This document shows, piece by piece, positions 1 to 64,000 of a stretch of DNA of 64,000 nt. The position numbers and the translations under genes are program-made. The notes beneath the pieces were generated by a model that saw nothing but the letters and a program-made list of their open reading frames with translations, ran no database searches and had not been told where the DNA came from. Within the stretch, counting starts at the first letter, position 1. Each line of letters begins with the position of its first letter. The stretch is taken from the NCBI RefSeq assembly GCF_009865405.1, contig NZ_WWJY01000454.1, positions 1-64,000 of the forward strand, given 5' to 3'. This DNA is from Streptomyces sp. SID3212. Lineage in GTDB: Bacteria; Actinomycetota; Actinomycetes; Streptomycetales; Streptomycetaceae.

Positions 1-1091
1 CCCGTACGGTCGCCGTCGTCGGGCCCAACGCCGACGACGCGCAGACCCAACTCGGCGACTGGGCCGGGTCGTCGGGCCAGGCCGACTGGCTGCCGGACGG
101 CCAGCCGCGCGACATGATCCGTACCGTCCTGGACGGATTCCGGGAGCACGTCCCCGCCGACTGGACCGTGTCGTACGCGCGCGGCGCCGACATCGTCACC
201 GTCGGCCCCGACCCCGAGGGGGAGTTCTTCCCCGACGGGCAGCCCCGGCCGCACGTCGTGGTCCCCGTTGAGCCGGACGACGCCCTGATCGCCGAGGCCG
301 TCGCCGCGGCCGAGGCCGCCGACTACGTCGTCGCGGTGGTGGGGGACCGGATCGAGCTGGTCGGCGAGGGCCGGTCGACCGCGACCCTCGAACTCATCGG
401 CGGACAGGTCGCGTTGCTCGACGCGCTCGCCGCCACCGGCAAGCCGCTCGTCGTCGTGGTGATCAGCTCGAAGCCGCTCGTCCTGCCGCCCTCCGCGCTG
501 GGCGCGGCGGCGATCCTGCACGCCTTCAACCCGGGCATGCTCGGGGGCCGCGCGGTGGCCGAGGTGCTCCTCGGCCTGGTCGAGCCCTCGGGGCGCCTGC
601 CGATCTCCTTCGCCCGGCACGCCGGCCAGCAGCCCACGTACTACAACCAGGTGCGCGGCCAGCACGGCAGCCGGTACGCCGACCTCACCCAGAGCCCGGC
701 GTTCGTCTTCGGCGAGGGCCTCGGCTACACGACCGTCGAGTACTCGGACCTCAAGGTGCTCACGACCACCCTCGGGGCGGCCGACGCGGTGCGCGCGCGG
801 GTCGTGGTGACCAACACGGGCAGCCGTCCCGCGCTGGAGACCGTCCAGGTGTACGTCAGCGACACCGTCACGTCCGTCACCTGGGCGGAGAAGGAACTGA
901 AGGCGTACCAGCAGGTGTCCCTCGCACCGGGCGAGTCGCGCGAGGTCTTCATCGAACTGCCGGTGTCCGCGTGCACCCTCGTGGACGCCGGAGGCGACCG
1001 CATCGTCGAACCGGGCGCCTTCGAGCTGCTCGTCGGCCCCTCCTCCCGTGAGGAGGCGCTGCTCCGGGCGGGCTTCACCGTGGAAGGCTGA
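1..1091 (+). CDS. GH3 family beta-glycosidase, C-terminal part (5' end outside window)
   Basis: Reading frame open from base 3 to the TGA at 1089-1091, 362 residues visible. The visible part matches the second half of a glycoside hydrolase family 3 enzyme. It starts with the VAVVGPNADD strand typical of the GH3 C-terminal alpha/beta domain, has the motif GMLGGRAVAEVLLG followed by GRLPISFARHAGQQP, and ends with a fibronectin-III-like domain (about the last 120 residues, containing VQVYVSD). The N-terminal TIM barrel carrying the catalytic Asp lies upstream of the window. GH3 enzymes remove terminal beta-linked glucose or xylose from oligosaccharides. The next gene is also GH3 but not a close copy, so this looks like a sugar-utilisation locus. 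No signal peptide can be judged from the fragment. Confidence 0.9.
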   Translation, partial: RTVAVVGPNADDAQTQLGDWAGSSGQADWLPDGQPRDMIRTVLDGFREHVPADWTVSYARGADIVTVGPDPEGEFFPDGQPRPHVVVPVEPDDALIAEAVAAAEAADYVVAVVGDRIELVGEGRSTATLELIGGQVALLDALAATGKPLVVVVISSKPLVLPPSALGAAAILHAFNPGMLGGRAVAEVLLGLVEPSGRLPISFARHAGQQPTYYNQVRGQHGSRYADLTQSPAFVFGEGLGYTTVEYSDLKVLTTTLGAADAVRARVVVTNTGSRPALETVQVYVSDTVTSVTWAEKELKAYQQVSLAPGESREVFIELPVSACTLVDAGGDRIVEPGAFELLVGPSSREEALLRAGFTVEG

Positions 1092-1104
1092 GACGCTTTC
1101 GGCA

Positions 1105-1132
1105 GCCCCCTTCCCGGCGCCGGGAAGGGGGC
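1105..1132 (+). terminator. Rho-independent-type hairpin after GH3 gene
   Basis: Perfect inverted repeat GCCCCCTTCCCG / CGGGAAGGGGGC with a 4-base loop, 14 bases after the stop codon. There is no U tract, which is usual in streptomycetes. Confidence 0.75.
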
Positions 1133-1205
1133 CGCCGATTTGGCGTGCCCGGTGCTCCGCCGCAGGTCAGAGCGGTGATGAACGCCGTGGATGCCCCAAA
1201 TGAGC

Positions 1206-1226
1206 TTTGTACAAACAAGATTGACA
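1206..1226 (+). promoter_or_regulatory. Possible promoter and operator region upstream of second GH3 gene
   Basis: A perfect palindrome TTTGTACAAA (1206-1215) is followed by a consensus-like -35 TTGACA (1221-1226). No convincing -10 is visible at the right distance. The AT-rich palindrome stands out in this GC-rich region and could be the site of a local sugar regulator, but none is encoded nearby. Confidence 0.3.
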
Positions 1227-1344
1227 AGGCATCAGTCGAATGCGAGGGTTCATCCGCGTCGAGCCCGAGTCGGTCAACGAGGACCGCGATCCGTCGGGCG
1301 GCCCCCGGTATCGCACGGCGTTTCCGCACGTTTAGGAGAAGCAC

Positions 1345-3885
1345 GTGAACCAATTGACACATCTCCCGGCGTGGCCGTCGTTACGGTCCGACATCGCCCC
1401 CGACCCGGCGCTCGAACAGGCCGTCCGCGGCATCCTCGCGCGCATGACGGTCGAGGAGAAGATCGGGCAGATGATCCAGCCCGACCTGGTGGAGCTCACC
1501 GCCGACGACGTACGGACGTACCGGATCGGCTCGGCGCTGAACGGCGCGGGGCGCTGGCCCGGCGGGGACCGGCGGGCGGGCGCCGAGGCCTGGGCCGAGA
1601 CGGTCGGCGGCTTCTGGGAAGCCGCACAAGAGGCGTACAAGGACCGGCCGTTCACCATCCCCTTCATGTGGGCGAGCGACGCGGTGCACGGCCACAACAA
1701 CGTGCACGGGGCGACGATCTTCCCCCACAACATCGGTCTCGGCGCGGCACATGACGCGGACCTGATCCGGCGCGTCGGCGCGGTCACCGCGCGCGAGATC
1801 GCGGCCACCGGCATCGACTGGACCTTCGCCCCGACGGTCGCCACCCCGAGGGACCTGCGCTGGGGCCGCTGCTACGAGGGCTATTCCGAAGACCCCGAGA
1901 TCGTGCATGTCTACGCGCGTGCGATGGTCGAAGGCCTCCAGGGCGACGCCGAGGGGCTGCGTACCGACTCCCGGGTCATCTCCTGCGTCAAGCACTGGGT
2001 GGGCGACGGCGGCACCTTCGGGGGTGAGGACCGGGGCATCGCGCGGTGCAGCGAGGACCTCCTGCGCAACATCCACGCCATGGGCTTCTTCTCCGGCATC
2101 GAGGCCGGTTCCCAGTCCGTGATGGTCTCCTACAGCGGCTGGGAGAGCGAGGACCGGTCCGAGGAGCGCGCCCACGGCAGCGCCTACCTGATCACCGACG
2201 TCCTCAAGAACGCGCTCGGGTTCGACGGCATCGTCGTCGGCGACTGGGACGCCCACCCCTACGTGGAGGGCTGTACCCAGGGCGACGCCGGGAACGTGAT
2301 CAAGGCCGGGGTCGACATCCTCATGATCTCGTCCCGCGAGAAGTGGCAGGCCGTCTACCGCGACGCGCTGGCGCGCGTGAACTCCGGCGACATCCCGATG
2401 TCCCGCATCGACGACGCCGTACTGCGCGTCCTGCGGGTCAAGATGCGGGGCGGGCTGTGGGACAAGCCCAGGCCCCAGGACCGCTCCCTGGCGGGGCGTC
2501 AGGAGATCCTCGGAGCCCCCGAACACCGGGCGCTGGCCCGTGAGTCCGTACGGAAGTCACTCGTGCTGCTCAAGCACGAGAACGCCGTACTGCCCCTCGC
2601 CCGCAACGCGAAGGTCCTGGTCACCGGGAGCGCCGCCGACGCCATCACGAAGCAGACGGGCGGCTTCACCGTCACCTGGCAGGGCGACGACGTCACGCTG
2701 GACGACTTCCCCGGCGGGGCCACACTGGCGGGTGCCGTCGCCGAGGTCGTGGGCGACGGCCGGTGCACGGTCGACCCCCTCCTGGAACACGCGGACGTGT
2801 CCGAGCACGACGTCGTCGTGGTCGGCATCGGCGAGGACACCTACGCGGAGATGCTCGGGTCCATCAGCCCGTGGCACACCGTCGAGTACGCCGCGCTCAA
2901 GCCGTCCTACGCCCGCGACCTGGAGATCCTGCGCGAACTGCGCGCCGCCGGCGCGACGGTGGTCACGGTCCTGTTCAGTGGCCGTCCGCTCTACGTGACG
3001 GAGGAGATCAACCTCTCCGACGCGTTTGTGGCCGCGTGGCTTCCCGGACCCGCCGCGCAGGGCATCACCGACCTCCTCTTCGCCCCCGCCGAGGGGGAGC
3101 AACCGTACGACTTCCAGGGACGGTTGAGCTTCAGCTGGCCGCGCGGCCGGCGTACGACGACCTCGCACCGCGTCCCGCCCCACATCCCGGACTACCAGGT
3201 GCCGCCCGGCGAGGAGGAGCCCGTCGGCAAGCACGCGCCGCTCTTCCCGTACGGGTCGGGGCTGACCCTGTACGGCCCTGCCGCGACGGACGGCCCGGGG
3301 CCGTACCCGCTGCCGCTGGACGAGGGCGACGACGCCCCGCCGGCCGAGCTGTTCACCGGCGACACGCTGGTGGTCGGGCCGGGCGACCCCGCGTACCTCT
3401 TCGAGGTCAGCGCCACCGCCAACGGACCGCAGCCGATCCCCTCGGACGGCCGGCACGAGACCGTCTTCATCACGACGGAACCGGTCGGGACGCCGGGCGG
3501 GCGGGACGGGGTGTCCCTGACCTTCAAGGGCACCAGGACGTTCGTGTACGCGCAGGCGCACGGCGGCCGGCCGGTCGACCTGCGGGATCTGGTGGCGCGG
3601 GACGGGACGCTGTCGTTCGACGTACGCGTGGTCGAGCCGCCGACCGATCCCTTCCACCTGGCCTGCCACAACGACTACCCGCGGCAGCCCGCACTCGACA
3701 TCTCCGCCCGGCTGACCGCCCTGCCCGCCGGGGAGTGGACACGGATCTCCGTGCCGCTGTCCGAACTGGCGGACGCGGGTGTCGACTTCGCTCATGTCGA
3801 CGTGCCCTTCCTGGTCTGTACGGAAGGCAAGGCACGCCTGGAGATCAGCGGGATAGAGCTGGCGGCCGGGCCGCGGAACGCCTGA
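1345..3885 (+). CDS. GH3 family beta-glucosidase with C-terminal beta-sandwich domain (ExoP-like)
   Basis: 846 residues. The GTG start is preceded by GGAGAAG (about 1334-1340). An N-terminal GH3 barrel (about residues 20-380) contains EEKIGQMIQ, the substrate-binding motif VKHWVGDGGT, and GFDGIVVGDWD, where Asp300 is the expected nucleophile. A GH3 C-domain follows (about 400-620, VLVTGSAAD, GRPLYVTEE, FSWP). The last 200 or so residues are an extra beta-sandwich resembling the ligand-binding domain of ExoP-type exo-1,3/1,4-beta-glucanases. No signal peptide is evident, so the enzyme is probably cytosolic and acts on imported oligosaccharides. A rare TTA codon lies at 1381-1383 (codon 13), so translation may depend on the bldA tRNA. 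Confidence 0.9.
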   Translation: MNQLTHLPAWPSLRSDIAPDPALEQAVRGILARMTVEEKIGQMIQPDLVELTADDVRTYRIGSALNGAGRWPGGDRRAGAEAWAETVGGFWEAAQEAYKDRPFTIPFMWASDAVHGHNNVHGATIFPHNIGLGAAHDADLIRRVGAVTAREIAATGIDWTFAPTVATPRDLRWGRCYEGYSEDPEIVHVYARAMVEGLQGDAEGLRTDSRVISCVKHWVGDGGTFGGEDRGIARCSEDLLRNIHAMGFFSGIEAGSQSVMVSYSGWESEDRSEERAHGSAYLITDVLKNALGFDGIVVGDWDAHPYVEGCTQGDAGNVIKAGVDILMISSREKWQAVYRDALARVNSGDIPMSRIDDAVLRVLRVKMRGGLWDKPRPQDRSLAGRQEILGAPEHRALARESVRKSLVLLKHENAVLPLARNAKVLVTGSAADAITKQTGGFTVTWQGDDVTLDDFPGGATLAGAVAEVVGDGRCTVDPLLEHADVSEHDVVVVGIGEDTYAEMLGSISPWHTVEYAALKPSYARDLEILRELRAAGATVVTVLFSGRPLYVTEEINLSDAFVAAWLPGPAAQGITDLLFAPAEGEQPYDFQGRLSFSWPRGRRTTTSHRVPPHIPDYQVPPGEEEPVGKHAPLFPYGSGLTLYGPAATDGPGPYPLPLDEGDDAPPAELFTGDTLVVGPGDPAYLFEVSATANGPQPIPSDGRHETVFITTEPVGTPGGRDGVSLTFKGTRTFVYAQAHGGRPVDLRDLVARDGTLSFDVRVVEPPTDPFHLACHNDYPRQPALDISARLTALPAGEWTRISVPLSELADAGVDFAHVDVPFLVCTEGKARLEISGIELAAGPRNA

Positions 3886-3917
3886 GCGCCTGAGCGCCTG
3901 AGCGCCTGAACGCCTGA
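3878..3917 (+). repeat. 8-bp tandem repeat spanning the stop codon of the GH3 gene
   Basis: Five consecutive near-identical 8-mers (A/G)CGCCTGA begin within the last codons of the GH3 gene, so the first copy contains its stop codon. They are followed to 3970 by looser repeats of GAACGACT. Every copy carries TGA; because the unit is 8 bp the TGAs rotate through all three frames. Confidence 0.85.
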
Positions 3918-3980
3918 ATTCCGAACGACTGTACTGCCGAACGACCGAACGACTGAACTACCGAACGGCTGGGGGAAGTC

Positions 3981-4877
3981 ATGGGTGACAGAGTCATGTG
4001 GTTCAACGGATCCGTCGTGCCCTGGGAGGACGCACGGGTCCATGTCTGGGACGAGCTGGCGCTGCGCGGCGCCAACGTCTTCGAAGGAATGACCGCGTTC
4101 TGGGACGCGGCCCGGGACCACCACCTGATGCTCGCCGCCGAGCAGCACGTGGACCGCCTCTTCAACTCCGCCCGCATCGCGGACATCCCGGCGCCGGAGA
4201 CCCGGGACGAGGTCTTCGCCGCGCTGGCCGAGGTCGCCTCCCACCACCCCGGGAAGGACGTCTACCTGCGTCCGACGTTCTACGCCGCACGCGGCCGGTC
4301 GACCCTGGCGCCCGAGAGCGAAGGGGCCATGTACATCGGCGGATTCGAGTTCGCCCCGGTGGCGCCGCCGCGGGTACGTGCCGTGGTCAGCGCCCACCGC
4401 CGCTTCGGCGGACCCATCGGTCCCCTCGCCAAGTCCGGCGGATCGTACCTGGACTTCCGGGTGTTCGAGCGGGAGAGGACCGAGCGGGGCGCCGAGCACA
4501 TCTTCATCCTCAACGAGGACGGCCACGTCGCCGAGGCGGACGGCGCCGCCATCCTGATCGTCCGCGACCAGGAGATCATCGTCCCCTCCGTGGACACCGG
4601 CGTCCTGGACTCCATCACCAAGCGCATCCTCCTCGACATCGCGCGCGACCTCGGCCACCAGGTGACCGAACGCCGCGTCCTGCGCGAGGAGTTGTACGAC
4701 GGGCAGGTCCTCCTCGCCGGGACGCTGCTGGGGATCCGCCTGGTCGACAGCACGGACGGCGTCGCTCCCCGCGACCCGAGGGCGACCGACCGGGCCCGCG
4801 AACTGGCCGCCGCCTACGACGACCTGTGCCGGGGCGGCCATCCCCTGTCCAAGACCTATCTGACCTCGCCGGCCTGA
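3981..4877 (+). CDS. Class IV PLP-dependent aminotransferase (branched-chain/D-amino acid type)
   Basis: 298 residues, ATG preceded by GGGGGAAG (3971-3978). Fold-type IV features are the N-terminal WFNGSVVPWEDARV segment, GANVFEGMTAFW, the expected PLP lysine in AKSGGSYLDFR, and the C-terminal block VLDSITKRILLDIA. The family contains branched-chain aminotransferases, D-amino acid aminotransferases and aminodeoxychorismate lyases; the substrate cannot be fixed from sequence. It is the first gene of a compact run continuing with a Nudix hydrolase, a small unknown protein, an amino-acid-oxidase-like flavoprotein and an ABC exporter. That context suggests a small amino-acid-derived metabolite rather than housekeeping leucine synthesis. 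Confidence 0.85.
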   Translation: MGDRVMWFNGSVVPWEDARVHVWDELALRGANVFEGMTAFWDAARDHHLMLAAEQHVDRLFNSARIADIPAPETRDEVFAALAEVASHHPGKDVYLRPTFYAARGRSTLAPESEGAMYIGGFEFAPVAPPRVRAVVSAHRRFGGPIGPLAKSGGSYLDFRVFERERTERGAEHIFILNEDGHVAEADGAAILIVRDQEIIVPSVDTGVLDSITKRILLDIARDLGHQVTERRVLREELYDGQVLLAGTLLGIRLVDSTDGVAPRDPRATDRARELAAAYDDLCRGGHPLSKTYLTSPA

Positions 4878-4881
4878 GCCG

Positions 4882-5424
4882 GTGGCGGCCATGCGTGAGA
4901 TCGGAAGCGAGACGGTCCACCGCAATCCCTGGTTCTCCGTCCTGCGCAAGCGGTACGAGGACGGCCTGGGGGACCGGCACGCGTACTTCATGGTCAGCAA
5001 GCCGGACTCCGTCCTGGTGGTCGTACGGCACGAGGACCGCTTCGTCGTCGTGGACCTGCCCCGGCAGACCTTCGGCGGCGCGCGCAGCGTCGAATTCCCC
5101 CAAGGGGGCATCGAGGCGGGGGAGTCACCCGAGTCCGCCGCACGGCGCGAGGTGCTGGAGGAGACCGGCCTGCGGGTGACGGACCTGCGGCACCTCGGGA
5201 CCTTCGCCGAGAGCAGCGGCTTCTCGACGACCTCCTGCCACGCGTACAGCGCGCGTGCCGTGGCGGAGGCCGGCGCCACGGACCGGGATCCGTTCGAGGA
5301 GAGCATGACGGTACGGACCCTGTCGTGGCCGGAGCTGCGCCAACTGGCCCGCGACGGCGGCATCCAGGACTCCGCCACACTCGCCGCGCTGGCCCTGGCC
5401 GAGGTGCTGAACGATGACCGTTGA
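4882..5424 (+). CDS. Nudix hydrolase
   Basis: 180 residues. The complete Nudix box is visible as GGIEAGESPESAARREVLEE followed by TGL, matching GX5EX7REUXEEXGU. The family hydrolyses nucleoside diphosphates linked to another moiety (NDP-sugars, ADP-ribose, dinucleotides) using divalent metal at the REUXEE glutamates. The GTG at 4882 lies 4 bases after the preceding stop codon; an ATG at 4891 is an alternative. The length and the residues before the box fit the ADP-sugar pyrophosphatase subgroup, but the substrate is unknown. It overlaps the next gene by 11 bp, so the two are probably translationally coupled. Confidence 0.85.
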   Translation: MAAMREIGSETVHRNPWFSVLRKRYEDGLGDRHAYFMVSKPDSVLVVVRHEDRFVVVDLPRQTFGGARSVEFPQGGIEAGESPESAARREVLEETGLRVTDLRHLGTFAESSGFSTTSCHAYSARAVAEAGATDRDPFEESMTVRTLSWPELRQLARDGGIQDSATLAALALAEVLNDDR

Positions 5425-5695
5425 CACCATGGAGATCGCCGTCTCGCTCTTCATCGACGTACGGATCAGCCTCGTCAGCGGGAACGTGGTGGCCCGGCAC
5501 CCCGGCGCGTCGTCGGACGCGCAGGACCGGCTGCTGCTGGCGGGGCTCGGTCCGCTGCGCTCCGTGTCGCGACGCGGCAACACCGGTCTGCTGCTGGAGA
5601 CCGCCCGGGGCGAGCAGTGGCTGGTGGGCCTCTCGGAGGCGTCCGGGCTCGTCGCCTCGGTCGAACACGTCAACCCGTTCGCGGACACGGCCTAG
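5414..5695 (+). CDS. Small conserved-looking protein of unknown function
   Basis: 93 residues, ATG inside the end of the Nudix gene. I do not recognise a family. The sequence looks like a small soluble alpha/beta protein: an N-terminal beta-rich stretch (MEIAVSLFIDVRISLV), a central RRGNTGLLLET, and an acidic C-terminus with no membrane segment or signal peptide. The overlap with the upstream gene and the even codon bias argue that it is real. It lies between a Nudix hydrolase and a flavin oxidoreductase, so it could be an accessory or carrier protein of that pathway; this is inference. Confidence 0.6.
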   Translation: MTVDTMEIAVSLFIDVRISLVSGNVVARHPGASSDAQDRLLLAGLGPLRSVSRRGNTGLLLETARGEQWLVGLSEASGLVASVEHVNPFADTA

Positions 5696-5719
5696 ACAGG
5701 CGGACACGCCCGGGACAGG
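5682..5719 (+). repeat. 19-bp tandem repeat across stop codon
   Basis: Two adjacent 19-mers beginning CGGACACG and ending GACAGG (5682-5700 and 5701-5719). The first includes the TAG stop of the 93-residue gene. Differences are confined to the middle of the unit. Confidence 0.75.
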
Positions 5720-5749
5720 TCGGTGCCCGAATCCAGGACAGGGACAACA

Positions 5750-7015
5750 GTGACACGCAGCTATGACGTCGTGGTCGCGGGTGCGGGCATGGCGGGAATA
5801 CTCACGGCACTGGGACTGACCGCACGCGGCGCCCGAGTGCTGCTGGTCGAGGAACGGCGGCTCGGCGGGGGCCAGTCGGGGCAGTCGCACGGATACCTGC
5901 ACCGGGGCTACGCGTTCGGCCCGAACGAGCCGCGCCTGCCGCTCCTCTTCGACCGCGCGCGGGACCACTGGCGCGCTCTCACGGCCGGTCTGGCGCCCGT
6001 CACGGCGGGCTCGGTGGTGTCGTTCTCCAACCCGAACGCGTTACGCCGTGCCCAGGAGCACTGGCAGGCGTCCGGCCTCCCGGTCCGCCCCGTGGAACCG
6101 CCGCCGTGGCTCGGGGACGGTTTTCTCGCGTCGTTCCGGAGCGAGGAGGAGACGTACGACTTCGGCCCCGTCCTGCGCCGTCTCGGCGAGCTGACCGCGT
6201 CCACCGGCATCGACCTCGCGCGGGGCAGCATCAGCCGGACCGCCGACGAACCGGGCGGTGCGCTCAGCGAGCTGGTCCGTCCGGACGGCGTCACGGAGAC
6301 GATTGCGAGCCGCGCCGTGGTCGTCGCGGCCGGCGCGGGCGCGCCCGGCATCCTCGCCCGCTCGGGGCTGCCGCCCGTCGTGCGGTGCAGGAAGTCCTTC
6401 ATGCTGGTGCTGCGCGGGCACCTGCCCGTCCTGAGCGCCGTCTTCCCCGAGCGCGAGGAGCACGGACTGTTCGTCGCCGGCCGGACGGGGCACGAGAGCG
6501 GGACGACCTGGCTCGTCTCCGACTTCCAGTCGTTCGACAGCGCGCGGGGCGCCGGGGGACAGCTGGCCGGGTGGTGGGCCCACCGCGTCCTGTCCACCCT
6601 GCGCGGGGTCGTCAGGCCGGGCCCGCTGGCGGGCGTGCGGCTGATATCCGGGTACGCGGCGGTCAAGTCCGGGCTGCTGCCGAGCAGCGGCACGGTGGCG
6701 GACGAGTTCAGCCACGACTTCCTCGGGGGCCGGGCGGTGGTCGTCAGCCCGTCGAAACTGACCCTCGCGCCCCTGGCGGCGGAGAGCGCGGTGAAGTCGG
6801 TGTCGGGTGTGCTGGGGATACCGTTCACCGGTGTCGAGTGGGACCGCGTGACGGCGCCCGTATCGCCGCCGCCGTCGCCCTCGGCCGCCGCCGACTCCGT
6901 ACTGGTCACCTCCGCGGGGGAGTTGTGGGAGACCGACCTGCACGCCCTCAAGGACCCCGACCTCGTCGGTGACCTCCCGGGCATCGCCGCGCTCAGCTCG
7001 CTCTACGCCCACTGA
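5750..7015 (+). CDS. FAD-dependent oxidoreductase, D-amino acid oxidase/glycine oxidase (DAO) family
   Basis: 421 residues from the GTG at 5750, chosen because AGGACAGGGA lies just upstream; a GTG at 5723 would add nine residues. The N-terminal dinucleotide fold VVVAGAGMAGILTALGL is followed by VLLVEERRLGGGQSGQ. The C-terminal part resembles DAO-family deaminating oxidases. A rare TTA codon lies at 6041-6043. DAO enzymes oxidise amines or amino acids with FAD and O2. Placement after an aminotransferase and before an ABC exporter suggests it acts on the same intermediate. The exact substrate is unknown. Confidence 0.75.
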   Translation: MTRSYDVVVAGAGMAGILTALGLTARGARVLLVEERRLGGGQSGQSHGYLHRGYAFGPNEPRLPLLFDRARDHWRALTAGLAPVTAGSVVSFSNPNALRRAQEHWQASGLPVRPVEPPPWLGDGFLASFRSEEETYDFGPVLRRLGELTASTGIDLARGSISRTADEPGGALSELVRPDGVTETIASRAVVVAAGAGAPGILARSGLPPVVRCRKSFMLVLRGHLPVLSAVFPEREEHGLFVAGRTGHESGTTWLVSDFQSFDSARGAGGQLAGWWAHRVLSTLRGVVRPGPLAGVRLISGYAAVKSGLLPSSGTVADEFSHDFLGGRAVVVSPSKLTLAPLAAESAVKSVSGVLGIPFTGVEWDRVTAPVSPPPSPSAAADSVLVTSAGELWETDLHALKDPDLVGDLPGIAALSSLYAH

Positions 7016-7061
7016 ACCGTCCCCCCACCCCCTTCACCCACCCCCACCGAAAGGAACCGTA

Positions 7062-8062
<1,001 letters not shown>

Positions 8063-8066
<4 letters not shown>

Positions 8067-8944
8067 GCGCCGCGGTCACCACCGAAGCGAGCAGCGGCCG
8101 GGCGGACGGCAGGCCGGGCGGCAGGCCCGGCGGCAGACCGGGCGGCGGTCGCGCCTGGCGGATCTGGCGGATCGTGCCGCTCTACCAGACGATCGCCTAC
8201 CGGGGCCGGTTCTTCCTCGCCCCGTTCATGATGGGCGTGCAGGTCTACCTGTACTACCTGCTGTGGACGGCGGTCTACGAGGGCAAGGAGTCGGTCGCCG
8301 GACTCGACGTCCACCAGGCCGTCACGTACGCGGCCCTCGCGATCCTCGTCGGGCGGATCCGGTGGAGCAACCGGATGGTCACCAAGGACAACCTGCCGCA
8401 GCGCACCCGCGAGGGCACGGTCATCTACTGGTTCCTCCGGCCGATCTCACCCGGCCGCTACTACATGTACCGGGCCGTGGGCGACATGGGGTACGGCGCG
8501 ATGTGGGCGCTCATCGGCTACCTCATCGCCCTCGCGACCGGCGTGATCCGACCACCCGCGTCCGCCACCGTCGGACTGGTCTTCGTGGTCAGCCTCGTCC
8601 TCGGGCAGATGATCCTTTACTACCTCGGCCAGCTCGTCGACCTCGCCACGTTCTGGCTGACCTCCAACAGCGGCCTGACCCGCATGTACAGCTTCGTCCA
8701 GGACCTCCTCTCCGGGGTCTTCGTCCCCCTGTGGTTCCTGCCGGGCTGGCTGCTCACCACGGCGTCGGTGCTCCCGTTCGCCGCCACCATCAACGTGCCC
8801 ATCTCGATCTACGTCGGTCGCATCCCGCTCGCCGACGCGCCCGAGAACCTGCTGCGCGAGGTGTGCTGGGTGGTCGCTCTGGCCGTGCTGACCAAGTTCG
8901 TCTGGTCCCGTGCGGCCCGGCGCGTCACCTCACAGGGAGGCTGA
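8063..8944 (+). CDS. ABC-2 type permease subunit (COG4587-like)
   Basis: 293 residues. The frame is open far upstream, but the GTG at 8063 overlaps the stop of the ATPase by 4 bp (GTGA), giving translational coupling. The N-terminus is a charged tail with a PGGR repeat (RPGGRPGGRPGG), followed by RIVPLYQTIAYRGRFF and about six hydrophobic segments typical of ABC2_membrane_6 permeases. It forms the membrane channel with the next protein. Confidence 0.85.
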
Positions 8945-8947
8945 ACC

Positions 8948-9853
8948 ATGACCACCACGGTCAAGGCACCCCGGCCGGCCGGGCCGCGTGCCGGCACGGA
9001 CGCCGGTGCCGGTGCCGGTGCCCGCGTCCGCGTCCGCGTCCGCCGGACGGTCCGCGTCCTGCGGATCATCCTGCGGACCACCGCGGTCAACATCCGGGGA
9101 CGCCTCGAATACCCCGGCGACTTCGCGTTCGAGATCATCTTCGGCATCCTCTGGCAGACCTCGACGCTCGCCTTCGCCGCCGTCCTCATCACCCGCTTCG
9201 ACGGTCTGGGCGACTTCCCGAACGGCGGCGTCCTGCTGATCGTCGGCATGCGGCTCATGTCGCACGGACTGTTCACCATGGTCTTCGGGAACCTCTCGGA
9301 CCAACTGCTCGAACTGGTCGAGGAGGGCCGGGTCGAGGGCTACTTCCTCCGCCCCATGTCCGTCCTCACCCAGATCCTCATCAGCCGCTTCAACATCAAC
9401 GCCCTCGGTGACTTCTTCGTCGGCGTCACCGTGTGCGCCATGGCCGTGGCCCAGGCTCCCGTCGACTGGACCGCGGGAGCCGTGCTCTACCTCGGCGCCG
9501 CGATCGTCGGCGGGGTCTTCCTGGAGGCCGCCGTCCAACTCCCGCTGGCCGCGCTGCTGTTGCGCTCGCCGTTCGCCCACGGGGTGGGCAAGTGGATCGA
9601 CGACATCATGGCGACGATCGGCAACTACCCGCTGTCGATCCTGCCCGTCGTGCTGCGCGGGATCTTCACGTACGTCCTGCCGCTGGCCTTCGTCGCCTAC
9701 TTCCCCGTCCTCGTCCTCCTGGACAAGGAACCGGAGCACGGGCCGCTCGCCTGGCTCGCCCAGTGGTCGCCGGCGGTCTGCGTCCTGCTGTTCCTCGTCG
9801 CCAAGCGCTTCTGGAACTGGAACCTGCGCCACTACCAGAGCAACGGAGGCTGA
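8948..9853 (+). CDS. ABC-2 type permease subunit (COG3694-like)
   Basis: 301 residues, ATG preceded by GGGAGG. After an Arg-rich N-terminus with alternating RVRVRV come the conserved NIRGRLEYPGDFAFEII and several membrane helices. LFTMVFGNLSDQLLELVEEG and EGYFLRPMSV are characteristic of this permease family. It pairs with the preceding subunit and ATPase. Confidence 0.85.
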   Translation: MTTTVKAPRPAGPRAGTDAGAGAGARVRVRVRRTVRVLRIILRTTAVNIRGRLEYPGDFAFEIIFGILWQTSTLAFAAVLITRFDGLGDFPNGGVLLIVGMRLMSHGLFTMVFGNLSDQLLELVEEGRVEGYFLRPMSVLTQILISRFNINALGDFFVGVTVCAMAVAQAPVDWTAGAVLYLGAAIVGGVFLEAAVQLPLAALLLRSPFAHGVGKWIDDIMATIGNYPLSILPVVLRGIFTYVLPLAFVAYFPVLVLLDKEPEHGPLAWLAQWSPAVCVLLFLVAKRFWNWNLRHYQSNGG

Positions 9854-9854
9854 A

Positions 9855-10718
9855 GTGACCGACGCGCGACCCCGTACCGGAGCGGCGGAGGCCGAAGTGG
9901 CCGACGCCCCAAGCCCGTTGCCGTACGCCCTGATCGCCACCGACCTGGACGGCACGCTCCTGCGCTCCGACCGTACGATCGGCGCGCGGACCCGGGCCGC
10001 CCTGACCCTCGCCACCGAGCGGGGGGCGCGGCACATCGTCGTCACCGGCCGGTCCGTCTCCTGGACCCGGCACGTCCTCGCGGATCTCGGGTACACCGGG
10101 CTCGCGGTCTGCGGGCAGGGCGGTCAGGTGTACGACACCGCCGCGCACCGGCAGTTGACGTCCGTCACGCTGGACCGGCGGACGGCCAGACAGGCGGTCG
10201 CCCTGATCGAGGCGGTGACAGGGCCGCTGACCCTGGCCGCCGACCGGGCGGGACTGGACGGGGTGGTGGTGGCCGCGCCCGGCTACCTGCACGACCTCGC
10301 CGGGGAGACCCCGCTCGTCCCGGACGCGGACGAGGAGGAGCTGTGGGCGCACCCCGTCCGCAAGTTCTACGTCCAGCACGCGACCCTCACCGAGGACGAG
10401 CTGGCCTCGGTCGCGGTACGGGTCGCCGGGGACCTCGTCGGGGTCGTCAAGGCGGGTCCCGGCGAGGTGGAACTGCTGCCGAAGGGCCTCACCAAGGCCA
10501 CCGGCCTCGCCTTCGCCGCCCACCGCCTGGGCCTGAGCGGCGCCGACACCATCGCGTTCGGGGACATGGCGAACGACATCCCGATGCTCGACTGGGCGGC
10601 GCACGGGGTGGCCATGGCCGCCGCTCCCGCCGAGGTGAAGGCGGCGGCCGACGAGGTGGCCCCGGGCAACGACGAGGACGGTGTCGCGGTGGTCCTGGAG
10701 CGCTTTTTCGGCGGGTGA
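9855..10718 (+). CDS. HAD superfamily phosphatase, Cof type
   Basis: 287 residues from the GTG at 9855, one base after the preceding stop and preceded by GGAGG. HAD motif I is DLDGTLLRSD, the motif II region is VTGRS, a Lys is seen near GLTKATGL, and motif IV is FGDMANDIPML. Cof-type enzymes dephosphorylate sugar phosphates, flavin intermediates or PLP. It closes the co-directional run and is followed by a strong terminator. Confidence 0.85.
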   Translation: MTDARPRTGAAEAEVADAPSPLPYALIATDLDGTLLRSDRTIGARTRAALTLATERGARHIVVTGRSVSWTRHVLADLGYTGLAVCGQGGQVYDTAAHRQLTSVTLDRRTARQAVALIEAVTGPLTLAADRAGLDGVVVAAPGYLHDLAGETPLVPDADEEELWAHPVRKFYVQHATLTEDELASVAVRVAGDLVGVVKAGPGEVELLPKGLTKATGLAFAAHRLGLSGADTIAFGDMANDIPMLDWAAHGVAMAAAPAEVKAAADEVAPGNDEDGVAVVLERFFGG

Positions 10719-10721
10719 GGA

Positions 10722-10757
10722 CCGGGGGCCGTACGGGATTCCCCGTACGGCCCCCGG
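10722..10757. terminator. Bidirectional terminator between convergent genes
   Basis: Perfect 16-bp stem (10722-10737 with 10742-10757, CCGGGGGCCGTACGGG and complement) around a 4-base loop. It lies between the HAD gene and the convergent peptidase gene. Confidence 0.85.
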
Positions 10758-10758
10758 C

Positions 10759-12729
10759 CTACGAGGACGCCGCCGGAAGGGACGGCGTGAACCCGAACAC
10801 GTCCCCGTACAGCTCCAGTTCGGCGTGGAGCGCGGTGATGGTGTTGCCCGCCTTCCGGAATCCGTGCCCCTCACCCTCGAAGCGGAGGTAGCGGCACTCC
10901 CCGCCGGTCTCCGCGATCCGCTCCGCCATCCGCAGGCTCTGGGCGGGCGGGCAGACGCGGTCGTCCAGCCCCTGGAGCAGGACGAACGGCGCGCGGATAC
11001 GGTCGGCGCCGGCCAGCGGCGAGCGCCGCTCGTACCGGTCCTTCGCCTCCGGCCAGGGCCCGATCAGCCCGTCCAGGTACCGCGATTCGAAGTCGTGCGT
11101 CCCGCCCGCGCTCCAGATCACCGGGTCGAGGAGCGGGTAGTAGATCCCGGCGGCGGCGTACAGCTCCGGCTCGGCGCACAGCGACGCGGCGGCCGTCCAA
11201 CCGCCCGCGCTCGCGCCCCGGACGGCGAGTCCGGCCGGGTCCGCGAGCCCCTCGGCCACCAGCCCCCGGGCCACGGCGGCACAGTCCCGCACGTCCGTGA
11301 CACCCCAGTTGCCGCGCAGCCGCTCCCGGTAGGCGCGGCCGTAGCCGGTGGAGCCGCCGTACTGCACGTCCACCACACCGATGCCCCGGCTGGTGAAGAA
11401 GCCGATCTCCTGGTTGAGCACCAGCGGCGTGCCGCTCGTCGGACCCCCGTGCACGAAGACCACCCACGGCGGGAGTTCGCCGGCGGGCCCGGTGTGGGTG
11501 GGGCTGTACGGCGGATACACGTGGGCGTACACGTCCTGGCCGTCGTCACCGCGGAAGGCACGGCGGTACGGGGTGGTCGCCCACGCGTCGAGCGCGGTGC
11601 CCGAGGGGGGCCGTACGACACGCACACTGCCGTCCGCCGGGTCGGCCAGGACCACACTGCGGCGCTGCCGCGGCCCGGCGCAGACCGCGGCGACGCGCCG
11701 GCCGTCGGTCGCCAGGGAGAACCACTCCGCGCCCGCCCCGCCGAAGCCCTCCGGGTCGGTGAGGGTGCCGTCGGGGGAGAGGATCCCCAGCGTGCGGGTG
11801 CCTGTGCCGTGCACGACGGCGAGCGAGCCGTCGCGCAGCGGGAGGCACCAGCGCAGCCCGATCCGCCACAGCGCGTCGCCGAACTCCTCCTCGCGCGGGC
11901 ACAGGTTGCGCAGGAGGCCGCCGTCCGGCGCGACCTCGTGGACGTTCCACCACCCGTCCGGGTCGGCGAGCGCGTACAGCGTGCCCGAGCCGTCGGCGGC
12001 CCACTCCGCCTGCGTCACCGCCAGGCGGTCCCCGACGAGGACGGCCGGCTCGCTCAGGGTGCCGTCGGCCCGGATCACGGCTCCCACGAGCTCGGTGGCG
12101 TCCCACGGCATGTCGGGGTGGTTCCAGCCCAGCCACACCACCCGGTCGCCGCCCGGCTCGACGCGGGGGCCGCTCATGAAGTGGTGACTGGCCGCCAACT
12201 CCCGTACCCGCGAGGGATCGTCGGCCGCGCCGCCGTCCAGGGGCAGCGCCACGAGGTGGCGGGTGACCCGGGTGCCCTCCTCGTCCTCGACCCGCTCGCG
12301 CAGGCACCAGACCTCGTCGCCGCGCACCGCGAAGTCGGCGTGGCGCAGCTCGGCCTGCCACGCGCCGGGCGGGCTGAGGGGCACCGGCTCCGTCCCCGGG
12401 CGCCAGAGGTACGCACGCTGGTCCCCGGCGTGGGTGAAGACGACGCCGTCCTCGGCCCGGTCGGAGAGCGCGAGCCAGGGCCGGCCCCCGTACTCGATCA
12501 CCCGGGTCCGTACGTCCCAACCGCCGCCGGGCAGGGCCTCCACCGGGCCGTCGGGACCACCGCGCATGAGGGCGGCGCGACCGCCCTCCTCGGGGAGCGC
12601 CTCGGTCCACCAGACCTCGTCCCCGACGAAGCCCACCCAGTCGAGCTGGGCCTCGCCCCGGGCGACGTCGGCGGCGCCGAGCGGGGACGGCCAGCTTCCG
12701 TACGGTGCCGTCCGATGTCCGTGTGCCAT
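10759..12729 (-). CDS. S9 family prolyl oligopeptidase/dipeptidyl aminopeptidase
   Basis: 656 residues from the ATG at 12729, which has GGGAGG 8 bases upstream; the frame extends ten codons further without a better start. The N-terminal half is a WD/beta-propeller-like domain and the C-terminal half an alpha/beta hydrolase. Catalytic Ser507 lies in GASAGG, the Asp in LQGLDDRVCPP and the His in GEGHGF. S9 peptidases cut short peptides, often after Pro. There is no signal peptide, so it is cytosolic. A cluster-type operator sits 15 bp upstream of the start codon. Because the predicted signal peptide of this cluster ends in IDWP, this enzyme is a candidate to trim or destroy it (inference). Confidence 0.9.
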   Translation of the reverse strand: MAHGHRTAPYGSWPSPLGAADVARGEAQLDWVGFVGDEVWWTEALPEEGGRAALMRGGPDGPVEALPGGGWDVRTRVIEYGGRPWLALSDRAEDGVVFTHAGDQRAYLWRPGTEPVPLSPPGAWQAELRHADFAVRGDEVWCLRERVEDEEGTRVTRHLVALPLDGGAADDPSRVRELAASHHFMSGPRVEPGGDRVVWLGWNHPDMPWDATELVGAVIRADGTLSEPAVLVGDRLAVTQAEWAADGSGTLYALADPDGWWNVHEVAPDGGLLRNLCPREEEFGDALWRIGLRWCLPLRDGSLAVVHGTGTRTLGILSPDGTLTDPEGFGGAGAEWFSLATDGRRVAAVCAGPRQRRSVVLADPADGSVRVVRPPSGTALDAWATTPYRRAFRGDDGQDVYAHVYPPYSPTHTGPAGELPPWVVFVHGGPTSGTPLVLNQEIGFFTSRGIGVVDVQYGGSTGYGRAYRERLRGNWGVTDVRDCAAVARGLVAEGLADPAGLAVRGASAGGWTAAASLCAEPELYAAAGIYYPLLDPVIWSAGGTHDFESRYLDGLIGPWPEAKDRYERRSPLAGADRIRAPFVLLQGLDDRVCPPAQSLRMAERIAETGGECRYLRFEGEGHGFRKAGNTITALHAELELYGDVFGFTPSLPAASS

Positions 12730-12743
12730 GTCCTGCCTCCCGA

Positions 12744-12770
12744 TTGACAAGCTTGGCAAGATATTGACAC
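12744..12770. promoter_or_regulatory. Cluster operator/promoter element between peptidase and MFS genes
   Basis: TTGACAAGCTTGGCAA (12744-12759) is a palindrome with one mismatched pair and the TTGCC-N6-GGCAA layout. Read to the right, TTGACA at 12744 and CACTGT at 12768 are 18 bp apart and could serve as -35/-10 for the MFS unit. Read to the left, the element sits just before the peptidase start. It is the leftmost of the recurring TTGCC/GGCAA sites. Confidence 0.6.
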
Positions 12771-12816
12771 TGTGTCGGGCATTCAGGCAAGCGATGCCTC
12801 CAAGGAGTTGATCGAC

Positions 12817-12870
12817 ATGGCGGAACGCGCTCTTTCCGTACGGTGGGTGAAGGCGGGGGACCGGCCATGA
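12817..12870 (+). CDS. Possible 17-codon leader ORF coupled to MFS gene
   Basis: ATG at 12817 with AAGGAG at 12802-12807 encodes MAERALSVRWVKAGDRP. Its TGA overlaps the ATG of the MFS gene (ATGA). The same frame is open back to a GTG at 12772, but that codon lies in the proposed -10 element. The good ribosome-binding site and the overlap suggest a translated leader that couples expression of the transporter. It could equally be chance. Confidence 0.35.
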   Translation: MAERALSVRWVKAGDRP

Positions 12871-14120
12871 CCCCCCGGCCGGGGACCCTCACCCCCCTCG
12901 ACGCGCCCGCGGTGCCGGCTCCGCGCCGCCTGCGCTCCGCGCTCTCGCTCGACCATCTCTTCGGCAGCCTGGGCCTGTTCACCGTTTTCCCCGTGCTCGG
13001 CCTGCTGCTCGCGGCGCGGGCGCCGGGGTCCGGGACCGCCGTGGTGGGCGCCGGGCTCTTCTGCTACACCGCGTCCGCCGGACTCGCCGCGCTGGCCCTC
13101 AACCGGTGGCTGCACCGGGTGGGTTACCGCACCGGGATGGTGGGCGGGGTCCTGCTCACCGCCGCCGCCTTCGGCTCGCTGCCGTACGCCAATACCGCCT
13201 GGGCCCTGTGCGCGCTGCTCGTCCTCGCCGGCACCGGTGTGAGCGTGCACTTCACGCTGTCCCGGGTGCTCATCGCCGAGGTCGTGCACGACAGCATCGG
13301 GCGGAACCGGATCTTCTCCCTGTTCCAGATAGCCGTCAACGCGGGTGCGATGCTGGGCCCGTTCGTCGCCAACCTGCTCTACCAGGACTCCGATCCCCGG
13401 CTGCTGATGGGGTTCGTGGCGCTCTGCTACCTGGGGGCCGGCGCGGTCATGGTGCCCGGCATCCCGCCTCGCCGCAGGCCGCCCGCCACCTCCGGCACGT
13501 GGCCGGTGAGCAGGGCGGTCCTGCTGCGGGTCGTGCGGACCCCCGCCATGCTGCGGCTGGTGGTGGTGAGCACCCTGGGCACGTTCGTGTACGCGCAGTT
13601 CTACTCGGCGTTCGCGCTGTCCGTGGGCCGGGACTTCGAGTCGGCGGCGGCCCGCTCCGTGCTGATCGCCGCGCCCGCCGTGTCGATCGTCCTGTTCCAG
13701 ACGGCGGTCACGGCGCTGATCAGCAAGCTGATGGCGGCGGGGAAGACACCCTTCGCCGTCCTCGGCCGCGCCAACATCCTCTTCGGCGTGTCCATGCTGC
13801 TGCTCGGGGTGGGCCTGCCGCCTCTGTTCGGAGCGGGTGTCGCGGTCCTGGTGTTCGCCCTCGCCGAGATGATGTTCGCGCCGATGATGAGCACCGCGTT
13901 CGCCGGGCTCGGGGTGGGCTCCAGCCTGGAGGTCATGCACCTGCGGCAGGTCTGCTGGTCCACGGGGGAGGCGCTGGGGTCGCTGGCGGGCGGGTCGCTG
14001 TTCCTCATGCTCCACGACGCGGGAGAGGCGTGGCTGTACTGGGACGTGCTGGGCGTGGTCACGCTGGTGTGCACGGGGCTGCTGGCGTTCCTGGTCCGGC
14101 CGGGGACGTCCCGTACCTGA
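12867..14120 (+). CDS. MFS transporter (efflux type)
   Basis: 417 residues from the ATG at 12867 (GGGGGA upstream); a GTG at 12843 would add eight residues. About 12 hydrophobic helices in two halves, with the loop-2/3-like motif LNRWLHRVGYRTG. MFS drug or sugar efflux pumps use proton motive force. Its promoter carries the cluster operator, so it probably exports the cluster product or an intermediate. Confidence 0.8.
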   Translation: MTPRPGTLTPLDAPAVPAPRRLRSALSLDHLFGSLGLFTVFPVLGLLLAARAPGSGTAVVGAGLFCYTASAGLAALALNRWLHRVGYRTGMVGGVLLTAAAFGSLPYANTAWALCALLVLAGTGVSVHFTLSRVLIAEVVHDSIGRNRIFSLFQIAVNAGAMLGPFVANLLYQDSDPRLLMGFVALCYLGAGAVMVPGIPPRRRPPATSGTWPVSRAVLLRVVRTPAMLRLVVVSTLGTFVYAQFYSAFALSVGRDFESAAARSVLIAAPAVSIVLFQTAVTALISKLMAAGKTPFAVLGRANILFGVSMLLLGVGLPPLFGAGVAVLVFALAEMMFAPMMSTAFAGLGVGSSLEVMHLRQVCWSTGEALGSLAGGSLFLMLHDAGEAWLYWDVLGVVTLVCTGLLAFLVRPGTSRT

Positions 14121-14151
14121 CAGGGGGGGGCATCCCTTCAACGGTGCAGCC

Positions 14152-14388
14152 ATGCTGGGCACGCTCGCCGTCGCCGCACCCGCCTCAGCCGCCCCCGACG
14201 CCCACCAGCCGCAGCAGGCCGGCGTGTCGGCCGCCGTACCCGCCCAGTGGGTCTACAACAGCTGGTACCTGAACCGGAAGGACTGCGACGCGGCGGCCGA
14301 GCTGATCAAGAAAACAACCGGCTACCTCGGCCAGTGCAAGGGCCCCATGAACTCCGCCGGCCGCTTTGACCTGTACCTCTGGCAGTAA
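14152..14388 (+). CDS. Small secreted protein, N-terminus possibly truncated
   Basis: 78 residues. It begins directly with the hydrophobic end of a signal peptide (MLGTLAVAAPASAAP, cleavage after ASA) and lacks the usual positively charged N-region. The frame stays open upstream (NGAAM...) but without a start, and an 8-G run lies at 14123-14130, so the original 5' end may have been lost. The mature part has two Cys (CDAA, GQCKG) and ends in FDLYLWQ, resembling small secreted streptomycete proteins of unknown function. It is flanked by a terminator. Confidence 0.5.
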   Translation: MLGTLAVAAPASAAPDAHQPQQAGVSAAVPAQWVYNSWYLNRKDCDAAAELIKKTTGYLGQCKGPMNSAGRFDLYLWQ

Positions 14389-14434
14389 ATCCCTCTCCCT
14401 CGCCCGTCATGCCTGACCAGCGCACGGGCCACAC

Positions 14435-14472
14435 GGAGCCCCGCCCACCGAGCACAGGTGGGCGGGGCTTCC
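14435..14472. terminator. Bidirectional terminator
   Basis: Stem GGAGCCCCGCCCACC / GGTGGGCGGGGCTTCC (one G-T pair) around a 7-base loop, between the small secreted protein gene and the convergent PKS gene. Confidence 0.8.
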
Positions 14473-14547
14473 GCGTCGTCGGTCCGGCTCGCCCATGTCC
14501 GCGTTCGCGCCCGCGACCCCGGGGCGTGTGCGGTACGGGGTCCAGGT

Positions 14548-17514
14548 TCAGCTTCGGACGACGGGCCGGTCGAGGAGGCCGAGGACGATCTCGGTCTGAC
14601 GGCCCAGCGTGCGGCCGATCAGGAGATCGCGGAGGGAGACGGAGACCCCCAGCCGCACCTTGATCCGGCGCGCCAGATGGGTGGTCGCCAGCGAGTCGCC
14701 GCCCAGGTCGAAGAAGTCCGCGTCGGCGGAGAGGCCGGTGTGGCCGAGGAGGTCGGCCCAGAGCCCGGCGAGGACGGTCGCGGGGTCCTCCGCGGCTGTC
14801 GCTTCCTCGGCCGGAGGAACGTCCGGCAAGGGCCCGTTCACCGACGCCGTGTCCTGCGTCCGTCCGGCGGCCCCCGGGGGCGCGGCCTCGCGGGGAAGGG
14901 CCTCCGGGGCCGTCCAGCGCGGCCCGGCGAACGCGTATCCCGGCAGGTGTACGCGGCGTCCCGGGCCGCTCAGTGCCGTCGGCGCGAGCGGCAGCCCCTT
15001 CGCCCAGAGCGTGCCCAGGGCCGTCAGTACCTCCTCGCCCGGCCGGGCGGTACGGGCCGGGGACAGCGCGACCGGCGTCAGCCCGGCGGCGACGGCCAGG
15101 GCCGACAACACCCGCCCCGGGCCGATCTCGACGGCGACCGCACCCGGGAAGCGCCGCGCCAGGGTCTCCATCGCCTCGGCGAACCGCACCGTCCCCCGCG
15201 CCTGTGCCACGAACCGGTCCGCGGTGATCCGGGCGCCCGCCGGCACCAGCTCCCCGGTGGTGTTGGCCGCGAACGGCAGCACCGGCCGCCGCAGGGTGAT
15301 CCCCGCGAGCGCAGCCGACAGCGGGGCCAGCGCCGGCTCGACGAGCGCCGAGTGGAACGCGTGGCTCGTCCGCAGCCGCTTGGTGGGCACGCCGTCGCCC
15401 AGCCGGGTACGGAACGCCTCGACGGCGTCCTCGGTGCCCGCCACGACACAGCTCTCCGGTGCGTTGTGCGCGGCGAGTTCGAGCTCCGGCCCGCTCTCCG
15501 CGAGCAGCGTACGGAGCGACGCCTCGTCGCAGCCCACCGCGAGCATCGCGCCCGGCGGGCAGTCGGCCATGGCCCGGCCGCGTACCGTCAGTAGACGGGC
15601 CGCGTCGGCCAGGTCGAGCGCGCCCGCGACACAGGCCGCCGTGATCTCGCCGAGGCTGTGACCCGCCACGGCGGCCGGGGTGACACCGAGGGCGCGCAGC
15701 GCGACCGAGGCCGCGTACTCCACGGCGAACAGCGCGGGTTGGGCCAGCTCGGTGGCCTCCAGTTCCGCCGCCGGGAACGACTCGTCCAGCAGCGCCCGGC
15801 GTACGACTCCGGCCGTCACGGGGTCGAACGCGCCGAGGCAGTCCCGCAGGGCGTCCTCGAAGCCGGGCAGCGCCTCGGCGAACGGCCGTGCCATGCCGGG
15901 GTATTGGGACCCCTGCCCCGGGAAGAGGAACAGCGCCGGGGCCGGCAGGCCACCCGTCGTGACCTCGTCCCGTACGACCCCCTCACCGGACGCGAGGCGC
16001 TCGGCGATCTCCGCGCCGGTGCGCCCCGCCACCGCCAGCCGTACGGGCAGTTCGGCACGCGCGGCGGCGAGGGTGAACGCCGCGTCGGCCAGGGCCGGTT
16101 CCTCGCGTCGCAGATGGGTGCCGAGGCGCCGGGCGGAGCGCGCGAGGGCCTCGGGATCGGCGGCGGACAGCAGGAAGAGACGACCTGACTCCTCCTCGCC
16201 GCCGGTCTCCGCGGCCCGTACCGGCGGCGCCTGCTCGATGACCACATGCGCGTTCGTCCCGCCGACGCCGAACGAGCTGATCCCGGCCCTGCGCGGCAGC
16301 GGCCCCCGCCACTCCCGCGCCTCGGCGGGCACGTACAGCGGTGAATCCTCCGTCTCCAGCAGCGGGTTGAGCCGGGTGAAGCCCGCCACCGGCGGTACCA
16401 CCCCCTCCTTGACCACCAGCAGGGCCTTGATGAGCGAGGCGACCCCGGCCGCGTTGTCCAGGTGGCCGGTGTTGGCCTTGAGGGCGCCGACCGCGATCGT
16501 GCCCGGGCCCGCCCCCGTACCACCGAGTGCCGCAGACGCGGCGGTCCACTCGATCGGGTCGCCCACGCGCGTCCCGGTGGCGTGCGCCTCCAGGTATCCG
16601 AGTGACCCGCCGTCCACGTCCGCCGCCGCCAACGCCGCCCGGATGACGGCCTCCTGGCCGTCCACGGACGGCGCGTAGTAACCGGCCTTCGACGCGCCGT
16701 CGTTGTTGATCGCCGTCCCGAGCACCACGCCGTACGGCTCAGGCCCGTCCGCCAAGGCGTCGTCCAGACGACGCAGGACCACACAGGCGACCCCGGAACC
16801 GGCCACCACCCCGTCGGCGCTCTCGTCGAAGGGGCGGCAGGCGCCGGCCGCCGAGTGGATGCCGCCCGGCACGTGGAGATGGCCGCCCTGCGGGTGCGCG
16901 ATGCCCGCCCCGACCACGAGCGCCTGGTCGCAGTCCCCGTTCAACAGGGCCTGTACGGCGAGGTGGACGGCGACCAGCGAGGAGGAGCACGCGGTCTGCA
17001 CGGCCACCGCGGGCCCGGTCAGGCCGAGTTTGTACGAGAGGAGGCTCGCCATGAAGTCCGGCTCGGTGCCGTGCAGCGCGTCTTCCAGGGTGAGCGGGTC
17101 GAGCCCGCCGCCCGCCACCATGGCGCGCAGGTAGCCGCTGCTGCTCGCGGACGCGAAGACCCCGGTGACCGAGGTGTCCCCGGGCCGGCACCCGGCGTCC
17201 TCCAGCGCCCCCCACGCGACCTCCAGCATCAGGCGGTGCTGCGGGTCCATCATCTCCGCCTCCCGGGGGCTGACCCGGAAGAGCGTGTTCTCGAAGCGGT
17301 CCGCGTCGTCCAGATGGCCGTGTACGGGGACGAAGTCCGGGTCGTCCAGGAGGCTCCGCGGCATCCCGGCGTCGAGCAGTTCGCCACGGGTGTGCCGCCG
17401 CGTCAGGACGCGTCCCGCCACCAGGGCGGACCACCACTCCGCGAGGTCCGTCGCGCCGGGAAACCGTGCGGCGAGGCCGGTGACGGCGATGTCGAGAGAA
17501 CGGTCACGGGACAT
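14548..17514 (-). CDS. Type I polyketide synthase module KS-AT-ACP
   Basis: 988 residues from the ATG at 17514 (GGGGAAG upstream). KS (about 5-430): active Cys176 in QTACSSS, histidines in EAHATGT and NTGHLDN. AT (about 530-830): FLFPGQGSQ, active Ser in GHSLGE, and the specificity motif HAFH, which predicts malonyl-CoA. ACP (about 900-975): the phosphopantetheine Ser in GGDSLATTH. There is no KR, DH, ER or TE, so one decarboxylative condensation would leave a beta-keto thioester. No docking segments are obvious. It probably extends an aminoacyl thioester made by the stand-alone NRPS proteins, or supplies a two-carbon unit. It is transcribed divergently from the P450 gene through a shared operator region. 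Confidence 0.93.
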   Translation of the reverse strand: MSRDRSLDIAVTGLAARFPGATDLAEWWSALVAGRVLTRRHTRGELLDAGMPRSLLDDPDFVPVHGHLDDADRFENTLFRVSPREAEMMDPQHRLMLEVAWGALEDAGCRPGDTSVTGVFASASSSGYLRAMVAGGGLDPLTLEDALHGTEPDFMASLLSYKLGLTGPAVAVQTACSSSLVAVHLAVQALLNGDCDQALVVGAGIAHPQGGHLHVPGGIHSAAGACRPFDESADGVVAGSGVACVVLRRLDDALADGPEPYGVVLGTAINNDGASKAGYYAPSVDGQEAVIRAALAAADVDGGSLGYLEAHATGTRVGDPIEWTAASAALGGTGAGPGTIAVGALKANTGHLDNAAGVASLIKALLVVKEGVVPPVAGFTRLNPLLETEDSPLYVPAEAREWRGPLPRRAGISSFGVGGTNAHVVIEQAPPVRAAETGGEEESGRLFLLSAADPEALARSARRLGTHLRREEPALADAAFTLAAARAELPVRLAVAGRTGAEIAERLASGEGVVRDEVTTGGLPAPALFLFPGQGSQYPGMARPFAEALPGFEDALRDCLGAFDPVTAGVVRRALLDESFPAAELEATELAQPALFAVEYAASVALRALGVTPAAVAGHSLGEITAACVAGALDLADAARLLTVRGRAMADCPPGAMLAVGCDEASLRTLLAESGPELELAAHNAPESCVVAGTEDAVEAFRTRLGDGVPTKRLRTSHAFHSALVEPALAPLSAALAGITLRRPVLPFAANTTGELVPAGARITADRFVAQARGTVRFAEAMETLARRFPGAVAVEIGPGRVLSALAVAAGLTPVALSPARTARPGEEVLTALGTLWAKGLPLAPTALSGPGRRVHLPGYAFAGPRWTAPEALPREAAPPGAAGRTQDTASVNGPLPDVPPAEEATAAEDPATVLAGLWADLLGHTGLSADADFFDLGGDSLATTHLARRIKVRLGVSVSLRDLLIGRTLGRQTEIVLGLLDRPVVRS

Positions 17515-17577
17515 GCTTCCCCTTCGGTCGCTGGGCGGTGCCGTCCGCGCCGGGGCGTGTCCTGACAGCACTCTGTT

Positions 17578-17622
17578 GGCAACAGATTGCCTTGACTGTG
17601 ACTCATGTGGCAACCTATTGCC
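17578..17622. promoter_or_regulatory. Divergent operator/promoter for PKS and P450 genes
   Basis: Two dyads GGCAA-CAGA-TTGCC (17578-17591) and GGCAA-CCTA-TTGCC (17609-17622) lie 31 bp apart centre to centre. The inner half-sites form TTGCC-N17-GGCAA (17587-17613). Rightward this gives TTGCCT-18-CAACCT for the P450; leftward it gives TTGCCA-18-CAATCT for the PKS. One symmetric element could therefore serve as -35 and -10 in both directions. Confidence 0.7.
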
Positions 17623-17665
17623 TCACATTGGACCGTACGTACCACGCGTCCCCAGGAGCCCTGTC

Positions 17666-18850
17666 ATGACGGTCACCGTTGGCCTGAGGCCAGAACAGCT
17701 CGTCGACCCCGGACTGCACGCCACCGGCGACCCCCACGAGGTGTGGCGCTGGATGCGCGCGCACGCGCCCGTGCACCACCACGAGGCAGGGGATCTGCCC
17801 GCGTTCTGGTCGCTGACGCGGTACACCGACATCAGGTCCGTCTACCGCGACCCCGGTACGTTCAGCTCCGCGCGCGGTGTCCTGCTGCGGCCCGTGGCCA
17901 TGGGCGAGGATCCCGGCGGCGGTACGACCCTGGCGCTCACCGACCCCCCTCGCCACAAGGCGCTGCGCGGACTCATGGCCGACTGGTTCAGCACGCGGGC
18001 CGTCCGCGAGCTGGAGGGGTACATGCGGGACGCGATCCGCGCCGTCCTGGCCCGCGCGGTCGAGCAGGGCACCTGCGACTTCGTCCACGACATCGCGGGC
18101 CGGATCTCGCTGTACGTCATCGGCCGCATCCTCGGCGTCCCGCCGAAGGACCACGAGGACCTGTTCCGGTGGACGAACGAGGCGTTCCTCGCCCATACGT
18201 CCCTGGCCGCGCACCACCGCTTCATGGCGTACTTCGTCGACCTCATGGACCAGCGGCTGGAGCACCCCACCGACGACCTGGTCACCTCCCTGGTCCACGG
18301 CACGATCGACGGCGAGCCGCTGACCGAGGAGGAGATCCTCCTCAACTGCGAGAACCTGGTCGGCGCCACGGAGAACGGCCGGCTGGCCCTCGCGGGCGGC
18401 ATGCTCGCCCTCCTCGAACACCCCGGCGAACTGCGCCGGTTGCGCGAGGACCGGAGCCTGCTGCCGGGCGCCGGGGAGGAGATCCTGCGCTGGACCTCCA
18501 GCGCGACCCACAGCATGCGTACCGTCACCACGCCCACCGTCGTCCGGGGACAGCGGATCGAGGCGGGCGAGCGGGTGGTCGTCTGGGTGCCGTCGGGCAA
18601 CCGCGACGAGGAGATCTTCGACCACGCGGACCGCTTCGACATCGGGCGCGCGCCGAACCGGCACATCGCCCTCGCCGCCGGGGAGCACTTCTGCATCGGC
18701 AGCACCCTGGCCCGCGCCGAGATGCGGATCCTGCTCACCGAGATCCTCGACACCGTGGGCCGTATCGAGCTGAACGGCCCGGTCGTACGGCTGCGTTCGA
18801 TCCATGTCGCCGGTCCCGAGAGCATCCCGCTGTCCCTCGCGGGGCGCTGA
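17666..18850 (+). CDS. Cytochrome P450
   Basis: 394 residues from the ATG at 17666 (AGGAG at 17654-17658). ExxR motif in EEILRW; heme loop ALAAGEHFCIG with the Cys ligand. Two departures from consensus are visible. The first Phe of FxxGxxxC is replaced by Leu/Ala (IALAAG). The I-helix reads GATENG, keeping the acid but replacing the usual proton-relay Thr by Asn. It is likely a tailoring monooxygenase on the cluster product or a carrier-bound intermediate; ferredoxin and reductase are not in the window. Confidence 0.92.
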   Translation: MTVTVGLRPEQLVDPGLHATGDPHEVWRWMRAHAPVHHHEAGDLPAFWSLTRYTDIRSVYRDPGTFSSARGVLLRPVAMGEDPGGGTTLALTDPPRHKALRGLMADWFSTRAVRELEGYMRDAIRAVLARAVEQGTCDFVHDIAGRISLYVIGRILGVPPKDHEDLFRWTNEAFLAHTSLAAHHRFMAYFVDLMDQRLEHPTDDLVTSLVHGTIDGEPLTEEEILLNCENLVGATENGRLALAGGMLALLEHPGELRRLREDRSLLPGAGEEILRWTSSATHSMRTVTTPTVVRGQRIEAGERVVVWVPSGNRDEEIFDHADRFDIGRAPNRHIALAAGEHFCIGSTLARAEMRILLTEILDTVGRIELNGPVVRLRSIHVAGPESIPLSLAGR

Positions 18851-18905
18851 CCACCCCTTCCAACTGATACCGGCAGACCCTCAACCCTCCCCAGGAGAAG
18901 CTCAG

Positions 18906-20117
18906 ATGGCCCACCCGCACGTACTCCTGATCGGCTGGCGGCCCGACGCGGTGACCGCCCTCCACCGCCTCGGCGCCGAGGTGACCTGTGTTCTCACGGC
19001 GGCCGAACTCGACCGCCGCGGCGACCTGTTGGACGACGTGCACACCGTCGCCGTGCACGACCCGTCCGACACCGAGTCGACCCTCGCGGGGCTGGTCCGC
19101 CACGGGCTGGACGCCGACCGGTTCGACGTCGTCACCAGCCAGTTCGAGTTCACCCTGGTCAACGCGGCCGTGCTCGGCGGCGCCCGCAGCCCGATGACAC
19201 CCGTGGAGGCCCTGGCCCTGCGCGACAAGGACATCCAGAAGCGCCGCATCCGGGCCGCCGGCATCCCCGTCGCCGACTCGCGGGTGATCGTCCCCCCCCG
19301 CGACCTGGCCGGCTTCCCCTCCGTACGCGGCGTGCTCAAGCCGCTCGCCGACTCCTCCACCCGGGGCGTAAGGACCTGGAACAGCCACCCCGAACGCGAG
19401 GAGATCGCACGGCAGTTGGAGCAGGACAGCGTCGGCGCGCCCTGGCTCGCCGAGGAGTGGGTGGACGGCGGCGAACTGCACATCGACGGCGTGGTGCGCG
19501 GTGGCGAGGTGGTCTTCACGTCCGTGGGGCGCTACCTCCAGAACGTCATCGCGATCCGCGAGGGCGGGATCGTGGCGTCCGTGATGCAGCACCCCGAGGA
19601 GTGCCCGGACCTCTACGCCCGAGCGCACGCGGTCGCCGGGCGGGTGATGACGGCGCTGGGACACCACGACGGCGTGTTCCACCTGGAGGTCTTCGAGCAG
19701 GGCGACACCCTCGTCTTCGGGGAGTGCGGCGGCCGGATTCCGGGCGGGTCCTTCGACGAGATGATCCGCCTCCAGCACGGCGTCGACCTGCACGACGAGT
19801 GGGCCAGGTCGGTGCTCGGCCTCCCGTCGGTTGCGACCCCGACGACCGCCGCCACCTGGTTCGGTGACGTCTTCCTCGCCACCGCCCCGGGCCGGCTCGT
19901 GTCCCGCCCGGCCGACGACGAGGTGGCGGCCCGGGACGGCGTACGGTACGTGTCGCTCCAGGCCCGGCCCGGGGACCTGCTGGCGGACGCGGCGCAGGCG
20001 TCGAGCGTCTTCGCCGGGACGGCGGTGGTCGAGGGCAAGGACGAGGCGCACACGGCCGACCGCATCCGCCGACTGGCGGGCTGGTTCGCGGAACAGAGCG
20101 TGCTCACCTCGCCCTGA
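18906..20117 (+). CDS. ATP-grasp ligase (first of tandem pair)
   Basis: 403 residues, ATG with AGGAGAAG at 18893-18900. Start HVLLIGWRPDAVTALHRLGA is the pre-ATP-grasp fold. The nucleotide-binding Lys is in VLKPLADSSTRG, followed by AEEWVDGGELHIDG, and the metal-binding end is FGECGGRIPGGSFDE. ATP-grasp enzymes of this carbamoyl-phosphate-synthase-like group activate a carboxylate as acyl phosphate and couple it to an amine. It is followed 63 bp later by a second ATP-grasp gene, suggesting two successive amide bonds or a heteromeric ligase. Confidence 0.88.
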   Translation: MAHPHVLLIGWRPDAVTALHRLGAEVTCVLTAAELDRRGDLLDDVHTVAVHDPSDTESTLAGLVRHGLDADRFDVVTSQFEFTLVNAAVLGGARSPMTPVEALALRDKDIQKRRIRAAGIPVADSRVIVPPRDLAGFPSVRGVLKPLADSSTRGVRTWNSHPEREEIARQLEQDSVGAPWLAEEWVDGGELHIDGVVRGGEVVFTSVGRYLQNVIAIREGGIVASVMQHPEECPDLYARAHAVAGRVMTALGHHDGVFHLEVFEQGDTLVFGECGGRIPGGSFDEMIRLQHGVDLHDEWARSVLGLPSVATPTTAATWFGDVFLATAPGRLVSRPADDEVAARDGVRYVSLQARPGDLLADAAQASSVFAGTAVVEGKDEAHTADRIRRLAGWFAEQSVLTSP

Positions 20118-20180
20118 GAGGCCCGACTGCCCTTGTCCACAGCAGACTTGATTCCGTCCGGCCCTCATTCAGGAGCATCT

Positions 20181-21434
20181 GTGACCCCTCTCCCTCCCCA
20201 CCTGCTCTTCGTCGGCGGGGCCAGCCCGCTCGCGTCCAGCCTGGACATCGTCACCGCCGCGCTGACCCAGGCGCGCGCCCGGGGCATCCGTACCCATGTG
20301 ACCGGCAGGAGCGAGGTACTCGCCGCGACCCCCGCCGTCACCGAACTGGCCGACGAGGTCTCGCCGGTCGACCCCGACGATCCGGTGCTGTCCGAGGCCT
20401 GGGCGCGCCGACGCCTCGCGGCCGGGGACTCCTTCGACCTGGTCCTCGGGCTGCGGGACCCCGTACAGCTCAGTGTGGCGCGGTGTGCGGCGGTCGCCGG
20501 GGCGCCCGGGAACACAACGGAGGCCGTCCGGCGCGTACGGGACAAGGACGCCTGCCGGGCGGCCCTGGCCGCAGCCGGGTTCCGGCAGCCACGGGTGCGG
20601 CTGTGCGCGGGCCTCGGCCAGGCGGAGGCGTTTCTCGCGGAGTCGTACGGCCCCTGGGTGGTGAAGCCACGGGACGGCATGGGCAGTGTCGGGGTACGGA
20701 AGGTGACCGGGCCCGCCGACCTGCCGCGCGCCGTGGAGGAACTCCCCACCAGCGAGCCGTTCCTCGTGGAGGAGTTCGTGGAGGGACCGGAGTTCAGTGT
20801 GGAGGGCGTCCTCCTCCAGGACGGGCCCAAGGTGCTCGCGATCACCGCGAAGGAGAAACTGCCGCCGCCGTACTTCGTGGAGATCGGCCACGTCCTCCCC
20901 GCCGAACTGTCCGACATCGTACGGCGCGAGGTGGAGGACGAGGTCGTCCGGGCCCTGACTGCGCTGGACCTGCGCTTCGGCGTCTTCCACGCCGAACTGT
21001 GGGTGACGGACGCCGGGATCGTCCTCGGCGAGGTGCACACGCGCCCCGGCGGCGACTGGCTCCACCTGCTGCTGTCCCACGCCATCCCCGGTCTTGAACT
21101 GTTCGGCCTGCTCTACGACGACGCGCTGGGACGCGACCACGCCCGGGACCTCACCCCGACCCGCGCCGCCGCCGTCGCCTTCCTCGCCCCGGAGCCGGGG
21201 CGGCTGGTCGAGGTGACCGGCTGGGAGCGGGTCCTGGCCCATCCGGCCGTCCTGCGGGCGGAGTTGGGCGTGGTGCCGGGGGACGTCATCGCTCCGGTAC
21301 GGAACTCCGGCGACCGGGCCGGATTCGTGGTGGTCGGCGGGGCCACGCCCCGGGAGGCACGCGAGCTGGCGGCGGAGGTGACGGCCCTGCTGTCGTTCGA
21401 GGTGGAGCCGGCGGCGGTGGCGGTGTCGCACTGA
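20181..21434 (+). CDS. ATP-grasp ligase (second of tandem pair)
   Basis: 417 residues from the GTG at 20181, which has AGGAG at 20171; an earlier in-frame TTG at 20133 lacks a good site. ATP-grasp elements are VVKPRDGMGSVGVRKV, LVEEFVEGPEFSVEG, HAELWVTD and VLGEVHTRPGGDW. It resembles the first ligase in layout but not closely in sequence. Probable role is amide or peptide bond formation with ATP, acting with its neighbour and the NRPS proteins. A strong terminator follows. Confidence 0.88.
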   Translation: MTPLPPHLLFVGGASPLASSLDIVTAALTQARARGIRTHVTGRSEVLAATPAVTELADEVSPVDPDDPVLSEAWARRRLAAGDSFDLVLGLRDPVQLSVARCAAVAGAPGNTTEAVRRVRDKDACRAALAAAGFRQPRVRLCAGLGQAEAFLAESYGPWVVKPRDGMGSVGVRKVTGPADLPRAVEELPTSEPFLVEEFVEGPEFSVEGVLLQDGPKVLAITAKEKLPPPYFVEIGHVLPAELSDIVRREVEDEVVRALTALDLRFGVFHAELWVTDAGIVLGEVHTRPGGDWLHLLLSHAIPGLELFGLLYDDALGRDHARDLTPTRAAAVAFLAPEPGRLVEVTGWERVLAHPAVLRAELGVVPGDVIAPVRNSGDRAGFVVVGGATPREARELAAEVTALLSFEVEPAAVAVSH

Positions 21435-21469
21435 CACCGGCGGGACCCACACGTCACCGGCCGCATACG

Positions 21470-21534
21470 CGAACCGCCCCGGGCGGCGCGCCGATCCGTG
21501 TTCCGTACGGAGGCGCACCGCCCGGGGCGGTTCG
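21470..21534. terminator. Bidirectional terminator between convergent genes
   Basis: Arms CGAACCGCCCCGGGCGG (from 21470) and CCGCCCGGGGCGGTTCG (to 21534) are fully complementary around a loop of about 30 bases that can itself pair in part. Confidence 0.85.
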
Positions 21535-21580
21535 TTTCGGCGGAGGCCAGGGGCCAGGGCCAGGGGCGGGGGCCTCCGGG

Positions 21581-22471
21581 TCAGCCCGCCTCCCGGCGGC
21601 CCGTCGCCGCCCGGGCCGCGTCGAATTCCACGTACTGCCGGCTCAGCGTTTCGGCCAGGTCCGCCCAGCCCGCGTAGTCGCCGTACTCCAACGCACAGCG
21701 CTGGAAGCCCAGTCGGGGGTCGTCCACCGCCAGACGGCCGCTGTGGGCCGCCACATGGTCCAGGAACGCCCGCGACTCGTCGATGATCTTCGCGTTGTTG
21801 ATGTGCCACTCCCCGGAGGAGTACGCGGCGACCCGCTTGGCCAGCCGCTCGCCCGCCGAGGCGGTCCACTTGAAGTGGTGCACCTGTGCGTACACCCGCG
21901 CGGCCGGGGCGCCCCGGCCGGTCCAGCTGTTGTGCTGCCCGTACCCCAGCTCCATCCGGCCACGTGCCAGCGGCACCTTCGTCGGCCGGGCTCCCATGAG
22001 CCGCAGGGTCACCAGCCCGGCGAGGGGGTACTGCCGCCACAGCGGCGCCGAGCCGAACGGTCCGGGGTCGGGGAAGGAGCCGTCGGCGGCCACCCGGTCG
22101 AGGAACGCCCCTTCCACGTAGTCGAATCCGTGCCGCTCGCAGTGGGCGACCGTCTCCTTCAGGGAGTCCGGGTAGACCTGGAACTCGTCCAGGTCGGCCA
22201 CCACCCACCAGTCGTCGGGGTGTTCGGCCATCGTTTCCCGGATCAGCCGCGGGTTGAGATGTTCGTGCCACGGCCCGACGCTGATCCGGGTGAAGTCGTG
22301 CCCCGCGTCCCGGACGACCTCGACGGACGACGGGAGGGTGGGGTCCTCCCTGCTCTCCACATGGCGGATCACGTGGAACGCCTCGACGCCGAGCCCTTCG
22401 TAGTGGGCCAGCATGTGCGGCAGGAGCGAGGTGTCCCCGCCCACGACCGACACCAGGCGGACGACGGTCAC
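21581..22471 (-). CDS. Glycosyltransferase, GT2/GT92-like
   Basis: 296 residues. The N-terminus VRLVSVVGGDTSLLPHMLAHY and the metal-binding DxD in WWVVADLDEFQVYP are typical of the GT-A group with Glyco_tranf_2_4 or GT92-like domains. A later HHFKW and W/H-rich segment fits the acceptor side. It overlaps the GT8 gene by 4 bp (ATGA), so two sugars may be added in sequence. No membrane segment is visible. Confidence 0.78.
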   Translation of the reverse strand: MTVVRLVSVVGGDTSLLPHMLAHYEGLGVEAFHVIRHVESREDPTLPSSVEVVRDAGHDFTRISVGPWHEHLNPRLIRETMAEHPDDWWVVADLDEFQVYPDSLKETVAHCERHGFDYVEGAFLDRVAADGSFPDPGPFGSAPLWRQYPLAGLVTLRLMGARPTKVPLARGRMELGYGQHNSWTGRGAPAARVYAQVHHFKWTASAGERLAKRVAAYSSGEWHINNAKIIDESRAFLDHVAAHSGRLAVDDPRLGFQRCALEYGDYAGWADLAETLSRQYVEFDAARAATGRREAG

Positions 22472-23307
22472 GACGAACCGGTCAGGGCGAGCACGGAGGA
22501 GTACTCCTCGTACAGCCGGCGCAGCGCGTTGTCGGGGAAGACGTCCCCCCAGGGCTTGTCCCCGCCGATGAAGTGGATGATGCCCTCACGGCGCGTCAGG
22601 TAGTCGAGCCGGCCGCTGCCGAAACGCCCGTGGACCGGGTGCTCGATGAGCTTGTTCCACTTGTCGGGTACGGGCGTCCAGCGTTCCGCGTAAAGGTAGT
22701 TGAGGATGTCCTGGTCGAGCGTCGGGATGTCCTTCCCGTACGTCCGGTAGATGTCCAGGGACCGTTCCGTGGTGTTCTCGGCCCGCCACCGGTCCATGTC
22801 GATCAGCAGCACACCCGCGTTGAAGTAGCCGGGCGGCTTGGCGCCGGTCTGGCTCAGGCTCGCCCGGTCGCCCAGGGTCAGCACCCGGGCCGGCGCCACC
22901 TCGTTGATCACGGCGCCGATGGTGTTCCCCGCCAGGTCGTGCCGGTACAGCTCCGTCAGGTCGTCCAGGACCAGCGTGTCGACGTCGAGGTAGATGACCC
23001 GGCCGATGTCGCGGGGCACGACGTCGCCGATGTGCAGCCGGTGCAGCGTGGCGGCCGTCCAGTGCTTGCGCGGGGTGGCCATCTCCAGCCGGTCGGGGAC
23101 GGTGTAGAGGTCCACGTCCCCCACCCGGCCCAGGGCGTCGGCGAGGAACCGCCTGCCGTCGGCCCCGAGTCCCGAGTCGATGACGTGGAAGGCCGGGCGG
23201 CTGCTCGTGTCACGCAGGCCGGCCCCGATCGAGTGGGCCACCACCGCGGCGGCGTCGACATAGTTCTGGTCCACCGCGAACACCACGTGGAGATCCTGCT
23301 GTCCCAT
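22468..23307 (-). CDS. Glycosyltransferase family 8 (LgtC/glycogenin type)
   Basis: 279 residues. It starts VVFAVDQNYVDAAAVVAHSI, has the metal-binding DxD in VIYLDVDTLVLDD, FNAGVLLIDMDRWR, LDQDILN, and the C-terminal HFIGGDKPW. All are signature positions of retaining GT8 enzymes, which use UDP-Glc or UDP-Gal. GalU, encoded two genes away, makes UDP-glucose, so the donor may be supplied locally. First gene of a two-gene transferase unit with its own cluster-type promoter. Confidence 0.9.
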   Translation of the reverse strand: MGQQDLHVVFAVDQNYVDAAAVVAHSIGAGLRDTSSRPAFHVIDSGLGADGRRFLADALGRVGDVDLYTVPDRLEMATPRKHWTAATLHRLHIGDVVPRDIGRVIYLDVDTLVLDDLTELYRHDLAGNTIGAVINEVAPARVLTLGDRASLSQTGAKPPGYFNAGVLLIDMDRWRAENTTERSLDIYRTYGKDIPTLDQDILNYLYAERWTPVPDKWNKLIEHPVHGRFGSGRLDYLTRREGIIHFIGGDKPWGDVFPDNALRRLYEEYSSVLALTGSS

Positions 23308-23343
23308 GACCGCTCCTCGGCTTCTCGGGAGTTCGTGATCGCC

Positions 23344-23372
23344 ACTCTACGAGCCGCCTCATGTGCTGGCAA
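23344..23372 (-). promoter_or_regulatory. Promoter of the glycosyltransferase pair with cluster half-site
   Basis: On the minus strand, TTGCCA (complement of 23367-23372) and TAGAGT (complement of 23344-23349) are separated by 17 bp, a good streptomycete promoter. The TTGCCA is one arm of the imperfect dyad GGCAA-TGTT-CTGCC (23368-23381). Confidence 0.6.
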
Positions 23373-23422
23373 TGTTCTGCCTCAACTTGGCACAATGAGA
23401 TGACCCCAACGGCTCGATACCG

Positions 23423-23455
23423 TTGCCACGTTGGGCAATGGCTGGCAAACTTGCC
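23423..23455 (+). promoter_or_regulatory. Operator/promoter of the TauD-type dioxygenase gene
   Basis: TTGCC-ACGTTG-GGCAA (23423-23438) followed by GGCAA-AC-TTGCC (23444-23455). TTGCCA at 23423 and CAAACT at about 23446 are 17 bp apart and can serve as -35/-10. Same half-sites as the other cluster promoters. Confidence 0.55.
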
Positions 23456-23505
23456 GTCGGGCACCCCGCCCGCCCTTCCCGAAACCCGTCAGAAAGGCGT
23501 GCACC

Positions 23506-24402
23506 GTGACCATGACCCAACTGCCCTTGACCGACGTGGGGATCGTCCCGCTGGCCGGCGGTATCGGCGCCGAACTCACCGGTGTGGACTCGGCAGGACC
23601 GCTCGCCGACGAGACCGTCGCGCAGGTGCGCCGCGCCCTCCTCGCCCACAAGGTGGTGTTCCTGCGCGGCCAGCGGCTGGACTACGACAGCCAGGCGGCG
23701 TTCGCCCGCCGGTTCGGCGACCTGACGCTGGGTCACCCCGTCTACGCCGCGCCCCAGGACCGCCCCGCCGTACGGGAGATCGACTCCCGCGCGGGCACCC
23801 GCGCCAACCACTGGCACACCGACCTCACCTTCGTCGAACGGCCGCCGGCCCTCGCCTTCCTCCACAACAAGGTCATCCCGCCGGTGGGCGGCGACACGAT
23901 GTGGGCGAACACCGTCGCCGCGTACGAGAGCCTGCCCGAGCCGCTCCGCGCACTGGCCGACCGCCTGCGGATCGTGCACAGCAACGACTCCGACTACACC
24001 GACGAGACGGTCGCGGCCCGCGCGGAGTACATCTCCACGCTGTACGAGACCGAGCACCCCGCCGTCCACGTGCACCCGGAGACCGGCGAGCGGTCGCTGC
24101 TCCTCGGGGGCTTCGCGCGCCGCGCGGTGGGCTTCGGTCCGCAGGCCTCGCGCGACCTGATGCGGATCCTCCAGGAGTACGTGGTCCGGCCCGAGCACAC
24201 CGTCCGGTGGACCTGGCGCGTCGGTGACCTGGCCATCTGGGACAACCGCGCGACCCAGCACTACGCGATCCACGACTACGGCACCGAGGCCCGCCGCGCC
24301 GAGCGCTGCACGGTCGTGGGCTCCGTCCCGGTCGGGACCGACGGCCGCCCCAGTGTGACCGTGAGCGGGGACACCTCCACGTACAGCGCCGGTGTCGCCT
24401 GA
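23506..24402 (+). CDS. TauD/TfdA family 2-oxoglutarate and Fe(II)-dependent dioxygenase
   Basis: 298 residues from the GTG at 23506 (AGAAAGG upstream); ATG at 23512 is possible. The HxD motif is HWHTDLTF, the distal His is in QHYAIHDYG and the 2-oxoglutarate-binding Arg is in RRAERCTVV. These enzymes hydroxylate or otherwise oxidise unactivated carbons. It probably hydroxylates an amino acid building block or the assembled scaffold. It is followed by galU in the same direction. Confidence 0.92.
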   Translation: MTMTQLPLTDVGIVPLAGGIGAELTGVDSAGPLADETVAQVRRALLAHKVVFLRGQRLDYDSQAAFARRFGDLTLGHPVYAAPQDRPAVREIDSRAGTRANHWHTDLTFVERPPALAFLHNKVIPPVGGDTMWANTVAAYESLPEPLRALADRLRIVHSNDSDYTDETVAARAEYISTLYETEHPAVHVHPETGERSLLLGGFARRAVGFGPQASRDLMRILQEYVVRPEHTVRWTWRVGDLAIWDNRATQHYAIHDYGTEARRAERCTVVGSVPVGTDGRPSVTVSGDTSTYSAGVA

Positions 24403-24460
24403 GCGTCCGCCCGCCGGACCGGGCGCCCGCCCTTCGAACCGAGCCTCCGCCCGTCGAACC
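24401..24460 (+). repeat. 20-bp tandem repeat starting at the stop codon
   Basis: Three successive 20-mers beginning G(A/G)GC and ending ACC (24401-24420, 24421-24440, 24441-24460), plus a 3-base start of a fourth. The first begins on the second base of the TGA of the dioxygenase gene. The repeats fill most of the gap to galU. Confidence 0.8.
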
Positions 24461-24471
24461 GAGAGGGTCCC

Positions 24472-25380
24472 ATGACCACGACGATCCGCAGGGCTGTCAT
24501 TCCCGCCGCCGGCCTGGGCTCGCGCCTGCTGCCGCTGACGAAGTCGACACCGAAGGAGATGCTGCCCATCGGTGACAAGCCCGTCATCGAACACACCGTC
24601 AGAGAGCTGGTGGCGTCCGGCATCACGGACATCACCATTGTGGTCTCCGGGGGCAAGGGCATGATCCAGGAGCACTTCCGGCCCAACCCGGCACTGGCCG
24701 AACAGCTGCGTGTCGACGGCAAGTCGGCGTACGCGGACGCGGTGGAGGACGTCGCCGAGCTGTCCCGGCTCGGGCACATCACCTACCTCGACCAGCACGG
24801 CCCGTACGGCAACGGCACCCCCGTCCTGAACGCGGCCCGCAACTTCGACGACGAACCGATGCTCGTCCTGTGGCCCGACGACGTGTTCGTGGCGGAGGTC
24901 CCGCGCGCCCAACAGCTCATCAGGGCCTACGAGATGACCAACAGCCCTGTTCTCGCCCTCATCCCGATGGACCCCGCGGACTCCCGCCGCTACGGCGTCC
25001 CGGTGGTCGCGGAGGACCTGGACGACGGGCTGCTGCGGATCACCGGCCTGGTCGAGAAGCCCAAGCCCGAGGACGCGCCCTCCGCGTACGCGGCCATCGG
25101 CGGGTACGTCATCACCCCCGCCATCATCGACGAACTGCGCGAACAGACGCGGTGCTGGCACGAACACCGCACCGGCGAGATCTACCTGACCGACGCCATC
25201 AACGCGTACGCGCGGCGCCACGCGGCGTACGGGCAGGTGATGCGCGGGACGTGGTACGACACCGGCAACCCGCTGGCGTACCTCACCGCGCAGTTCGCGG
25301 TGGCGCTCGCCGACCCCGAGTACGGCCCGCACCTGCGCCGGCTCGCGCGGGACCTGGGCGAGCCCGGCGGTTCCGTCTAG
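24472..25380 (+). CDS. galU: UTP-glucose-1-phosphate uridylyltransferase
   Basis: 302 residues, ATG with GAGAGGG upstream. The nucleotidyl-transferase signature AAGLGSRLLPLTKSTPKEML contains the catalytic Arg and Lys. Further GalU blocks are VSGGKGMIQEHF, LWPDDVF, LVEKPKPEDAPS and GEIYLTDAI. It converts UTP and glucose-1-phosphate to UDP-glucose. Its position between a dioxygenase and glycosyltransferase genes suggests a cluster copy that secures the sugar donor. The C-terminus is of normal length. Confidence 0.92.
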   Translation: MTTTIRRAVIPAAGLGSRLLPLTKSTPKEMLPIGDKPVIEHTVRELVASGITDITIVVSGGKGMIQEHFRPNPALAEQLRVDGKSAYADAVEDVAELSRLGHITYLDQHGPYGNGTPVLNAARNFDDEPMLVLWPDDVFVAEVPRAQQLIRAYEMTNSPVLALIPMDPADSRRYGVPVVAEDLDDGLLRITGLVEKPKPEDAPSAYAAIGGYVITPAIIDELREQTRCWHEHRTGEIYLTDAINAYARRHAAYGQVMRGTWYDTGNPLAYLTAQFAVALADPEYGPHLRRLARDLGEPGGSV

Positions 25381-25525
25381 GCGCGGGTCCGTCTCAGGCG
25401 GCGGGGCCCGGGACTGGCCGGTTCCGGCCCGGCGCGTTCGGCCCCGTTGACCGTCCGAATCGGTACATGTCAGCTTGGGTGCCGCCCGGGGACGCGCCCC
25501 GGGCACGACGTGTCGAGGGAGAACG

Positions 25526-25999
25526 ATGAAGGCGGAAAGATCGCGTTCTGTGTCCGCTGTCACACTGGTCGCCGTCCTGGCGACGCTGTCCGTCGGTACG
25601 GCGGTCACGGCGCAGGCACACCCGTCGGCGTCCGGGACCGCCGTGTCGGCCGCCGCGTTCGGGGCCGAGAGCGAGCCGACCCCCGAGGAGCAGGCGCACC
25701 TGCGGGAGGTGGCCGGGACGATCTGGACGCCCGAGCTGGCCGCCGGGTGGAACATGAACAGTGAGGTCGAGGCCGTGCTCTCGACCGTGACGAACGAGAT
25801 CCTCGAATGCTCCCGCGCGTTCGCGCTGGTGCCGAGGCCGCCCGCGTTCTTCCCCGGCCCGAGCTACCTGCGGCAGTACTGGAAGCAGGTCAAGGACTAC
25901 TTCCTGGCGGTCCGGGACAACCGCACCTACCGCGCGTGTGTCGTCACGGGTGCGGCGAACTACCGGTCCGCGATCGAGATGGCGTCCCAGGGCATCTGA
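25526..25999 (+). CDS. Secreted protein of unknown function
   Basis: 157 residues from the ATG at 25526 (GAGGGAGAACG upstream); the frame is open earlier but without a ribosome-binding site. It has a clear signal peptide (KAERSRS, hydrophobic core, cleavage near AQA). The mature part is mostly helical, with two Cys (LECSR, YRACVV) and several aromatic residues (YLRQYWKQVKDYF). I recognise no family. It could be a small extracellular helical protein acting on the product or the cell surface; that is speculative. Confidence 0.65.
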   Translation: MKAERSRSVSAVTLVAVLATLSVGTAVTAQAHPSASGTAVSAAAFGAESEPTPEEQAHLREVAGTIWTPELAAGWNMNSEVEAVLSTVTNEILECSRAFALVPRPPAFFPGPSYLRQYWKQVKDYFLAVRDNRTYRACVVTGAANYRSAIEMASQGI

Positions 26000-26092
26000 C
26001 ACCCCGCCGACCGACCCGCGCGACCACGTGCGTCGGCCCCTGTGCGGCACCCGCCGCCCAGGGGCCTCCGCGCGACCCTTCCGTACCGCCGG

Positions 26093-27472
26093 CTACGCGA
26101 CCGTGTCCGCCAGCGCGCCCGCGAGACCGTCGACCACCGCGCGGGCGCCCTCGTCGTCGATCACCAGCGGGGGTACGGCCATCACGGACGGGCCCGCCTG
26201 GCGCAGCAGCAGCCCCTGTTCCCTGGCCCGGACCACCACGCTCGCGGCGGTCTCCGGCGACGCGGTCTCCACGACGAGGATGAGCCCGAGCCCCCGGACG
26301 TCGACCACGTGCTCGTCGTCCGCCAGCGGGGCCAGCCGGTCGAGCATGACGCCCCCGAGCCGCTCGGCCCGCTCGACCAGACCGTCCTTCTCGACCACGT
26401 CCAGGGTGGCGAGGGCGGCGGCGCAGGCCACCGAGTGCCCGGAGGTGGTGTGGCCGTAGCGCAGGCCGCCGATGACCGGGTCCTCGCCGAACGTGTCGTG
26501 GACGCGCTGCTGGACGTTGACCGCCGCGATCGGTACGTACCCGCCGCTCAGGCCCTTGCTCGACACGAGGATGTCCGGCGTGACGTCCTCGCGCAGCGAG
26601 GCGAACATCCGCCCGGAGCGGCCGTACGCCGTGAACACCTCGTCCACGATCAGCAACGTGCCGGTGGCGTCGCACAGTTCGCGCAGGCCCCGCAGGAAGC
26701 CGGGCGGCAGGACGATGGCGCCGCCGACGTTCAGGAACGGCTCGACCACCACGGCGGCCGGCGGGTCCTCCGGGTTCTCGTACAGGGCCCGCTCGAAGGC
26801 GGCGAGCAGCAGGGGTGCCGACTCGGGGCGGCGCAACTCCCTTGGCAGCAGCGGCAGTTCCACCAGGGTGGCGTCCACCGGCGACCGGAGGAGGTGCCGG
26901 CTGCGCGGCAGGGTCGACATGCTGCGCGTGAGCAGGGTGGAGCCCTGGTAGCCGCGCGCGAAGCCGACGACCCTCGACCGGGGGCGGCCCAGGTGCGACC
27001 AGTAGGCGGAGGCGATCATGAGGGCCGCCTCGAAGCCCTCGGAGCCGCTGTTGACGAACAGGGTCTTCGACAACTCCGGGGGCAGGTAGGAGGCCAGGCG
27101 TTCGGCGAGCAGCCCCGCGGGCTCCTGGCCGGCGAGCGAGAGGTCGAAGTGGTGGAGCCGGGCTGCCTGTTCACCGATGGCCCTGATCACCTCGGGACGC
27201 GCGTACCCACACGTGGAGTTGAGGGACGCGGCGTCGAGGTACTCCTTGCCGTCGACGTCCCACACGCGGTGGCCGGCGCCGTGCGAGACCATCAGCGCCG
27301 TACGGTCGGCCGCCAGGGGCGACCAGGTGTGCCACACGTGCCGCCGGTCCCGCGCCCGGGCCTCTTCGACCCGGGCCTGTTCGAGGCGGGCCTCTTCCGT
27401 CCGGGCCTGTTCGGGCCGGGACTCGGCGGTGCGGTGCTGACGGGGTGCGGGGGTGGTCCGGGTTGCGTCCAT
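26093..27472 (-). CDS. Class III PLP-dependent aminotransferase
   Basis: 459 residues. Core features are WDVDGKEYLDAAS, FVNSGSEGFEAALMIA, the PLP-phosphate region ARGYQGSTL, Asp in IVDEVFTAYGRSG and the Schiff-base Lys in VSSKGLSGG. The first 45 residues are an Arg/Glu-rich extension with a repeated (E)EARxEQAR heptad pattern, encoded by imperfect 16-bp DNA repeats. It is absent from typical family members and may form a coiled coil or reflect a mis-set start. Likely role is transamination of an omega-amino or keto intermediate. Probable operon with the upstream SDR. Confidence 0.88.
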   Translation of the reverse strand: MDATRTTPAPRQHRTAESRPEQARTEEARLEQARVEEARARDRRHVWHTWSPLAADRTALMVSHGAGHRVWDVDGKEYLDAASLNSTCGYARPEVIRAIGEQAARLHHFDLSLAGQEPAGLLAERLASYLPPELSKTLFVNSGSEGFEAALMIASAYWSHLGRPRSRVVGFARGYQGSTLLTRSMSTLPRSRHLLRSPVDATLVELPLLPRELRRPESAPLLLAAFERALYENPEDPPAAVVVEPFLNVGGAIVLPPGFLRGLRELCDATGTLLIVDEVFTAYGRSGRMFASLREDVTPDILVSSKGLSGGYVPIAAVNVQQRVHDTFGEDPVIGGLRYGHTTSGHSVACAAALATLDVVEKDGLVERAERLGGVMLDRLAPLADDEHVVDVRGLGLILVVETASPETAASVVVRAREQGLLLRQAGPSVMAVPPLVIDDEGARAVVDGLAGALADTVA

Positions 27473-27567
27473 GGCGTTGCTGACTCCAAGGGATGTGGGG
27501 GCGTGTGGGGGCGTTCCTTCTGGGTCCGGGTCGTAGGTGCGGTCAAGGGCGGGATCGGTGGCGGGTG

Positions 27568-28308
27568 TTACCAGGCCACGGGGCCCTGGTCGTCGAAGAA
27601 TCCGCCCGTCGGCCCGTCGTCGGGCAGGGTGGCCAGGTCCACGATGACGCGCGCCCCCTCGTCGGCGGAGCGCGGCGCTCGGAAGTCGTTCATGCCCGTC
27701 GCGGTGTAGCCGGGCGACGCCGAGTTGATCTTGAGGTGGGCCAGGCCGGGGTCGTGGGCGAAGGCTCTCGCGTACTGGAGGGTCAGCATGTTGAGCGCGG
27801 CCTTGGAGCTGGTGTAGGCGAAGCGCCGGTCCGCGTTGCCGGGCAGCTCGGCCCCGTCGCCCGTGAGGGTCAGCGAGGCCGTGGTGCTGGACACGTTGAC
27901 GATCCGGGGCGCGGAGGAGCGGCGTAACAGGGGCAGCGAGGCGTGGGTGACGGTCACGACGCCGAAGACGTTCACGTCGAACATGTCACGCATCCGGTCC
28001 GGGGTCGTCTCCACCGCCGTCGAACCGACGAACAGGCCCGCGTTGTTGACCAGGACGTCGAGCCGTCCGTGTTCGTCCCGTACGCGCTCCGCCGCCGCCT
28101 CGACCCCGGCGGGATCCGTGACGTCGAGCTGAAGGGCTGTCACGGGCAGTCCCTCCCAGGCCAGTTCGCGTGCGGCCTCCTCGCCCCGGCCGAGACTGCG
28201 GCTGCCGAGCAGGACCGTCACGCCCCGCCGGGCCAGCGCGCGTGCCGTCGCCTTGCCGATCCCCTTGTTCGCCCCCGTCACCAGGGCCACCCGACCCGGA
28301 CTCCTCAT
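27568..28308 (-). CDS. Short-chain dehydrogenase/reductase
   Basis: 246 residues from the ATG at 28308 (AAAGGACC upstream). NAD(P)-binding TGANKGIG, NNAG in VNNAGLFVG, and catalytic YxxxK in YTSSK with the expected Ser in VNVSSTT. A rare TTA codon sits at 27925-27927 (codon 128). It probably oxidises or reduces a sugar or scaffold carbonyl in the pathway. It shares a divergent operator with an MFS gene. Confidence 0.9.
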   Translation of the reverse strand: MRSPGRVALVTGANKGIGKATARALARRGVTVLLGSRSLGRGEEAARELAWEGLPVTALQLDVTDPAGVEAAAERVRDEHGRLDVLVNNAGLFVGSTAVETTPDRMRDMFDVNVFGVVTVTHASLPLLRRSSAPRIVNVSSTTASLTLTGDGAELPGNADRRFAYTSSKAALNMLTLQYARAFAHDPGLAHLKINSASPGYTATGMNDFRAPRSADEGARVIVDLATLPDDGPTGGFFDDQGPVAW

Positions 28309-28335
28309 CGATGAGGTCCTTTCCGCGAGACGACA

Positions 28336-28362
28336 TTGCCAGAGATGGCAACTATAGGGCAA
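28336..28362. promoter_or_regulatory. Symmetric divergent operator/promoter between SDR and MFS genes
   Basis: TTGCC (28336-28340)-N17-GGCAA (28358-28362), with an inner TTGCC-N6-GGCAA (28336-28351). Rightward: TTGCCA-18-CAAGGT. Leftward: TTGCCC-18-CAATGT. Both readings satisfy a -35/-10 layout. This is the clearest two-way example after the PKS/P450 site. Confidence 0.65.
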
Positions 28363-28436
28363 GGTGTTGTCATCCTGACAGGCTTTCAAGTGCCTGAAGC
28401 CACCCGTGCTTCGGCTGACAGTGAGGTGGGCCCGCG

Positions 28437-29702
28437 ATGACCGTGCCTGAGGACGTGGTACCCGACCGGGCCACTTCGGTGACCGAGGCGGACCGGGTGG
28501 GGCCGGTGGATCCCGGCGGGATCGCGCCGGGCAAGGGGGCGGCTCTGCCGGGCCGCGCCCGCTGGGCGGCGCCCGCGCCGTTCCTGATCGCCGGGCTGCT
28601 CTTCGCCAACTACTACCTGCGGATGCCGTCGTTGAAGACGGAGTACGCGCTCTCCAACGGCCAGCTCGGCCTCTTCCTCCTCCTGCCGGTCGTCACCGGC
28701 CTGGTCACGCTCCAGACGGCCGGGGCCCTGGTCGCGCGCTTCGGCAGCGGCCCGATCGCGCGGACGACCATGGTCGCGCTGCCCCTCTCGCTGGCCGGGA
28801 TCGCGCTCGCCGGCGACCGGGTCCAGTTCGGCGCGGCCCTGCTGGTGTTCGGCGCGGTCAACGGCCTGGTGGACGTCTCCATGAACGCCCACGCCATCGC
28901 CGTCGAACGGGCCCTGGAGCGCCCCATCATGAACAGCTGTCACGCCGCCTGGAGCATCGGGACGATGGTCGGCGCCGTCCTCGGCGGCATCGCCGTGAAG
29001 ACCGGACTCTCCTTCACCCAGCACTTCCTGCTGGTCAGCGTGGTGCTGGCGGTCATCGGGGCGGTGGCGGGCCGTTCGATGCTGCCGGGCTCCGCCGACC
29101 AGGGCAAGAAGGAGGCGGACGGCAAGCGCGAACGCGTGGGCTGGCGGGACGGCTGGACACCCCGCGTGGTGGTGCTCGGTCTCACCGGGACCGTCGTGCT
29201 GGTGTCCGAGTCGGCGGTGGGCGACTGGAGCGGGATCTTCCTGCGCGACGAACTCGGCGCGACCCTCGCCACGGCGTCACTCGCGTACATCGCGTTCAGC
29301 TTCTGCCAGACCGGCGGCCGGCTGGTCGGGGACCGGCTGAACCAGAAGTACGGTCCCTCCGTCCTGGTCCGGTGGGGCGGCGCCATCGCGGTGGCCGGTC
29401 TCACGGTGGTGGTGTTCAGCCCCACGCCCGCGGTCGCGGTGGTGGGGTTCGGGCTGCACGGCGCGGGGCTGTCGGTGATCGTGCCGATCATCTTCAGCGC
29501 GGTGGGCCACGGCGCCGCCGACGGCGAGACCGGCAGCGCGACCGCCGCGCTGGCGAAGGTCAACACCCTGACGTACGGCGGGTTCCTCGCCGGTCCCATG
29601 CTGGTCGGCCTGTTCGCGGACGGGTTCGGGCTGACCATGACACTCGCCGGGCTGCTGGTGGTGCTGGCCGTCACGGTGAGTACGGGACTGCGGCGCGTGT
29701 AG
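28437..29702 (+). CDS. MFS transporter
   Basis: 421 residues, ATG with GAGGTGGG upstream. About 12 transmembrane segments after a 40-residue hydrophilic N-terminus. Blocks such as NAHAIAVERALERPIMNSCHA and GDWSGIFLRDELG place it with YbjJ/fucose-permease-like MFS proteins. It shares this family with the MFS at 38439, so the cluster carries two related exporters. Likely exports the product; direction and substrate are not proven. Confidence 0.82.
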   Translation: MTVPEDVVPDRATSVTEADRVGPVDPGGIAPGKGAALPGRARWAAPAPFLIAGLLFANYYLRMPSLKTEYALSNGQLGLFLLLPVVTGLVTLQTAGALVARFGSGPIARTTMVALPLSLAGIALAGDRVQFGAALLVFGAVNGLVDVSMNAHAIAVERALERPIMNSCHAAWSIGTMVGAVLGGIAVKTGLSFTQHFLLVSVVLAVIGAVAGRSMLPGSADQGKKEADGKRERVGWRDGWTPRVVVLGLTGTVVLVSESAVGDWSGIFLRDELGATLATASLAYIAFSFCQTGGRLVGDRLNQKYGPSVLVRWGGAIAVAGLTVVVFSPTPAVAVVGFGLHGAGLSVIVPIIFSAVGHGAADGETGSATAALAKVNTLTYGGFLAGPMLVGLFADGFGLTMTLAGLLVVLAVTVSTGLRRV

Positions 29703-29723
29703 CCGGCCGGCGCGCGCCCCGAG

Positions 29724-29745
29724 TTGCCAAAAGTGTGCCTCAGGC
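29724..29745 (+). promoter_or_regulatory. Operator half-sites upstream of A-PCP gene
   Basis: TTGCC-AAAAGT-GTGCC followed by TCAGGCA. Nearly the same word (TGCCAAAGTGTGACTCAGG) occurs at 45853-45871 upstream of the XRE regulator, which suggests a common binding site. No clear -10 was found. Confidence 0.45.
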
Positions 29746-29831
29746 ACCCCTTTTCGACGGACGACAAAGAACGAACGACGAGCCATGGACGACCGAACGA
29801 CGACCGAACGACGACCCGCGGAGGAGTTCTG

Positions 29832-31892
29832 ATGTCGGATTCACCTGGAACGGACCTGCTGCCCAGCCGTACGGAGACCCGGGCGAGGGACCAGGAGGTT
29901 TTGATGGCGCTCGGACGCGGCGCCCCCCTGCCCCTGTCCGGGCGCACCCCGGTGCACGAGCTCGTCGCGCACTACGCCCGTACGGAACCGGCCCGTACCG
30001 CCGTGCACAGCGGCGACACCGCCCTCAGCTACCGCGCCCTGGACGCGTGGGCCGGCCGGATCGCGGCCCGACTCGCCGCGCACGGCGTCGGCCTGGGCTC
30101 CCGGGTCGGCGTGGTCGCCGAGCCGTCGACGGCCATGATCGCCTCCGTACTGGGCATCCTGCGGTCCGGGGCGGCGTACGTCCCGGTGGATCCGTCCCAC
30201 CCCGACCGGCGTGTCGCCGACATCCTGGCCGACGCCCGGGTGGGCGCCGTCGTCGTCACCTCGGAGGCCGGCGCGCGCCTGGCGGGGCTCGGGCTGCCGC
30301 TCGTGGACGCGGAGGGTGAGGCTGCCCGGCCCGGGGCCCACACGGTGGACCCGCCCAAGAACCGGGTCGGCCCGCAGGACCCGGCGTATCTCATCTACAC
30401 CTCCGGGAGCACGGGCGAGCCCAAGGGCGTCCTGGTCGAGCACGGCCAGCTGGCGGCCTCGACCCTCGCCCGCCGTACGGTCTACCCGGGCGAGCCCGTC
30501 TTCCTCCTGGTCTCGCCCCTGGCCTTCGACTCCTCGGTGGCCGGCCTGTGGGGCACCCTCACGGCGGGCGGCCGTCTGGTGGTGGCCACGGCGGACGAGG
30601 TCCGTGACCCCGAGCGGCTCGTGGAACTGGTCGAACGGCACCAGGTGACACAGATGTTGTGCGTCCCCTCGCTCTACCGGGTGGTGCTCGACGCCGCCGA
30701 ACGGCTGGGCGCGCGACGGCTCCGCTCGCTCCGTACCGTGATCGTGGCGGGCGAGCCGCTCCCCGCCGAGCTGGTCACGCGCCATTTCGCGGCACACGGC
30801 GACCCGGTGTCGCTCGTCAACGAGTACGGCCCCACCGAGGCGACCGTGTGGGCCAGTTACCACCGCTTCGACAGCGCGGGCCCGGTGTCCGTCGGACGCC
30901 CGGTGCCGGGGGCCCGGCTCTACGTACTGGACGAGCTGATGCGGCCGGTGCCGCGAGGCGCCGAGGGGGAGTTGTACGTCGGCGGCGCAGGCGTGGCACG
31001 CGGCTACTTCGGCCGTCCCGACACCACCGCCCGCGCCTTCGTCGGCGATCCGTTCGCGGGTGCGCCGGGCGCGCGCATGTACCGTACGGGCGACTTCGTC
31101 CGCTGGAACGACGCGGGGACGCTCGACTTCGTCGGCCGCCGCGACCATCAGGTGAAGATCCGTGGCCAGCGCGTCGAACTCGGCTTTGTCGAGGCCCAGT
31201 TGTGCGCGCTCCCCGGAGTGCGCGAGGCGGTGGTCGTACCGGTCGGCGGGGACACGGGCCTGGCCGCGTTCGTGCTCGCGCCGTCGGGTCCCGAGGGCGC
31301 GGCGCTGCGGGAAGAGCTGGCGCTGAGGCTGCCCGCCGTGATGGTCCCGGCCCGGGTCACGGTGCTGGACGACCTTCCCCGTACGGTCAACGGCAAGGCG
31401 GACCGTACGGCACTGGCGCTGCGGGCGGCGGAAGGCACCCGCACCGCTGCCGCCGACCGACGTCACACCGACACGGACGCGGCCGAGCACACCGACACGG
31501 ACACCGGCCAGCACACCGGCGCCGGCACCGCGCCGCACCCGGATACGGACACCGCCCAGCACACCGACACCGATCTGGCCGCCCGCGTCTCCGCCGCCTG
31601 GGCCGAGGTGCTCCAGAGCACCTCCGTCCCCACGGACGTCAACTTCTTCGACATGGGCGGCCACTCCCTCGCCATGTTCCAGCTCCAGGAGGCCCTGGAA
31701 CGCCACACCGGAAAGCGGCCCTCGGTCGTCGCGCTCTTCCGGCACACCACCGTCCTGGCCCAGGTCGCGCTGATCCGCGACAGCGGTACGGAGTCGGACG
31801 CGGTCCTCACGGCCTCCCGGCAGGCCACCGCCCGGCGCGCCCGCGTCCTGCGGGCCCAGCGGCAGCGTACGGAACAGGAGACAGTCAAGTGA
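29832..31892 (+). CDS. Stand-alone NRPS adenylation-PCP didomain protein
   Basis: 686 residues from the ATG at 29832 (GAGGAG upstream; the frame is open earlier). Adenylation domain (about 25-535): A3 LIYTSGSTGEPKG, A5 NEYGPTEATV, A7 MYRTGDFVRW, A8 RRDHQVKIRGQRVELG, A10 Lys in TVNGKADR. The substrate-pocket residues I read by eye are D,S,A,L,I,A,E,V,W,K; I do not assign an amino acid. The linker (about 540-575) is a low-complexity H(T/P)DTD repeat. The PCP (about 580-655) has the pantetheine Ser in FDMGGHSLAM. No C or TE domain. It loads one amino acid for the PKS or A-PCP-C protein. Coupled (4-bp overlap) to the thioesterase. Confidence 0.93.
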   Translation: MSDSPGTDLLPSRTETRARDQEVLMALGRGAPLPLSGRTPVHELVAHYARTEPARTAVHSGDTALSYRALDAWAGRIAARLAAHGVGLGSRVGVVAEPSTAMIASVLGILRSGAAYVPVDPSHPDRRVADILADARVGAVVVTSEAGARLAGLGLPLVDAEGEAARPGAHTVDPPKNRVGPQDPAYLIYTSGSTGEPKGVLVEHGQLAASTLARRTVYPGEPVFLLVSPLAFDSSVAGLWGTLTAGGRLVVATADEVRDPERLVELVERHQVTQMLCVPSLYRVVLDAAERLGARRLRSLRTVIVAGEPLPAELVTRHFAAHGDPVSLVNEYGPTEATVWASYHRFDSAGPVSVGRPVPGARLYVLDELMRPVPRGAEGELYVGGAGVARGYFGRPDTTARAFVGDPFAGAPGARMYRTGDFVRWNDAGTLDFVGRRDHQVKIRGQRVELGFVEAQLCALPGVREAVVVPVGGDTGLAAFVLAPSGPEGAALREELALRLPAVMVPARVTVLDDLPRTVNGKADRTALALRAAEGTRTAAADRRHTDTDAAEHTDTDTGQHTGAGTAPHPDTDTAQHTDTDLAARVSAAWAEVLQSTSVPTDVNFFDMGGHSLAMFQLQEALERHTGKRPSVVALFRHTTVLAQVALIRDSGTESDAVLTASRQATARRARVLRAQRQRTEQETVK

Positions 31893-32644
31893 GCGAAGCA
31901 ACGCACCATCCCTCGACCTGGTTGCAGTGCGCCGTCCCGGTGGCGGACCCCCGGTGGCAGCTCGTCTGCTTCCCCCACGCGGGCGGTTCGGCCTCGTTCT
32001 TCCGCGACTGGGGCCACCACCTGCCCGGCGTCCGCGTCCACGCCGTCCGCTACCCGGGGCGCGCCGAGCGTCTCGCCGAGCCCGTCCCCACCGACCTGCG
32101 GGAACTCGCCCGCGCCACCGCCGACGCCGTGGCCGCTCTCCCGGGCGTGCCCGATCTGCCACTCGTGCTGTTCGGGCACAGCATGGGCGCCGCCGTGGCC
32201 CTGGAGACGGCGCGGGCCCTGGAGGCGCGTGGCATCACCCCCGCCCACCTCATCGCCTCCGGCTCCCGCGACGCCGCCTACCCGCCCCCCGAGCCCGCCA
32301 CCGAGATCGACGAGGACGACGAGGTCGTCACCCGGCTGATCACCCTCGGCGGCACCGACCCCGAACTGGCCGCCGACCCCGTCTTCCAGGAGCTGGTCCT
32401 GCCGTACATCCGGGGCGACAGCCACATGTTCCACTCCTACCTCCCCCGCCCGGAACCCCTTCTGCGCTGCCCGGTCACCACGATCGTCGGCGACGACGAC
32501 CCCGACGCCGACCGGCGCCCGTGGAGCGAACTGACCGGCGGCGGATTCCGCGAACAGCGGGTGCCCGGCGACCACTTCTACCTGGTCCCCGAGCCCCCGT
32601 ACGCCCTGGTCCTCAACTCCGTCGCAGCCCCCGCCGAGCACTGA
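31889..32644 (+). CDS. Type II thioesterase
   Basis: 251 residues, GTG overlapping the preceding stop. CFPHAGGSASFFRDW is the type II signature; nucleophile in GHSMGAAVA; His in VPGDHFYL. Such enzymes free mis-primed carrier proteins and keep assembly lines running. They sometimes release the product when no terminal TE exists, which is the case in this cluster. Confidence 0.92.
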   Translation: MSEATHHPSTWLQCAVPVADPRWQLVCFPHAGGSASFFRDWGHHLPGVRVHAVRYPGRAERLAEPVPTDLRELARATADAVAALPGVPDLPLVLFGHSMGAAVALETARALEARGITPAHLIASGSRDAAYPPPEPATEIDEDDEVVTRLITLGGTDPELAADPVFQELVLPYIRGDSHMFHSYLPRPEPLLRCPVTTIVGDDDPDADRRPWSELTGGGFREQRVPGDHFYLVPEPPYALVLNSVAAPAEH

Positions 32645-32667
32645 GCGGCCCCATCCCGGAGGGCACC

Positions 32668-33642
32668 ATGACCACCGACGAACGGAACCCCGACCGGCCC
32701 CACGACCACCTCATCAGCATCGTCCTGCCCTGCTACAACGAGGAGGAGGTGCTCGACCGGACCCACCGACGTGTCACCGAGGCCGTACGGGACCTGCCGC
32801 ACGAGATCATCTACGTGGACGACGGCAGCTCCGACTCCACCTGGTCCCTCATCGAGGGGTTCGCCGCCCAGGACTCCACCGTGCGGGCCGTCCGGTTCAG
32901 CCGGAACTTCGGACACCAGGCCGCGTGCCTGGCCGGCCTCGCGGAGGCCGCCGGGGACGCGGTGGTCCTGATGGACGCCGACCTCCAGGACCCGCCCGAA
33001 CTCATCCCGCGCATGGCGCGCGCGTGGCTCGACGGCTGGTCCGTGGTCTCCGCGCGCCGGACCGCGCGTCACGGCGAGAGCCACCTCAAGAAGGCCACGG
33101 CGTACGCGTACTACCGGATCCTGGCCGGGCTCTCCGAACGCCCGGTCGCCCTGGACACCGGGGACTTCCGGCTGCTCGACCGGCAGGTGGTCGACTTCCT
33201 CACCGGCCTGTCGGGCGAGCGCGCGCTCTTCCTGCGCGGGGCGATCAGCTGGTCGGGCTTCGCCGAGACCAGCATCGAGTACGAACGTGACGCCCGGCTC
33301 GCGGGCGGGACGAAGTACACCCCGCGCAAGATGCTCGCCCTCTCCCGCAGCGGTCTGCTCGCCAGCGGCAGCGCGCTGCCCCTGCGCCTGCCGACGTACA
33401 TCGGCGCCGCGTCGCTGCTGGGCGCGGCGGGCGTGGCGGCGGCCCGCCGGAGCGTCCGGCGGGCCGTGCCCCTGGGGGTGTTCGGGCTCCAGTCCCTGGC
33501 GAGCGGAGTGCTCGGCGAGTACCTTCTCGCGGCCTTCCAGCAGGTCCAGGGCCGACCGCCCTATCTGGTCGCCCGGCGGACCCCCGAGCCGCGTACGGCG
33601 AACGGCAGCGAACCGCGACGACCCATCAAGGAGTTCGTGTGA
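32668..33642 (+). CDS. Glycosyltransferase family 2 (dolichyl-phosphate mannosyltransferase-like)
   Basis: 324 residues, ATG with GGAGGG upstream. GT2 blocks: SIVLPCYNEEEVL, YVDDGSSDST, RNFGHQAACLAGL, MDADLQDPPELI, and the DTGDFRLLDR motif. The C-terminal third has weakly hydrophobic helices (TYIGAASLLGAAGVAAARR) instead of the two strong helices of membrane-bound members. It may transfer a sugar to a lipid phosphate carrier or to the product. It overlaps the next gene (GTGA). Confidence 0.85.
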   Translation: MTTDERNPDRPHDHLISIVLPCYNEEEVLDRTHRRVTEAVRDLPHEIIYVDDGSSDSTWSLIEGFAAQDSTVRAVRFSRNFGHQAACLAGLAEAAGDAVVLMDADLQDPPELIPRMARAWLDGWSVVSARRTARHGESHLKKATAYAYYRILAGLSERPVALDTGDFRLLDRQVVDFLTGLSGERALFLRGAISWSGFAETSIEYERDARLAGGTKYTPRKMLALSRSGLLASGSALPLRLPTYIGAASLLGAAGVAAARRSVRRAVPLGVFGLQSLASGVLGEYLLAAFQQVQGRPPYLVARRTPEPRTANGSEPRRPIKEFV

Positions 33643-35081
33643 ACGGCGAATTGAGGAATCCCGCACCCATCCAGGACGCCGGCCCGGACGGCACCGCGGA
33701 TCTCACCGCGGACGTCATCGTCGTCGGCGCGGGCTTCACCGGCCTGTCCGCCGCCCTCGAACTGGCCACGCGGGGCCACCGCGTACGGATCGTCGAGCGG
33801 GACCCCGAGATCGGCGGCCTGGCCGGCAGCTTCGACGTCGGCGGCGGCCGGCGCATCGAGCGCTTCTACCACCACTGGTTCGCCTCCGACGAGGAAATCC
33901 TCCGCCTCTGCGCGGAGTTGGGGGTGTCCGACGCCGTCGAGGCGCACGTCACCCGGACCGGCATGTTCTACGCCAACTCCATCTACCGCCTCTCCCGGCC
34001 CACCGATCTCCTGCGCTTCGCCCCGCTCCCGCTCCGCGACCGGCTGCGGCTCGGCCTCCTGGCGCTGCGCGCCCAGCGCGTCAAGGACTGGCGCGAGCTG
34101 GAGCACCGTACCGCCGAGGAATGGCTCGTCTCGCTGGGCGGACGCCGGGTGTACGACGTGGTGTGGCGCCCGCTCCTCGAAGGGAAGTTCGGCCACTACG
34201 CGGACCAGGTCGGCGCCACCTGGATGTGGACCAAGCTGCACCTGCGCGGCGGCAGCCGCACCAAGTCGGGCAGCGAGACCCTGTACTACCTGCGCGGCGG
34301 CAGCGAGACCCTCCTCACCGCCCTGCACAAACGGCTGACCGCGCTCGGCGTCGACGTGCTCACCGACACGCCCGTCGGCTCCGTCACCTTCCAGGACGGC
34401 CGGGTCAGCGGCGTACGGACCGTGGCGGGCGAACTCCTGCCCGCGCGACAGGTGTTGCTCACCGTGGCCCCCGAACAGGCCGCCGCCCTGCTGGAGTCAG
34501 GACCGTCCGGCGACGAACCCCACCCCGCCGCCCCCGCGCTGCTCCGGCAGCTGCGCCGTGTCCCGTACCTGGCGAACGTGTGCCTCGTCCTGGAGAACAA
34601 CCGCCGCCTCTCCGACACCTACTGGCTCAACGTCAACGACCCGTCGTTCCCGTACGTCGGGGTGATCGAGCACACCAACATGGACGACCCCGGCAGGTAC
34701 GGCGGCAAACACGTGGTCTACCTCTCCAAATACCTCCCGGCCGACGCCGAGCTGTACCGGATGAGCGACGAGGAGGTCTTTGACCACAGCCTTCCGCACC
34801 TGCGGCGGATGTTCCCGCGCTTCGACCGCTCCTGGGTGGACGACTACCACGTGTGGCGGGCCGAGCACGCGCAGCCCGTGATCACCCCCGGCTACCGCGA
34901 GGACATGCCCCCGCTGGAGACCCGGCTCCCCGGCCTCTACCTGGCGAGCATGGCCCAGGTGTTCCCCGAGGACCGCGGCACCAACTACGCCGTACGGGAA
35001 GGCCGGTCGGCCGGCCGGCTGATGGCCGACCGCCTGCGCACCCTGCCCGCCGCCCGTGCCACGGAGGCCTCCCGTGACTGA
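33639..35081 (+). CDS. NAD(P)/FAD-dependent oxidoreductase (amine-oxidase/protoporphyrinogen-oxidase-like)
   Basis: 480 residues, GTG overlapping the GT2 stop. The Rossmann motif VVGAGFTGLSAALELA is followed by VERDPEIGGLAGSF, the FAD-binding shape of the amine oxidase superfamily. Later blocks are EGKFGHYADQVGATWMW, YLRGGSETL and the closing GLYLASMAQVFPEDRGTNYA. The group is often found next to DPM1-like glycosyltransferases and includes sugar-related flavoenzymes. Role here is unknown; it may rearrange or oxidise a glycosyl unit or act on an amine. Its stop overlaps the next start. Confidence 0.8.
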   Translation: MNGELRNPAPIQDAGPDGTADLTADVIVVGAGFTGLSAALELATRGHRVRIVERDPEIGGLAGSFDVGGGRRIERFYHHWFASDEEILRLCAELGVSDAVEAHVTRTGMFYANSIYRLSRPTDLLRFAPLPLRDRLRLGLLALRAQRVKDWRELEHRTAEEWLVSLGGRRVYDVVWRPLLEGKFGHYADQVGATWMWTKLHLRGGSRTKSGSETLYYLRGGSETLLTALHKRLTALGVDVLTDTPVGSVTFQDGRVSGVRTVAGELLPARQVLLTVAPEQAAALLESGPSGDEPHPAAPALLRQLRRVPYLANVCLVLENNRRLSDTYWLNVNDPSFPYVGVIEHTNMDDPGRYGGKHVVYLSKYLPADAELYRMSDEEVFDHSLPHLRRMFPRFDRSWVDDYHVWRAEHAQPVITPGYREDMPPLETRLPGLYLASMAQVFPEDRGTNYAVREGRSAGRLMADRLRTLPAARATEASRD

Positions 35082-36510
35082 GCTGCTCACCCTCGACCAG
35101 GCCGAAGACCTCTCCATCGGCGAGGTCCACGACCTCTACGGCCGGTACGTCAGCCGCAGCCAGGTCTCCCTGATCGGCGCGTTCGGCTTCGGCAAGGACC
35201 TCGCCGAGAGCGCCGAGGGCTGCTGGATCCGGCTCAAGGACGGGCGGCGCGTCCTCGACTTCACCGGCGGGGTGGGCGTACTCAACCACGGGCACAACCA
35301 CCCCCGCGTCCTCGCCGCCCGCGACCGGTTCCGCCGGCGGCACCGGATGGAGGTGCACAAGAACTACTTCTCGCCGTACGTCGCGGCCCTCAGCCACAAC
35401 CTCGCCGCCCTCCTCCCCGGCGACCTGAACATCTCCTACTTCCCCAACTCCGGTGCGGAGGCGGTCGAGGGCGCCCTGAAACTCGCGTACAAATACCATC
35501 GCGGACGCCGGGGCACCGTCCTGCACACGGACATCGCCTTCCACGGCAAACTGCTCGGCGCGGGCAGCCTGACCGCCTCCCCGGAGATCCACTTCGACTT
35601 CCCCGGGATCCCCGGGACCGACTCCTTCGCCTACGACGACCTCGCCTCCTTCGCACTGGCCCTGGAGCGGCACACCGGCACCCGCGGTGACAGCGACGTC
35701 TACGCGGTGGTCCTCGAACCGTTCAGCGCCTCCAGCCTGCGCGAATGCTCCGCCGGGTTCCTGCGGGAGGTGCGTCGTATCTGCACCGAGCGGGACATCG
35801 TCCTGATCTTCGACGAGGTGTACACCGGCTGGGGCAAGACCGGCGAGCTGTTCCACTTCATGCGCCACCCCGGACTGGTCCCCGACGTCGTGACCATGTC
35901 GAAGTCGTTCGGCGGCGGCAAGGCCTCCATCTCGGGGTACGTCACCCGCGAGCCGGTCTTCCGCGCCGCCTACGACAACCTCGGCGACGCCACCCTGCAC
36001 AGCACCACCTACTACGGCTTCGGCGAGGAGACCGCGACGGCGCTGGAGGCCGTGGCGGTCGCGGTCGAGGAGGACTTCCCGGGCCGGGCGCGCAAGTTGG
36101 GCGACCTCCTGTCGGCGGGTCTCGCGGACCTGGCGGCCAGATACCCCGCACTGATCACCGGGACGGCGGGACGGGGGGCGCTGCACGGCGTGTATCTACG
36201 GCAGGGCCCCCAACTGCCGGCCGCGGTACGGGAGATCCTGCCGGGGCCGCTGGCCGGGGACCCCCAGATCTTCGCCAAGCTGCTCACCGGCGCGGTCATC
36301 GCCGCGCTCTACCGGGACCACGGCGTGCTCACCTTCTTCGGCTCCAACCGGCGGATCGCGCTGATGGTCTCGCCCCCGCTGGTGGCGGGGGAGGAGGAAG
36401 TCGCGCTCTTCCTGCGGGCCCTGGACGCCGTACTGGCCAGGGGCGCGCTGCGGCTCCTCACGGACTTCGTGGTGGAACGCTTCGCACCGGCCGCCGGGAA
36501 GGCACGTTGA
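35074..36510 (+). CDS. Class III PLP-dependent aminotransferase (glutamate-1-semialdehyde/omega type)
   Basis: 478 residues from the GTG at 35074 (GGAGG 7 bases upstream), overlapping the previous gene by 8 bp. VLDFTGGVGVLNHGHNHP, FPNSGAEAVEGALKLA, IFDEVYTGWGKTG, and the PLP Lys (about 277) in TMSKSFGGG. The second aminotransferase of this class in the cluster; the two are not close copies. It likely installs an amine on a keto sugar or chain end. The C-terminal 60 residues are longer than usual. Confidence 0.88.
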   Translation: MTELLTLDQAEDLSIGEVHDLYGRYVSRSQVSLIGAFGFGKDLAESAEGCWIRLKDGRRVLDFTGGVGVLNHGHNHPRVLAARDRFRRRHRMEVHKNYFSPYVAALSHNLAALLPGDLNISYFPNSGAEAVEGALKLAYKYHRGRRGTVLHTDIAFHGKLLGAGSLTASPEIHFDFPGIPGTDSFAYDDLASFALALERHTGTRGDSDVYAVVLEPFSASSLRECSAGFLREVRRICTERDIVLIFDEVYTGWGKTGELFHFMRHPGLVPDVVTMSKSFGGGKASISGYVTREPVFRAAYDNLGDATLHSTTYYGFGEETATALEAVAVAVEEDFPGRARKLGDLLSAGLADLAARYPALITGTAGRGALHGVYLRQGPQLPAAVREILPGPLAGDPQIFAKLLTGAVIAALYRDHGVLTFFGSNRRIALMVSPPLVAGEEEVALFLRALDAVLARGALRLLTDFVVERFAPAAGKAR

Positions 36511-36947
36511 TGCCCGGCACACCGATGTCCGGCACACCGATGCGCGGCGCACTCCGGGCGAGCGGGCTCCGTACCTACTGGGTCAGGAACTACCCCTGCC
36601 TGCGCGAACCCGGCGCCCGGGCGGCGGCCGAGGACCACGTCCTCGGCACCCTCAGGACCCTGCCCCTGCCCTACCGCGCCGGATACGCCGTCGCCCTGCG
36701 CGCCCTGCCCGTGGCGTACCGGCTCAGGACCGGACGCTCCCTGCGCCGCGCCTCCCCGGACCAGGCGTGCCGGGGCATGGCCGCCCTCACGGCGCTGCCC
36801 GGATTCACCGAGGTGGTCCGGTCGAGTACGGCGCTGGCGCTGCTCGGCGCGCTCGACCGGCGTACGGACGGCAGTGGCAGGAGCAGTGGCAGTGGCAGTG
36901 GCAGGAGCAGGAGCAGGAGCGGTGGTAGCGGAAGGGGACCGGTATGA
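36510..36947 (+). CDS. Unknown protein paired with GMC oxidoreductase
   Basis: 145 residues. The ATG overlaps the preceding TGA (TGATG) and its stop overlaps the next start (ATGA), so it is firmly within the operon. The first part repeats GTPMxG; the middle (about 20-115) is helical, Arg-rich and contains YWVRNYPCLREPGARAAAED; the tail is a Ser/Gly/Arg repeat encoded by a 6-bp microsatellite. It may be a small accessory subunit of the following flavoenzyme, comparable to subunit-3 proteins of other membrane GMC dehydrogenases. That is inference from position. Confidence 0.6.
   Translation: MPGTPMSGTPMRGALRASGLRTYWVRNYPCLREPGARAAAEDHVLGTLRTLPLPYRAGYAVALRALPVAYRLRTGRSLRRASPDQACRGMAALTALPGFTEVVRSSTALALLGALDRRTDGSGRSSGSGSGRSRSRSGGSGRGPV
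36888..36936 (+). repeat. Microsatellite-like GGCAGT/GGAGCA repeats encoding a Ser/Gly/Arg tail
   Basis: Eight or so imperfect 6-bp units (GGCAGT, GGCAGG, AGCAGT, AGCAGG) at the 3' end of the 145-residue gene, translated as SGSGSGRSRSRSGGSG. Confidence 0.8.
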
Positions 36948-38446
36948 GAGCGACAGGCCGCGGCGGCGTACGCGGGGCCCGTACCGTCGACACGGACGTC
37001 GTGGTCGTCGGCTCGGGCGCCGGGGGAAGCGTCGCCGCCCTCGAACTGGCCGCCGCCGGGCTGGAGGTGACGGTCCTGGAGGAGGGCCCGAGGGTCGGCA
37101 CCGCCCGCATCGCCGCCGCCGGACCCGCCGAGAACATGCGCGCGCTGTACCGCCACGGCGGGCTGATCCCCGTCCTCGGCGAACCGACCTTCCCGTACGG
37201 CGAAGGACGCTGCGTGGGCGGCACCACCGTCGTCAACGGCGGCCTGCTGTGGGAACCCCCGCCCCCGCTGCTCCTGCGCTGGGCCGAACGTTCCGGCATC
37301 GACGGCTACCGCGCCGCCGACCTGGCGGCCCACCTGCGGACCGTCACCGAGCGCCTCGGCGTCGCCGTCCAGCGGCACGGCGACGGCAACCGCGACTCCT
37401 CGCTCCTCACGGAGGGCGCCGACCGGCTCGGCTGGCGCTGGAAGCACGCCCGGCGGGCGGTGCGTGGCTGCCTGCACAGCAACCGCTGCACCACCGGCTG
37501 CCCGAGCGGCGCCAAACAGAGCATGGCCGTCAGCTACCTGCCCCTGGCCGAGGCGCGAGGCGCCACCGTACGGCCCGGCACCCGCGTCCTGCGCGTCCTG
37601 CACGACGGCGGCTCCGTCCGGGGGGTGCTGGCCGTGGACGCGGACGGCAGACGTACGGTCCACCGGGCCCGCGCGGTGTTCCTCGCCGCGGGCCCGCTGG
37701 GCACCCCCGCCCTCCTGCAACGCAGCCACATCCACCGGCGCCTGGCGGGACGGGAGTTGGCCCTCCACGTCAATCTGCGGACCGTGGCGCGGTTCCCCGA
37801 GGAGGTCCGCGCCGAGCGCGGCACCCTCTTCACCGCCCAGGTCCAGGAGTTCGACGACCGGGGCGTGCTGATCATGCCGTCCAACGTGTCCCGGGGCTCC
37901 CTGGCCGCCGCCGTGGCGGCACGCGGCCCGGCGGACACCGAACGCCTGCTCGCCGACTTCGGCCGCCTCGGTGTGTACACCACCCAGGTACGCCTGGCCG
38001 GCACCGCACGCGTGAGAGCCATGCCGGGCGGGGGAGTGCTGCTGCGCCACGGCATGACCACCGGCGACCACACCGCCCTGCGCGACGCCTTCCGCGCCAC
38101 GGCGAAAGTGCTGTTCGCCGCCGGCGCCACCGAGTTGCTGCCGCCGGTGTCGTCGGCACCACCCCTCCGTACCCCGGCCGCCGCCGACACCTTCTGCGAC
38201 CGCGTGCGGCCGGCCGACTGGGAGCTGGTGTCGGTGCACGGCATGGCGTCCGCGCGGATGGGCGCCGCCGACCGAGGCGGGGTGTGTGACACCGACGGCC
38301 GCCCCTACGGCTCCACCGGGCTGCGGATCTGCGACGCCAGTGTGCTGCCGGGGGTCACGGGCATCAGCCCGCAGGGCACGATCATGGCCTTCGCCCACGA
38401 GATCGCCGCCCGCTACGCCGAGTCGTCAGGGAGGAACCATGACTGA
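36944..38446 (+). CDS. GMC family FAD-dependent oxidoreductase
   Basis: 500 residues. FAD motif VVVGSGAGGSVAALELA, substrate loop GRCVGGTTVVNGG, a Cys cluster CLHSNRCTTGCPSGAKQS as in cholesterol-oxidase/dehydrogenase relatives, and the catalytic His in SVHGMASARMG. The C-terminal NAD/FAD block GLRICDASVLPGVTGISPQG is complete. These enzymes oxidise alcohols to aldehydes or ketones. Here it probably makes the carbonyl that the neighbouring class III aminotransferase aminates. Its start overlaps the gene before and its stop the MFS gene after. Confidence 0.9.
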   Translation: MRATGRGGVRGARTVDTDVVVVGSGAGGSVAALELAAAGLEVTVLEEGPRVGTARIAAAGPAENMRALYRHGGLIPVLGEPTFPYGEGRCVGGTTVVNGGLLWEPPPPLLLRWAERSGIDGYRAADLAAHLRTVTERLGVAVQRHGDGNRDSSLLTEGADRLGWRWKHARRAVRGCLHSNRCTTGCPSGAKQSMAVSYLPLAEARGATVRPGTRVLRVLHDGGSVRGVLAVDADGRRTVHRARAVFLAAGPLGTPALLQRSHIHRRLAGRELALHVNLRTVARFPEEVRAERGTLFTAQVQEFDDRGVLIMPSNVSRGSLAAAVAARGPADTERLLADFGRLGVYTTQVRLAGTARVRAMPGGGVLLRHGMTTGDHTALRDAFRATAKVLFAAGATELLPPVSSAPPLRTPAAADTFCDRVRPADWELVSVHGMASARMGAADRGGVCDTDGRPYGSTGLRICDASVLPGVTGISPQGTIMAFAHEIAARYAESSGRNHD

Positions 38447-39677
38447 GCCGCCGCTCACGAGCCGTACGGCACCCGAGGCCGACCGGCCCCAAGAGGCGCC
38501 AGGGGCAAGGATGTTCAGCACCGCGGCCCTGATCGCCTCGTGCGTCGGCTTCGCCCTGATCGGGGCGCTCCAGTCGCTGTACGGGCCCGCCATTCCCGCG
38601 CTGCGCCAGGAGTACGGGCTGACACCCTCGGCCGCCGGGCTCGCCCTGAGCGCCCACTTCACCGGCGGGGTCGCCGGTGTCCTCGTCTTCAACCGGGTGC
38701 ACGGGAGGGTGGGCAACCGCTCCCTGCTCGGGACCTCGTACGCGCTGATGGCACTCGGCAGCCTGGGCTTCGCCCTCGCCCCGTCCTGGCCGGCCGCGCT
38801 GATCGCCGCGCTCGTCTCCGGACTCGGCTTCGGCGGGATCGACTACGGCCTCAACCAGCTGTTCGCGGTGGGCTTCGGGAACCGGGGCGCCGCCATGCTC
38901 AACGTACTCAACGCGCATTTCGGCATCGGCGCCGTCGCGGGCCCCGCGCTCATCGGACTGCTGGGCCCCGACCGGTACATGATGGTGTTCGCCGCCTTCG
39001 GCGTCGTCTCGGCGCTGCTGCTGTTCTCGCTCCGGGGCGTCAGTGACAAGGGCGGCTCGCCCGTCGCACCTGTCACGGCGGACGCGGCGGCGGACGCCAC
39101 GGGCACGGCGGTGCTGCGCCGCAGCATGGGCGGCATTCTCGCCGCGTTTGTCGCGCTGTACGTCCTGCACGTGGCCGTCGAGGCCGGAGTGGGCGGCTGG
39201 GAGCCCACCCACCTGGAGACCGTCGGGTACGGCTCGGCCTTCGCGGCCTCCGCCACCTCCGTCTACTGGTTCATGATGACGGTGGGCCGCTTCCTGGTGG
39301 TGCCCCTCACCCTGCGCCTGTCGGAGCCCGTGATCGTGGGCGTCAGCTGCGTGGGCATGGTCGGCTGCCTGGCGCTGGCGACCGTCCCGGCCGCCGCGCC
39401 CTACGCGTACGCGGGGGTCGGCCTGTTCATCGCCCCCATCTTCCCCACCGGCCTGACCTGGCTGAACCGGACCGTGCCCACGGCACGGCGCGCCGGCGCG
39501 TACGTCATCGCCGCGTCGATGATCGGGGGCGTCGCGGCGGGACCGGCGTTCGGCGGGGTGATCGAGTGGTCGGGGCCACGGATGGTGCCGGTGCTGCTGT
39601 GCGCGACCGCGCTCGTCTGCCTGGCGCTCGTCGTGTGGATCCACCGCGCGACCGGCCGTACGAAGGCGGCCCTCTGA
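38439..39677 (+). CDS. MFS transporter
   Basis: 412 residues from the ATG at 38439 (GGGAGGAACC upstream). About 12 membrane segments; HFTGGVAGVLVFNRVHGRVGNRS is the loop between helices 2 and 3. The relation to the MFS at 28437 suggests an ancient duplication. Last gene of the long operon that starts at 29832. Probable product export. Confidence 0.82.
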   Translation: MTEPPLTSRTAPEADRPQEAPGARMFSTAALIASCVGFALIGALQSLYGPAIPALRQEYGLTPSAAGLALSAHFTGGVAGVLVFNRVHGRVGNRSLLGTSYALMALGSLGFALAPSWPAALIAALVSGLGFGGIDYGLNQLFAVGFGNRGAAMLNVLNAHFGIGAVAGPALIGLLGPDRYMMVFAAFGVVSALLLFSLRGVSDKGGSPVAPVTADAAADATGTAVLRRSMGGILAAFVALYVLHVAVEAGVGGWEPTHLETVGYGSAFAASATSVYWFMMTVGRFLVVPLTLRLSEPVIVGVSCVGMVGCLALATVPAAAPYAYAGVGLFIAPIFPTGLTWLNRTVPTARRAGAYVIAASMIGGVAAGPAFGGVIEWSGPRMVPVLLCATALVCLALVVWIHRATGRTKAAL

Positions 39678-39703
39678 CCTGCTTCCCCTGAGCCTCCTTT
39701 TCC

Positions 39704-39838
39704 TTGCCAAGGGGTGCCGGGCATCTGGCAAATGAAGTCCGGCGCCCCCGATCCACGTACCGGGGTCGAGTGCTGGAGCTGGGCGTACGCTGCCCAACTC
39801 CGGGGGAGTTTTGGCAAGATGATGGACGTGGAGTTGCC
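39704..39838 (+). promoter_or_regulatory. Cluster half-sites upstream of SDR gene
   Basis: TTGCC at 39704-39708 and TGGCAA at 39726-39731 (spacing 18, one more than the other sites), then TTGGCAA at 39811-39817 and TTGCC at 39834-39838. A 61-codon ORF crosses this stretch, but its codon use and the operator content suggest non-coding DNA. Confidence 0.4.
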
Positions 39839-39898
39839 AGGTGCGTATCGTTCTGTGCGTCGGCAGAGGCCCGAAGCACGGACCGGGAGGTCGCCCTG

Positions 39899-40690
39899 AT
39901 GCGTATCGCTGGCGCAACTGTTCTGCTCACCGGTGTGACGGGCGGCATAGGCCGCGCCCTCGCGCTGAAACTGTCCGGCCGGGGCACGCGCCTGGTGGTG
40001 ACGGGCCGTCACGCCGAGACCCTGGCCCCTCTCGCGGCCCAGCTCGGCGCCCGTCCCGTGGTCGCCGACCTCGCGGACCCCGAGCAGGTCACCGCTCTCG
40101 CCGAGCAGTGCGCGGACGTCGACATCCTCCTCGCCAACGCGGCCCTGCCCGCCAGCGGCGACCTGCTCGACTACACCCCCGCTCAGATCGAGCGCGCCCT
40201 CACCGTCAACCTCAGCTCGCCCATCCTGCTCGCGCGGTTCCTGGCCCCGCGCATGGTGAGCGCGGGCAGCGGGCACCTCGCCTTCGTCGGCTCGCTGTCC
40301 GGCAAGGCCGCGACCCCGTACTCCTCCCTCTACACCGCGACCAAGTTCGGCCTGCGCGGCTTCTCCCACAGCCTCCGGCAGGATCTGCACGGCACCGGCG
40401 TCGGTGTGTCGCTCATCCAGCCGGGTTTTGTGCGCGAGGCCGGGATGTTCGCCGCGACCGGGGCCGAGGTGCCGAGCGGGGTCGGCACGGTCAGCCCCGA
40501 CCAGGTGGCGGACGCCGTCCTGCGCGCGATCGAGGAGAACCGGTGCGAGGTCAACGTCGCGCCGGCCAAACTGCGGCTGCGCTGCGCCGTGGCCGGCCAG
40601 TTCCCCGGTTACGCGGAGAGGTCGGCCGGCCGCGGCGGGGCGAACCCCGCCGTCGACCGGATCGTCGAGGCACAACGGGCGTCCCGGTGA
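39899..40690 (+). CDS. Short-chain dehydrogenase/reductase
   Basis: 263 residues from the ATG at 39899 (GGGAGG upstream; the frame is open earlier). NAD(P)-binding TGVTGGIG, NAA in LLANAALPAS, catalytic Ser in VGSLSGK and YxxxK in YTATK. C-terminal EVNVAPAKLRLRC and the closing YAERSAG are like the DltE/YdfG-type SDRs. Probable redox tailoring step. Convergent with the AldO-like gene. Confidence 0.88.
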   Translation: MRIAGATVLLTGVTGGIGRALALKLSGRGTRLVVTGRHAETLAPLAAQLGARPVVADLADPEQVTALAEQCADVDILLANAALPASGDLLDYTPAQIERALTVNLSSPILLARFLAPRMVSAGSGHLAFVGSLSGKAATPYSSLYTATKFGLRGFSHSLRQDLHGTGVGVSLIQPGFVREAGMFAATGAEVPSGVGTVSPDQVADAVLRAIEENRCEVNVAPAKLRLRCAVAGQFPGYAERSAGRGGANPAVDRIVEAQRASR

Positions 40691-40716
40691 GCGGACGGCC
40701 CACGGGGCCCAGGGCG

Positions 40717-42000
40717 CTACCCCTCGGGGAACAGCGCATCCAGGAAGCCGTTGGAGAACTTCCCCTCCGGGTCGTACTTCCGCGCCAACCGCCCGAATTC
40801 CACGGCCCGTTCGTACCCGGCGGCGATCTCGGACGCACCCAGGGAGGTCAGCTTGCCCCAGTGGGGACGGGCCCCCAACGGCACAAGCAGCTCCTCGACC
40901 GCGTCGATCAGCGGCGTGATGGCCGCCGCGTCCTTGATCCAGGTGAAGTGGAACGTGACCGAGTCCCTGCCGTACGCGGGGCTGAGCCACAGGTCGTCCG
41001 CCCGGACCGTACGGACCTCCGCGATGTGCAGCGCGGGTGCCAGCAGATGCCCGATGCCGCGCAGGGCCGCGAAGGCGGCGGGAGCCGCCTCGCGGGGGAG
41101 GTAGTACTCGGACTGGAACTCCTCACCGGCACCCGGCGTCAGCTCGGGCCTGAAGTGCGGCAGCCGCTCGAACCAGGGCCCCGCGGTGCCCAGTTGCTCC
41201 GTACTGAACTCCGGCGGCATGCCGGGCACGGGATTCAGGGGTACGCGCGCGGGCTCTCCGCCCGCCCAGCCACCGTTCTTTCCGTTCCCGCCCCGGTCGA
41301 GCCGGTCCTTGAGCCACACCTGGGTCCCGTCACCGAGCCAGTCCGTGAACACACTGACGCTGTACGCGGCGGAGAACACGTCGTCGAACCGCTCCGCGAC
41401 CTCCGTCAGCGGCGCCCGGACGCGGACCCGCTGTGTCATGTCGTACGTCGGCTCCACGTCCAGGGTGACCTCGGTGACCACACCCAGCGCGCCGAGCGCG
41501 ACCACCGACCCCGCGAAGGTGTCCCGGTCGGTGTCCCGGCGCAGCTCCACCAGATCACCCTCCGGGCCCACGAGCCGGAGCCCGGCCACCGAGGACGCGA
41601 GACAGCGCTGACCGTCGCCCGAACCGTGCGTACCGGTCGCGCACGAACCGGCGACCGAGATGTGCGGCAGCGACGCCAGGTTGGCCAGGGCGAGCCCGGC
41701 CCGCTGCAACCCGAACGCCAGGTCCGCGTAGCGCGTACCGGCGGCGACCGTGACCGTCGCCTCCTGCCGGTCGAGTCGGACGGTGCGCGGCAGGCCGTCC
41801 AGCAGGACGCGGTCCCCCGGCGCCTCGGCGACGGCGCTGAAGGAGTGACCGCTGCCGAGCGCCCGTATCCTCGTGCGCTCCGCGACGAGCCGCCGCAACT
41901 CGTCCAGCGTGCGCGGCCGGTGGACCCGGCCGGGGTCGTAGGACACGTTGCCGGCCCAGTTCGTCCGCGGCAGGTCTGTGGTGGCTTCGAGCTGTGTCAT
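40717..42000 (-). CDS. FAD-linked alditol/sugar-lactone oxidase (AldO-like)
   Basis: 427 residues from the ATG at 42000 (GGAG 8 bases upstream). VAO/PCMH fold: the covalent-flavin His is expected in LGSGHSFSAVAE, followed by AGSCATGTHGSGDG. The C-terminal blocks are FHFTWIKD and RPHWGKLTSL. Length and motifs match the alditol oxidase of streptomycetes (about 418 residues), which oxidises the terminal hydroxyl of polyols. This suggests a sugar or polyol moiety in the product. It is the last gene of the operon headed by the peptide precursor, assuming read-through. Confidence 0.87.
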   Translation of the reverse strand: MTQLEATTDLPRTNWAGNVSYDPGRVHRPRTLDELRRLVAERTRIRALGSGHSFSAVAEAPGDRVLLDGLPRTVRLDRQEATVTVAAGTRYADLAFGLQRAGLALANLASLPHISVAGSCATGTHGSGDGQRCLASSVAGLRLVGPEGDLVELRRDTDRDTFAGSVVALGALGVVTEVTLDVEPTYDMTQRVRVRAPLTEVAERFDDVFSAAYSVSVFTDWLGDGTQVWLKDRLDRGGNGKNGGWAGGEPARVPLNPVPGMPPEFSTEQLGTAGPWFERLPHFRPELTPGAGEEFQSEYYLPREAAPAAFAALRGIGHLLAPALHIAEVRTVRADDLWLSPAYGRDSVTFHFTWIKDAAAITPLIDAVEELLVPLGARPHWGKLTSLGASEIAAGYERAVEFGRLARKYDPEGKFSNGFLDALFPEG

Positions 42001-42186
42001 CGCTTCGACTCCAATGAGCGGGACGGACGGCGCCGGGGCGCGTGGCGCCGCATCGGGAAAAGGCCCGCGCCCGCCGGCCCGGTACGGAGCACCGGGCCGG
42101 CGGGACGCGGATGACACCAGGAACACGCCCGTGGCGGTCGTGCGCACGCACACCACGGGCGGTCGTACCACTGCCGGGGACGGTGG

Positions 42187-43221
42187 TCACACCACCGCGG
42201 CCGGCACCATCTCGTCGACCAGGACGAAGCGGAAACCCCGTTCCAGGAGGCCCTCGATGACGGCGGGCAGCGCGTCCACGGTCTGCGACCGGTCGCCGCC
42301 CCCGTCGTGCAGGAGAACCACCGATCCGGGACGCGCCTGGTCGAGGATCGTCGTGGCGATGAAGTCAGCGCCGGGCATGGCCCAGTCGTCCGGCGCGACG
42401 TCCCACAGGACGGTCCTCGCGTCGGTCCCGGCCAGCCACCCCATCACCTCCGGCGTACGCGACCCGTACGGCGGCCGGAACAGGGTCGGCACGGCACCGC
42501 CCCCCGCCTCGGCGATCCCCTCCCCGGTCCGGTCGATCTGCTCCACGAGCTGCGCCCGGGTCAGATCGGGCAGGAACGGGTGCGACCAGGTGTGATTGGC
42601 GACCCCGTGCCCCTGCTCACGCATCCGGACGATCTCCTCGCCGTACGCGCGGGCGTTCATCCCGACACAGAAGAACGTCGCGGGTACGCCGTACCGTTCG
42701 AGGACGTCGAGTATCCGCCCGGTGTACGGGGGCAGCGGACCGTCGTCGAAGGTCAGGGCGACCTCGCGCCGGTCGCGCCGGCCGTGGCTCAGACAGAGGC
42801 CCGCCGTGGTCATGGCGGCCAACTCGGTCTCCGCCGAGGCGATCCACTCCGCGAGCAGGTCCTCCCGGCCGGTCTGCGTACCGCGGCCTCTCTCCAGCCT
42901 GGCGAGGGAGGCCGTCCCGCGCCGTGCCGCCGTCCGCGCCAGCTCCCCGGCGCCGACCGAGCCGAACACCGGCCGCGGCGGCAGGAGATGGGGGTCCGCG
43001 CGGTACACGTCCAGCCCCGCGGCCATCATCCGGCCGTCGAGTATCCCGTTCGTACTGTCCACCACGGTGACGAGCCGGTGGTCCATTCCCCGTAGGTGGC
43101 CGATGAGTTCATCGGTGCGCCGGGCGTCGAACGACACCGGGGACGTCATCCGCCGGCCGTCCCCGTCGACCGTCTCGACCTCGTAGCCGGCGGCGCTCCA
43201 GGCGACTCCCGCGTACAGCAT
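42187..43221 (-). CDS. Polysaccharide deacetylase family protein with N-terminal nucleoside-like domain
   Basis: 344 residues from the ATG at 43221, which has GAGGGGGAAC just upstream. The C-terminal NodB domain (about 150-335) has all motifs: LTFDDGP, the metal His pair in NHTWSH, RPPYGSRTP, and the late Asp and His (DVAPDDW, VVLLHDG). The N-terminal 130 residues look unrelated and contain a possible beta-rich region; I do not recognise it. NodB enzymes remove N-acetyl groups from sugars with a divalent metal. No signal peptide, so the substrate is probably an intracellular N-acetyl sugar, for example on the product. It could be a deprotection step. Confidence 0.85.
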   Translation of the reverse strand: MLYAGVAWSAAGYEVETVDGDGRRMTSPVSFDARRTDELIGHLRGMDHRLVTVVDSTNGILDGRMMAAGLDVYRADPHLLPPRPVFGSVGAGELARTAARRGTASLARLERGRGTQTGREDLLAEWIASAETELAAMTTAGLCLSHGRRDRREVALTFDDGPLPPYTGRILDVLERYGVPATFFCVGMNARAYGEEIVRMREQGHGVANHTWSHPFLPDLTRAQLVEQIDRTGEGIAEAGGGAVPTLFRPPYGSRTPEVMGWLAGTDARTVLWDVAPDDWAMPGADFIATTILDQARPGSVVLLHDGGGDRSQTVDALPAVIEGLLERGFRFVLVDEMVPAAVV

Positions 43222-43246
43222 GCTGTTCCCCCTCGATGTCATCCGC

Positions 43247-44050
43247 TCAGACGGGCTTGACGTATTCGGTGAAGTGCCGCTCGGCGAACAGCTCGGGCCA
43301 GCCGCCGCCGTCGAGCCCCAACTCCTGGGCCCGGCGCAGCATGTGGCGCCAGTACGGCTTCACCGGCGGCCAGAGGGTCCCGGTCTGGCAGTAGGAGGCG
43401 TCGACGAAGTAGCGGGGCTTCCCGGGGCTGTCGGGCCGGGGACGGCGGGCGTGGAACAGCGCCGAGTGCAGGACGACCGTCGACCCGCTGGGCAGCCGGT
43501 CGATGACCACCTCACCGGGCAGCTCCCGCGTCCCCAGGTGACCACGGGCCGTCTTCTCCGCCACCTCGTGGTGCGAGCCGGGCAGCACGACCAGCGAGGA
43601 GGTGTCGGGGGAGAGCCCGTCGAGGTAGTGCAGTGTGTGGATCATGCTGTGGGCGCGGTCGGTCTGCGGTGTCTGCTCGTAGTCGTGGTGCCAGGGCTTT
43701 CCGGCGATGCCGGGGGCCTGGCGGTCGCTGTGCAGGTGGTGGAAGACGAACGAGGGACCCATCAACTGCGTGAGCAGCGACAGCAGGGGCCGGTGATTGA
43801 TCAGCTCACCGTGGCTGGGGAGTTCCAGCTCCATGACCGGGGGCACGCCGTGGATCTCCGGGTGGGTCGCCGAGGCGATGGACCGGGTCCGCAGGCCGTC
43901 GTCCACCCAGCTGTCGACTTCGGGTTTGACCTTGGACACCAGTTCGGTGGGGAGGAAACCGGGGAGGACCAGGTAGCCCAGCCGCTCGAAGCGGTCGAGG
44001 TCGGCGCCGTCCAGAGCCGGCGCGGCGAGGGTCAGTGTCTCTAGCGTCAT
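43247..44050 (-). CDS. Phytanoyl-CoA dioxygenase (PhyH) family Fe(II)/2-oxoglutarate enzyme
   Basis: 267 residues. It starts FERLGYLVLPGFL; facial triad in WHHDYEQTP (His, Asp) and SALFHARRPRP (His), with Arg in the same strand for 2-oxoglutarate. PhyH members in natural-product clusters hydroxylate or halogenate amino acids and sugars. The second non-heme oxygenase of the cluster. 120 bp separate it from the preceding GT gene; this gap is filled by tandem repeats. Confidence 0.9.
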   Translation of the reverse strand: MTLETLTLAAPALDGADLDRFERLGYLVLPGFLPTELVSKVKPEVDSWVDDGLRTRSIASATHPEIHGVPPVMELELPSHGELINHRPLLSLLTQLMGPSFVFHHLHSDRQAPGIAGKPWHHDYEQTPQTDRAHSMIHTLHYLDGLSPDTSSLVVLPGSHHEVAEKTARGHLGTRELPGEVVIDRLPSGSTVVLHSALFHARRPRPDSPGKPRYFVDASYCQTGTLWPPVKPYWRHMLRRAQELGLDGGGWPELFAERHFTEYVKPV

Positions 44051-44109
44051 GAGGTCGGACTCCGCTCTGTCGTGATCTGTTGTGGTGCGTGGTGGTCGGA
44101 TTCGGGCCA

Positions 44110-44189
44110 GGTCAGTGCCTGCTGGACCGGGTCGGTGCCCGCCGGACCGGGGCAGTGCCCGCAGGACCGGCTCAGTGCCAGCCGAACCA
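44110..44189 (-). repeat. Four 20-bp tandem repeats over the 3' end of the GT2 gene
   Basis: Units at 44110-44129, 44130-44149, 44150-44169 and 44170-44189. The last includes the final codons and stop of the glycosyltransferase gene (minus strand ...TTCGGCTGGCACTGA), so the non-coding units look like copies of the gene's own end. Confidence 0.85.
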
Positions 44190-45236
44190 GGTCAGGTCGC
44201 AGCCCTCCCAGCGCAGGGACGGCTGGTCGGTCTCGTTGGCCTCCAGGATTCCGCCGGCCGCCACGAGGGAACGGAGCCGTGTCTCGCTCCCGTCGGGCGA
44301 CACGACGACGAGCCGCTGCCCGTCCCCGGCCGTCGAGCTGCCGACGAGGACGTGCCCGAGGTCGGTCTCCTTGCGCACCTGGAGGTGCTCGTCCTCGATC
44401 AGGCCGAGCGCGGCCAGGTCCACCGAGGCCTCGGCGACGGTGGCCTTGTCGAGTTCCTCGACGTAGTCGATGCCCGCGCGCTGGAGGAACGCCAGCTTGG
44501 CGGTACGGCGGTGGGTCTCCGTCCCCGCGTCGAGGAAGCGCCGCAGGATCTCCAGGTCGGTGGCGCCGATGTCGATGTTCGTGGAGATGTTCTTGCTGTG
44601 CATGTTGTAGACGTACGTGGCTTCCGTCGGCAGCGAGATCGGGATGCCGGCGGCGGCGAACCGCAGCCACAGGTCCCAGTCCTCGGCGTAACGGCACGAC
44701 CGGTAGCCGCCGACCGCCTCGTAGTCCTTCCTGCTGTACAGGCAGCCGACGCCGATGTAGTTGCGCACCAGCATGTAGACGTACTGGTCCTTGGACTCCG
44801 GCAGCCGCTCGACCACCGGGCGCGGGATGTTCTCGGTCTCGCCCTCCACCAGCAGGAACCGCCGGGGCGCGATGAGGCCGGGCTGCCGCGCGTACGCCTG
44901 GGTCATGCCGGCCACCGCGCCGGGCAGCAGGGTGTCGTCCGCGTCGAGCTGGAGGATGAACTCCGAGCTGGTGGCCTCGATCGCGGTGTGGCGGGCGTGC
45001 CACGTGCCCCGCGGTTCGGACCGGATGACCTTGAGGGGCAGCAGGTCGACCCACCGGCGCGCCCGGTGGTAGGTGTCGTCGTCCGAGCCGTCGTCGACGA
45101 CGACGACCTCGTTCGGGGTGACCGTCTGGGTCACGAGGGAGGCCAGCGCGCGGTCGATGTACGCGGCGCCGTTACGGGCCGGGATGATCACCGCGACGGT
45201 GGGGGTGTTCACCGGGAGTTGCTGCTCAGCTGACAT
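44172..45236 (-). CDS. Glycosyltransferase family 2
   Basis: 354 residues from the ATG at 45236 (AAGGAG 5 bases upstream; the frame continues earlier through low-complexity DNA). GT2 blocks: AVIIPARNGAAYIDRAL, VVDDGSDDDT, LQLDADDTLLPG (DxD) and YAEDWDLWLR. About 110 C-terminal residues beyond the catalytic domain are of unknown type. No membrane helix, so it is a soluble transferase. It lies immediately downstream of the peptide precursor gene on the same strand. Confidence 0.87.
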   Translation of the reverse strand: MSAEQQLPVNTPTVAVIIPARNGAAYIDRALASLVTQTVTPNEVVVVDDGSDDDTYHRARRWVDLLPLKVIRSEPRGTWHARHTAIEATSSEFILQLDADDTLLPGAVAGMTQAYARQPGLIAPRRFLLVEGETENIPRPVVERLPESKDQYVYMLVRNYIGVGCLYSRKDYEAVGGYRSCRYAEDWDLWLRFAAAGIPISLPTEATYVYNMHSKNISTNIDIGATDLEILRRFLDAGTETHRRTAKLAFLQRAGIDYVEELDKATVAEASVDLAALGLIEDEHLQVRKETDLGHVLVGSSTAGDGQRLVVVSPDGSETRLRSLVAAGGILEANETDQPSLRWEGCDLTWFGWH

Positions 45237-45498
45237 CGATGCTCCTTGATGGATGGGCCGGGTGAAGGGAGGAAAGGTGGGTCGGGGAGAAGAGAGGAGA
45301 ACAGAGGGGAAGAGAGGGCAGTGCGCCGCGATGGCCTCGTACGGCCGGGTCGGTGTGCGCGGTCGGCACGGCACACCGGGAGACAGGGGCGGCGACGCCG
45401 GAGAGTCCTCAACGGGTCGGCACTGGGGGAGCCGGGTGGTGCGAGTGGTACGGGGAGAGCGAGGGAAACGGGCGGGGGTCCCGTCTCCCGGAGGGGCC
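45237..45498. other. Non-coding, purine-rich spacer downstream of precursor gene
   Basis: 262 bp without a convincing gene. On the plus strand, 45240-45320 is a purine-rich run (GGGAGGAAAG, GAAGAGAGGAGAAC); 45340-45400 holds a weak inverted repeat (GTGTGC...GCACAC). I see no strong terminator, so transcription from the precursor promoter may continue into the GT2 gene. Confidence 0.5.
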
Positions 45499-45741
45499 CT
45501 ACGGCCAGTCGATGTCGTCCGTGCCGGGGGCGCCGGCCGGGCTGACCACGGGGTTCGGCCCCGGCCAGTCGATGCTGCCTGTCGTGTCGAAGGCGGAGGA
45601 AACCGTGAGGTTGTTCCCCGGCCAGTCGATGTCAGCCACCGCGGCGGCGAGCGGAAGTGCCAGGAGAGCGGTGGCGGCCGGCAGTGTCAGTAAAAACGCC
45701 GCGACGGCCGAGGTGGACGAGGTGCCGGTGAACTTGCGCAT
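45499..45741 (-). CDS. Secreted signal-peptide precursor with three IDWP repeats (candidate quorum-sensing propeptide)
   Basis: 80 residues from the ATG at 45741 (GGAG 5 bases upstream). MRKFTG is the charged N-region, a hydrophobic core runs to about residue 35, and a signal-peptidase site follows LAAAVA. The mature 44-residue part contains DIDWPG directly after the cleavage site, SIDWPG in the middle and DIDWP as the very last five residues, separated by Pro/Gly/Ser/Asn-rich linkers. The three copies are encoded by near-identical DNA words (GGCCAGTCGATG on the plus strand). A rare TTA codon is codon 17 (45691-45693). The gene is divergent from an XRE-TPR regulator and begins a minus-strand gene row. 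This matches propeptides of RRNPP systems, where a short C-terminal fragment is re-imported to bind a TPR receptor. A cell-wall or inhibitor peptide is an alternative. Confidence 0.75.
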   Translation of the reverse strand: MRKFTGTSSTSAVAAFLLTLPAATALLALPLAAAVADIDWPGNNLTVSSAFDTTGSIDWPGPNPVVSPAGAPGTDDIDWP

Positions 45742-45806
45742 GGGAACTCCAGTGGATCCGTTGACGGTTCGGGCGGCGCTGCGACGCCGGGTGCTGACGA
45801 GGAATA

Positions 45807-45871
45807 AAGCTAGTAACTGGAAAAGCTGTTTGGCAAGTACTTGCCTAGGATCTGCCAAAGTGTGACTCAGG
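45807..45871. promoter_or_regulatory. Divergent operator/promoter between precursor and regulator genes
   Basis: The perfect dyad GGCAAGTACTTGCC (45832-45845) is followed by TGCCAAAGTGTGACTCAGG (45853-45871). For the precursor (minus strand), TTGCCA (complement of 45831-45836) and TAGCTT (complement of 45807-45812) are 18 bp apart: a good -35/-10 pair with the dyad over the -35. It predicts a 5' leader of about 55-60 bases. A further TTGCC lies at 45896-45900. The same half-sites recur across the cluster. Confidence 0.7.
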
Positions 45872-46062
45872 GTGATCCCGGCCCGGGGAGATCAATTGCC
45901 AACAGGTCCGGAACTTTGTCAGCACGCAGTGTGGCCGCTACAGTGACCGTCAGGCATAATGGGGACTCTTCTGAGGTGTCTGAGACGCTGAGGCAGGAGG
46001 TCGACCGTCGGCCGAAAACTGGATCCGTGTGTATCTGGATCCCCGTGAATAGTGGGACCGCC

Positions 46063-47301
46063 ATGATGGAACAGCCCTATTTCGGTCGTCGCCTCAAAGA
46101 GCTGAGGAGGGCGCGCCGGCTCTCCCAGGCCGCTCTGGCGGGTGAGGAAATCTCCACCGGGTACCTGTCACGACTGGAGTCCGGTGCCCGACAACCCACC
46201 GAGCGGGTTGTCACATACCTTGTCAAGAAACTTGCCGTGGAGCGGTCGGCGTTCGACGTGCCGCCGAGCGGTGGTTCGCTGGCCCAGGCCCTCTCCCTCG
46301 CGACCTCCTCCGACAGCGACGAGACGGTCGAGCGCCTGATCATCGCGCTGGACCAGGCGGAGGACGAGGATCTCCTGCTGCGCTGGCAGGCCCTGTGGAT
46401 CATCTCCCGGCACTGGCAGCGCCGCGGCGAACACGCCGAGGAGCGGGAAGCCCTGGAGGAACTGGTCAGGATCGCCGACGAACTGGCGCTGCCCGAGTTG
46501 CAGTGCAGGGCCCAGTCCCAGCTCGCCCGGTTGCTGAGGGCGACGGGCGAGGTGACCCGCGCCATCGACATGGCCACCCACGCCTATCAGTTGGCCACGC
46601 AGGGCAAACTGTCCGTCTCCGACGTCGGGACGGCGTTGCAGACGCTCGTCGCGGCCGAGGCCGAGGCGGGCCGGCTGCCCGACGCCAGGGCCCACGTGGA
46701 CGAACTGGTCGCCCTGGTCGAGAACGGCGGCTCGGAGGTCATGCGGACCGAGGCGCTCTGGTCGGCGGCCACGGTGCGTTTCCGGCAGGGCGACCACGAG
46801 CGGGCCCGGGAGTTCCTCGAACGCGCGATGAACGAGCTGGACAGCCGGGTCGACCTCACTCTCTGGGTACGGCTCCGGCTGGCCACCGCCTCGCTCTGCC
46901 TCCAGACCGAGCCGCCGCTCACCACGCTCGGGCGCGCGTACCTCCAGGAGGTGGAGGGCGCGCTCGCCCTCGTCGGTACGTCGGTGATGCGGCAGGAGCT
47001 GCTGATGCTCCAGGCGTATCTCGCCTTCCACGAGGGCCGGTACGAGGACGCCCGCGCCGCGCACGACGAACTCAACTGCGACGACATGCGCATGACCTAC
47101 CGTGACCGGATCAGGCTCAGCATCCTCGACAGCCAGCTGCTGCTTCTGGAGGGCGACGAGGAGCGCGGCCTGGGGCAGCTCAGGGAGCTGGGCGAGCAGG
47201 CGAGGCAGGCGTCGAACATCGACCTCGCGGCGGACATCTGGCGCATCCTCGCGGGCGCGCTGGAGACGTCCCGCCGGCGGAGGTCGGCGGCCGAGGGCTG
47301 A
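46063..47301 (+). CDS. XRE-family HTH regulator with TPR-like C-terminal region (candidate peptide receptor)
   Basis: 412 residues. The frame is open from 45841, but upstream residues are encoded by operator DNA, so ATG 46063 (or 46066) is preferred; its ribosome-binding site is weak. HTH_3 at about 6-62: FGRRLKELRRARRLSQAAL, then ISTGYLSRLESGARQPT. From about 70 to 405 the protein is all helical with TPR-like helix pairs (ALEELVRIADELALPELQCR, ARAHVDELVALVE, ERAREFLERAM, AAHDELNC). Size and layout equal PlcR/NprR/Rgg-type RRNPP receptors, whose TPR groove binds a re-imported peptide. Unlike SARPs it has no winged helix or ATPase domain. Divergent from the precursor gene and next to the dyad, it probably controls itself and the cluster. 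Confidence 0.85.
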   Translation: MMEQPYFGRRLKELRRARRLSQAALAGEEISTGYLSRLESGARQPTERVVTYLVKKLAVERSAFDVPPSGGSLAQALSLATSSDSDETVERLIIALDQAEDEDLLLRWQALWIISRHWQRRGEHAEEREALEELVRIADELALPELQCRAQSQLARLLRATGEVTRAIDMATHAYQLATQGKLSVSDVGTALQTLVAAEAEAGRLPDARAHVDELVALVENGGSEVMRTEALWSAATVRFRQGDHERAREFLERAMNELDSRVDLTLWVRLRLATASLCLQTEPPLTTLGRAYLQEVEGALALVGTSVMRQELLMLQAYLAFHEGRYEDARAAHDELNCDDMRMTYRDRIRLSILDSQLLLLEGDEERGLGQLRELGEQARQASNIDLAADIWRILAGALETSRRRRSAAEG

Positions 47302-47347
47302 GAGCGGCGCGGCCCCCAGGCCGCCGATACGTCGCCGGTACGTACGG

Positions 47348-47394
47348 ATCCCCTCGTCCCCCACCGGAAACATCAGGGTGGGGGACGAGGGGAT
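47348..47394. terminator. Bidirectional terminator after regulator gene
   Basis: Perfect 17-bp stem ATCCCCTCGTCCCCCAC / GTGGGGGACGAGGGGAT with a 13-base loop between convergent regulator and esterase genes. Confidence 0.9.
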
Positions 47395-47402
47395 GAGTGT
47401 GT

Positions 47403-48410
47403 TCAGAGGGCCAGTACGCGCCTCAGCCAGCCGACCCGCGCGTGATGCGCCGTCCGGGAGACGACCGCGTCGGGGACCCACTCGTCGAAGCTGTGGAAGG
47501 CGCCCGCCCACACGTGCAGTTCCGCCTCCCCGCCGGCCTGCCAGAGCCGGGACGCGTAGGCGACGGCCGTGTCGCGCAGCGCCTCCACCGACCCGACCTC
47601 GATCCAGGCCGGCGGAAGCCCCGAGACGTCGTCCGCCCGGGCGGGCGCGGCGTAGCAGGAGACGTCGTCGGTGCCCCGCCGGTTGCCGAGCAGCGCCGCC
47701 CACCCCGCGGCGTCGGACTCCCCGTCCCAGAGCCCCACCCGGCCCATCTGCCGTGCCGAGAAGCTGTCGCACCGGTCGTCGAGCATCGGGAACTGGAGGA
47801 ACTGCCCCAGCAGCGGCGGCCCCTGGCGGTCCCGGGCCAGCAGGGCGAGCCCGGCGGCGAGGGCGCCGCCCGCGCTGTTGCCGCTGACGACGGTACGGTC
47901 CGCGGGCAGCCCGAGCCGCCCGGCGTTCTCCGCCAGCCAGAGCAGACCGGCGTAACAGTCCTCCACCGGGGCCGGGTCCGGGTGCTCCGGGGCGAGCCGG
48001 TAGTCCACCGACAGCACGGCGAGCCGAAGCTCCTCGGCGCGGTTGAGCTCGCCCGTCAGCTCCGTACTACGGTGGCTGCCGGCCACCATGCCACCGCCGT
48101 GCGTGTGGTAGATGACACCGCGCGGCGCCTCCGTCCCGGCCGGCCGGCAGAGCAGCAGGGGGATCTCGGGCCGGCCGGCCGTCGCGGGCACGGCAAGCTC
48201 CTCGATCGTGAACGCCCCGTCCCGGCGGATCGCGTCGTCGGAGAGCCGGCCGCGCAGGCTCCTGCGCCGCCGGTCGGCGACGAGCGCGGGAGTCAGCGGC
48301 ATGGGCAGCTCCGCGAGGATGGCGCGCAGTGGCGCCCCCAACTCGACGTCGAACGGGGGTATTTGCCCGGTGCACGGGTGTGGTCGCAGTGAGGTCGTGG
48401 TCGCGGTCAT
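47403..48410 (-). CDS. Alpha/beta hydrolase, HSL-type esterase
   Basis: 335 residues. HGGGMVAGS oxyanion motif, nucleophile in SGNSAGGALA, and Asp/His in VEALRDTA and GAFHSFDEW. Hormone-sensitive-lipase-type esterases hydrolyse small acyl esters. In a cluster with glycosyl- and acyl-type steps it may remove a protecting ester or act in release. Soluble. It follows RidA on the same strand with a 44-bp gap. Confidence 0.88.
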   Translation of the reverse strand: MTATTTSLRPHPCTGQIPPFDVELGAPLRAILAELPMPLTPALVADRRRRSLRGRLSDDAIRRDGAFTIEELAVPATAGRPEIPLLLCRPAGTEAPRGVIYHTHGGGMVAGSHRSTELTGELNRAEELRLAVLSVDYRLAPEHPDPAPVEDCYAGLLWLAENAGRLGLPADRTVVSGNSAGGALAAGLALLARDRQGPPLLGQFLQFPMLDDRCDSFSARQMGRVGLWDGESDAAGWAALLGNRRGTDDVSCYAAPARADDVSGLPPAWIEVGSVEALRDTAVAYASRLWQAGGEAELHVWAGAFHSFDEWVPDAVVSRTAHHARVGWLRRVLAL

Positions 48411-48454
48411 GGTCGTCGGTGCTCCTGGGGTCGTCGCGTGGGTGGTTTCCCGGA

Positions 48455-48880
48455 TCAGCGGGCGTCGGCGCCGTCGGTGTCACCGACCAGCGCGAACGCG
48501 TCCACTTCGAGCAGCAGTTCGGGCCGGAACAGCGCCACGACCTGCACCACGGTGCTGGCCGGCGGGCGCGCGGTGTCGATGAACTCGTCGCGTACGGCGA
48601 GGACGGCCGGTACGAACGCCACGTCGGTGACGTAGTACGTCAGCTTGATGACGTCGTCGAAGGTGGCCCCCGTGGCGGCCAGACAGGCCCGCATGTTGGT
48701 GAAGACCTGCCGGGCCTGGGCGGCCGGGTCGCCCTCGCCGACGAGCGTGCCCTTCTCGTCGAACGGCATCTGACCGGCGAGTGCGGCCAGCCTCCCCGGT
48801 CCCGTCACCACGTGGGTGTAGCCGGAACTCGGCTCGACGCCCTCCGGGGCCGAGATGTGCGTGAGCCGCCGCTGTTTCAT
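48455..48880 (-). CDS. RidA/YjgF family protein
   Basis: 141 residues from the ATG at 48880 (GAAGG 8 bases upstream); ATG 48886 is possible. GQMPFDEKGTLVG, NMRACLAATGATFDDVIKLTYYV and the Arg of FRPELLLEVDAFA mark the YjgF/UK114 fold. RidA proteins hydrolyse reactive imines and enamines made by PLP enzymes and flavin oxidases; the cluster has several of both. Here it may be a dedicated imine hydrolase. Confidence 0.9.
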   Translation of the reverse strand: MKQRRLTHISAPEGVEPSSGYTHVVTGPGRLAALAGQMPFDEKGTLVGEGDPAAQARQVFTNMRACLAATGATFDDVIKLTYYVTDVAFVPAVLAVRDEFIDTARPPASTVVQVVALFRPELLLEVDAFALVGDTDGADAR

Positions 48881-48925
48881 GACCATGTCCTTCACCCTTC
48901 CGTTGTTCCTGACCTGTTCCCGGGG

Positions 48926-48965
48926 CCTGTTGTGCCGGGCCGTGCCGGGCAGTGCTGGGCTGTGC
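48926..48965 (-). repeat. 10-bp tandem repeats between NRPS and RidA genes
   Basis: Four 10-mers on the minus strand, each beginning GCAC (48956-48965, 48946-48955, 48936-48945, 48926-48935), starting about 40 bases after the NRPS stop. Closer to the stop a doubled ACGGTACGGA also occurs. Confidence 0.7.
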
Positions 48966-49006
48966 CATGTCCACGTCACCCTTGGACTCCGTACCGTTCC
49001 GTACCG

Positions 49007-52000
49007 TCACACCACGCCCGGCGACAGGCTCCGCAGCCGGTCCGTGAAGCGCTTGGCGATCTCCTGCGCGGTGGTCTCCGCGACCGCCTCCGGGCGGAAG
49101 GAGACCTCCACCCGCAGCCCGCCGCGCTCGTCGGGCCACAGTTCGGTGTGCAGTTCGAGCGGGAGGTCCAGATACGGCTGACGCAGGAACTCGGTCCGTA
49201 CGCCGGCCAGTTCGAGCCGGGGGACCGCGTTGTCCTGGAGCGCGAACAGCGCCTGGTAGAGCGGCGGCCGGCCGGTGCGGGGCCGGCCCGTCAGGCTGAG
49301 GATCTCCCCGAGGGAGACGTCCTGCGCGGCGACGGCACGCGCGGTGATACGAGAGGTCTCGCGCGCGGCGTCCGTACCACCGCCCAGGGCGGCACCACGC
49401 AACCGCAGGCACAGCATGATGATGTGGCAGCCGACCACACCGTCGAGCCGCGCGCCGTCGCGCCGCGCCACGGGCACGCCGACGGCGAAGTCGCGCCGGC
49501 CGGTCACCTCCGCCAGGGCCGCGGCCCAGTTCGACAACAGCACCGCGAAGCGGGTGACGCCCGCCTCCCCGGCCAGGTCGTCCACGCCGGCCAGTACGGC
49601 GGACGACAGCGGCATGTCGACGCGGCCAGGCACTCCGGTCGCCGGCTCCGGAGGCGCGGCCGGCCACCGGAGATCCGGTACGCCGGTCAACTCGCCCCGT
49701 ACGTACTCCTCATGGGCGGCCGACGCGGTCTGCCGCCGGTAGCGCGCGCGTTCCTGGTGGACCTCCGCCAGCGAGGGAGGCGGGGGCTCGGCCGTCCGCC
49801 CGCCGCCTTTCGCCGCGTCGTACGCCGCCGCGAGGTCGCGCGCGAGGACGGACTCCGACCAGCCGTCGAAGGCGATGTGGTGCACCACGACCCCGAACAC
49901 CGAGGACCGCCCCCCGGCCACCGGGACCAGCACGGTGCGCCACAACACGCCCTGCTCCGGGTCCAGTTCACCGGAGAGCGTGGCACGCACCGCCGAGACG
50001 GCGCTGTCGACGGTGTGCGCGGGCGGCAGGATCTCGACGGGGGGCGGGGGAGCGTCCACGAGCAGCGCGTACGGCGCGGGGTCCAGGACGTACGCGGCAC
50101 TCAGGGACTCGTGGCGCCGGTGGGTCTCGGCGACCGCCGTCTCCAGGGCCGCCGTGTCCAGGTCCCCCTCCACGAGCCAGGCCAGCACGCAGTGTGCCGT
50201 CAGGTCCGAGGGGGCGAGCAACTGCCGTGTCAGATAGACGGTTTGCAGGGAGGTGAGAGGGGTGTCGCCGCTCTCCGGCGGTGCCTCCGGCAGGTGGTCG
50301 GGCGGCGGGGTCGTGCGGAGCCAGTGGGCGAGCGCGGCGACGGTCGGCCGCTCGTAGAGCGTGGCGACCGGGACGGGGCGGCGGAGCCGCGCGGCCAGCC
50401 GGGCACAGACCCGGCCGGCGCCGAGCGAGGTGCCGCCCAGCGCGACGAAGGGTGTGCCGAGCGGGACATCCGCCCGCCCGAGCACGGCGGCGAACGTCTC
50501 GGCGACCGCGCGTACGGTCGGATCGGCGAGATCGGCGGGATCGGCGGGATCGGCGGGATCGGCGAAGTCAGCGGCATCAGTGAGATCGGTGAAGTCGGCG
50601 GTACCGGCCGCGCGGCCCGTGTCCTCCGTACGTACGATCCCCTCGCCGCCCTCGCCCGCGTCCGGCACCAGCCGCAGCAGTGCCCGTTCGTCCAGCTTCC
50701 CCCGGGCCGTCAGCGGAAAGGCGTCCACCGTGACCACCCGGGACGGCCGTTGGTACGAGACAAGAGCCCCGGCCAAGGCGGCCGTCGCGCCCTCCAGCGG
50801 ATCCCCCGGCTCGACGGGCACACAGAACGCCACCAACTCCTGCGCCGTTCCCGAGGCGTCCTTCCTGGCCAGGACGCGACACGCCCGTACGGCCGGCAGG
50901 CACCGCTCCACCTGGCGCTCGACCTCGGCGGGCTCCACCCGGTGACCCCGGATCTTCACCTGCCGGTCGGCCCGCCCCCGGAAGTGCAGCAGCCCGTCCG
51001 CGCCCCACACCCCCAGGTCCCCCGTCCGGTAGACGCGCAGGGCCTCGCCGTCGATCGTCACCCGGGTGAACGCGGCCTCGGTGAGGGCCGGATCGCCGAG
51101 GTAGCGCAGCGCGAGGCCTTCCCCCGCGACACAGATCTCGCCCGTCTCGCCCACGGCGCACACCCGGGTGCCGTCCAGCACATGGACCCCCGTGCCGGGG
51201 ACCGGGCGGCCCAGGGGAATTCCGCCGGGCAGGTCGCAGTCGGCCGGTGTGATGCGGTGGGTCGTGGCGAACACCGTGCTCTCGACCGGCCCGTAGCCGT
51301 TGAGCAGCACGATCCCCGGGTGCCTCAGCAGGAAGCGCCTGACGTGCGCGGTGGAGAGCCGCTCGCCGCCGATCATGACCTGGCGCACGCCCTCGAAGGC
51401 CGCCGGGTCCTCGTCGGTGATCATGTTGAAGAGGCTGCTGGTGAGCCAGACCGTGTCCGTCCCGTGGACCGACACCCCGGCCCGCAGGGCGGCGGGGGAG
51501 AGGTACGGGTCCTCGACGACCACCGATCGGCCCCCGTTGAGCAGGGCGGACCACAGCTCCAGCGAGAACGCGTCCCACGGCGGCGGGGCCGCGAGGGGCG
51601 TCACCGTACTGGCGCCGAAGTGCGCGAAGGTGTCCGGCGCGAAGAGGCGGGCCGTCGCGCGGTGGGGCGTCACCACTCCCTTGGGCCGGCCGGTCGTCCC
51701 CGACGTGAAGAAGACACACGCGGGGTCGGTGCCCGCGACCTCGGCGGCCCGGAAACCCGGCGGCGCCTCCACCGGCCGGGTGGGTGGTGTCCACACCGGC
51801 AGGCCGTGACCCTCGGGGGTCCCGGCGGCGGACCGGGCCACCACGAGGGGCGCCGCCAGATCGGCCATCGCCTCGCGCAGACGGCGCGCGGGCCACTCCG
51901 GGTCCAGTGGGGCGTAGGCCGCGCCCGCCTTGAGGACCGCGAGCAGCGCGACCACCAACTCCGGCCCCCTGGGCAGCAGAACGGGTACGAACGCGCCCGG

Positions 52001-52198
52001 CGCGACCCCGGCGGCCACCAGCTCGGCCGCCCAGGCGTCGGCGGTACGGTCCAACTCCCCGTACGTCATGCTCCGGCGGTCTCCCGCCAGGGCGACGGCG
52101 TCCGGGCGGGCCCGCGCCGTCCGTGCGAACGTCTCGTGCAGGCCTTCGTCGGAGGTGGCACCGGGGCGTCCCGCGGTCCATTTCGGGTCTGGTTGCAC
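49007..52198 (-). CDS. NRPS protein A-PCP-C
   Basis: 1063 residues from the GTG at 52198, which has GGGGAG 9 bases upstream. The frame is open to a GTG at 52279, but that lies inside the proposed promoter. Adenylation domain (about 20-550): FFTSGTTGRPKG, NGYGPVESTV, VYRTGDLGVW, RADRQVKIRGHRVEPAEV, Lys in TARGKLDER. Pocket residues read by eye are D,A,L,L,M,G,G,V,F,K; substrate not assigned. A tripeptide-repeat linker (ADP/ADF) follows. PCP (about 590-665) Ser in ALGGTSLGAG. C domain (about 680-1060): HHIAFDGWS carries the catalytic His. The C-terminal position of C is unusual. It could condense this PCP's aminoacyl group with an acceptor supplied by another protein, or form the releasing amide bond. 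Confidence 0.92.
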   Translation of the reverse strand: MQPDPKWTAGRPGATSDEGLHETFARTARARPDAVALAGDRRSMTYGELDRTADAWAAELVAAGVAPGAFVPVLLPRGPELVVALLAVLKAGAAYAPLDPEWPARRLREAMADLAAPLVVARSAAGTPEGHGLPVWTPPTRPVEAPPGFRAAEVAGTDPACVFFTSGTTGRPKGVVTPHRATARLFAPDTFAHFGASTVTPLAAPPPWDAFSLELWSALLNGGRSVVVEDPYLSPAALRAGVSVHGTDTVWLTSSLFNMITDEDPAAFEGVRQVMIGGERLSTAHVRRFLLRHPGIVLLNGYGPVESTVFATTHRITPADCDLPGGIPLGRPVPGTGVHVLDGTRVCAVGETGEICVAGEGLALRYLGDPALTEAAFTRVTIDGEALRVYRTGDLGVWGADGLLHFRGRADRQVKIRGHRVEPAEVERQVERCLPAVRACRVLARKDASGTAQELVAFCVPVEPGDPLEGATAALAGALVSYQRPSRVVTVDAFPLTARGKLDERALLRLVPDAGEGGEGIVRTEDTGRAAGTADFTDLTDAADFADPADPADPADLADPTVRAVAETFAAVLGRADVPLGTPFVALGGTSLGAGRVCARLAARLRRPVPVATLYERPTVAALAHWLRTTPPPDHLPEAPPESGDTPLTSLQTVYLTRQLLAPSDLTAHCVLAWLVEGDLDTAALETAVAETHRRHESLSAAYVLDPAPYALLVDAPPPPVEILPPAHTVDSAVSAVRATLSGELDPEQGVLWRTVLVPVAGGRSSVFGVVVHHIAFDGWSESVLARDLAAAYDAAKGGGRTAEPPPPSLAEVHQERARYRRQTASAAHEEYVRGELTGVPDLRWPAAPPEPATGVPGRVDMPLSSAVLAGVDDLAGEAGVTRFAVLLSNWAAALAEVTGRRDFAVGVPVARRDGARLDGVVGCHIIMLCLRLRGAALGGGTDAARETSRITARAVAAQDVSLGEILSLTGRPRTGRPPLYQALFALQDNAVPRLELAGVRTEFLRQPYLDLPLELHTELWPDERGGLRVEVSFRPEAVAETTAQEIAKRFTDRLRSLSPGVV
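50521..50601. repeat. In-frame 9-bp repeats encoding the A-PCP linker
   Basis: Nine consecutive imperfect 9-mers related to GATCGGCGG, translated on the minus strand as repeats of (A/T)D(P/F/L)A. They form the linker between adenylation and carrier domains. Confidence 0.85.
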
Positions 52199-52272
52199 GC
52201 CGTCCCACTCCCCTGGATGCTGGCGGCGCACGGCCGGGAGGCCGTACGGGTGTCGATGGGTGAGGTGATAGG

Positions 52273-52299
52273 TTGTCACAATGTTGCCTAGCTTGGCAA
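52273..52299. promoter_or_regulatory. Divergent operator/promoter between NRPS and kinase genes
   Basis: TTGCCTAGCTTGGCAA (52284-52299) is a near-perfect palindrome. Rightward TTGTCA-18-CAATGT; leftward TTGCCA-18-CAACCT, the same -10 as the P450 promoter. The 17-base word TTGCCTAGCTTGGCAAT is identical to that at 53336. Confidence 0.7.
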
Positions 52300-52374
52300 T
52301 GTCCGTCGTCGGAGGGTGGCGTCCTGTCCCGGCAGGATGAGGCCGTCCACCCCGCCCCTACCGAGGAGATACGC

Positions 52375-53292
52375 GTGTCATCGACCAGTACGGACGAAGT
52401 GCCCGTCGACGCGGCTCTCGTGCGCCGCCTGCTCGCGGCCCAGTTCCCGCAGTGGGCCGACCTGCCCCTGGCGACCATCCCCGTGCCCGGCATGGACAAC
52501 GCGACGTTCCGGCTGGGCGACGGCATGTCCGTACGGCTGCCGCGCTTCCCGCGCTGGGCGGGACAGGTGGAGCGCGAGCACGAGTGGCTCCCGCGCATCG
52601 CGCCGCACCTCCCGCTGCCCGTCTCCGAGCCGCTGGCCATGGGCAAACCGGCCGAGGGCTATCCCTTCTCCTGGTCGGTCTACCGGTGGCTGCCCGGGGA
52701 GAACGCGTCGGGCGCCGCCCTCGTGGACCCGGCAGGCGCCGCCACCGAGCTGGCCGGCTTCGTCTCCGCCCTCCAGGCGGTCGACGCCACGGGCGCCCCG
52801 GGACCGCAGTGGAGCAACGCGTTCCGTGGTGTGCCGATGGGGGACGAGCGGGACTCCCTGGCCTCCGAGGCGCGTGTCCTGCCCAAGATCGAGGCCATGA
52901 AGGGCCTGGTCGACACCGACGCGCTCGCCGCTGTGTGGCAGGCGGCGCTGACGGCTCCCGCCTGGGCCGGGCCGCCGGTCTGGATCCACGGCGACCTCGG
53001 GACCGGGAACATCCTGCTGGCCGACGGCCGGCTGAACGCGGTCATCGACTTCGGGACGCTGGCCGCCGGCGATCCGGCCGTGGACCTGCTGCCCGCCTGG
53101 AACTTCCTGCCCGACGAGGTGCGCGGTGTCTACCGCGAGGCGCTCGGCGTGGACGACGCGACCTGGGCGCGCGGGCGGGGCTGGGCGCTGGCCGGCTCAC
53201 TGCCCGTCCCCGACGACCCGTACTACCAGGACCCGGTACGGGCCGCCTCGGCGCTGCACGTCCTGGACCAACTGATCGCGGACCTCGGGTAG
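52375..53292 (+). CDS. Aminoglycoside phosphotransferase (APH) family kinase
   Basis: 305 residues from the GTG at 52375 (GAGGAG upstream; the frame is open earlier). Kinase-like fold: catalytic loop WIHGDLGTGNILL and metal site VIDFGTLAAGDP. The N-terminal lobe shows VPGMDNATFRLGDG. APH proteins phosphorylate hydroxyl groups of aminoglycosides, macrolides or sugars. In this cluster it may inactivate the product inside the cell (self-resistance) or phosphorylate a sugar precursor. Confidence 0.88.
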   Translation: MSSTSTDEVPVDAALVRRLLAAQFPQWADLPLATIPVPGMDNATFRLGDGMSVRLPRFPRWAGQVEREHEWLPRIAPHLPLPVSEPLAMGKPAEGYPFSWSVYRWLPGENASGAALVDPAGAATELAGFVSALQAVDATGAPGPQWSNAFRGVPMGDERDSLASEARVLPKIEAMKGLVDTDALAAVWQAALTAPAWAGPPVWIHGDLGTGNILLADGRLNAVIDFGTLAAGDPAVDLLPAWNFLPDEVRGVYREALGVDDATWARGRGWALAGSLPVPDDPYYQDPVRAASALHVLDQLIADLG

Positions 53293-53324
53293 ATACGTCT
53301 CGACGGGGTGGGCGACCCTGATCA

Positions 53325-53361
53325 TTGCCTCACGCTTGCCTAGCTTGGCAATATTGTGCCA
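53325..53361 (+). promoter_or_regulatory. Operator/promoter of the GT-MFS unit
   Basis: TTGCC (53325-53329)-N17-GGCAA (53347-53351), overlapping TTGCCTAGCTTGGCAA (53336-53351) and GGCAA-TATT-GTGCC (53347-53360). TTGCCT-18-CAATAT gives a -35/-10 pair. It is the rightmost site found. Confidence 0.7.
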
Positions 53362-53414
53362 AGCTGGTCCCGCCTCCCCACGGGAGATCTCCGGCAGCCA
53401 CGCGAGGAGCAGAG

Positions 53415-54599
53415 ATGGGTCGCCCCAAGTTCAGTGTCGTGATCCCTTACAAACAACGCCTGGACAACATCAGGCTGGTGTTCGCCGCGCTGGCGGAACA
53501 GACCATGGACCGCTCCGAGTTCCAGGTCGTCGTCGGCGCGCTGGAGTACTCGCGGGAGTACGTCGCCACCTGCCGGGAGTTCATGGACCGGCTCGACATC
53601 GTCACGGTCATGTCGGACGAGAAGTGGAACCTGAGCCGCGCCAGGAACCTGGCGATCAAGCAGGCCACGGGGCAGGTGTACGTGTTCCTCGACGCGGACA
53701 TGGTGCTGCCCCCCAACTGCCTGCGCAACTTGTACGACCGTCACTACGCGCACGGTCAGAGCATCTGCGTCGTGGGCCAGATGATCGGCTACGACGAGGT
53801 GGTCGACAGCCAGGTGGACGCGGTCGAGGCGCTGCCGTTCAGCCATTACCGCGAGGCGCTCGCCGTACTCGACGCGGGAACGACGGATGTCCTGGACGAA
53901 CGCTGGTCGCCCGCCTACGAGTCGGCGATCGCCCGCTTCCCCTGGGTGTTCGCCCGGGGCGGCTTCCTCGCCCTGTCCGCCGATACGCTCCACCGCCACG
54001 GGCTCCTCTTCGACGAGGGCTTCGACGGATGGGGGCCCGAGGACCAGGAATGGGGATTCCGGGTCGCCTCGACCGGGACCCCGATCGTGCTGCGCGAGGA
54101 CGTCGTGGGACTGCACCTGCCCCACGCGCGGGACCTCTCCGCCAACGGCGCCACGGCCCACGTCAACAACCGGTACTACCTCGGCAAGTGGCCCCGTCTC
54201 GACCTCGAACTGGCCCTCGTCTTCGGCTGGTTGGAGACCGACCGGATCTACCCGGAGGTGGAGCGCGAACTCGCCGCCGCCGCCGGGGGCGAAGGGCGCG
54301 CGCTCGGAGTCGTACGGGGCACGATCAACGGCAGGACCGGCCTGGTGGTCGGTGCCGTGACGGAGGGCGGGTCGCTCCGGCCCTCCCCGGAGACCGACGC
54401 GCTGTTCGACCCGCGCTCGCCGCTCGACGTGGTGCCGCTGGCCGGATTCGCCCTGCCCTACGGCGACAAGAGCGTCGAGGAGTGCCGCGTCCTGCCGGCG
54501 GTCACCACATTGAGCGAGCGGTACCGGGAGGCCGTCCTCCGCGAGGCCGAGCGCGTCGCGCACAAGGTCCTCACCCCGGCGGGCGGCGAACGGGGCTGA
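53415..54599 (+). CDS. Glycosyltransferase, GT2/GT27-like
   Basis: 394 residues from the ATG at 53415 (GAGGAG at 53404). SVVIPYKQRLDNIRLVF, WNLSRARNLAIKQATG, the DxD in VFLDADMVLPPN, and the second motif GFDGWGPEDQEWGFR, as in galactosyltransferase-C domains of GT27-type enzymes. A C-terminal beta-rich extension (about 300-394) is of unknown role. The fifth glycosyltransferase in the cluster. It forms a unit with the following MFS. Confidence 0.87.
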   Translation: MGRPKFSVVIPYKQRLDNIRLVFAALAEQTMDRSEFQVVVGALEYSREYVATCREFMDRLDIVTVMSDEKWNLSRARNLAIKQATGQVYVFLDADMVLPPNCLRNLYDRHYAHGQSICVVGQMIGYDEVVDSQVDAVEALPFSHYREALAVLDAGTTDVLDERWSPAYESAIARFPWVFARGGFLALSADTLHRHGLLFDEGFDGWGPEDQEWGFRVASTGTPIVLREDVVGLHLPHARDLSANGATAHVNNRYYLGKWPRLDLELALVFGWLETDRIYPEVERELAAAAGGEGRALGVVRGTINGRTGLVVGAVTEGGSLRPSPETDALFDPRSPLDVVPLAGFALPYGDKSVEECRVLPAVTTLSERYREAVLREAERVAHKVLTPAGGERG

Positions 54600-54691
54600 C
54601 CGGAGCGCACCGTTGCCGGAGTGGGATCGTGGGTCCCGCTGTCGCGTCTCCCGCTGCCGCCCCCGGCGGCCGGACCAAGGAAGAGCCGGTT

Positions 54692-55996
54692 ATGACCGCC
54701 GAACCCGAACCGACCCCCGACGTCTCCGCCGCCTCGCCCGCGTCCCCCACAGCGAAGGGCACCCGTCTGTCCTTCCTCCGCGAAGGCGCGATCGGCCGGC
54801 TCGTTGGGGTCACCGGAGCCGTCGGGGTGTCGGGCGCGATGGTCTCGACCTCGGCCAGTCTCTTCCTCGCCGACGAGGTGGGGGCGACCCCGCTGATGAT
54901 CGGTCTGTTCTTCGCCGGACGGGCCGTCGGTGAGATCGGCGTCGACCTCGTGATCGGTGTGCTCTCCGACCGGGTACGGGACCGCAGGCGCCTGCTGGCC
55001 CTGTGCACCCTCCTCTTCGCGATCGGGGGGCTGTCCTACGCCGGTCTGCGCGACTACTACCTGCTGCTGGCAGCCGGGGTGTGCTGCTTCGGCATCGGCA
55101 GTACGAGCTTCGCCCAACTCTTCGCGTACAGCAGGCAACTGGCCGACTCGCGCGGCCAGGGCGCGGCCTTCTTCACCGGCTTCCTCCGCTCGATCACCTC
55201 GCTGTCCTGGGTGATCGGGCCCCCGCTCGCCTTCACCCTGATCGCCCGGCAGGGCTTCACCGCGATGTACCTGGCCGCCGCCGCGCTGTCGCTGGTCGCC
55301 TCGGCGCTGAGCCGGTGGGGCCTGCCGTCGGCCTCGCGGCCGGCGCCGGCCGACAGCACGACCGGCGGCACGACCGACAGCACGACCGGCGGTGGGTCCG
55401 CCGCGAACGCCCCTTCCACCCGTAACCCGTTCGCCGGACTCGACCGGGGAACGGCGGCCCTCCTCACGGCCGTTGTGCTGCTGCTGACGGCCAACATGAT
55501 GTACCAGATCAACCTGGCCCTCTTTGTCACCCGCGACCTCGGCCTCGGCCAGGGCTTCGTCGGATGGCTCCTCGGGCTGAGCGCCGCGCTGGAGATCCCC
55601 GCCCTGGTGTGGGTGGGGGCCCGGTCCGAGAAGCTCGGCAAGCGCCGCCTGGTCGTCGCGGCCTCGGCGCTGGCCACCGTCTTCTTCTGCCTGCTGCCCC
55701 TCGCGTCAGGCCGGACCGCCCTGCTCCTGCTCCAGGTCCCCAACGCGCTCTGGACCGCCGTGGTCCTGAGCATCCCCGTCGTCATCCTCCAGGACCGCCT
55801 GCCCTCCCGGCTGGGCGTGGCCTCGTCCCTCTACTCCAGCGCGTTCAAGACCGGCACCCTGCTCGGCGGCCTGGTCACCGGGACGGTGGCCACCTGGACG
55901 GGGTACACCCAGGTCTTCTGGGTCTGCGCCGCCCTGACCGGACTGGCCGCGGTGCTCCTCGCCGCCGGCGCGGGCGGGACCGGGCCCACCGACTGA
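54692..55996 (+). CDS. MFS transporter
   Basis: 434 residues from the ATG at 54692 (AAGGAAG at 54677-54683). Twelve predicted helices; the loop VLSDRVRDRRR follows helix 2. The central cytoplasmic loop has the repeat DSTTGG(G/T). Resembles sugar/drug efflux transporters (SetA/MdtH group). Likely exporter of the glycosylated product, co-transcribed with the GT and under the rightmost cluster operator. Confidence 0.82.
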   Translation: MTAEPEPTPDVSAASPASPTAKGTRLSFLREGAIGRLVGVTGAVGVSGAMVSTSASLFLADEVGATPLMIGLFFAGRAVGEIGVDLVIGVLSDRVRDRRRLLALCTLLFAIGGLSYAGLRDYYLLLAAGVCCFGIGSTSFAQLFAYSRQLADSRGQGAAFFTGFLRSITSLSWVIGPPLAFTLIARQGFTAMYLAAAALSLVASALSRWGLPSASRPAPADSTTGGTTDSTTGGGSAANAPSTRNPFAGLDRGTAALLTAVVLLLTANMMYQINLALFVTRDLGLGQGFVGWLLGLSAALEIPALVWVGARSEKLGKRRLVVAASALATVFFCLLPLASGRTALLLLQVPNALWTAVVLSIPVVILQDRLPSRLGVASSLYSSAFKTGTLLGGLVTGTVATWTGYTQVFWVCAALTGLAAVLLAAGAGGTGPTD

Positions 55997-56090
55997 CGGT
56001 CGCGCGCGACACCTCCGTACCCCTGTACCTCCGTACCTCCGCACGATCACACCGATCACACCGACACACTCCTCACAGAAGGGCACCACC

Positions 56091-56510
56091 ATGCTTTCTT
56101 TCAGCGCTCTCACCCGCCTCGGCACCCGGCGTCCCGGCCGGTCCGGCGCCCTGACCGCCACGGCCGCCGCCGCCCTCCTCCTCGCGGCGGGTGCCGGTAC
56201 GGTCCAGGCGGCCCCGGCGGGCCAGGGGGCGGCCCTGGCCGGCTCCTGCGAGTTCAGCAACACGCTCTGCCTGTTCGAGGGGGCCGGCTACGCCGGTGCC
56301 CGGTTCACGGTCCAGGCTCTCCCCCCGGCGACGAGCGCCTGCGTGAGCCTCGCGGAACACGGCTGGGCCGGCCGCGCCTTCTCGGCCGTGAACACCAACT
56401 CCCGGGCCGCGACGCTCTACGCGGGCGAGAACTGCACGGGCGCCTCGCTCAACGTCGCGGGAAGCCTCAGCCCCCTCACGGTCAGCGCGGTGAGCGTACG
56501 GGTCTACTGA
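56091..56510 (+). CDS. Secreted peptidase inhibitor family I36/beta-gamma-crystallin-like protein
   Basis: 139 residues, ATG with GAAGGG upstream. Signal peptide ending near VQA. The mature part has four Cys (SCEFSNTLCLFEG, SACVSL, GENCTG) and the pattern CLFEGAGYAGARF of the I36 inhibitor/crystallin fold. Streptomycete I36 members inhibit extracellular metalloproteases. It lies outside the operator-marked cluster. Confidence 0.8.
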   Translation: MLSFSALTRLGTRRPGRSGALTATAAAALLLAAGAGTVQAAPAGQGAALAGSCEFSNTLCLFEGAGYAGARFTVQALPPATSACVSLAEHGWAGRAFSAVNTNSRAATLYAGENCTGASLNVAGSLSPLTVSAVSVRVY

Positions 56511-56511
56511 C

Positions 56512-56556
56512 CCCCGTCACCTGAATCTCCGTTACCTGGATCCCCGTCGCCTGAAT
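56512..56556 (+). repeat. 15-bp tandem repeats after stop codon
   Basis: Three 15-mers of the form C(C/T)CCGT(C/T)(A/G)CCTG(A/G)AT at 56512-56526, 56527-56541 and 56542-56556, starting 2 bases after the stop of the I36-like gene. Confidence 0.85.
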
Positions 56557-56561
56557 ACGGT

Positions 56562-56599
56562 GCGGGCCACGGTCCGGCTCGGCCCGGACCGTGGCCCGC
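56562..56599. terminator. Bidirectional terminator
   Basis: Perfect 15-bp stem GCGGGCCACGGTCCG / CGGACCGTGGCCCGC with an 8-base loop, between convergent genes. Confidence 0.88.
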
Positions 56600-56608
56600 G
56601 CACGTCCT

Positions 56609-57187
56609 TCACGCCGTGTCGCCCTGCTCGTCCGCGCGGGGCGGCTCCGAGGCGCCGGGATGGCTGAAGGTGGCGATCAGCCGCGGCGAACTGCCTCCCA
56701 CCAGCTCCCACGCCCTGCTGATCCCCATGATGAACATGAAGATCACCAGAATGGCGTGGGTCTTCACGTGCGTGGCGTCGGACGCGGTGCCGTTGATCTG
56801 GAGGGCGCTCACCAGCTGGATCGTGTAGAGGGCGAGGAAAGCGCTGATCAGCAGCGCCCAGCGGAACAGGGGGTGGGCCGGGTCCCGCAGGACCCCCGCC
56901 CGCAGCCCGGTCACCGCGAGCGCGGCGGTCGACAGGATCCCCGCGACCGCCATGATCGACGAGCCCGTACCGAGGTTGTCGCCGGGCATCAGCGCCACCA
57001 TGGACACCACGAGCGCGTCCAGGAAGGCCGACATCGCGGTGGCCGCCTTGAGCCGTTCCTTGTGGTGCTCCGACTTGCCGGTGACCGCCTTCGGGGTCAC
57101 GGAGATCGCGACGAACAACAGGCCGATCAATGCCCCGACGGCACTCGCCGAACCGAGGAAGAAATCGTGATAATTCTCGCCTACCAT
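56609..57187 (-). CDS. Integral membrane protein of unknown function
   Basis: 192 residues. Five hydrophobic helices, starting with FFLGSASAVGALIGLLFVAIS close to the N-terminus; short loops and a hydrophilic C-terminus. No motif for transport or catalysis. Stand-alone, divergent from the next gene. Confidence 0.75.
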   Translation of the reverse strand: MVGENYHDFFLGSASAVGALIGLLFVAISVTPKAVTGKSEHHKERLKAATAMSAFLDALVVSMVALMPGDNLGTGSSIMAVAGILSTAALAVTGLRAGVLRDPAHPLFRWALLISAFLALYTIQLVSALQINGTASDATHVKTHAILVIFMFIMGISRAWELVGGSSPRLIATFSHPGASEPPRADEQGDTA

Positions 57188-57291
57188 GATCGCGGAGTGT
57201 ACAGGGAGCCGGAAATCACCCCGTTCCGCCGCCGGCCACCCGCGGCCCCGCTCCCCAGGTGGCGCGGGACCGGCGGTGGTGTACTGGATCC

Positions 57292-57948
57292 ATGGAAAGA
57301 GCTGCTTCCGGTGCCGCCGCGGTCGCGGGCATCGCCCATGGCTCCGCGGTGGCGATCGGCGGCGAGGACGCCGAGACCCTGCCGTGGGCGCTGGTCGACG
57401 CGGTCCGGGAGGCCGGGCTGAGCGGTCTGCACGTGGTGTGTTCCGAGGCCGTGCTGCTCAGCGAACCCGTACGCACCCTGCTGGCGGCCGGTGGCGTGGC
57501 CCGCCTGACCTGCGCCGGGGACGGCGGGCGGGCGGGAGGGCTCACGGGGGAGATCACCGTACGGTGGCTGCCTCCGGCGGACCTGAACGAGCGGCTGGAG
57601 GCGGCGGACGCCAGCATCCCCGCCTTTCTCGCCCCGATCGCCCCGGACGGCACGGGCGGCACCGACGACGACGACCCGTCGCGGCCCTCCCAGGGGCGCG
57701 CGAAGTTCCGGCGCGAGGAGGCGCTGCGCTGTGACGCGGCGCTGATCAGGGCCGTACGGGTGGACGGCGCGGGCAACCTCGTCCTCGGCTCCGGGCCGAC
57801 GGGGACCGACGCCAGGATGGCCAAGGCCGGGGGTCTGACCCTGGTCCAGACGCACGCGATGGACAAGCAGCCGCTGCACAGCTCCGAGGTCGACGTCCCG
57901 GGCATCCACGTGGACCGCGTCCTCCCGGCGGCCCACGGTCGGCCGTAG
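57292..57948 (+). CDS. CoA-transferase subunit A-like protein
   Basis: 218 residues from the ATG at 57292; the frame is open from 57259 and the ribosome-binding site is weak. The C-terminal half (LRCDAALIRAVRVDGAGNLV, ending in PGIHVDRVLP) matches the alpha subunit of 3-oxoacid CoA-transferases. The N-terminal half is more divergent. No beta subunit (which carries the catalytic Glu) is encoded next to it, so it may be inactive, or act with a distant partner. Confidence 0.65.
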   Translation: MERAASGAAAVAGIAHGSAVAIGGEDAETLPWALVDAVREAGLSGLHVVCSEAVLLSEPVRTLLAAGGVARLTCAGDGGRAGGLTGEITVRWLPPADLNERLEAADASIPAFLAPIAPDGTGGTDDDDPSRPSQGRAKFRREEALRCDAALIRAVRVDGAGNLVLGSGPTGTDARMAKAGGLTLVQTHAMDKQPLHSSEVDVPGIHVDRVLPAAHGRP

Positions 57949-58030
57949 GGCGTTGCTCCCCGCTCGGCGGGCGACGGCGCGTCATCATCCTCGGAGGGAG
58001 GGGCCGGCCGTACGAACCTGAGGAGCGTCA

Positions 58031-58957
58031 GTGGACAGTCGAAGAGTGCTCGGGACCGGCGTGGCGGGAGCGCTGGTCGTCGCGCTGGCCGCGGGCTGCT
58101 CGTCGTCGGACAACGACGGCGGCAGCGGGGACTCGTCCACGTCCGTCCTCACGGGTGAGCCGGGCGGCGCGGGCCGCGTGCTCGCCGTGAAGGTGGACAA
58201 CGTGGCGGCGGCCCGCCCGCAGGTCGGTCTCAACAGCGCGGACCTCGTGTACGGCATCGAGGTGGAGGGCGGGCTCTCGCGGCTCATGGCCGTCTTCGAC
58301 AGCGACCATCTGCCGGACACGATCGGTCCGGTACGGAGCGCCCGCGAGACCGATCTCCAGATCCTCGCCGAGTACAACCGGCCGGCCCTCGCGTTCTCCG
58401 GGGCGCAGAGCCAGTTGCTGCCCGTGCTGGAGGATTCGGACATCGTCGCCAGGACGGGGACGAGCGCCTTCTTCCGGGACCGCGACCGGCCCGCCCCGCA
58501 CAACGAGTTCATCCATCCCAAGGGCCTCACGGACGGCGCGGGCGAGGCGAAGGACATCGGGCTGCGCTTCTCCGCGAAGACGCCGTCCGGCGGGACGGCC
58601 AACACCACGACCACGGCGTCGATGCCGCACTCCCGCTTCACCTTCACCTGGAACGGGTCGCGGTACACGGTCGCCCTCGACGGTACGAAGTCCCCCTGGA
58701 CGGCCGACAACGTGATCGTGCAGCGCGTGAAGGTCAAGGAGTCGCGCTTCCGGAGCCGTACCGGATTTGTGCCGTTCTCCGAGACCGTGGGCAGCGGCTC
58801 CGGTGTGGTGCTGCGCGACGGCCGGTCGTACACCGTGCGGTGGAGCAGGCCCTCGGAGGGCGCGGGCACGACCTACACGCGGGACGGCGGGTCAGGGAGC
58901 GGTACGACGATGCGGCTGCGTCCCGGCAGGACGTGGATCGTCCTGGAACCGGCCTGA
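58031..58957 (+). CDS. DUF3048 domain lipoprotein
   Basis: 308 residues, GTG with GAGGAG upstream. The signal sequence ends in a lipobox LAAGC, so the protein is anchored outside the membrane after Ser/Gly-rich DNDGGSGDSS. The body shows VKVDNVAAARPQVGLNSADLVYGIEVEGG and the late IGPVRSARETD, as in YerB/DUF3048. Function unknown. Confidence 0.88.
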   Translation: MDSRRVLGTGVAGALVVALAAGCSSSDNDGGSGDSSTSVLTGEPGGAGRVLAVKVDNVAAARPQVGLNSADLVYGIEVEGGLSRLMAVFDSDHLPDTIGPVRSARETDLQILAEYNRPALAFSGAQSQLLPVLEDSDIVARTGTSAFFRDRDRPAPHNEFIHPKGLTDGAGEAKDIGLRFSAKTPSGGTANTTTTASMPHSRFTFTWNGSRYTVALDGTKSPWTADNVIVQRVKVKESRFRSRTGFVPFSETVGSGSGVVLRDGRSYTVRWSRPSEGAGTTYTRDGGSGSGTTMRLRPGRTWIVLEPA

Positions 58958-58995
58958 CCTGTCCGTCCTCGACCGGCCTGACCTGTCCGTCCTCG
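58948..58995 (+). repeat. Perfect 24-bp tandem duplication across the stop codon
   Basis: 58948-58971 and 58972-58995 are identical; the first copy contains the TGA of the DUF3048 gene, and a third partial copy follows. Confidence 0.93.
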
Positions 58996-59139
58996 AACCG
59001 GCCCGGCCCGCCCGCCACTTGACGCTCCGTACCGCCGGAAAGCGGTGGCCGAAGACCGTACCTTGACGGGTTCATGCCAGGGTCCCACGATGCGTCGCAT
59101 GGGGAGACCCCCAGACTTCCCCCGCGAGCAGGAGAGAGC

Positions 59140-60498
59140 ATGCGACTACGCATCCACGGCGGAAAGACCGCCAGAAGGACCGCCACCCTCGCGGCGTTGG
59201 TGGCGCTCGCCGTCGCGGCGCCGCTCACCGCCACCGCCACGTCCTCCGGCGCGCCCGGCGCGAAGGACCTCGCGTCGGCCGCCGCCACCGAGGAGGTGAT
59301 CCGGCAGTACACCATCAACGGTCCCTCCACCGTCGCCGACCGGACCGCCCTCCTCGCGACCGGAGTGTCGATCGACGAGGTCGGCGACCACACGGTGGTC
59401 GTCAGCGCCGACACCACCCAGGCCAAGCGCCTCCGCGCCCTCGGCCACCGGCTCACCGCGCTTCCCGCGCCGCCCGCCAGGAACAACGGCAAGTCGGCCG
59501 TCGCGCCCTTCGACTTCCCCTCCGCGGACTCCCGCTACCACAACTACGCGGAGATGAACACGGAGATCGACCAGCGGATCCAGCAGTACCCGAACCTCAT
59601 GTCCAAGCGGGTGATCGGCAGGACCTACGAGGGCCGGAACATCATCGCCGTCAAGATCAGCGACAACGTCGCGACGGACGAGGCCGAGCCCGAGATCCTG
59701 TTCACCCACCACCAGCACGCCCGTGAACACCTCACGGTCGAGATGGCGTTGTACCTGATACGGGAGCTGGGCGCCGGGTACGGCTCCGACTCGCGCGTCA
59801 CGAGCGCCGTCAACAACCGCGAGATCTGGATCGTGCCGGACCTCAACCCGGACGGCGGCGAGTACGACGTGGCCTCCGGCTCGTACCGCAGCTGGCGCAA
59901 GAACCGCCAGCCCAACACCGGTTCGACGGCGATCGGCACCGACCTCAACCGCAACTGGGACTACAAGTTCGGCTGCTGCGGCGGCTCTTCGGGCACGGCC
60001 AGCTCCGAGACGTACCGCGGCCGCGCCGCCGAGTCCGCCCCCGAGGTCAAGGTCGTCGCCGACTTCGTCCGTTCGCGGGTGGTCGGAGGCAAGCAGCAGA
60101 TCAAGGCGGCCATCGACTTCCACACGTACAGCCAGCTGGTGCTCTGGCCGTTCGGCTGGACCAACGCCGACACCGCGCCGGGACTGACCCAGGACGACCG
60201 GGACGCCTTCGCCGCCGTCGGCCGGAAGATGGGCGCGAGCAACGGGTACACGGCGGAGCAGTCGAGCGACCTCTACATCACGGACGGCTCGATCGACGAC
60301 TGGCTGTGGGGCACCCAGAAGATCTTCAGCTACACCTTCGAGATGTACCCGGCCGGCTCCTCGGGCGGCGGCTTCTACCCGCCCGACGAGGTGATCGAAC
60401 GCGAGACGTCCCGCAACCGCGACGCGGTGCTCCAACTCGTCGAGAACGCCGACTGCATGTATCGCTCCATCGGCAAACAGGCCCAGTACTGCGCCTGA
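59140..60498 (+). CDS. Secreted M14 zinc carboxypeptidase
   Basis: 452 residues from the ATG at 59140 (GGAGAG upstream). Signal peptide to about residue 40, then an N-terminal propeptide-like region. Catalytic domain (about 120-440): zinc ligands in HHQHAREH (HxxE) and AIDFHTYSQ, substrate-binding LNRNWDY, and the general base Glu in YTFEMYP. Cleaves C-terminal residues from extracellular peptides. Confidence 0.93.
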
Positions 60499-60507
60499 CC
60501 GAGGACC

Positions 60508-60551
60508 GATCCGTACCTGATCCGTACGTGATCCGCGCCTGATCCACCCCT
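60508..60551 (+). repeat. 11-bp tandem repeats after stop codon
   Basis: Four 11-mers GATCC(G/A)(T/C)(A/G/C)C(C/G)T-like at 60508-60518, 60519-60529, 60530-60540 and 60541-60551, nine bases after the M14 stop. Confidence 0.85.
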
Positions 60552-60558
60552 GTTCCCC

Positions 60559-60600
60559 GGCCGCCGCGCCACGGTCTCTCCCCGCCGTGTCGCGGCGGCC
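60559..60600 (+). terminator. Terminator after M14 carboxypeptidase gene
   Basis: 16-bp stem GGCCGCCGCGCCACGG / CCGTGTCGCGGCGGCC with one mismatch and a 10-base loop. Confidence 0.8.
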
Positions 60601-60979
60601 GCGTGCGTCCTCGCTCAGGGCGGTTCTATGGCGAAGCGGTGTTTTTTACATGTACCCCATGTGACGAAAACGTGTTTCAGGCGTGACGGATGATGTCGGA
60701 CATGTGTTCTTGCGCAGGTCAGAGGCGCGTGGAATAGTCCGGCACCGCGTCTCGTGGCTGTGGGGTGGGGATGAGCAGCTGAGAGTGACGGGGGAAGCGG
60801 GGGCTTTTTCGCGTGCCGTACGGCGGTGCGCGCCCGGCTGCCTGTCGCCGAGTCCGACCCCCGCCCCCGGCCGGACGCGGGGACTCGCCGTCCCGTACGG
60901 AGCGGCGATTCCCTGACCGGTTGTCAGAGGTTCGCCGGCCCGGCCGGCCGGGCGGACCGCACAGGGGTGGGGGAGAACG
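60601..60979. other. Intergenic region upstream of FG-GAP gene
   Basis: 379 bp without a convincing gene. The part 60640-60720 is relatively AT-rich (TTTTTTACATGTACCCCATGT) and probably holds the promoter; ACATGT occurs twice. The rest is GC-rich leader. A 77-codon ORF here lacks coding bias. Confidence 0.4.
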
Positions 60980-62551
60980 ATGTCGTTTGCGGGTGGACGC
61001 ATGGGCAGGGGGGTGGCGGCCTTCGGGCTCGCCGCCGTCCTATCCGTGCCGGTTCAGGAAGCGACGGCGGGGCCGCCGGCCGCCACCGCCGCGGTCTGCG
61101 CGGGGACGGCACAGTCCGACTTCAACGGCGACGGGATCCGCGACATCGCCGTCGCCGACCCGGAGGCCACCGTCTCCGGCAAGGAACGCGCCGGACAGAT
61201 CCATGTCGTGTACGGCGGTGGCAAGGGCACCTTCGTCCTGTCGCAGGACTCGCCCAACGTCTCCGACAGCGCGGAGGCCGGGGACCAGTTCGGCTTCTCG
61301 TTCGCCGTGTACGACGCCAACCTCGACGGGTGCAGCGACATCGCGGTGGGGATCCCGTACGAGGACATCAACCTGCCCGACAGGACCGTCAGGGACGCCG
61401 GACTCGTCCACCTCGTCTACGGCTCGCCGACCGGCGTGGCCTCGCCCACCCTCGGCACCCTCGGCTTCCGGCAGGGCGCCGACGGCAAGCTCGGCGGCGG
61501 ATACGAGGCGGACGACTGGGTCGGGTACGCCGTCGCCGCCGGGAAGTCCACGACCAACAACCCCTTCCTCGTGATCGGCGCGCCCGGTGAGGACGGCGGC
61601 GAGGGCGCCGACATGGGGATGTTCCACTACGTCTCCGGCACCCAGTACGTGGTCGCGAACGTCGCGCAGGACTCCCCGGGCGTCTGGGAGGAGCCCGAAC
61701 CGAACGACCGCTTCGGCGCCACGATCGCCGCCACCGACCGGCACTTCGTGGTCGGCGCGCCCGGCGAGTCCATCGCCACCGCGACCAGCAACCTCGAATT
61801 CGCCGGCGGGGTGATCGCCTTCCGGCCCTCGATCAACACCGACGGCATCCCCGACCCGCTGTTCGGCATGGGTCAGGGACGTACCGGCACGGCCGACACC
61901 GCGGCCCAGTCCGGCGACCAGTACGGCTCCGCCCTGGCCATGGCGCCCTACCGGCCCGCGGGCGCCGCCACCATCACCGACTCGGTCCTCGCCGTCGGCG
62001 TCCCGGGCGAGGACCTGTCCACCACCGTCGACGCCGGGGCGGTGCACACGTACCACATCAAGGCCGACGGCACCGTCCAGGCCCTCGCGTGGGTCGACCA
62101 GAACCAGCCGGGAGTCGACGGGGAGGCGGAGGCCGGCGACTTCTTCGGACAGCGGATCGCCGCCGTCAACACCACGACCAACGTGGTCAGTACGGCCGCC
62201 ACGATGCGCTTCGCGGTGGGCGTACCGGGTGAGGAGTCCACCGAGGAGTACCGGGACGAGGGCGGGGTGCAGCTCTTCTCCCTGCTCGGTGAGCCCGGCG
62301 CGGCCGACAGCTGGATCTCACCCGGCAACGGGATCCCGGGCGAGCGGGCGCCCGTGACGCTCGCGGGGATGGGCCTCGGCGCCGCACCGGACGCGCTCTA
62401 CGTGGGAGTCCCGTACGGGCCCGCCGCGTCGAGAGCCGTCCACGCCTTCGCCTGGAACACCCCCGACGGCGGGGCGCCCGGCCGGAGCTGGAAGCCGGGC
62501 GAGGGCGGGATCCCGGCGGAGAACGTCGCGTTCGGGGCCTCGGCGCGCTGA
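60980..62551 (+). CDS. Secreted FG-GAP repeat protein
   Basis: 523 residues, ATG with GGGGGAG upstream. Signal peptide ending near ATAG. Several FG-GAP blades follow, each with a Ca-binding-like loop such as DFNGDGIRD or DANLDGCSD, and repeated VGVPGE(D/E). A beta-propeller as in integrin alpha; extracellular, ligand unknown. The next gene is a paralogue. Confidence 0.88.
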   Translation: MSFAGGRMGRGVAAFGLAAVLSVPVQEATAGPPAATAAVCAGTAQSDFNGDGIRDIAVADPEATVSGKERAGQIHVVYGGGKGTFVLSQDSPNVSDSAEAGDQFGFSFAVYDANLDGCSDIAVGIPYEDINLPDRTVRDAGLVHLVYGSPTGVASPTLGTLGFRQGADGKLGGGYEADDWVGYAVAAGKSTTNNPFLVIGAPGEDGGEGADMGMFHYVSGTQYVVANVAQDSPGVWEEPEPNDRFGATIAATDRHFVVGAPGESIATATSNLEFAGGVIAFRPSINTDGIPDPLFGMGQGRTGTADTAAQSGDQYGSALAMAPYRPAGAATITDSVLAVGVPGEDLSTTVDAGAVHTYHIKADGTVQALAWVDQNQPGVDGEAEAGDFFGQRIAAVNTTTNVVSTAATMRFAVGVPGEESTEEYRDEGGVQLFSLLGEPGAADSWISPGNGIPGERAPVTLAGMGLGAAPDALYVGVPYGPAASRAVHAFAWNTPDGGAPGRSWKPGEGGIPAENVAFGASAR

Positions 62552-62627
62552 CGCCGCGGGGCATTTCAGGACGCCGGCGCGCCGACAGCGCCGGCGGTAC
62601 ACGCGGGACATGGGGAGGAACGACCAC

Positions 62628-64000
62628 GTGACCACATCACCACGCGTGCCACCGGGCACGCCGCGAAGACGCACGGCGTGGGGCGCCGGCGCGGCCGTAC
62701 TGACGGCGCTCGTGTTCGGCTTCGGGCCCGCCGCGCCCCTGACGGCCACCGCCGCCGTGACCGCCGGGTGTTCGGGGGTGGACTCCGACTTCAACGGGGA
62801 CGGCGTACGGGACACGGTGATCGCCGACCCCGAGGCGACCGTCGCGGGCCGCCCGCGGGCCGGGCTCGTCCGGATCGTCCTCGGCGGGGGCGCGGGCTCC
62901 CTGGAGCTGTCGCAGGAGTCGGCCGGAGTGCCGGGCGCCGCCGAGGACGACGACCAGTACGGCTTCGCCCTTGCCGTGTACGACGCCGACGCCGACGGGT
63001 GCAGCGACCTCGCCGTCGGCATCCCGTACGAGGACCTGGAAACCGGCACCGCCGACACGGGCCTCGTCCAGATCAACTACGGTTCCCCGGCCGGTCTCGG
63101 CGGGGGCAAGGCCGTCAGGGAGCACCGGCAGGGCGAGGGCTGGTCCCTCGCCGGGGCCGCCGAGGCGGGCGACTGGACGGGCTACGCGCTGGCCGGCGGC
63201 AAGACCGCGGCGGGTACCTCGTACCTGCTGATCGGCGCCCCCGGCGAGTCGATCGGCACGGTCGAGGACGCGGGCGGCTTCTTCTACGTCTCCGCCAACG
63301 GGGCGACCGCCGGCGGGACCAACCAGGACTCCGTCACGGCGGGCGACGTGTCCGGTGTGGCCGAAATCGACGACCGGTTCGGCTCGTCGATCGCCGCGAC
63401 CCCCACCCATATCGCCGTCGGCGCCCCGGGTGAGGCGATCGGGACCAAGACCTTCGCCGGAGGCACCGCCGTCTTCAGCCACACACTGGTGTCGGGCGTG
63501 CCCAAGCCGCTGCTCGGCCTGGCCCAGGACCAGGACGTCATCTCCGGCGCCGAGGAGGTGGGCGACGGCTTCGGCACGTCGCTCGCCATGGTCCCGTACC
63601 GCCCCACGGGCGCCACGTCCACCACCGAGTCCCTGCTCGCCGTCGGCGTTCCGGGCGAGGATCTCTCCACGACCGTCGACGCGGGAGCCGTGCACGTCTT
63701 CCGCATCACCGCGTCGGGGACGTTCACCCAGACCGCGTGGATCGACCAGGACACGGAAGGGGTGGACCAGGAGTCCGACGCGGGCGACTTCTTCGGGCAG
63801 CGCCTCGCGGCGGTCAACTCCTCGCCGAACACGGTCGCTTCGGGCACCACGACCCGGCTGGCCGTCGGGGTGCCCGGCGAGGAGTCCTCGGAGGAGCACC
63901 CGGAGAAGGGCGGGGTGCAGATCTTCCCGCTCGTCGGTTCACCCGGCACCTCCGACCACTGGATCGACCCCGGGTACGGCATCCCGGGCATCCCCGCTCC
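62628..64000 (+). CDS. Secreted FG-GAP repeat protein (3' end outside window)
   Basis: Open from the GTG at 62628 (GGGGAGGAAC upstream) to the window end, 457 codons visible. Signal peptide, then DFNGDGVRD, DADADGCSD and repeated VGVPGE blades, nearly parallel to the preceding protein over its whole length. The pair is a tandem duplication. The stop codon lies beyond the window. Confidence 0.88.
   Translation, partial: MTTSPRVPPGTPRRRTAWGAGAAVLTALVFGFGPAAPLTATAAVTAGCSGVDSDFNGDGVRDTVIADPEATVAGRPRAGLVRIVLGGGAGSLELSQESAGVPGAAEDDDQYGFALAVYDADADGCSDLAVGIPYEDLETGTADTGLVQINYGSPAGLGGGKAVREHRQGEGWSLAGAAEAGDWTGYALAGGKTAAGTSYLLIGAPGESIGTVEDAGGFFYVSANGATAGGTNQDSVTAGDVSGVAEIDDRFGSSIAATPTHIAVGAPGEAIGTKTFAGGTAVFSHTLVSGVPKPLLGLAQDQDVISGAEEVGDGFGTSLAMVPYRPTGATSTTESLLAVGVPGEDLSTTVDAGAVHVFRITASGTFTQTAWIDQDTEGVDQESDAGDFFGQRLAAVNSSPNTVASGTTTRLAVGVPGEESSEEHPEKGGVQIFPLVGSPGTSDHWIDPGYGIPGIPA

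Follow-up and report, generated by a model that had tools for sequence, protein, structure and literature searches.

The stretch of DNA analysed here (64 kb, referred to as the window) harbors a gene for a putative signal precursor that diverges from a gene for a putative receptor, and a perfect palindrome is located between them:

45499..45741, minus strand: signal precursor gene, 80 codons (ATG at 45741, stop ending at 45499), with a hydrophobic leader and three IDWP copies
45619..45630, minus strand: core copy 1, IDWP preceded by D (aa 38-41), immediately following the supposed signal-peptide cleavage site
45562..45573, minus strand: core copy 2, internal, IDWP preceded by S and followed by GPNP (aa 57-60)
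45502..45513, minus strand: core copy 3, IDWP preceded by D (aa 77-80), at the exact C-terminus
45807..45812, minus strand: TAGCTT, candidate -10 element for the precursor; spacing to the -35-like half-site, 18 nt
45831..45836, minus strand: candidate -35 TTGCCA, one half of the putative operator (promoter spacing analysis)
45832..45845, no strand: perfect palindrome GGCAAGTACTTGCC in the precursor-receptor interval, putative operator (sequence, matrix)
45916..45944, plus strand: sigma-70-like candidate promoter toward the receptor, TTGTCA-17-TACAGT (consensus scan only)
46063..47301, plus strand: receptor/regulator, 412 codons, 412 aa, HTH_31 and MalT-like TPR superhelix (Pfam, model, fold matches)

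These coordinates bear out the initial annotation, which had described an 80-residue precursor with a signal-peptide-like leader and three (D/S)IDWP copies, one directly after a cleavage-like site and one at the exact C-terminus, divergent from the receptor gene and with a perfect dyad between the two. The AAAVA/D stretch preceding the first core copy resembles a signal-peptidase site as judged by eye and with a hydropathy heuristic, under which the precursor reaches 2.26 (family reference level, 1.9 or more), and the 80-aa small protein is probably secreted. No other ORF of 25 codons or more in the window ends in [ILVM][DE]WP, and in the genome of origin (8 Mb) the pattern NTN-GAN-TGG-CCN-stop occurs at three places only, that of the window and two others (C966 and C1008), neither of which looks like a precursor. 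No Pfam family model matched the precursor (P0001), and its two NCBIfam matches were weak, the best with an E of 0.013, far under the cut-offs.

Since leader and linkers diverge, a homology search with the precursor as query found matches in only 2 of 101 genomes, the genome of origin included, and the receptor was taken as query instead. In the upstream 2 kb of 38 out of 74 receptors (77 places, minus two fragments in genome G001 and one copy in G199) there is an ORF whose last residues before the stop are exactly [ILVM][DE]WP; shuffling gives an expectation of 0.2, and none of the 74 has such an ORF downstream. In an extended set admitting core variants and more genera (24 of the 25 places of an other-genus sample, plus 16 same-genus places), a core ORF was found within 1.7 kb of 73 of 114 receptors, the paired count having been lowered from 75 after the core matches at L063 and L167 were judged doubtful. 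In these sets a partial receptor (L113) was kept in both the 74 and the 114 and left out of alignment and tree, an overly distant one (L145) was left out of the 114 and kept among 115 upstream regions, and the sole locus from the genome contig search (L011), which appears to duplicate L055, was dropped from the counts. Adjacent precursors, often with repeats, do accompany relatives of the receptor.

The core itself, the conservation of which in homologues was also at issue, is kept across the family as I/V/L-D/E/G-W-P and is near invariant, although the receptors share just 30-40% identity. It lies exactly at the C-terminus in 57 of the 73 paired precursors, a tail following the last WP in the other 16, and is present in one to five copies, two to five of them in 22 precursors. 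The precursor gene is divergent from the receptor gene in 48 cases, the window included, and codirectional upstream in 25. Placed on the receptor tree, precursor orientation required 2 changes versus 21.0 when shuffled and core position 2 required 10 changes versus a shuffled mean of 26.8; no receptor alignment column tracks cleanly with the D/E core variant. As a genome-wide control, [IV][DE]WP followed by TAA or TGA was found 35 times in 101 genomes, 8 of them within 2 kb upstream of a receptor; 30 of these matches were read and the five without a locus were judged by position only. A membrane protein of about 120 aa ending in [VI]DWP, unrelated to the precursors, accounts for 7 of the 30 (L199, L205, L207, L208, L212, L217 and L221), and translation of two ORFs listed as hypothetical in RefSeq, near H5 and H15, showed that neither is a precursor.

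No accepted core ORF was present within 1.7 kb of the remaining 41 of 114 receptors (39 with none, and the two doubtful loci); among these, only L051 and L078 had a shortened stretch, and L059 and L073 had a precursor farther off. Likewise, no precursor was found on the same contig as the second receptor of the genome of origin. In a phylum sample, receptor matches were obtained in 5 of 396 genomes, one of them weak and outside the family, with no core ORF found in its 1.5 kb upstream, and phage records gave no receptor match. The receptor is found in Streptomycetaceae, and receptor matches were also obtained in two genomes belonging to another family within the order. The predicted precursor-receptor pair is recurrent across the Streptomyces family and not a one-off.

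The receptor had been described as a 412-residue XRE-HTH protein with a helical TPR-like region, in agreement with Pfam matches over the cut-offs to HTH_31 and TPR_MalT (residues 95-375) and with an AlphaFold2 model of 21 helices (mean pLDDT 94.7). Fold matches of this model include Rap (8rsu; Z 25.2, rmsd 5.5 over 313), NprR (5dbk; Z 23.5, rmsd 3.8 over 300), AimR (5zw6; Z 20.5, rmsd 5.2 over 289), PlcR and ComR, but the fold does not discriminate, because MalT (domain III; 341 residues aligned, Z 25.2, rmsd 5.1), eukaryotic TPR proteins and many other unrelated TPR proteins match equally high. When PDB sequences were searched with a profile, the chains of ComR and PlcR were matched in profile positions 3-67 only, and chains named 'Transcriptional regulator', some of which we take to be Rgg, only in positions 1-106 (the HTH end). 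In the receptor family, 16 conserved charged or Trp residues are located on A helices versus 1 on B helices (Fisher p = 0.0002), and the conserved groove residues are mostly Arg, Trp and Glu. The conserved Arg and Trp residues include R107, W108, R149, R156, W233, R270, R272, R347 and R351. In RRNPP receptors a conserved groove Asn pins the peptide backbone; in the present family there is no Asn among positions of entropy below 1.0, one gap-ridden column excepted. This groove conservation is only consistent with peptide binding by the TPR region.

The element common among loci is the form GGCAA-N4-TTGCC, of which 40 sites were found in 115 receptor upstream regions, and not the exact 14-mer of the window, which is not enriched there (3 occurrences within 3 mismatches, a number also reached in 18 of 100 shuffles). 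With a matrix built from 39 sites at other loci, none from the window, each of the ten best window sites (score above 7) fell between predicted genes, and the ten were spread over eight intergenic regions in an NRPS/PKS cluster, intergenic DNA making up 11.7% of the window; the eleventh site (score 5.8) falls inside a gene. Apart from the site between precursor and receptor, these sites and the surrounding features are:

12755..54599, no strand: biosynthetic cluster spanned by putative operator sites (genes by a simple codon-position script; domain families)
10759..12729, minus strand: Peptidase_S9 (prolyl oligopeptidase family) protein of the cluster (Pfam PF00326)
12755..12768, no strand: putative operator between 10759-12729(-) and 12867-14120(+), matrix score 18.3
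17578..17591, no strand: putative operator, exact palindrome, between KS gene 14548-17514(-) and P450 17666-18850(+) (matrix)
17609..17622, no strand: second exact palindrome, same KS-P450 intergenic region (matrix)
23368..23381, no strand: putative operator between 22468-23307(-) and TauD 23512-24402(+), score 13.7
23434..23447, no strand: weaker putative operator, same 22468-23307/TauD intergenic region, score 7.6
28358..28371, no strand: putative operator between 27568-28290(-) and MFS 28437-29702(+), score 12.4
29726..29739, no strand: weaker putative operator before NRPS gene 29904-31892(+), score 7.6; TTGGCAA
52275..52288, no strand: putative operator between NRPS gene 49007-52069(-) and APH-like 52399-53292(+), score 12.1; TTGGCAA at 52293
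53347..53360, no strand: putative operator before GT2 53415-54599(+), score 24.9

The biosynthetic setting proposed for the pair is borne out by this content, with NRPS A-PCP-C and A-PCP, TE, KS-AT, P450, PhyH, TauD, GT2s, aminotransferases and an ATP-grasp ligase around the two genes and palindromes spanning the whole. In the genome of origin, 5 of 6 exact sites belong to the cluster or precede the second receptor, and of the 33 distinct sites in ten selected genomes with a receptor, 30 are no more than 30 kb away from one; far-off precursors found by the core motif (L225, L226 and L233) also have a palindrome upstream. A control pattern with the order reversed is not uncommon (6 and 6 versus 6 and 6 in the genome of origin, 25 versus 42 raw matches in ten receptor genomes, 12 versus 3 in ten others), so the palindrome argument rests on where the sites lie, and, because TTGCCN resembles a -35 element, ordinary promoters could account for some of the enrichment of half-sites. 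The positions of the sites support the view that the shared palindrome ties the receptor to the intergenic regions of its putative target cluster.

Given the conserved pairing and core, the shared palindrome, its spread across the cluster, its overlap with promoters and the predicted TPR fold, all of them computed, we consider it quite probable that the locus encodes a peptide-pheromone/TPR-receptor switch for a Streptomyces biosynthetic gene cluster. The precursor would be exported through its Sec-type leader and cut after the signal peptide, and probably also after Pro, to give short peptides ending in I-D-W-P. As a speculation, the cutter after Pro could be the Peptidase_S9 protein; in the NBC_00158 cluster one gene is annotated as prolyl oligopeptidase family. 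Accumulated peptide, in a presumably density-dependent manner, would re-enter cells, probably via an oligopeptide importer; the 16 SBP_bac_5 matches in the genome of origin, three of them apparently fragments of a single gene, indicate no more than the presence of such binding proteins there. The peptide may then occupy the groove on the concave side of the regulator's TPR half, while the regulator's HTH half would bind GGCAA-N4-TTGCC between precursor and receptor and in the intergenic regions of the cluster, so that peptide binding would alter the expression not only of the cluster but also of the signal.

The sign of this regulation may be approached from the promoters. TANNNT is found 17 or 18 nt from a TTGCCN half-site toward the receptor in 18 of 40 cases and away from it in 21 of 40, whereas 20 other spacings gave 3 matches in all. 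Peptide-relieved repression seems to us somewhat more likely than activation, because many family palindromes contain the -35 of such near-ideal promoters. The opposite sign, in which the peptide-bound receptor activates promoters whose -35 overlaps the palindrome, overlaps with the preferred explanation, from which it differs in polarity, and is possible, if rather unlikely: PlcR, ComR and many Rgg proteins are RRNPP regulators that act as peptide-dependent activators, the site centre lies near the -35, where some activators bind, and most other window sites lack TANNNT at the fixed spacing (among the ten, only 45832 and 23368 have it at 16-18 nt). The near-ideal hexamers and spacing of the family palindromes nevertheless fit repression better, an argument from promoter form only. 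The candidate promoter of the receptor at 45916-45944 is not at any matrix site above score 7.

Other explanations appear improbable to different degrees. The small protein could work inside the producing cell, as anti-repressor or co-regulator, and never be a secreted signal; 22 of the 73 precursors indeed have no clear hydrophobic leader, despite start codons chosen by script to favour one, while some measure just 18-27 aa by the chosen start (L053, L066, L068, L075 and L186). An N-terminal hydrophobic stretch (1.9 or more, hydropathy heuristic with starts so chosen) is, however, present in 51 of 73, including all 25 codirectional ones, and a series of cores with linkers between them is easiest to understand if the cores are released by cleavage; an intracellular role appears improbable. 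Very improbable, in our view, is that the precursor is a RiPP whose modified cores become the natural product, with the HTH-TPR protein merely its regulator. The multi-core layout with near-identical repeats (five core copies at L165, three of DIGWP(A/V)APKT at L233) and the position in or near biosynthetic genes would suit it, but the core travels with the receptor, and among 117 proteins, the two nearest predicted genes at 59 loci, no Pfam family occurs in more than 9 and a common modifying enzyme was not found. A ribosome-arrest leader, stalling at Trp-Pro-stop to control the downstream gene, would account for the conserved C-terminal WP-stop and for the 25 codirectional ORFs; the 48 divergent ones, that of the window included, cannot lead the receptor gene, and several core copies in 22 precursors and a tail after the last WP in 16 also argue against this reading, which seems hardly credible.

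In the passages relied on here, surveys of peptide/TPR receptors dealt with Firmicutes and viruses, actinobacterial signalling is described as typically small-molecule based (PMC10075063, PMC13220807), and one review mentions cyclic or modified peptides in Actinobacteria (PMC4748050). The pairing and the shared DNA site point to an undescribed peptide signalling system that would control natural product genes. More broadly, we lean, with some caution, towards a widespread undescribed peptide language of streptomycetes apart from the butyrolactones, in which a near-universal [I/V/L]-[D/E/G]-Trp-Pro signal from one- to five-copy precursors would act through HTH-TPR receptors on GGCAA-N4-TTGCC to switch natural product clusters. 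If so, the signal may act across species, because the core barely varies between them, and silent clusters might be awakened with synthetic peptides of four to six residues. In a group of antibiotic producers, the family supplies specific candidates for ligand, receptor, palindrome and target cluster. It makes intracellular sensing of linear peptides by actinomycetes testable and hints at a simple synthetic means of triggering silent clusters, receptor and site being now findable by sequence.

Among known systems, MalT-type TPR regulators resemble the window receptor in the TPR_MalT match at residues 95-375 and in the alignment of MalT domain III, but the HTH of the window receptor is N-terminal, and Pfam matched in it neither a C-terminal HTH of the LuxR type nor an ATPase domain. 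The gamma-butyrolactone receptors of the ArpA/ScbR type are likewise autoregulated switches over antibiotic clusters controlled by a diffusible signal; these are TetR-type proteins responding to enzymatically made small molecules, whereas the window receptor, in which Pfam matched HTH_31 and TPR and not a TetR-type fold, is an HTH_31-TPR protein with a putative ribosomal peptide. The initial annotation had called the pair RRNPP-type, which stands as to the proposed way of working, membership by descent being unproven because only the HTH matches by sequence. The RRNPP rule, as given in one passage (PMC10075063), is an HTH and TPR receptor of 250-500 aa beside a propeptide of 10-100 aa. The window receptor (N-terminal HTH, C-terminal TPR repeats, 412 aa, putative peptide-binding role) and its divergent 80-aa propeptide agree with the RRNPP/RRNPPA layout, as does the core ORF near 73 of 114 homologues. 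The set known from Firmicutes comprises PlcR-PapR, NprR-NprX, Rap-Phr, Rgg-SHP, ComR-ComS and AimR-AimP, whose propeptides are exported (Sec or PptAB); the Streptomyces propeptide carries a putative export leader and a C-terminal core. Even the repeated cores, regarded as unusual in the initial annotation, are common to both, multi-copy propeptides of Firmicutes RRNPP systems being described in the passages cited (PMC9765709, PMC11343458). The Streptomyces pair differs in that it is found in Streptomycetaceae, with a sequence match to RRNPP structures at the HTH end only, and in that the family combines an Arg/Trp/Glu groove, a near-invariant core with a conserved Trp-Pro and putative operator sites across a natural product cluster.

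The window corresponds to C786, one contig of a draft genome 8.0 Mb in size, and the structure proposed in the initial annotation, an 80-residue precursor with three IDWP copies divergent from a 412-residue HTH-TPR protein and separated from it by a perfect dyad, holds throughout:

45499-45741, minus strand, precursor gene, 80 codons
45832-45845, perfect 14-bp palindrome between precursor and receptor
46063-47301, plus strand, receptor gene, 412 codons, divergent from the precursor

The precursor product is basic at its N-terminus, contains a hydrophobic stretch that ends in AAAVA and has IDWP three times, the third copy being the exact C-terminus, and the receptor combines an N-terminal HTH_31 domain with a MalT-like TPR region. 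Precursor, receptor and palindrome form a conserved module, which in the window is linked to a biosynthetic cluster. In 392 genomes of the genus, receptor matches at E 1e-30 or better were found in 65, and 72 stretches were fetched and inspected on the upstream side, giving 74 receptors with that of the window. An ORF that spans 25 or more codons and ends exactly in [ILVM][DE]WP lies within 2 kb upstream of 38 of the 74, against a chance expectation of 0.2 from dinucleotide shuffles, and within 2 kb downstream of none; beside other receptors the core is followed by a short tail, e.g. DIGWP plus 2-7 residues. After addition of 40 stretches (24 of 25 places in other genera and 16 from the same genus), an accepted core ORF was present within 1.7 kb of 73 of 114 receptors, exactly C-terminal in 57 and with two to five core copies in 22, and the suspected co-occurrence of IDWP-like C-terminal repeats with the receptor gene is thereby borne out. 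The core is likewise conserved in homologues, in seven variants of which IDWP is the commonest (IDWP 37, IEWP 13, IGWP 9, VEWP 6, LDWP 3, LEWP 3, VDWP 2), preceded by D or E in 46 of the 73. By our count, 15 of the 24 places in other genera of the family, spread over six genera, have a core ORF. A three-copy precursor annotated as hypothetical protein (WP_331719352.1) is found together with related cluster genes on a plasmid of Streptomyces sp. NBC_00158 (NZ_CP108163.1).

Matches to the receptor profile came from 60 of 297 family genomes (10 of 17 genera) and from 41 of 197 genomes in the order, two of which belong to another family; in a phylum sample, 5 of 396 matched at E 1e-40, with a single weak match outside the family. 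Matches occurred in 36 plasmid records and in none of the phage records searched.

In 101 genomes of the genus, the codon pattern for [IV][DE]WP plus a TAA or TGA stop was counted 35 times (30 occurrences were read): eight lie no more than 2 kb upstream of a receptor, and two are on receptor contigs at a greater distance, in genomes G039 and G099. The G039 precursor (L195/L226, contig C28) has three copies, ends in ALIDWP and lies about 3 kb beyond the receptor; that of G099 has two copies, and some 29 kb separate it from a receptor that has no adjacent precursor. A further precursor, in G132, carries three DIGWP(A/V)APKT copies about 2 kb upstream of its receptor. Since precursors sit farther away in these three genomes, distance limits undercount the pairs. 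The G039 receptor on C28 already has a DDDIGWP ORF upstream, hence two candidate signals for one receptor. Seven matches to the codon pattern were rejected as precursors, since they come from a conserved membrane protein, unrelated and about 120 residues long, that ends in VDWP or IDWP (L199, L205, L207, L208, L212, L217, L221).

On a tree of 113 receptors, of which 73 carry core and orientation labels, the second core residue requires 10 changes (26.8 on average after shuffling, minimum 22), the first residue 5 (shuffled 13.5) and gene orientation 2 (shuffled 21.0). Core and receptor are thus co-inherited, a pattern that does not by itself establish specificity; no convincing receptor alignment column followed D versus E in the core. 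In each of three genomes, two receptors lie about 8-23 kb from each other, and just one of the two has a precursor next to it: G244 (L043, L047), G229 (L045, L052) and G071 (L050 and L113, the latter partial). The genome of the window itself encodes a second HTH-TPR receptor (C1178, 1535-2752; L051, L224), about 59% identical to the first, for which no precursor was found on its 13 kb contig.

The palindrome is shared as well. The 7-mer TTGGCAA/TTGCCAA is present in 63 of 115 receptor upstream regions of 350 bp (3.4 expected; 1 of 115 in a coding control) and builds GGCAA-N4-TTGCC, with 40 instances at spacing 4. In the window TTGGCAA occurs 9 times, against 1.17 expected, a number reached in 0 of 100 shuffles. 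With a matrix built from 39 palindromes, all outside the window, ten window sites score above 7, all between predicted genes (intergenic DNA being 11.7% of the window) and all inside the cluster, in eight intergenic regions from 12.7 to 53.4 kb; an eleventh (5.8) falls within a gene. The exact palindrome occurs six times in this genome, three times in the window cluster, twice before the second receptor (C1178, 1331 and 1410) and once elsewhere. In ten other receptor genomes of our choice, 30 of 33 distinct TGGCAA-N4-TTGCC sites lie within 30 kb of a receptor, and ten genomes without receptor match hold two altogether. A reversed-order control pattern is equally frequent in the window's genome (6 and 6), and gives 25 raw matches versus 42 for the palindrome in receptor genomes and 12 versus 3 in genomes without receptor match; as this control is not rare and the comparison is one of counts, the argument rests on the clustering of sites and not on their number. 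The palindrome also precedes the distant precursors of G039, G099 and G132, which the core motif had found.

In the 40 family sites, which come from related loci so that the counts are not independent events, TANNNT and the TTGCCN half-site are separated by 17 or 18 nt in 18 cases facing the receptor and in 21 facing away, and 3 such hexamers stand altogether at the 20 other spacings between 8 and 29 nt; owing to this concentration, the half-site looks like a promoter -35. The window has two candidate promoters:

TTGCCA-18-TAGCTT, candidate precursor promoter, facing the precursor
45916-45944, TTGTCA-17-TACAGT, candidate receptor promoter from a consensus scan, away from the palindrome

Among the other nine window matrix sites, such a -10 is found at 23368 only. 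As to the sign of regulation, the peptide may lift repression, with which the predicted overlap of palindrome and promoter agrees, or, somewhat less likely, it may activate.

In the window, where genes were called by a simple codon-position script, the cluster comprises NRPS modules (A-PCP-C, A-PCP), a thioesterase, a KS-AT-ACP protein, a P450, PhyH and TauD oxygenases, aminotransferases, glycosyltransferases, an ATP-grasp L-amino acid ligase, transporters and a Peptidase_S9 protein. Eight fetched loci have two or more genes in common with the window (identity of at least 45%), and the remaining loci have other settings. The two nearest predicted genes at 59 loci (117 proteins) include MFS transporters, NRPS domains, ATP-grasp, MbtH and regulators, with no constant partner among them; on two named plasmids (H5, H15) the receptor lies amid NRPS genes of kinds other than the window's, and on a third (H3) no NRPS gene was found in the stretch around it. 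With neighbours so varied, control of a biosynthetic cluster by the pair, as read from the sequence, is well supported in the window and no more than plausible for all members. The Peptidase_S9 gene (10759-12729) lies at the cluster edge, where a palindrome-like site at 12755 immediately precedes its start, and the NBC_00158 cluster (L188) has a gene annotated as prolyl oligopeptidase family; cleavage after Pro by the Peptidase_S9 protein is a speculative possibility.

The AlphaFold2 receptor model (73 rows, mean pLDDT 94.7) shows an HTH and a TPR superhelix, for which Foldseek and VIA-align rank Rap, NprR, PlcR, ComR and AimR high. Eukaryotic TPR proteins and domain III of MalT also rank high; therefore, the fold by itself is not decisive. 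TPR A helices line the concave face, and with A and B helices assigned by alternation, strongly conserved charged or Trp residues number 16 on A versus 1 on B helices (p = 0.0002), 12 of the 16 being Arg (9) or Trp (3); W233, R270 and R272 are present in 73 of 73 rows. Such residues would suit a ligand whose groups are acidic, aromatic and a C-terminal carboxyl. Export of the peptide, its trimming, re-import and binding by the receptor are inferred steps. Precursor leaders vary: one receptor clade (L064, L065, L067, L070, L071, L075, L174) has precursors without clear hydrophobic leader, five of which (L064, L065, L070, L071, L174) have in common a basic N-terminus resembling MKxxVPARRAAR, and in another (L080, L081, L082, L084, L085, L088, L183) leaders are mostly weak, with a possibly Tat-like RPGxxRR-like stretch and the C-terminus EIEWP.

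In the PMC literature, which leaves most subscription papers and preprints outside its scope and in which absence is not proof, no recognisable description of the Streptomyces pair and no paper with both IDWP and Streptomyces were found. RRNPP_detector was used on Firmicutes and viruses, and the introduction of that paper describes actinobacterial signals as typically small molecules (PMC10075063); a paper on RRNPPA evolution covers Firmicutes, Streptomyces being absent from its main text (PMC9765709), and a 2026 review names butyrolactones as Streptomyces signals (PMC13220807). In Bacillota, pheromone copies are repeated within precursors (PMC11343458, PMC9765709). The observation behind the initial annotation was right, and its interpretation is now strengthened far past the single locus: a conserved precursor-receptor-palindrome module stands across loci. 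Descent of this module from RRNPP is no more than a possibility; the likeness lies in the predicted working, in which the Streptomyces module resembles RRNPP.
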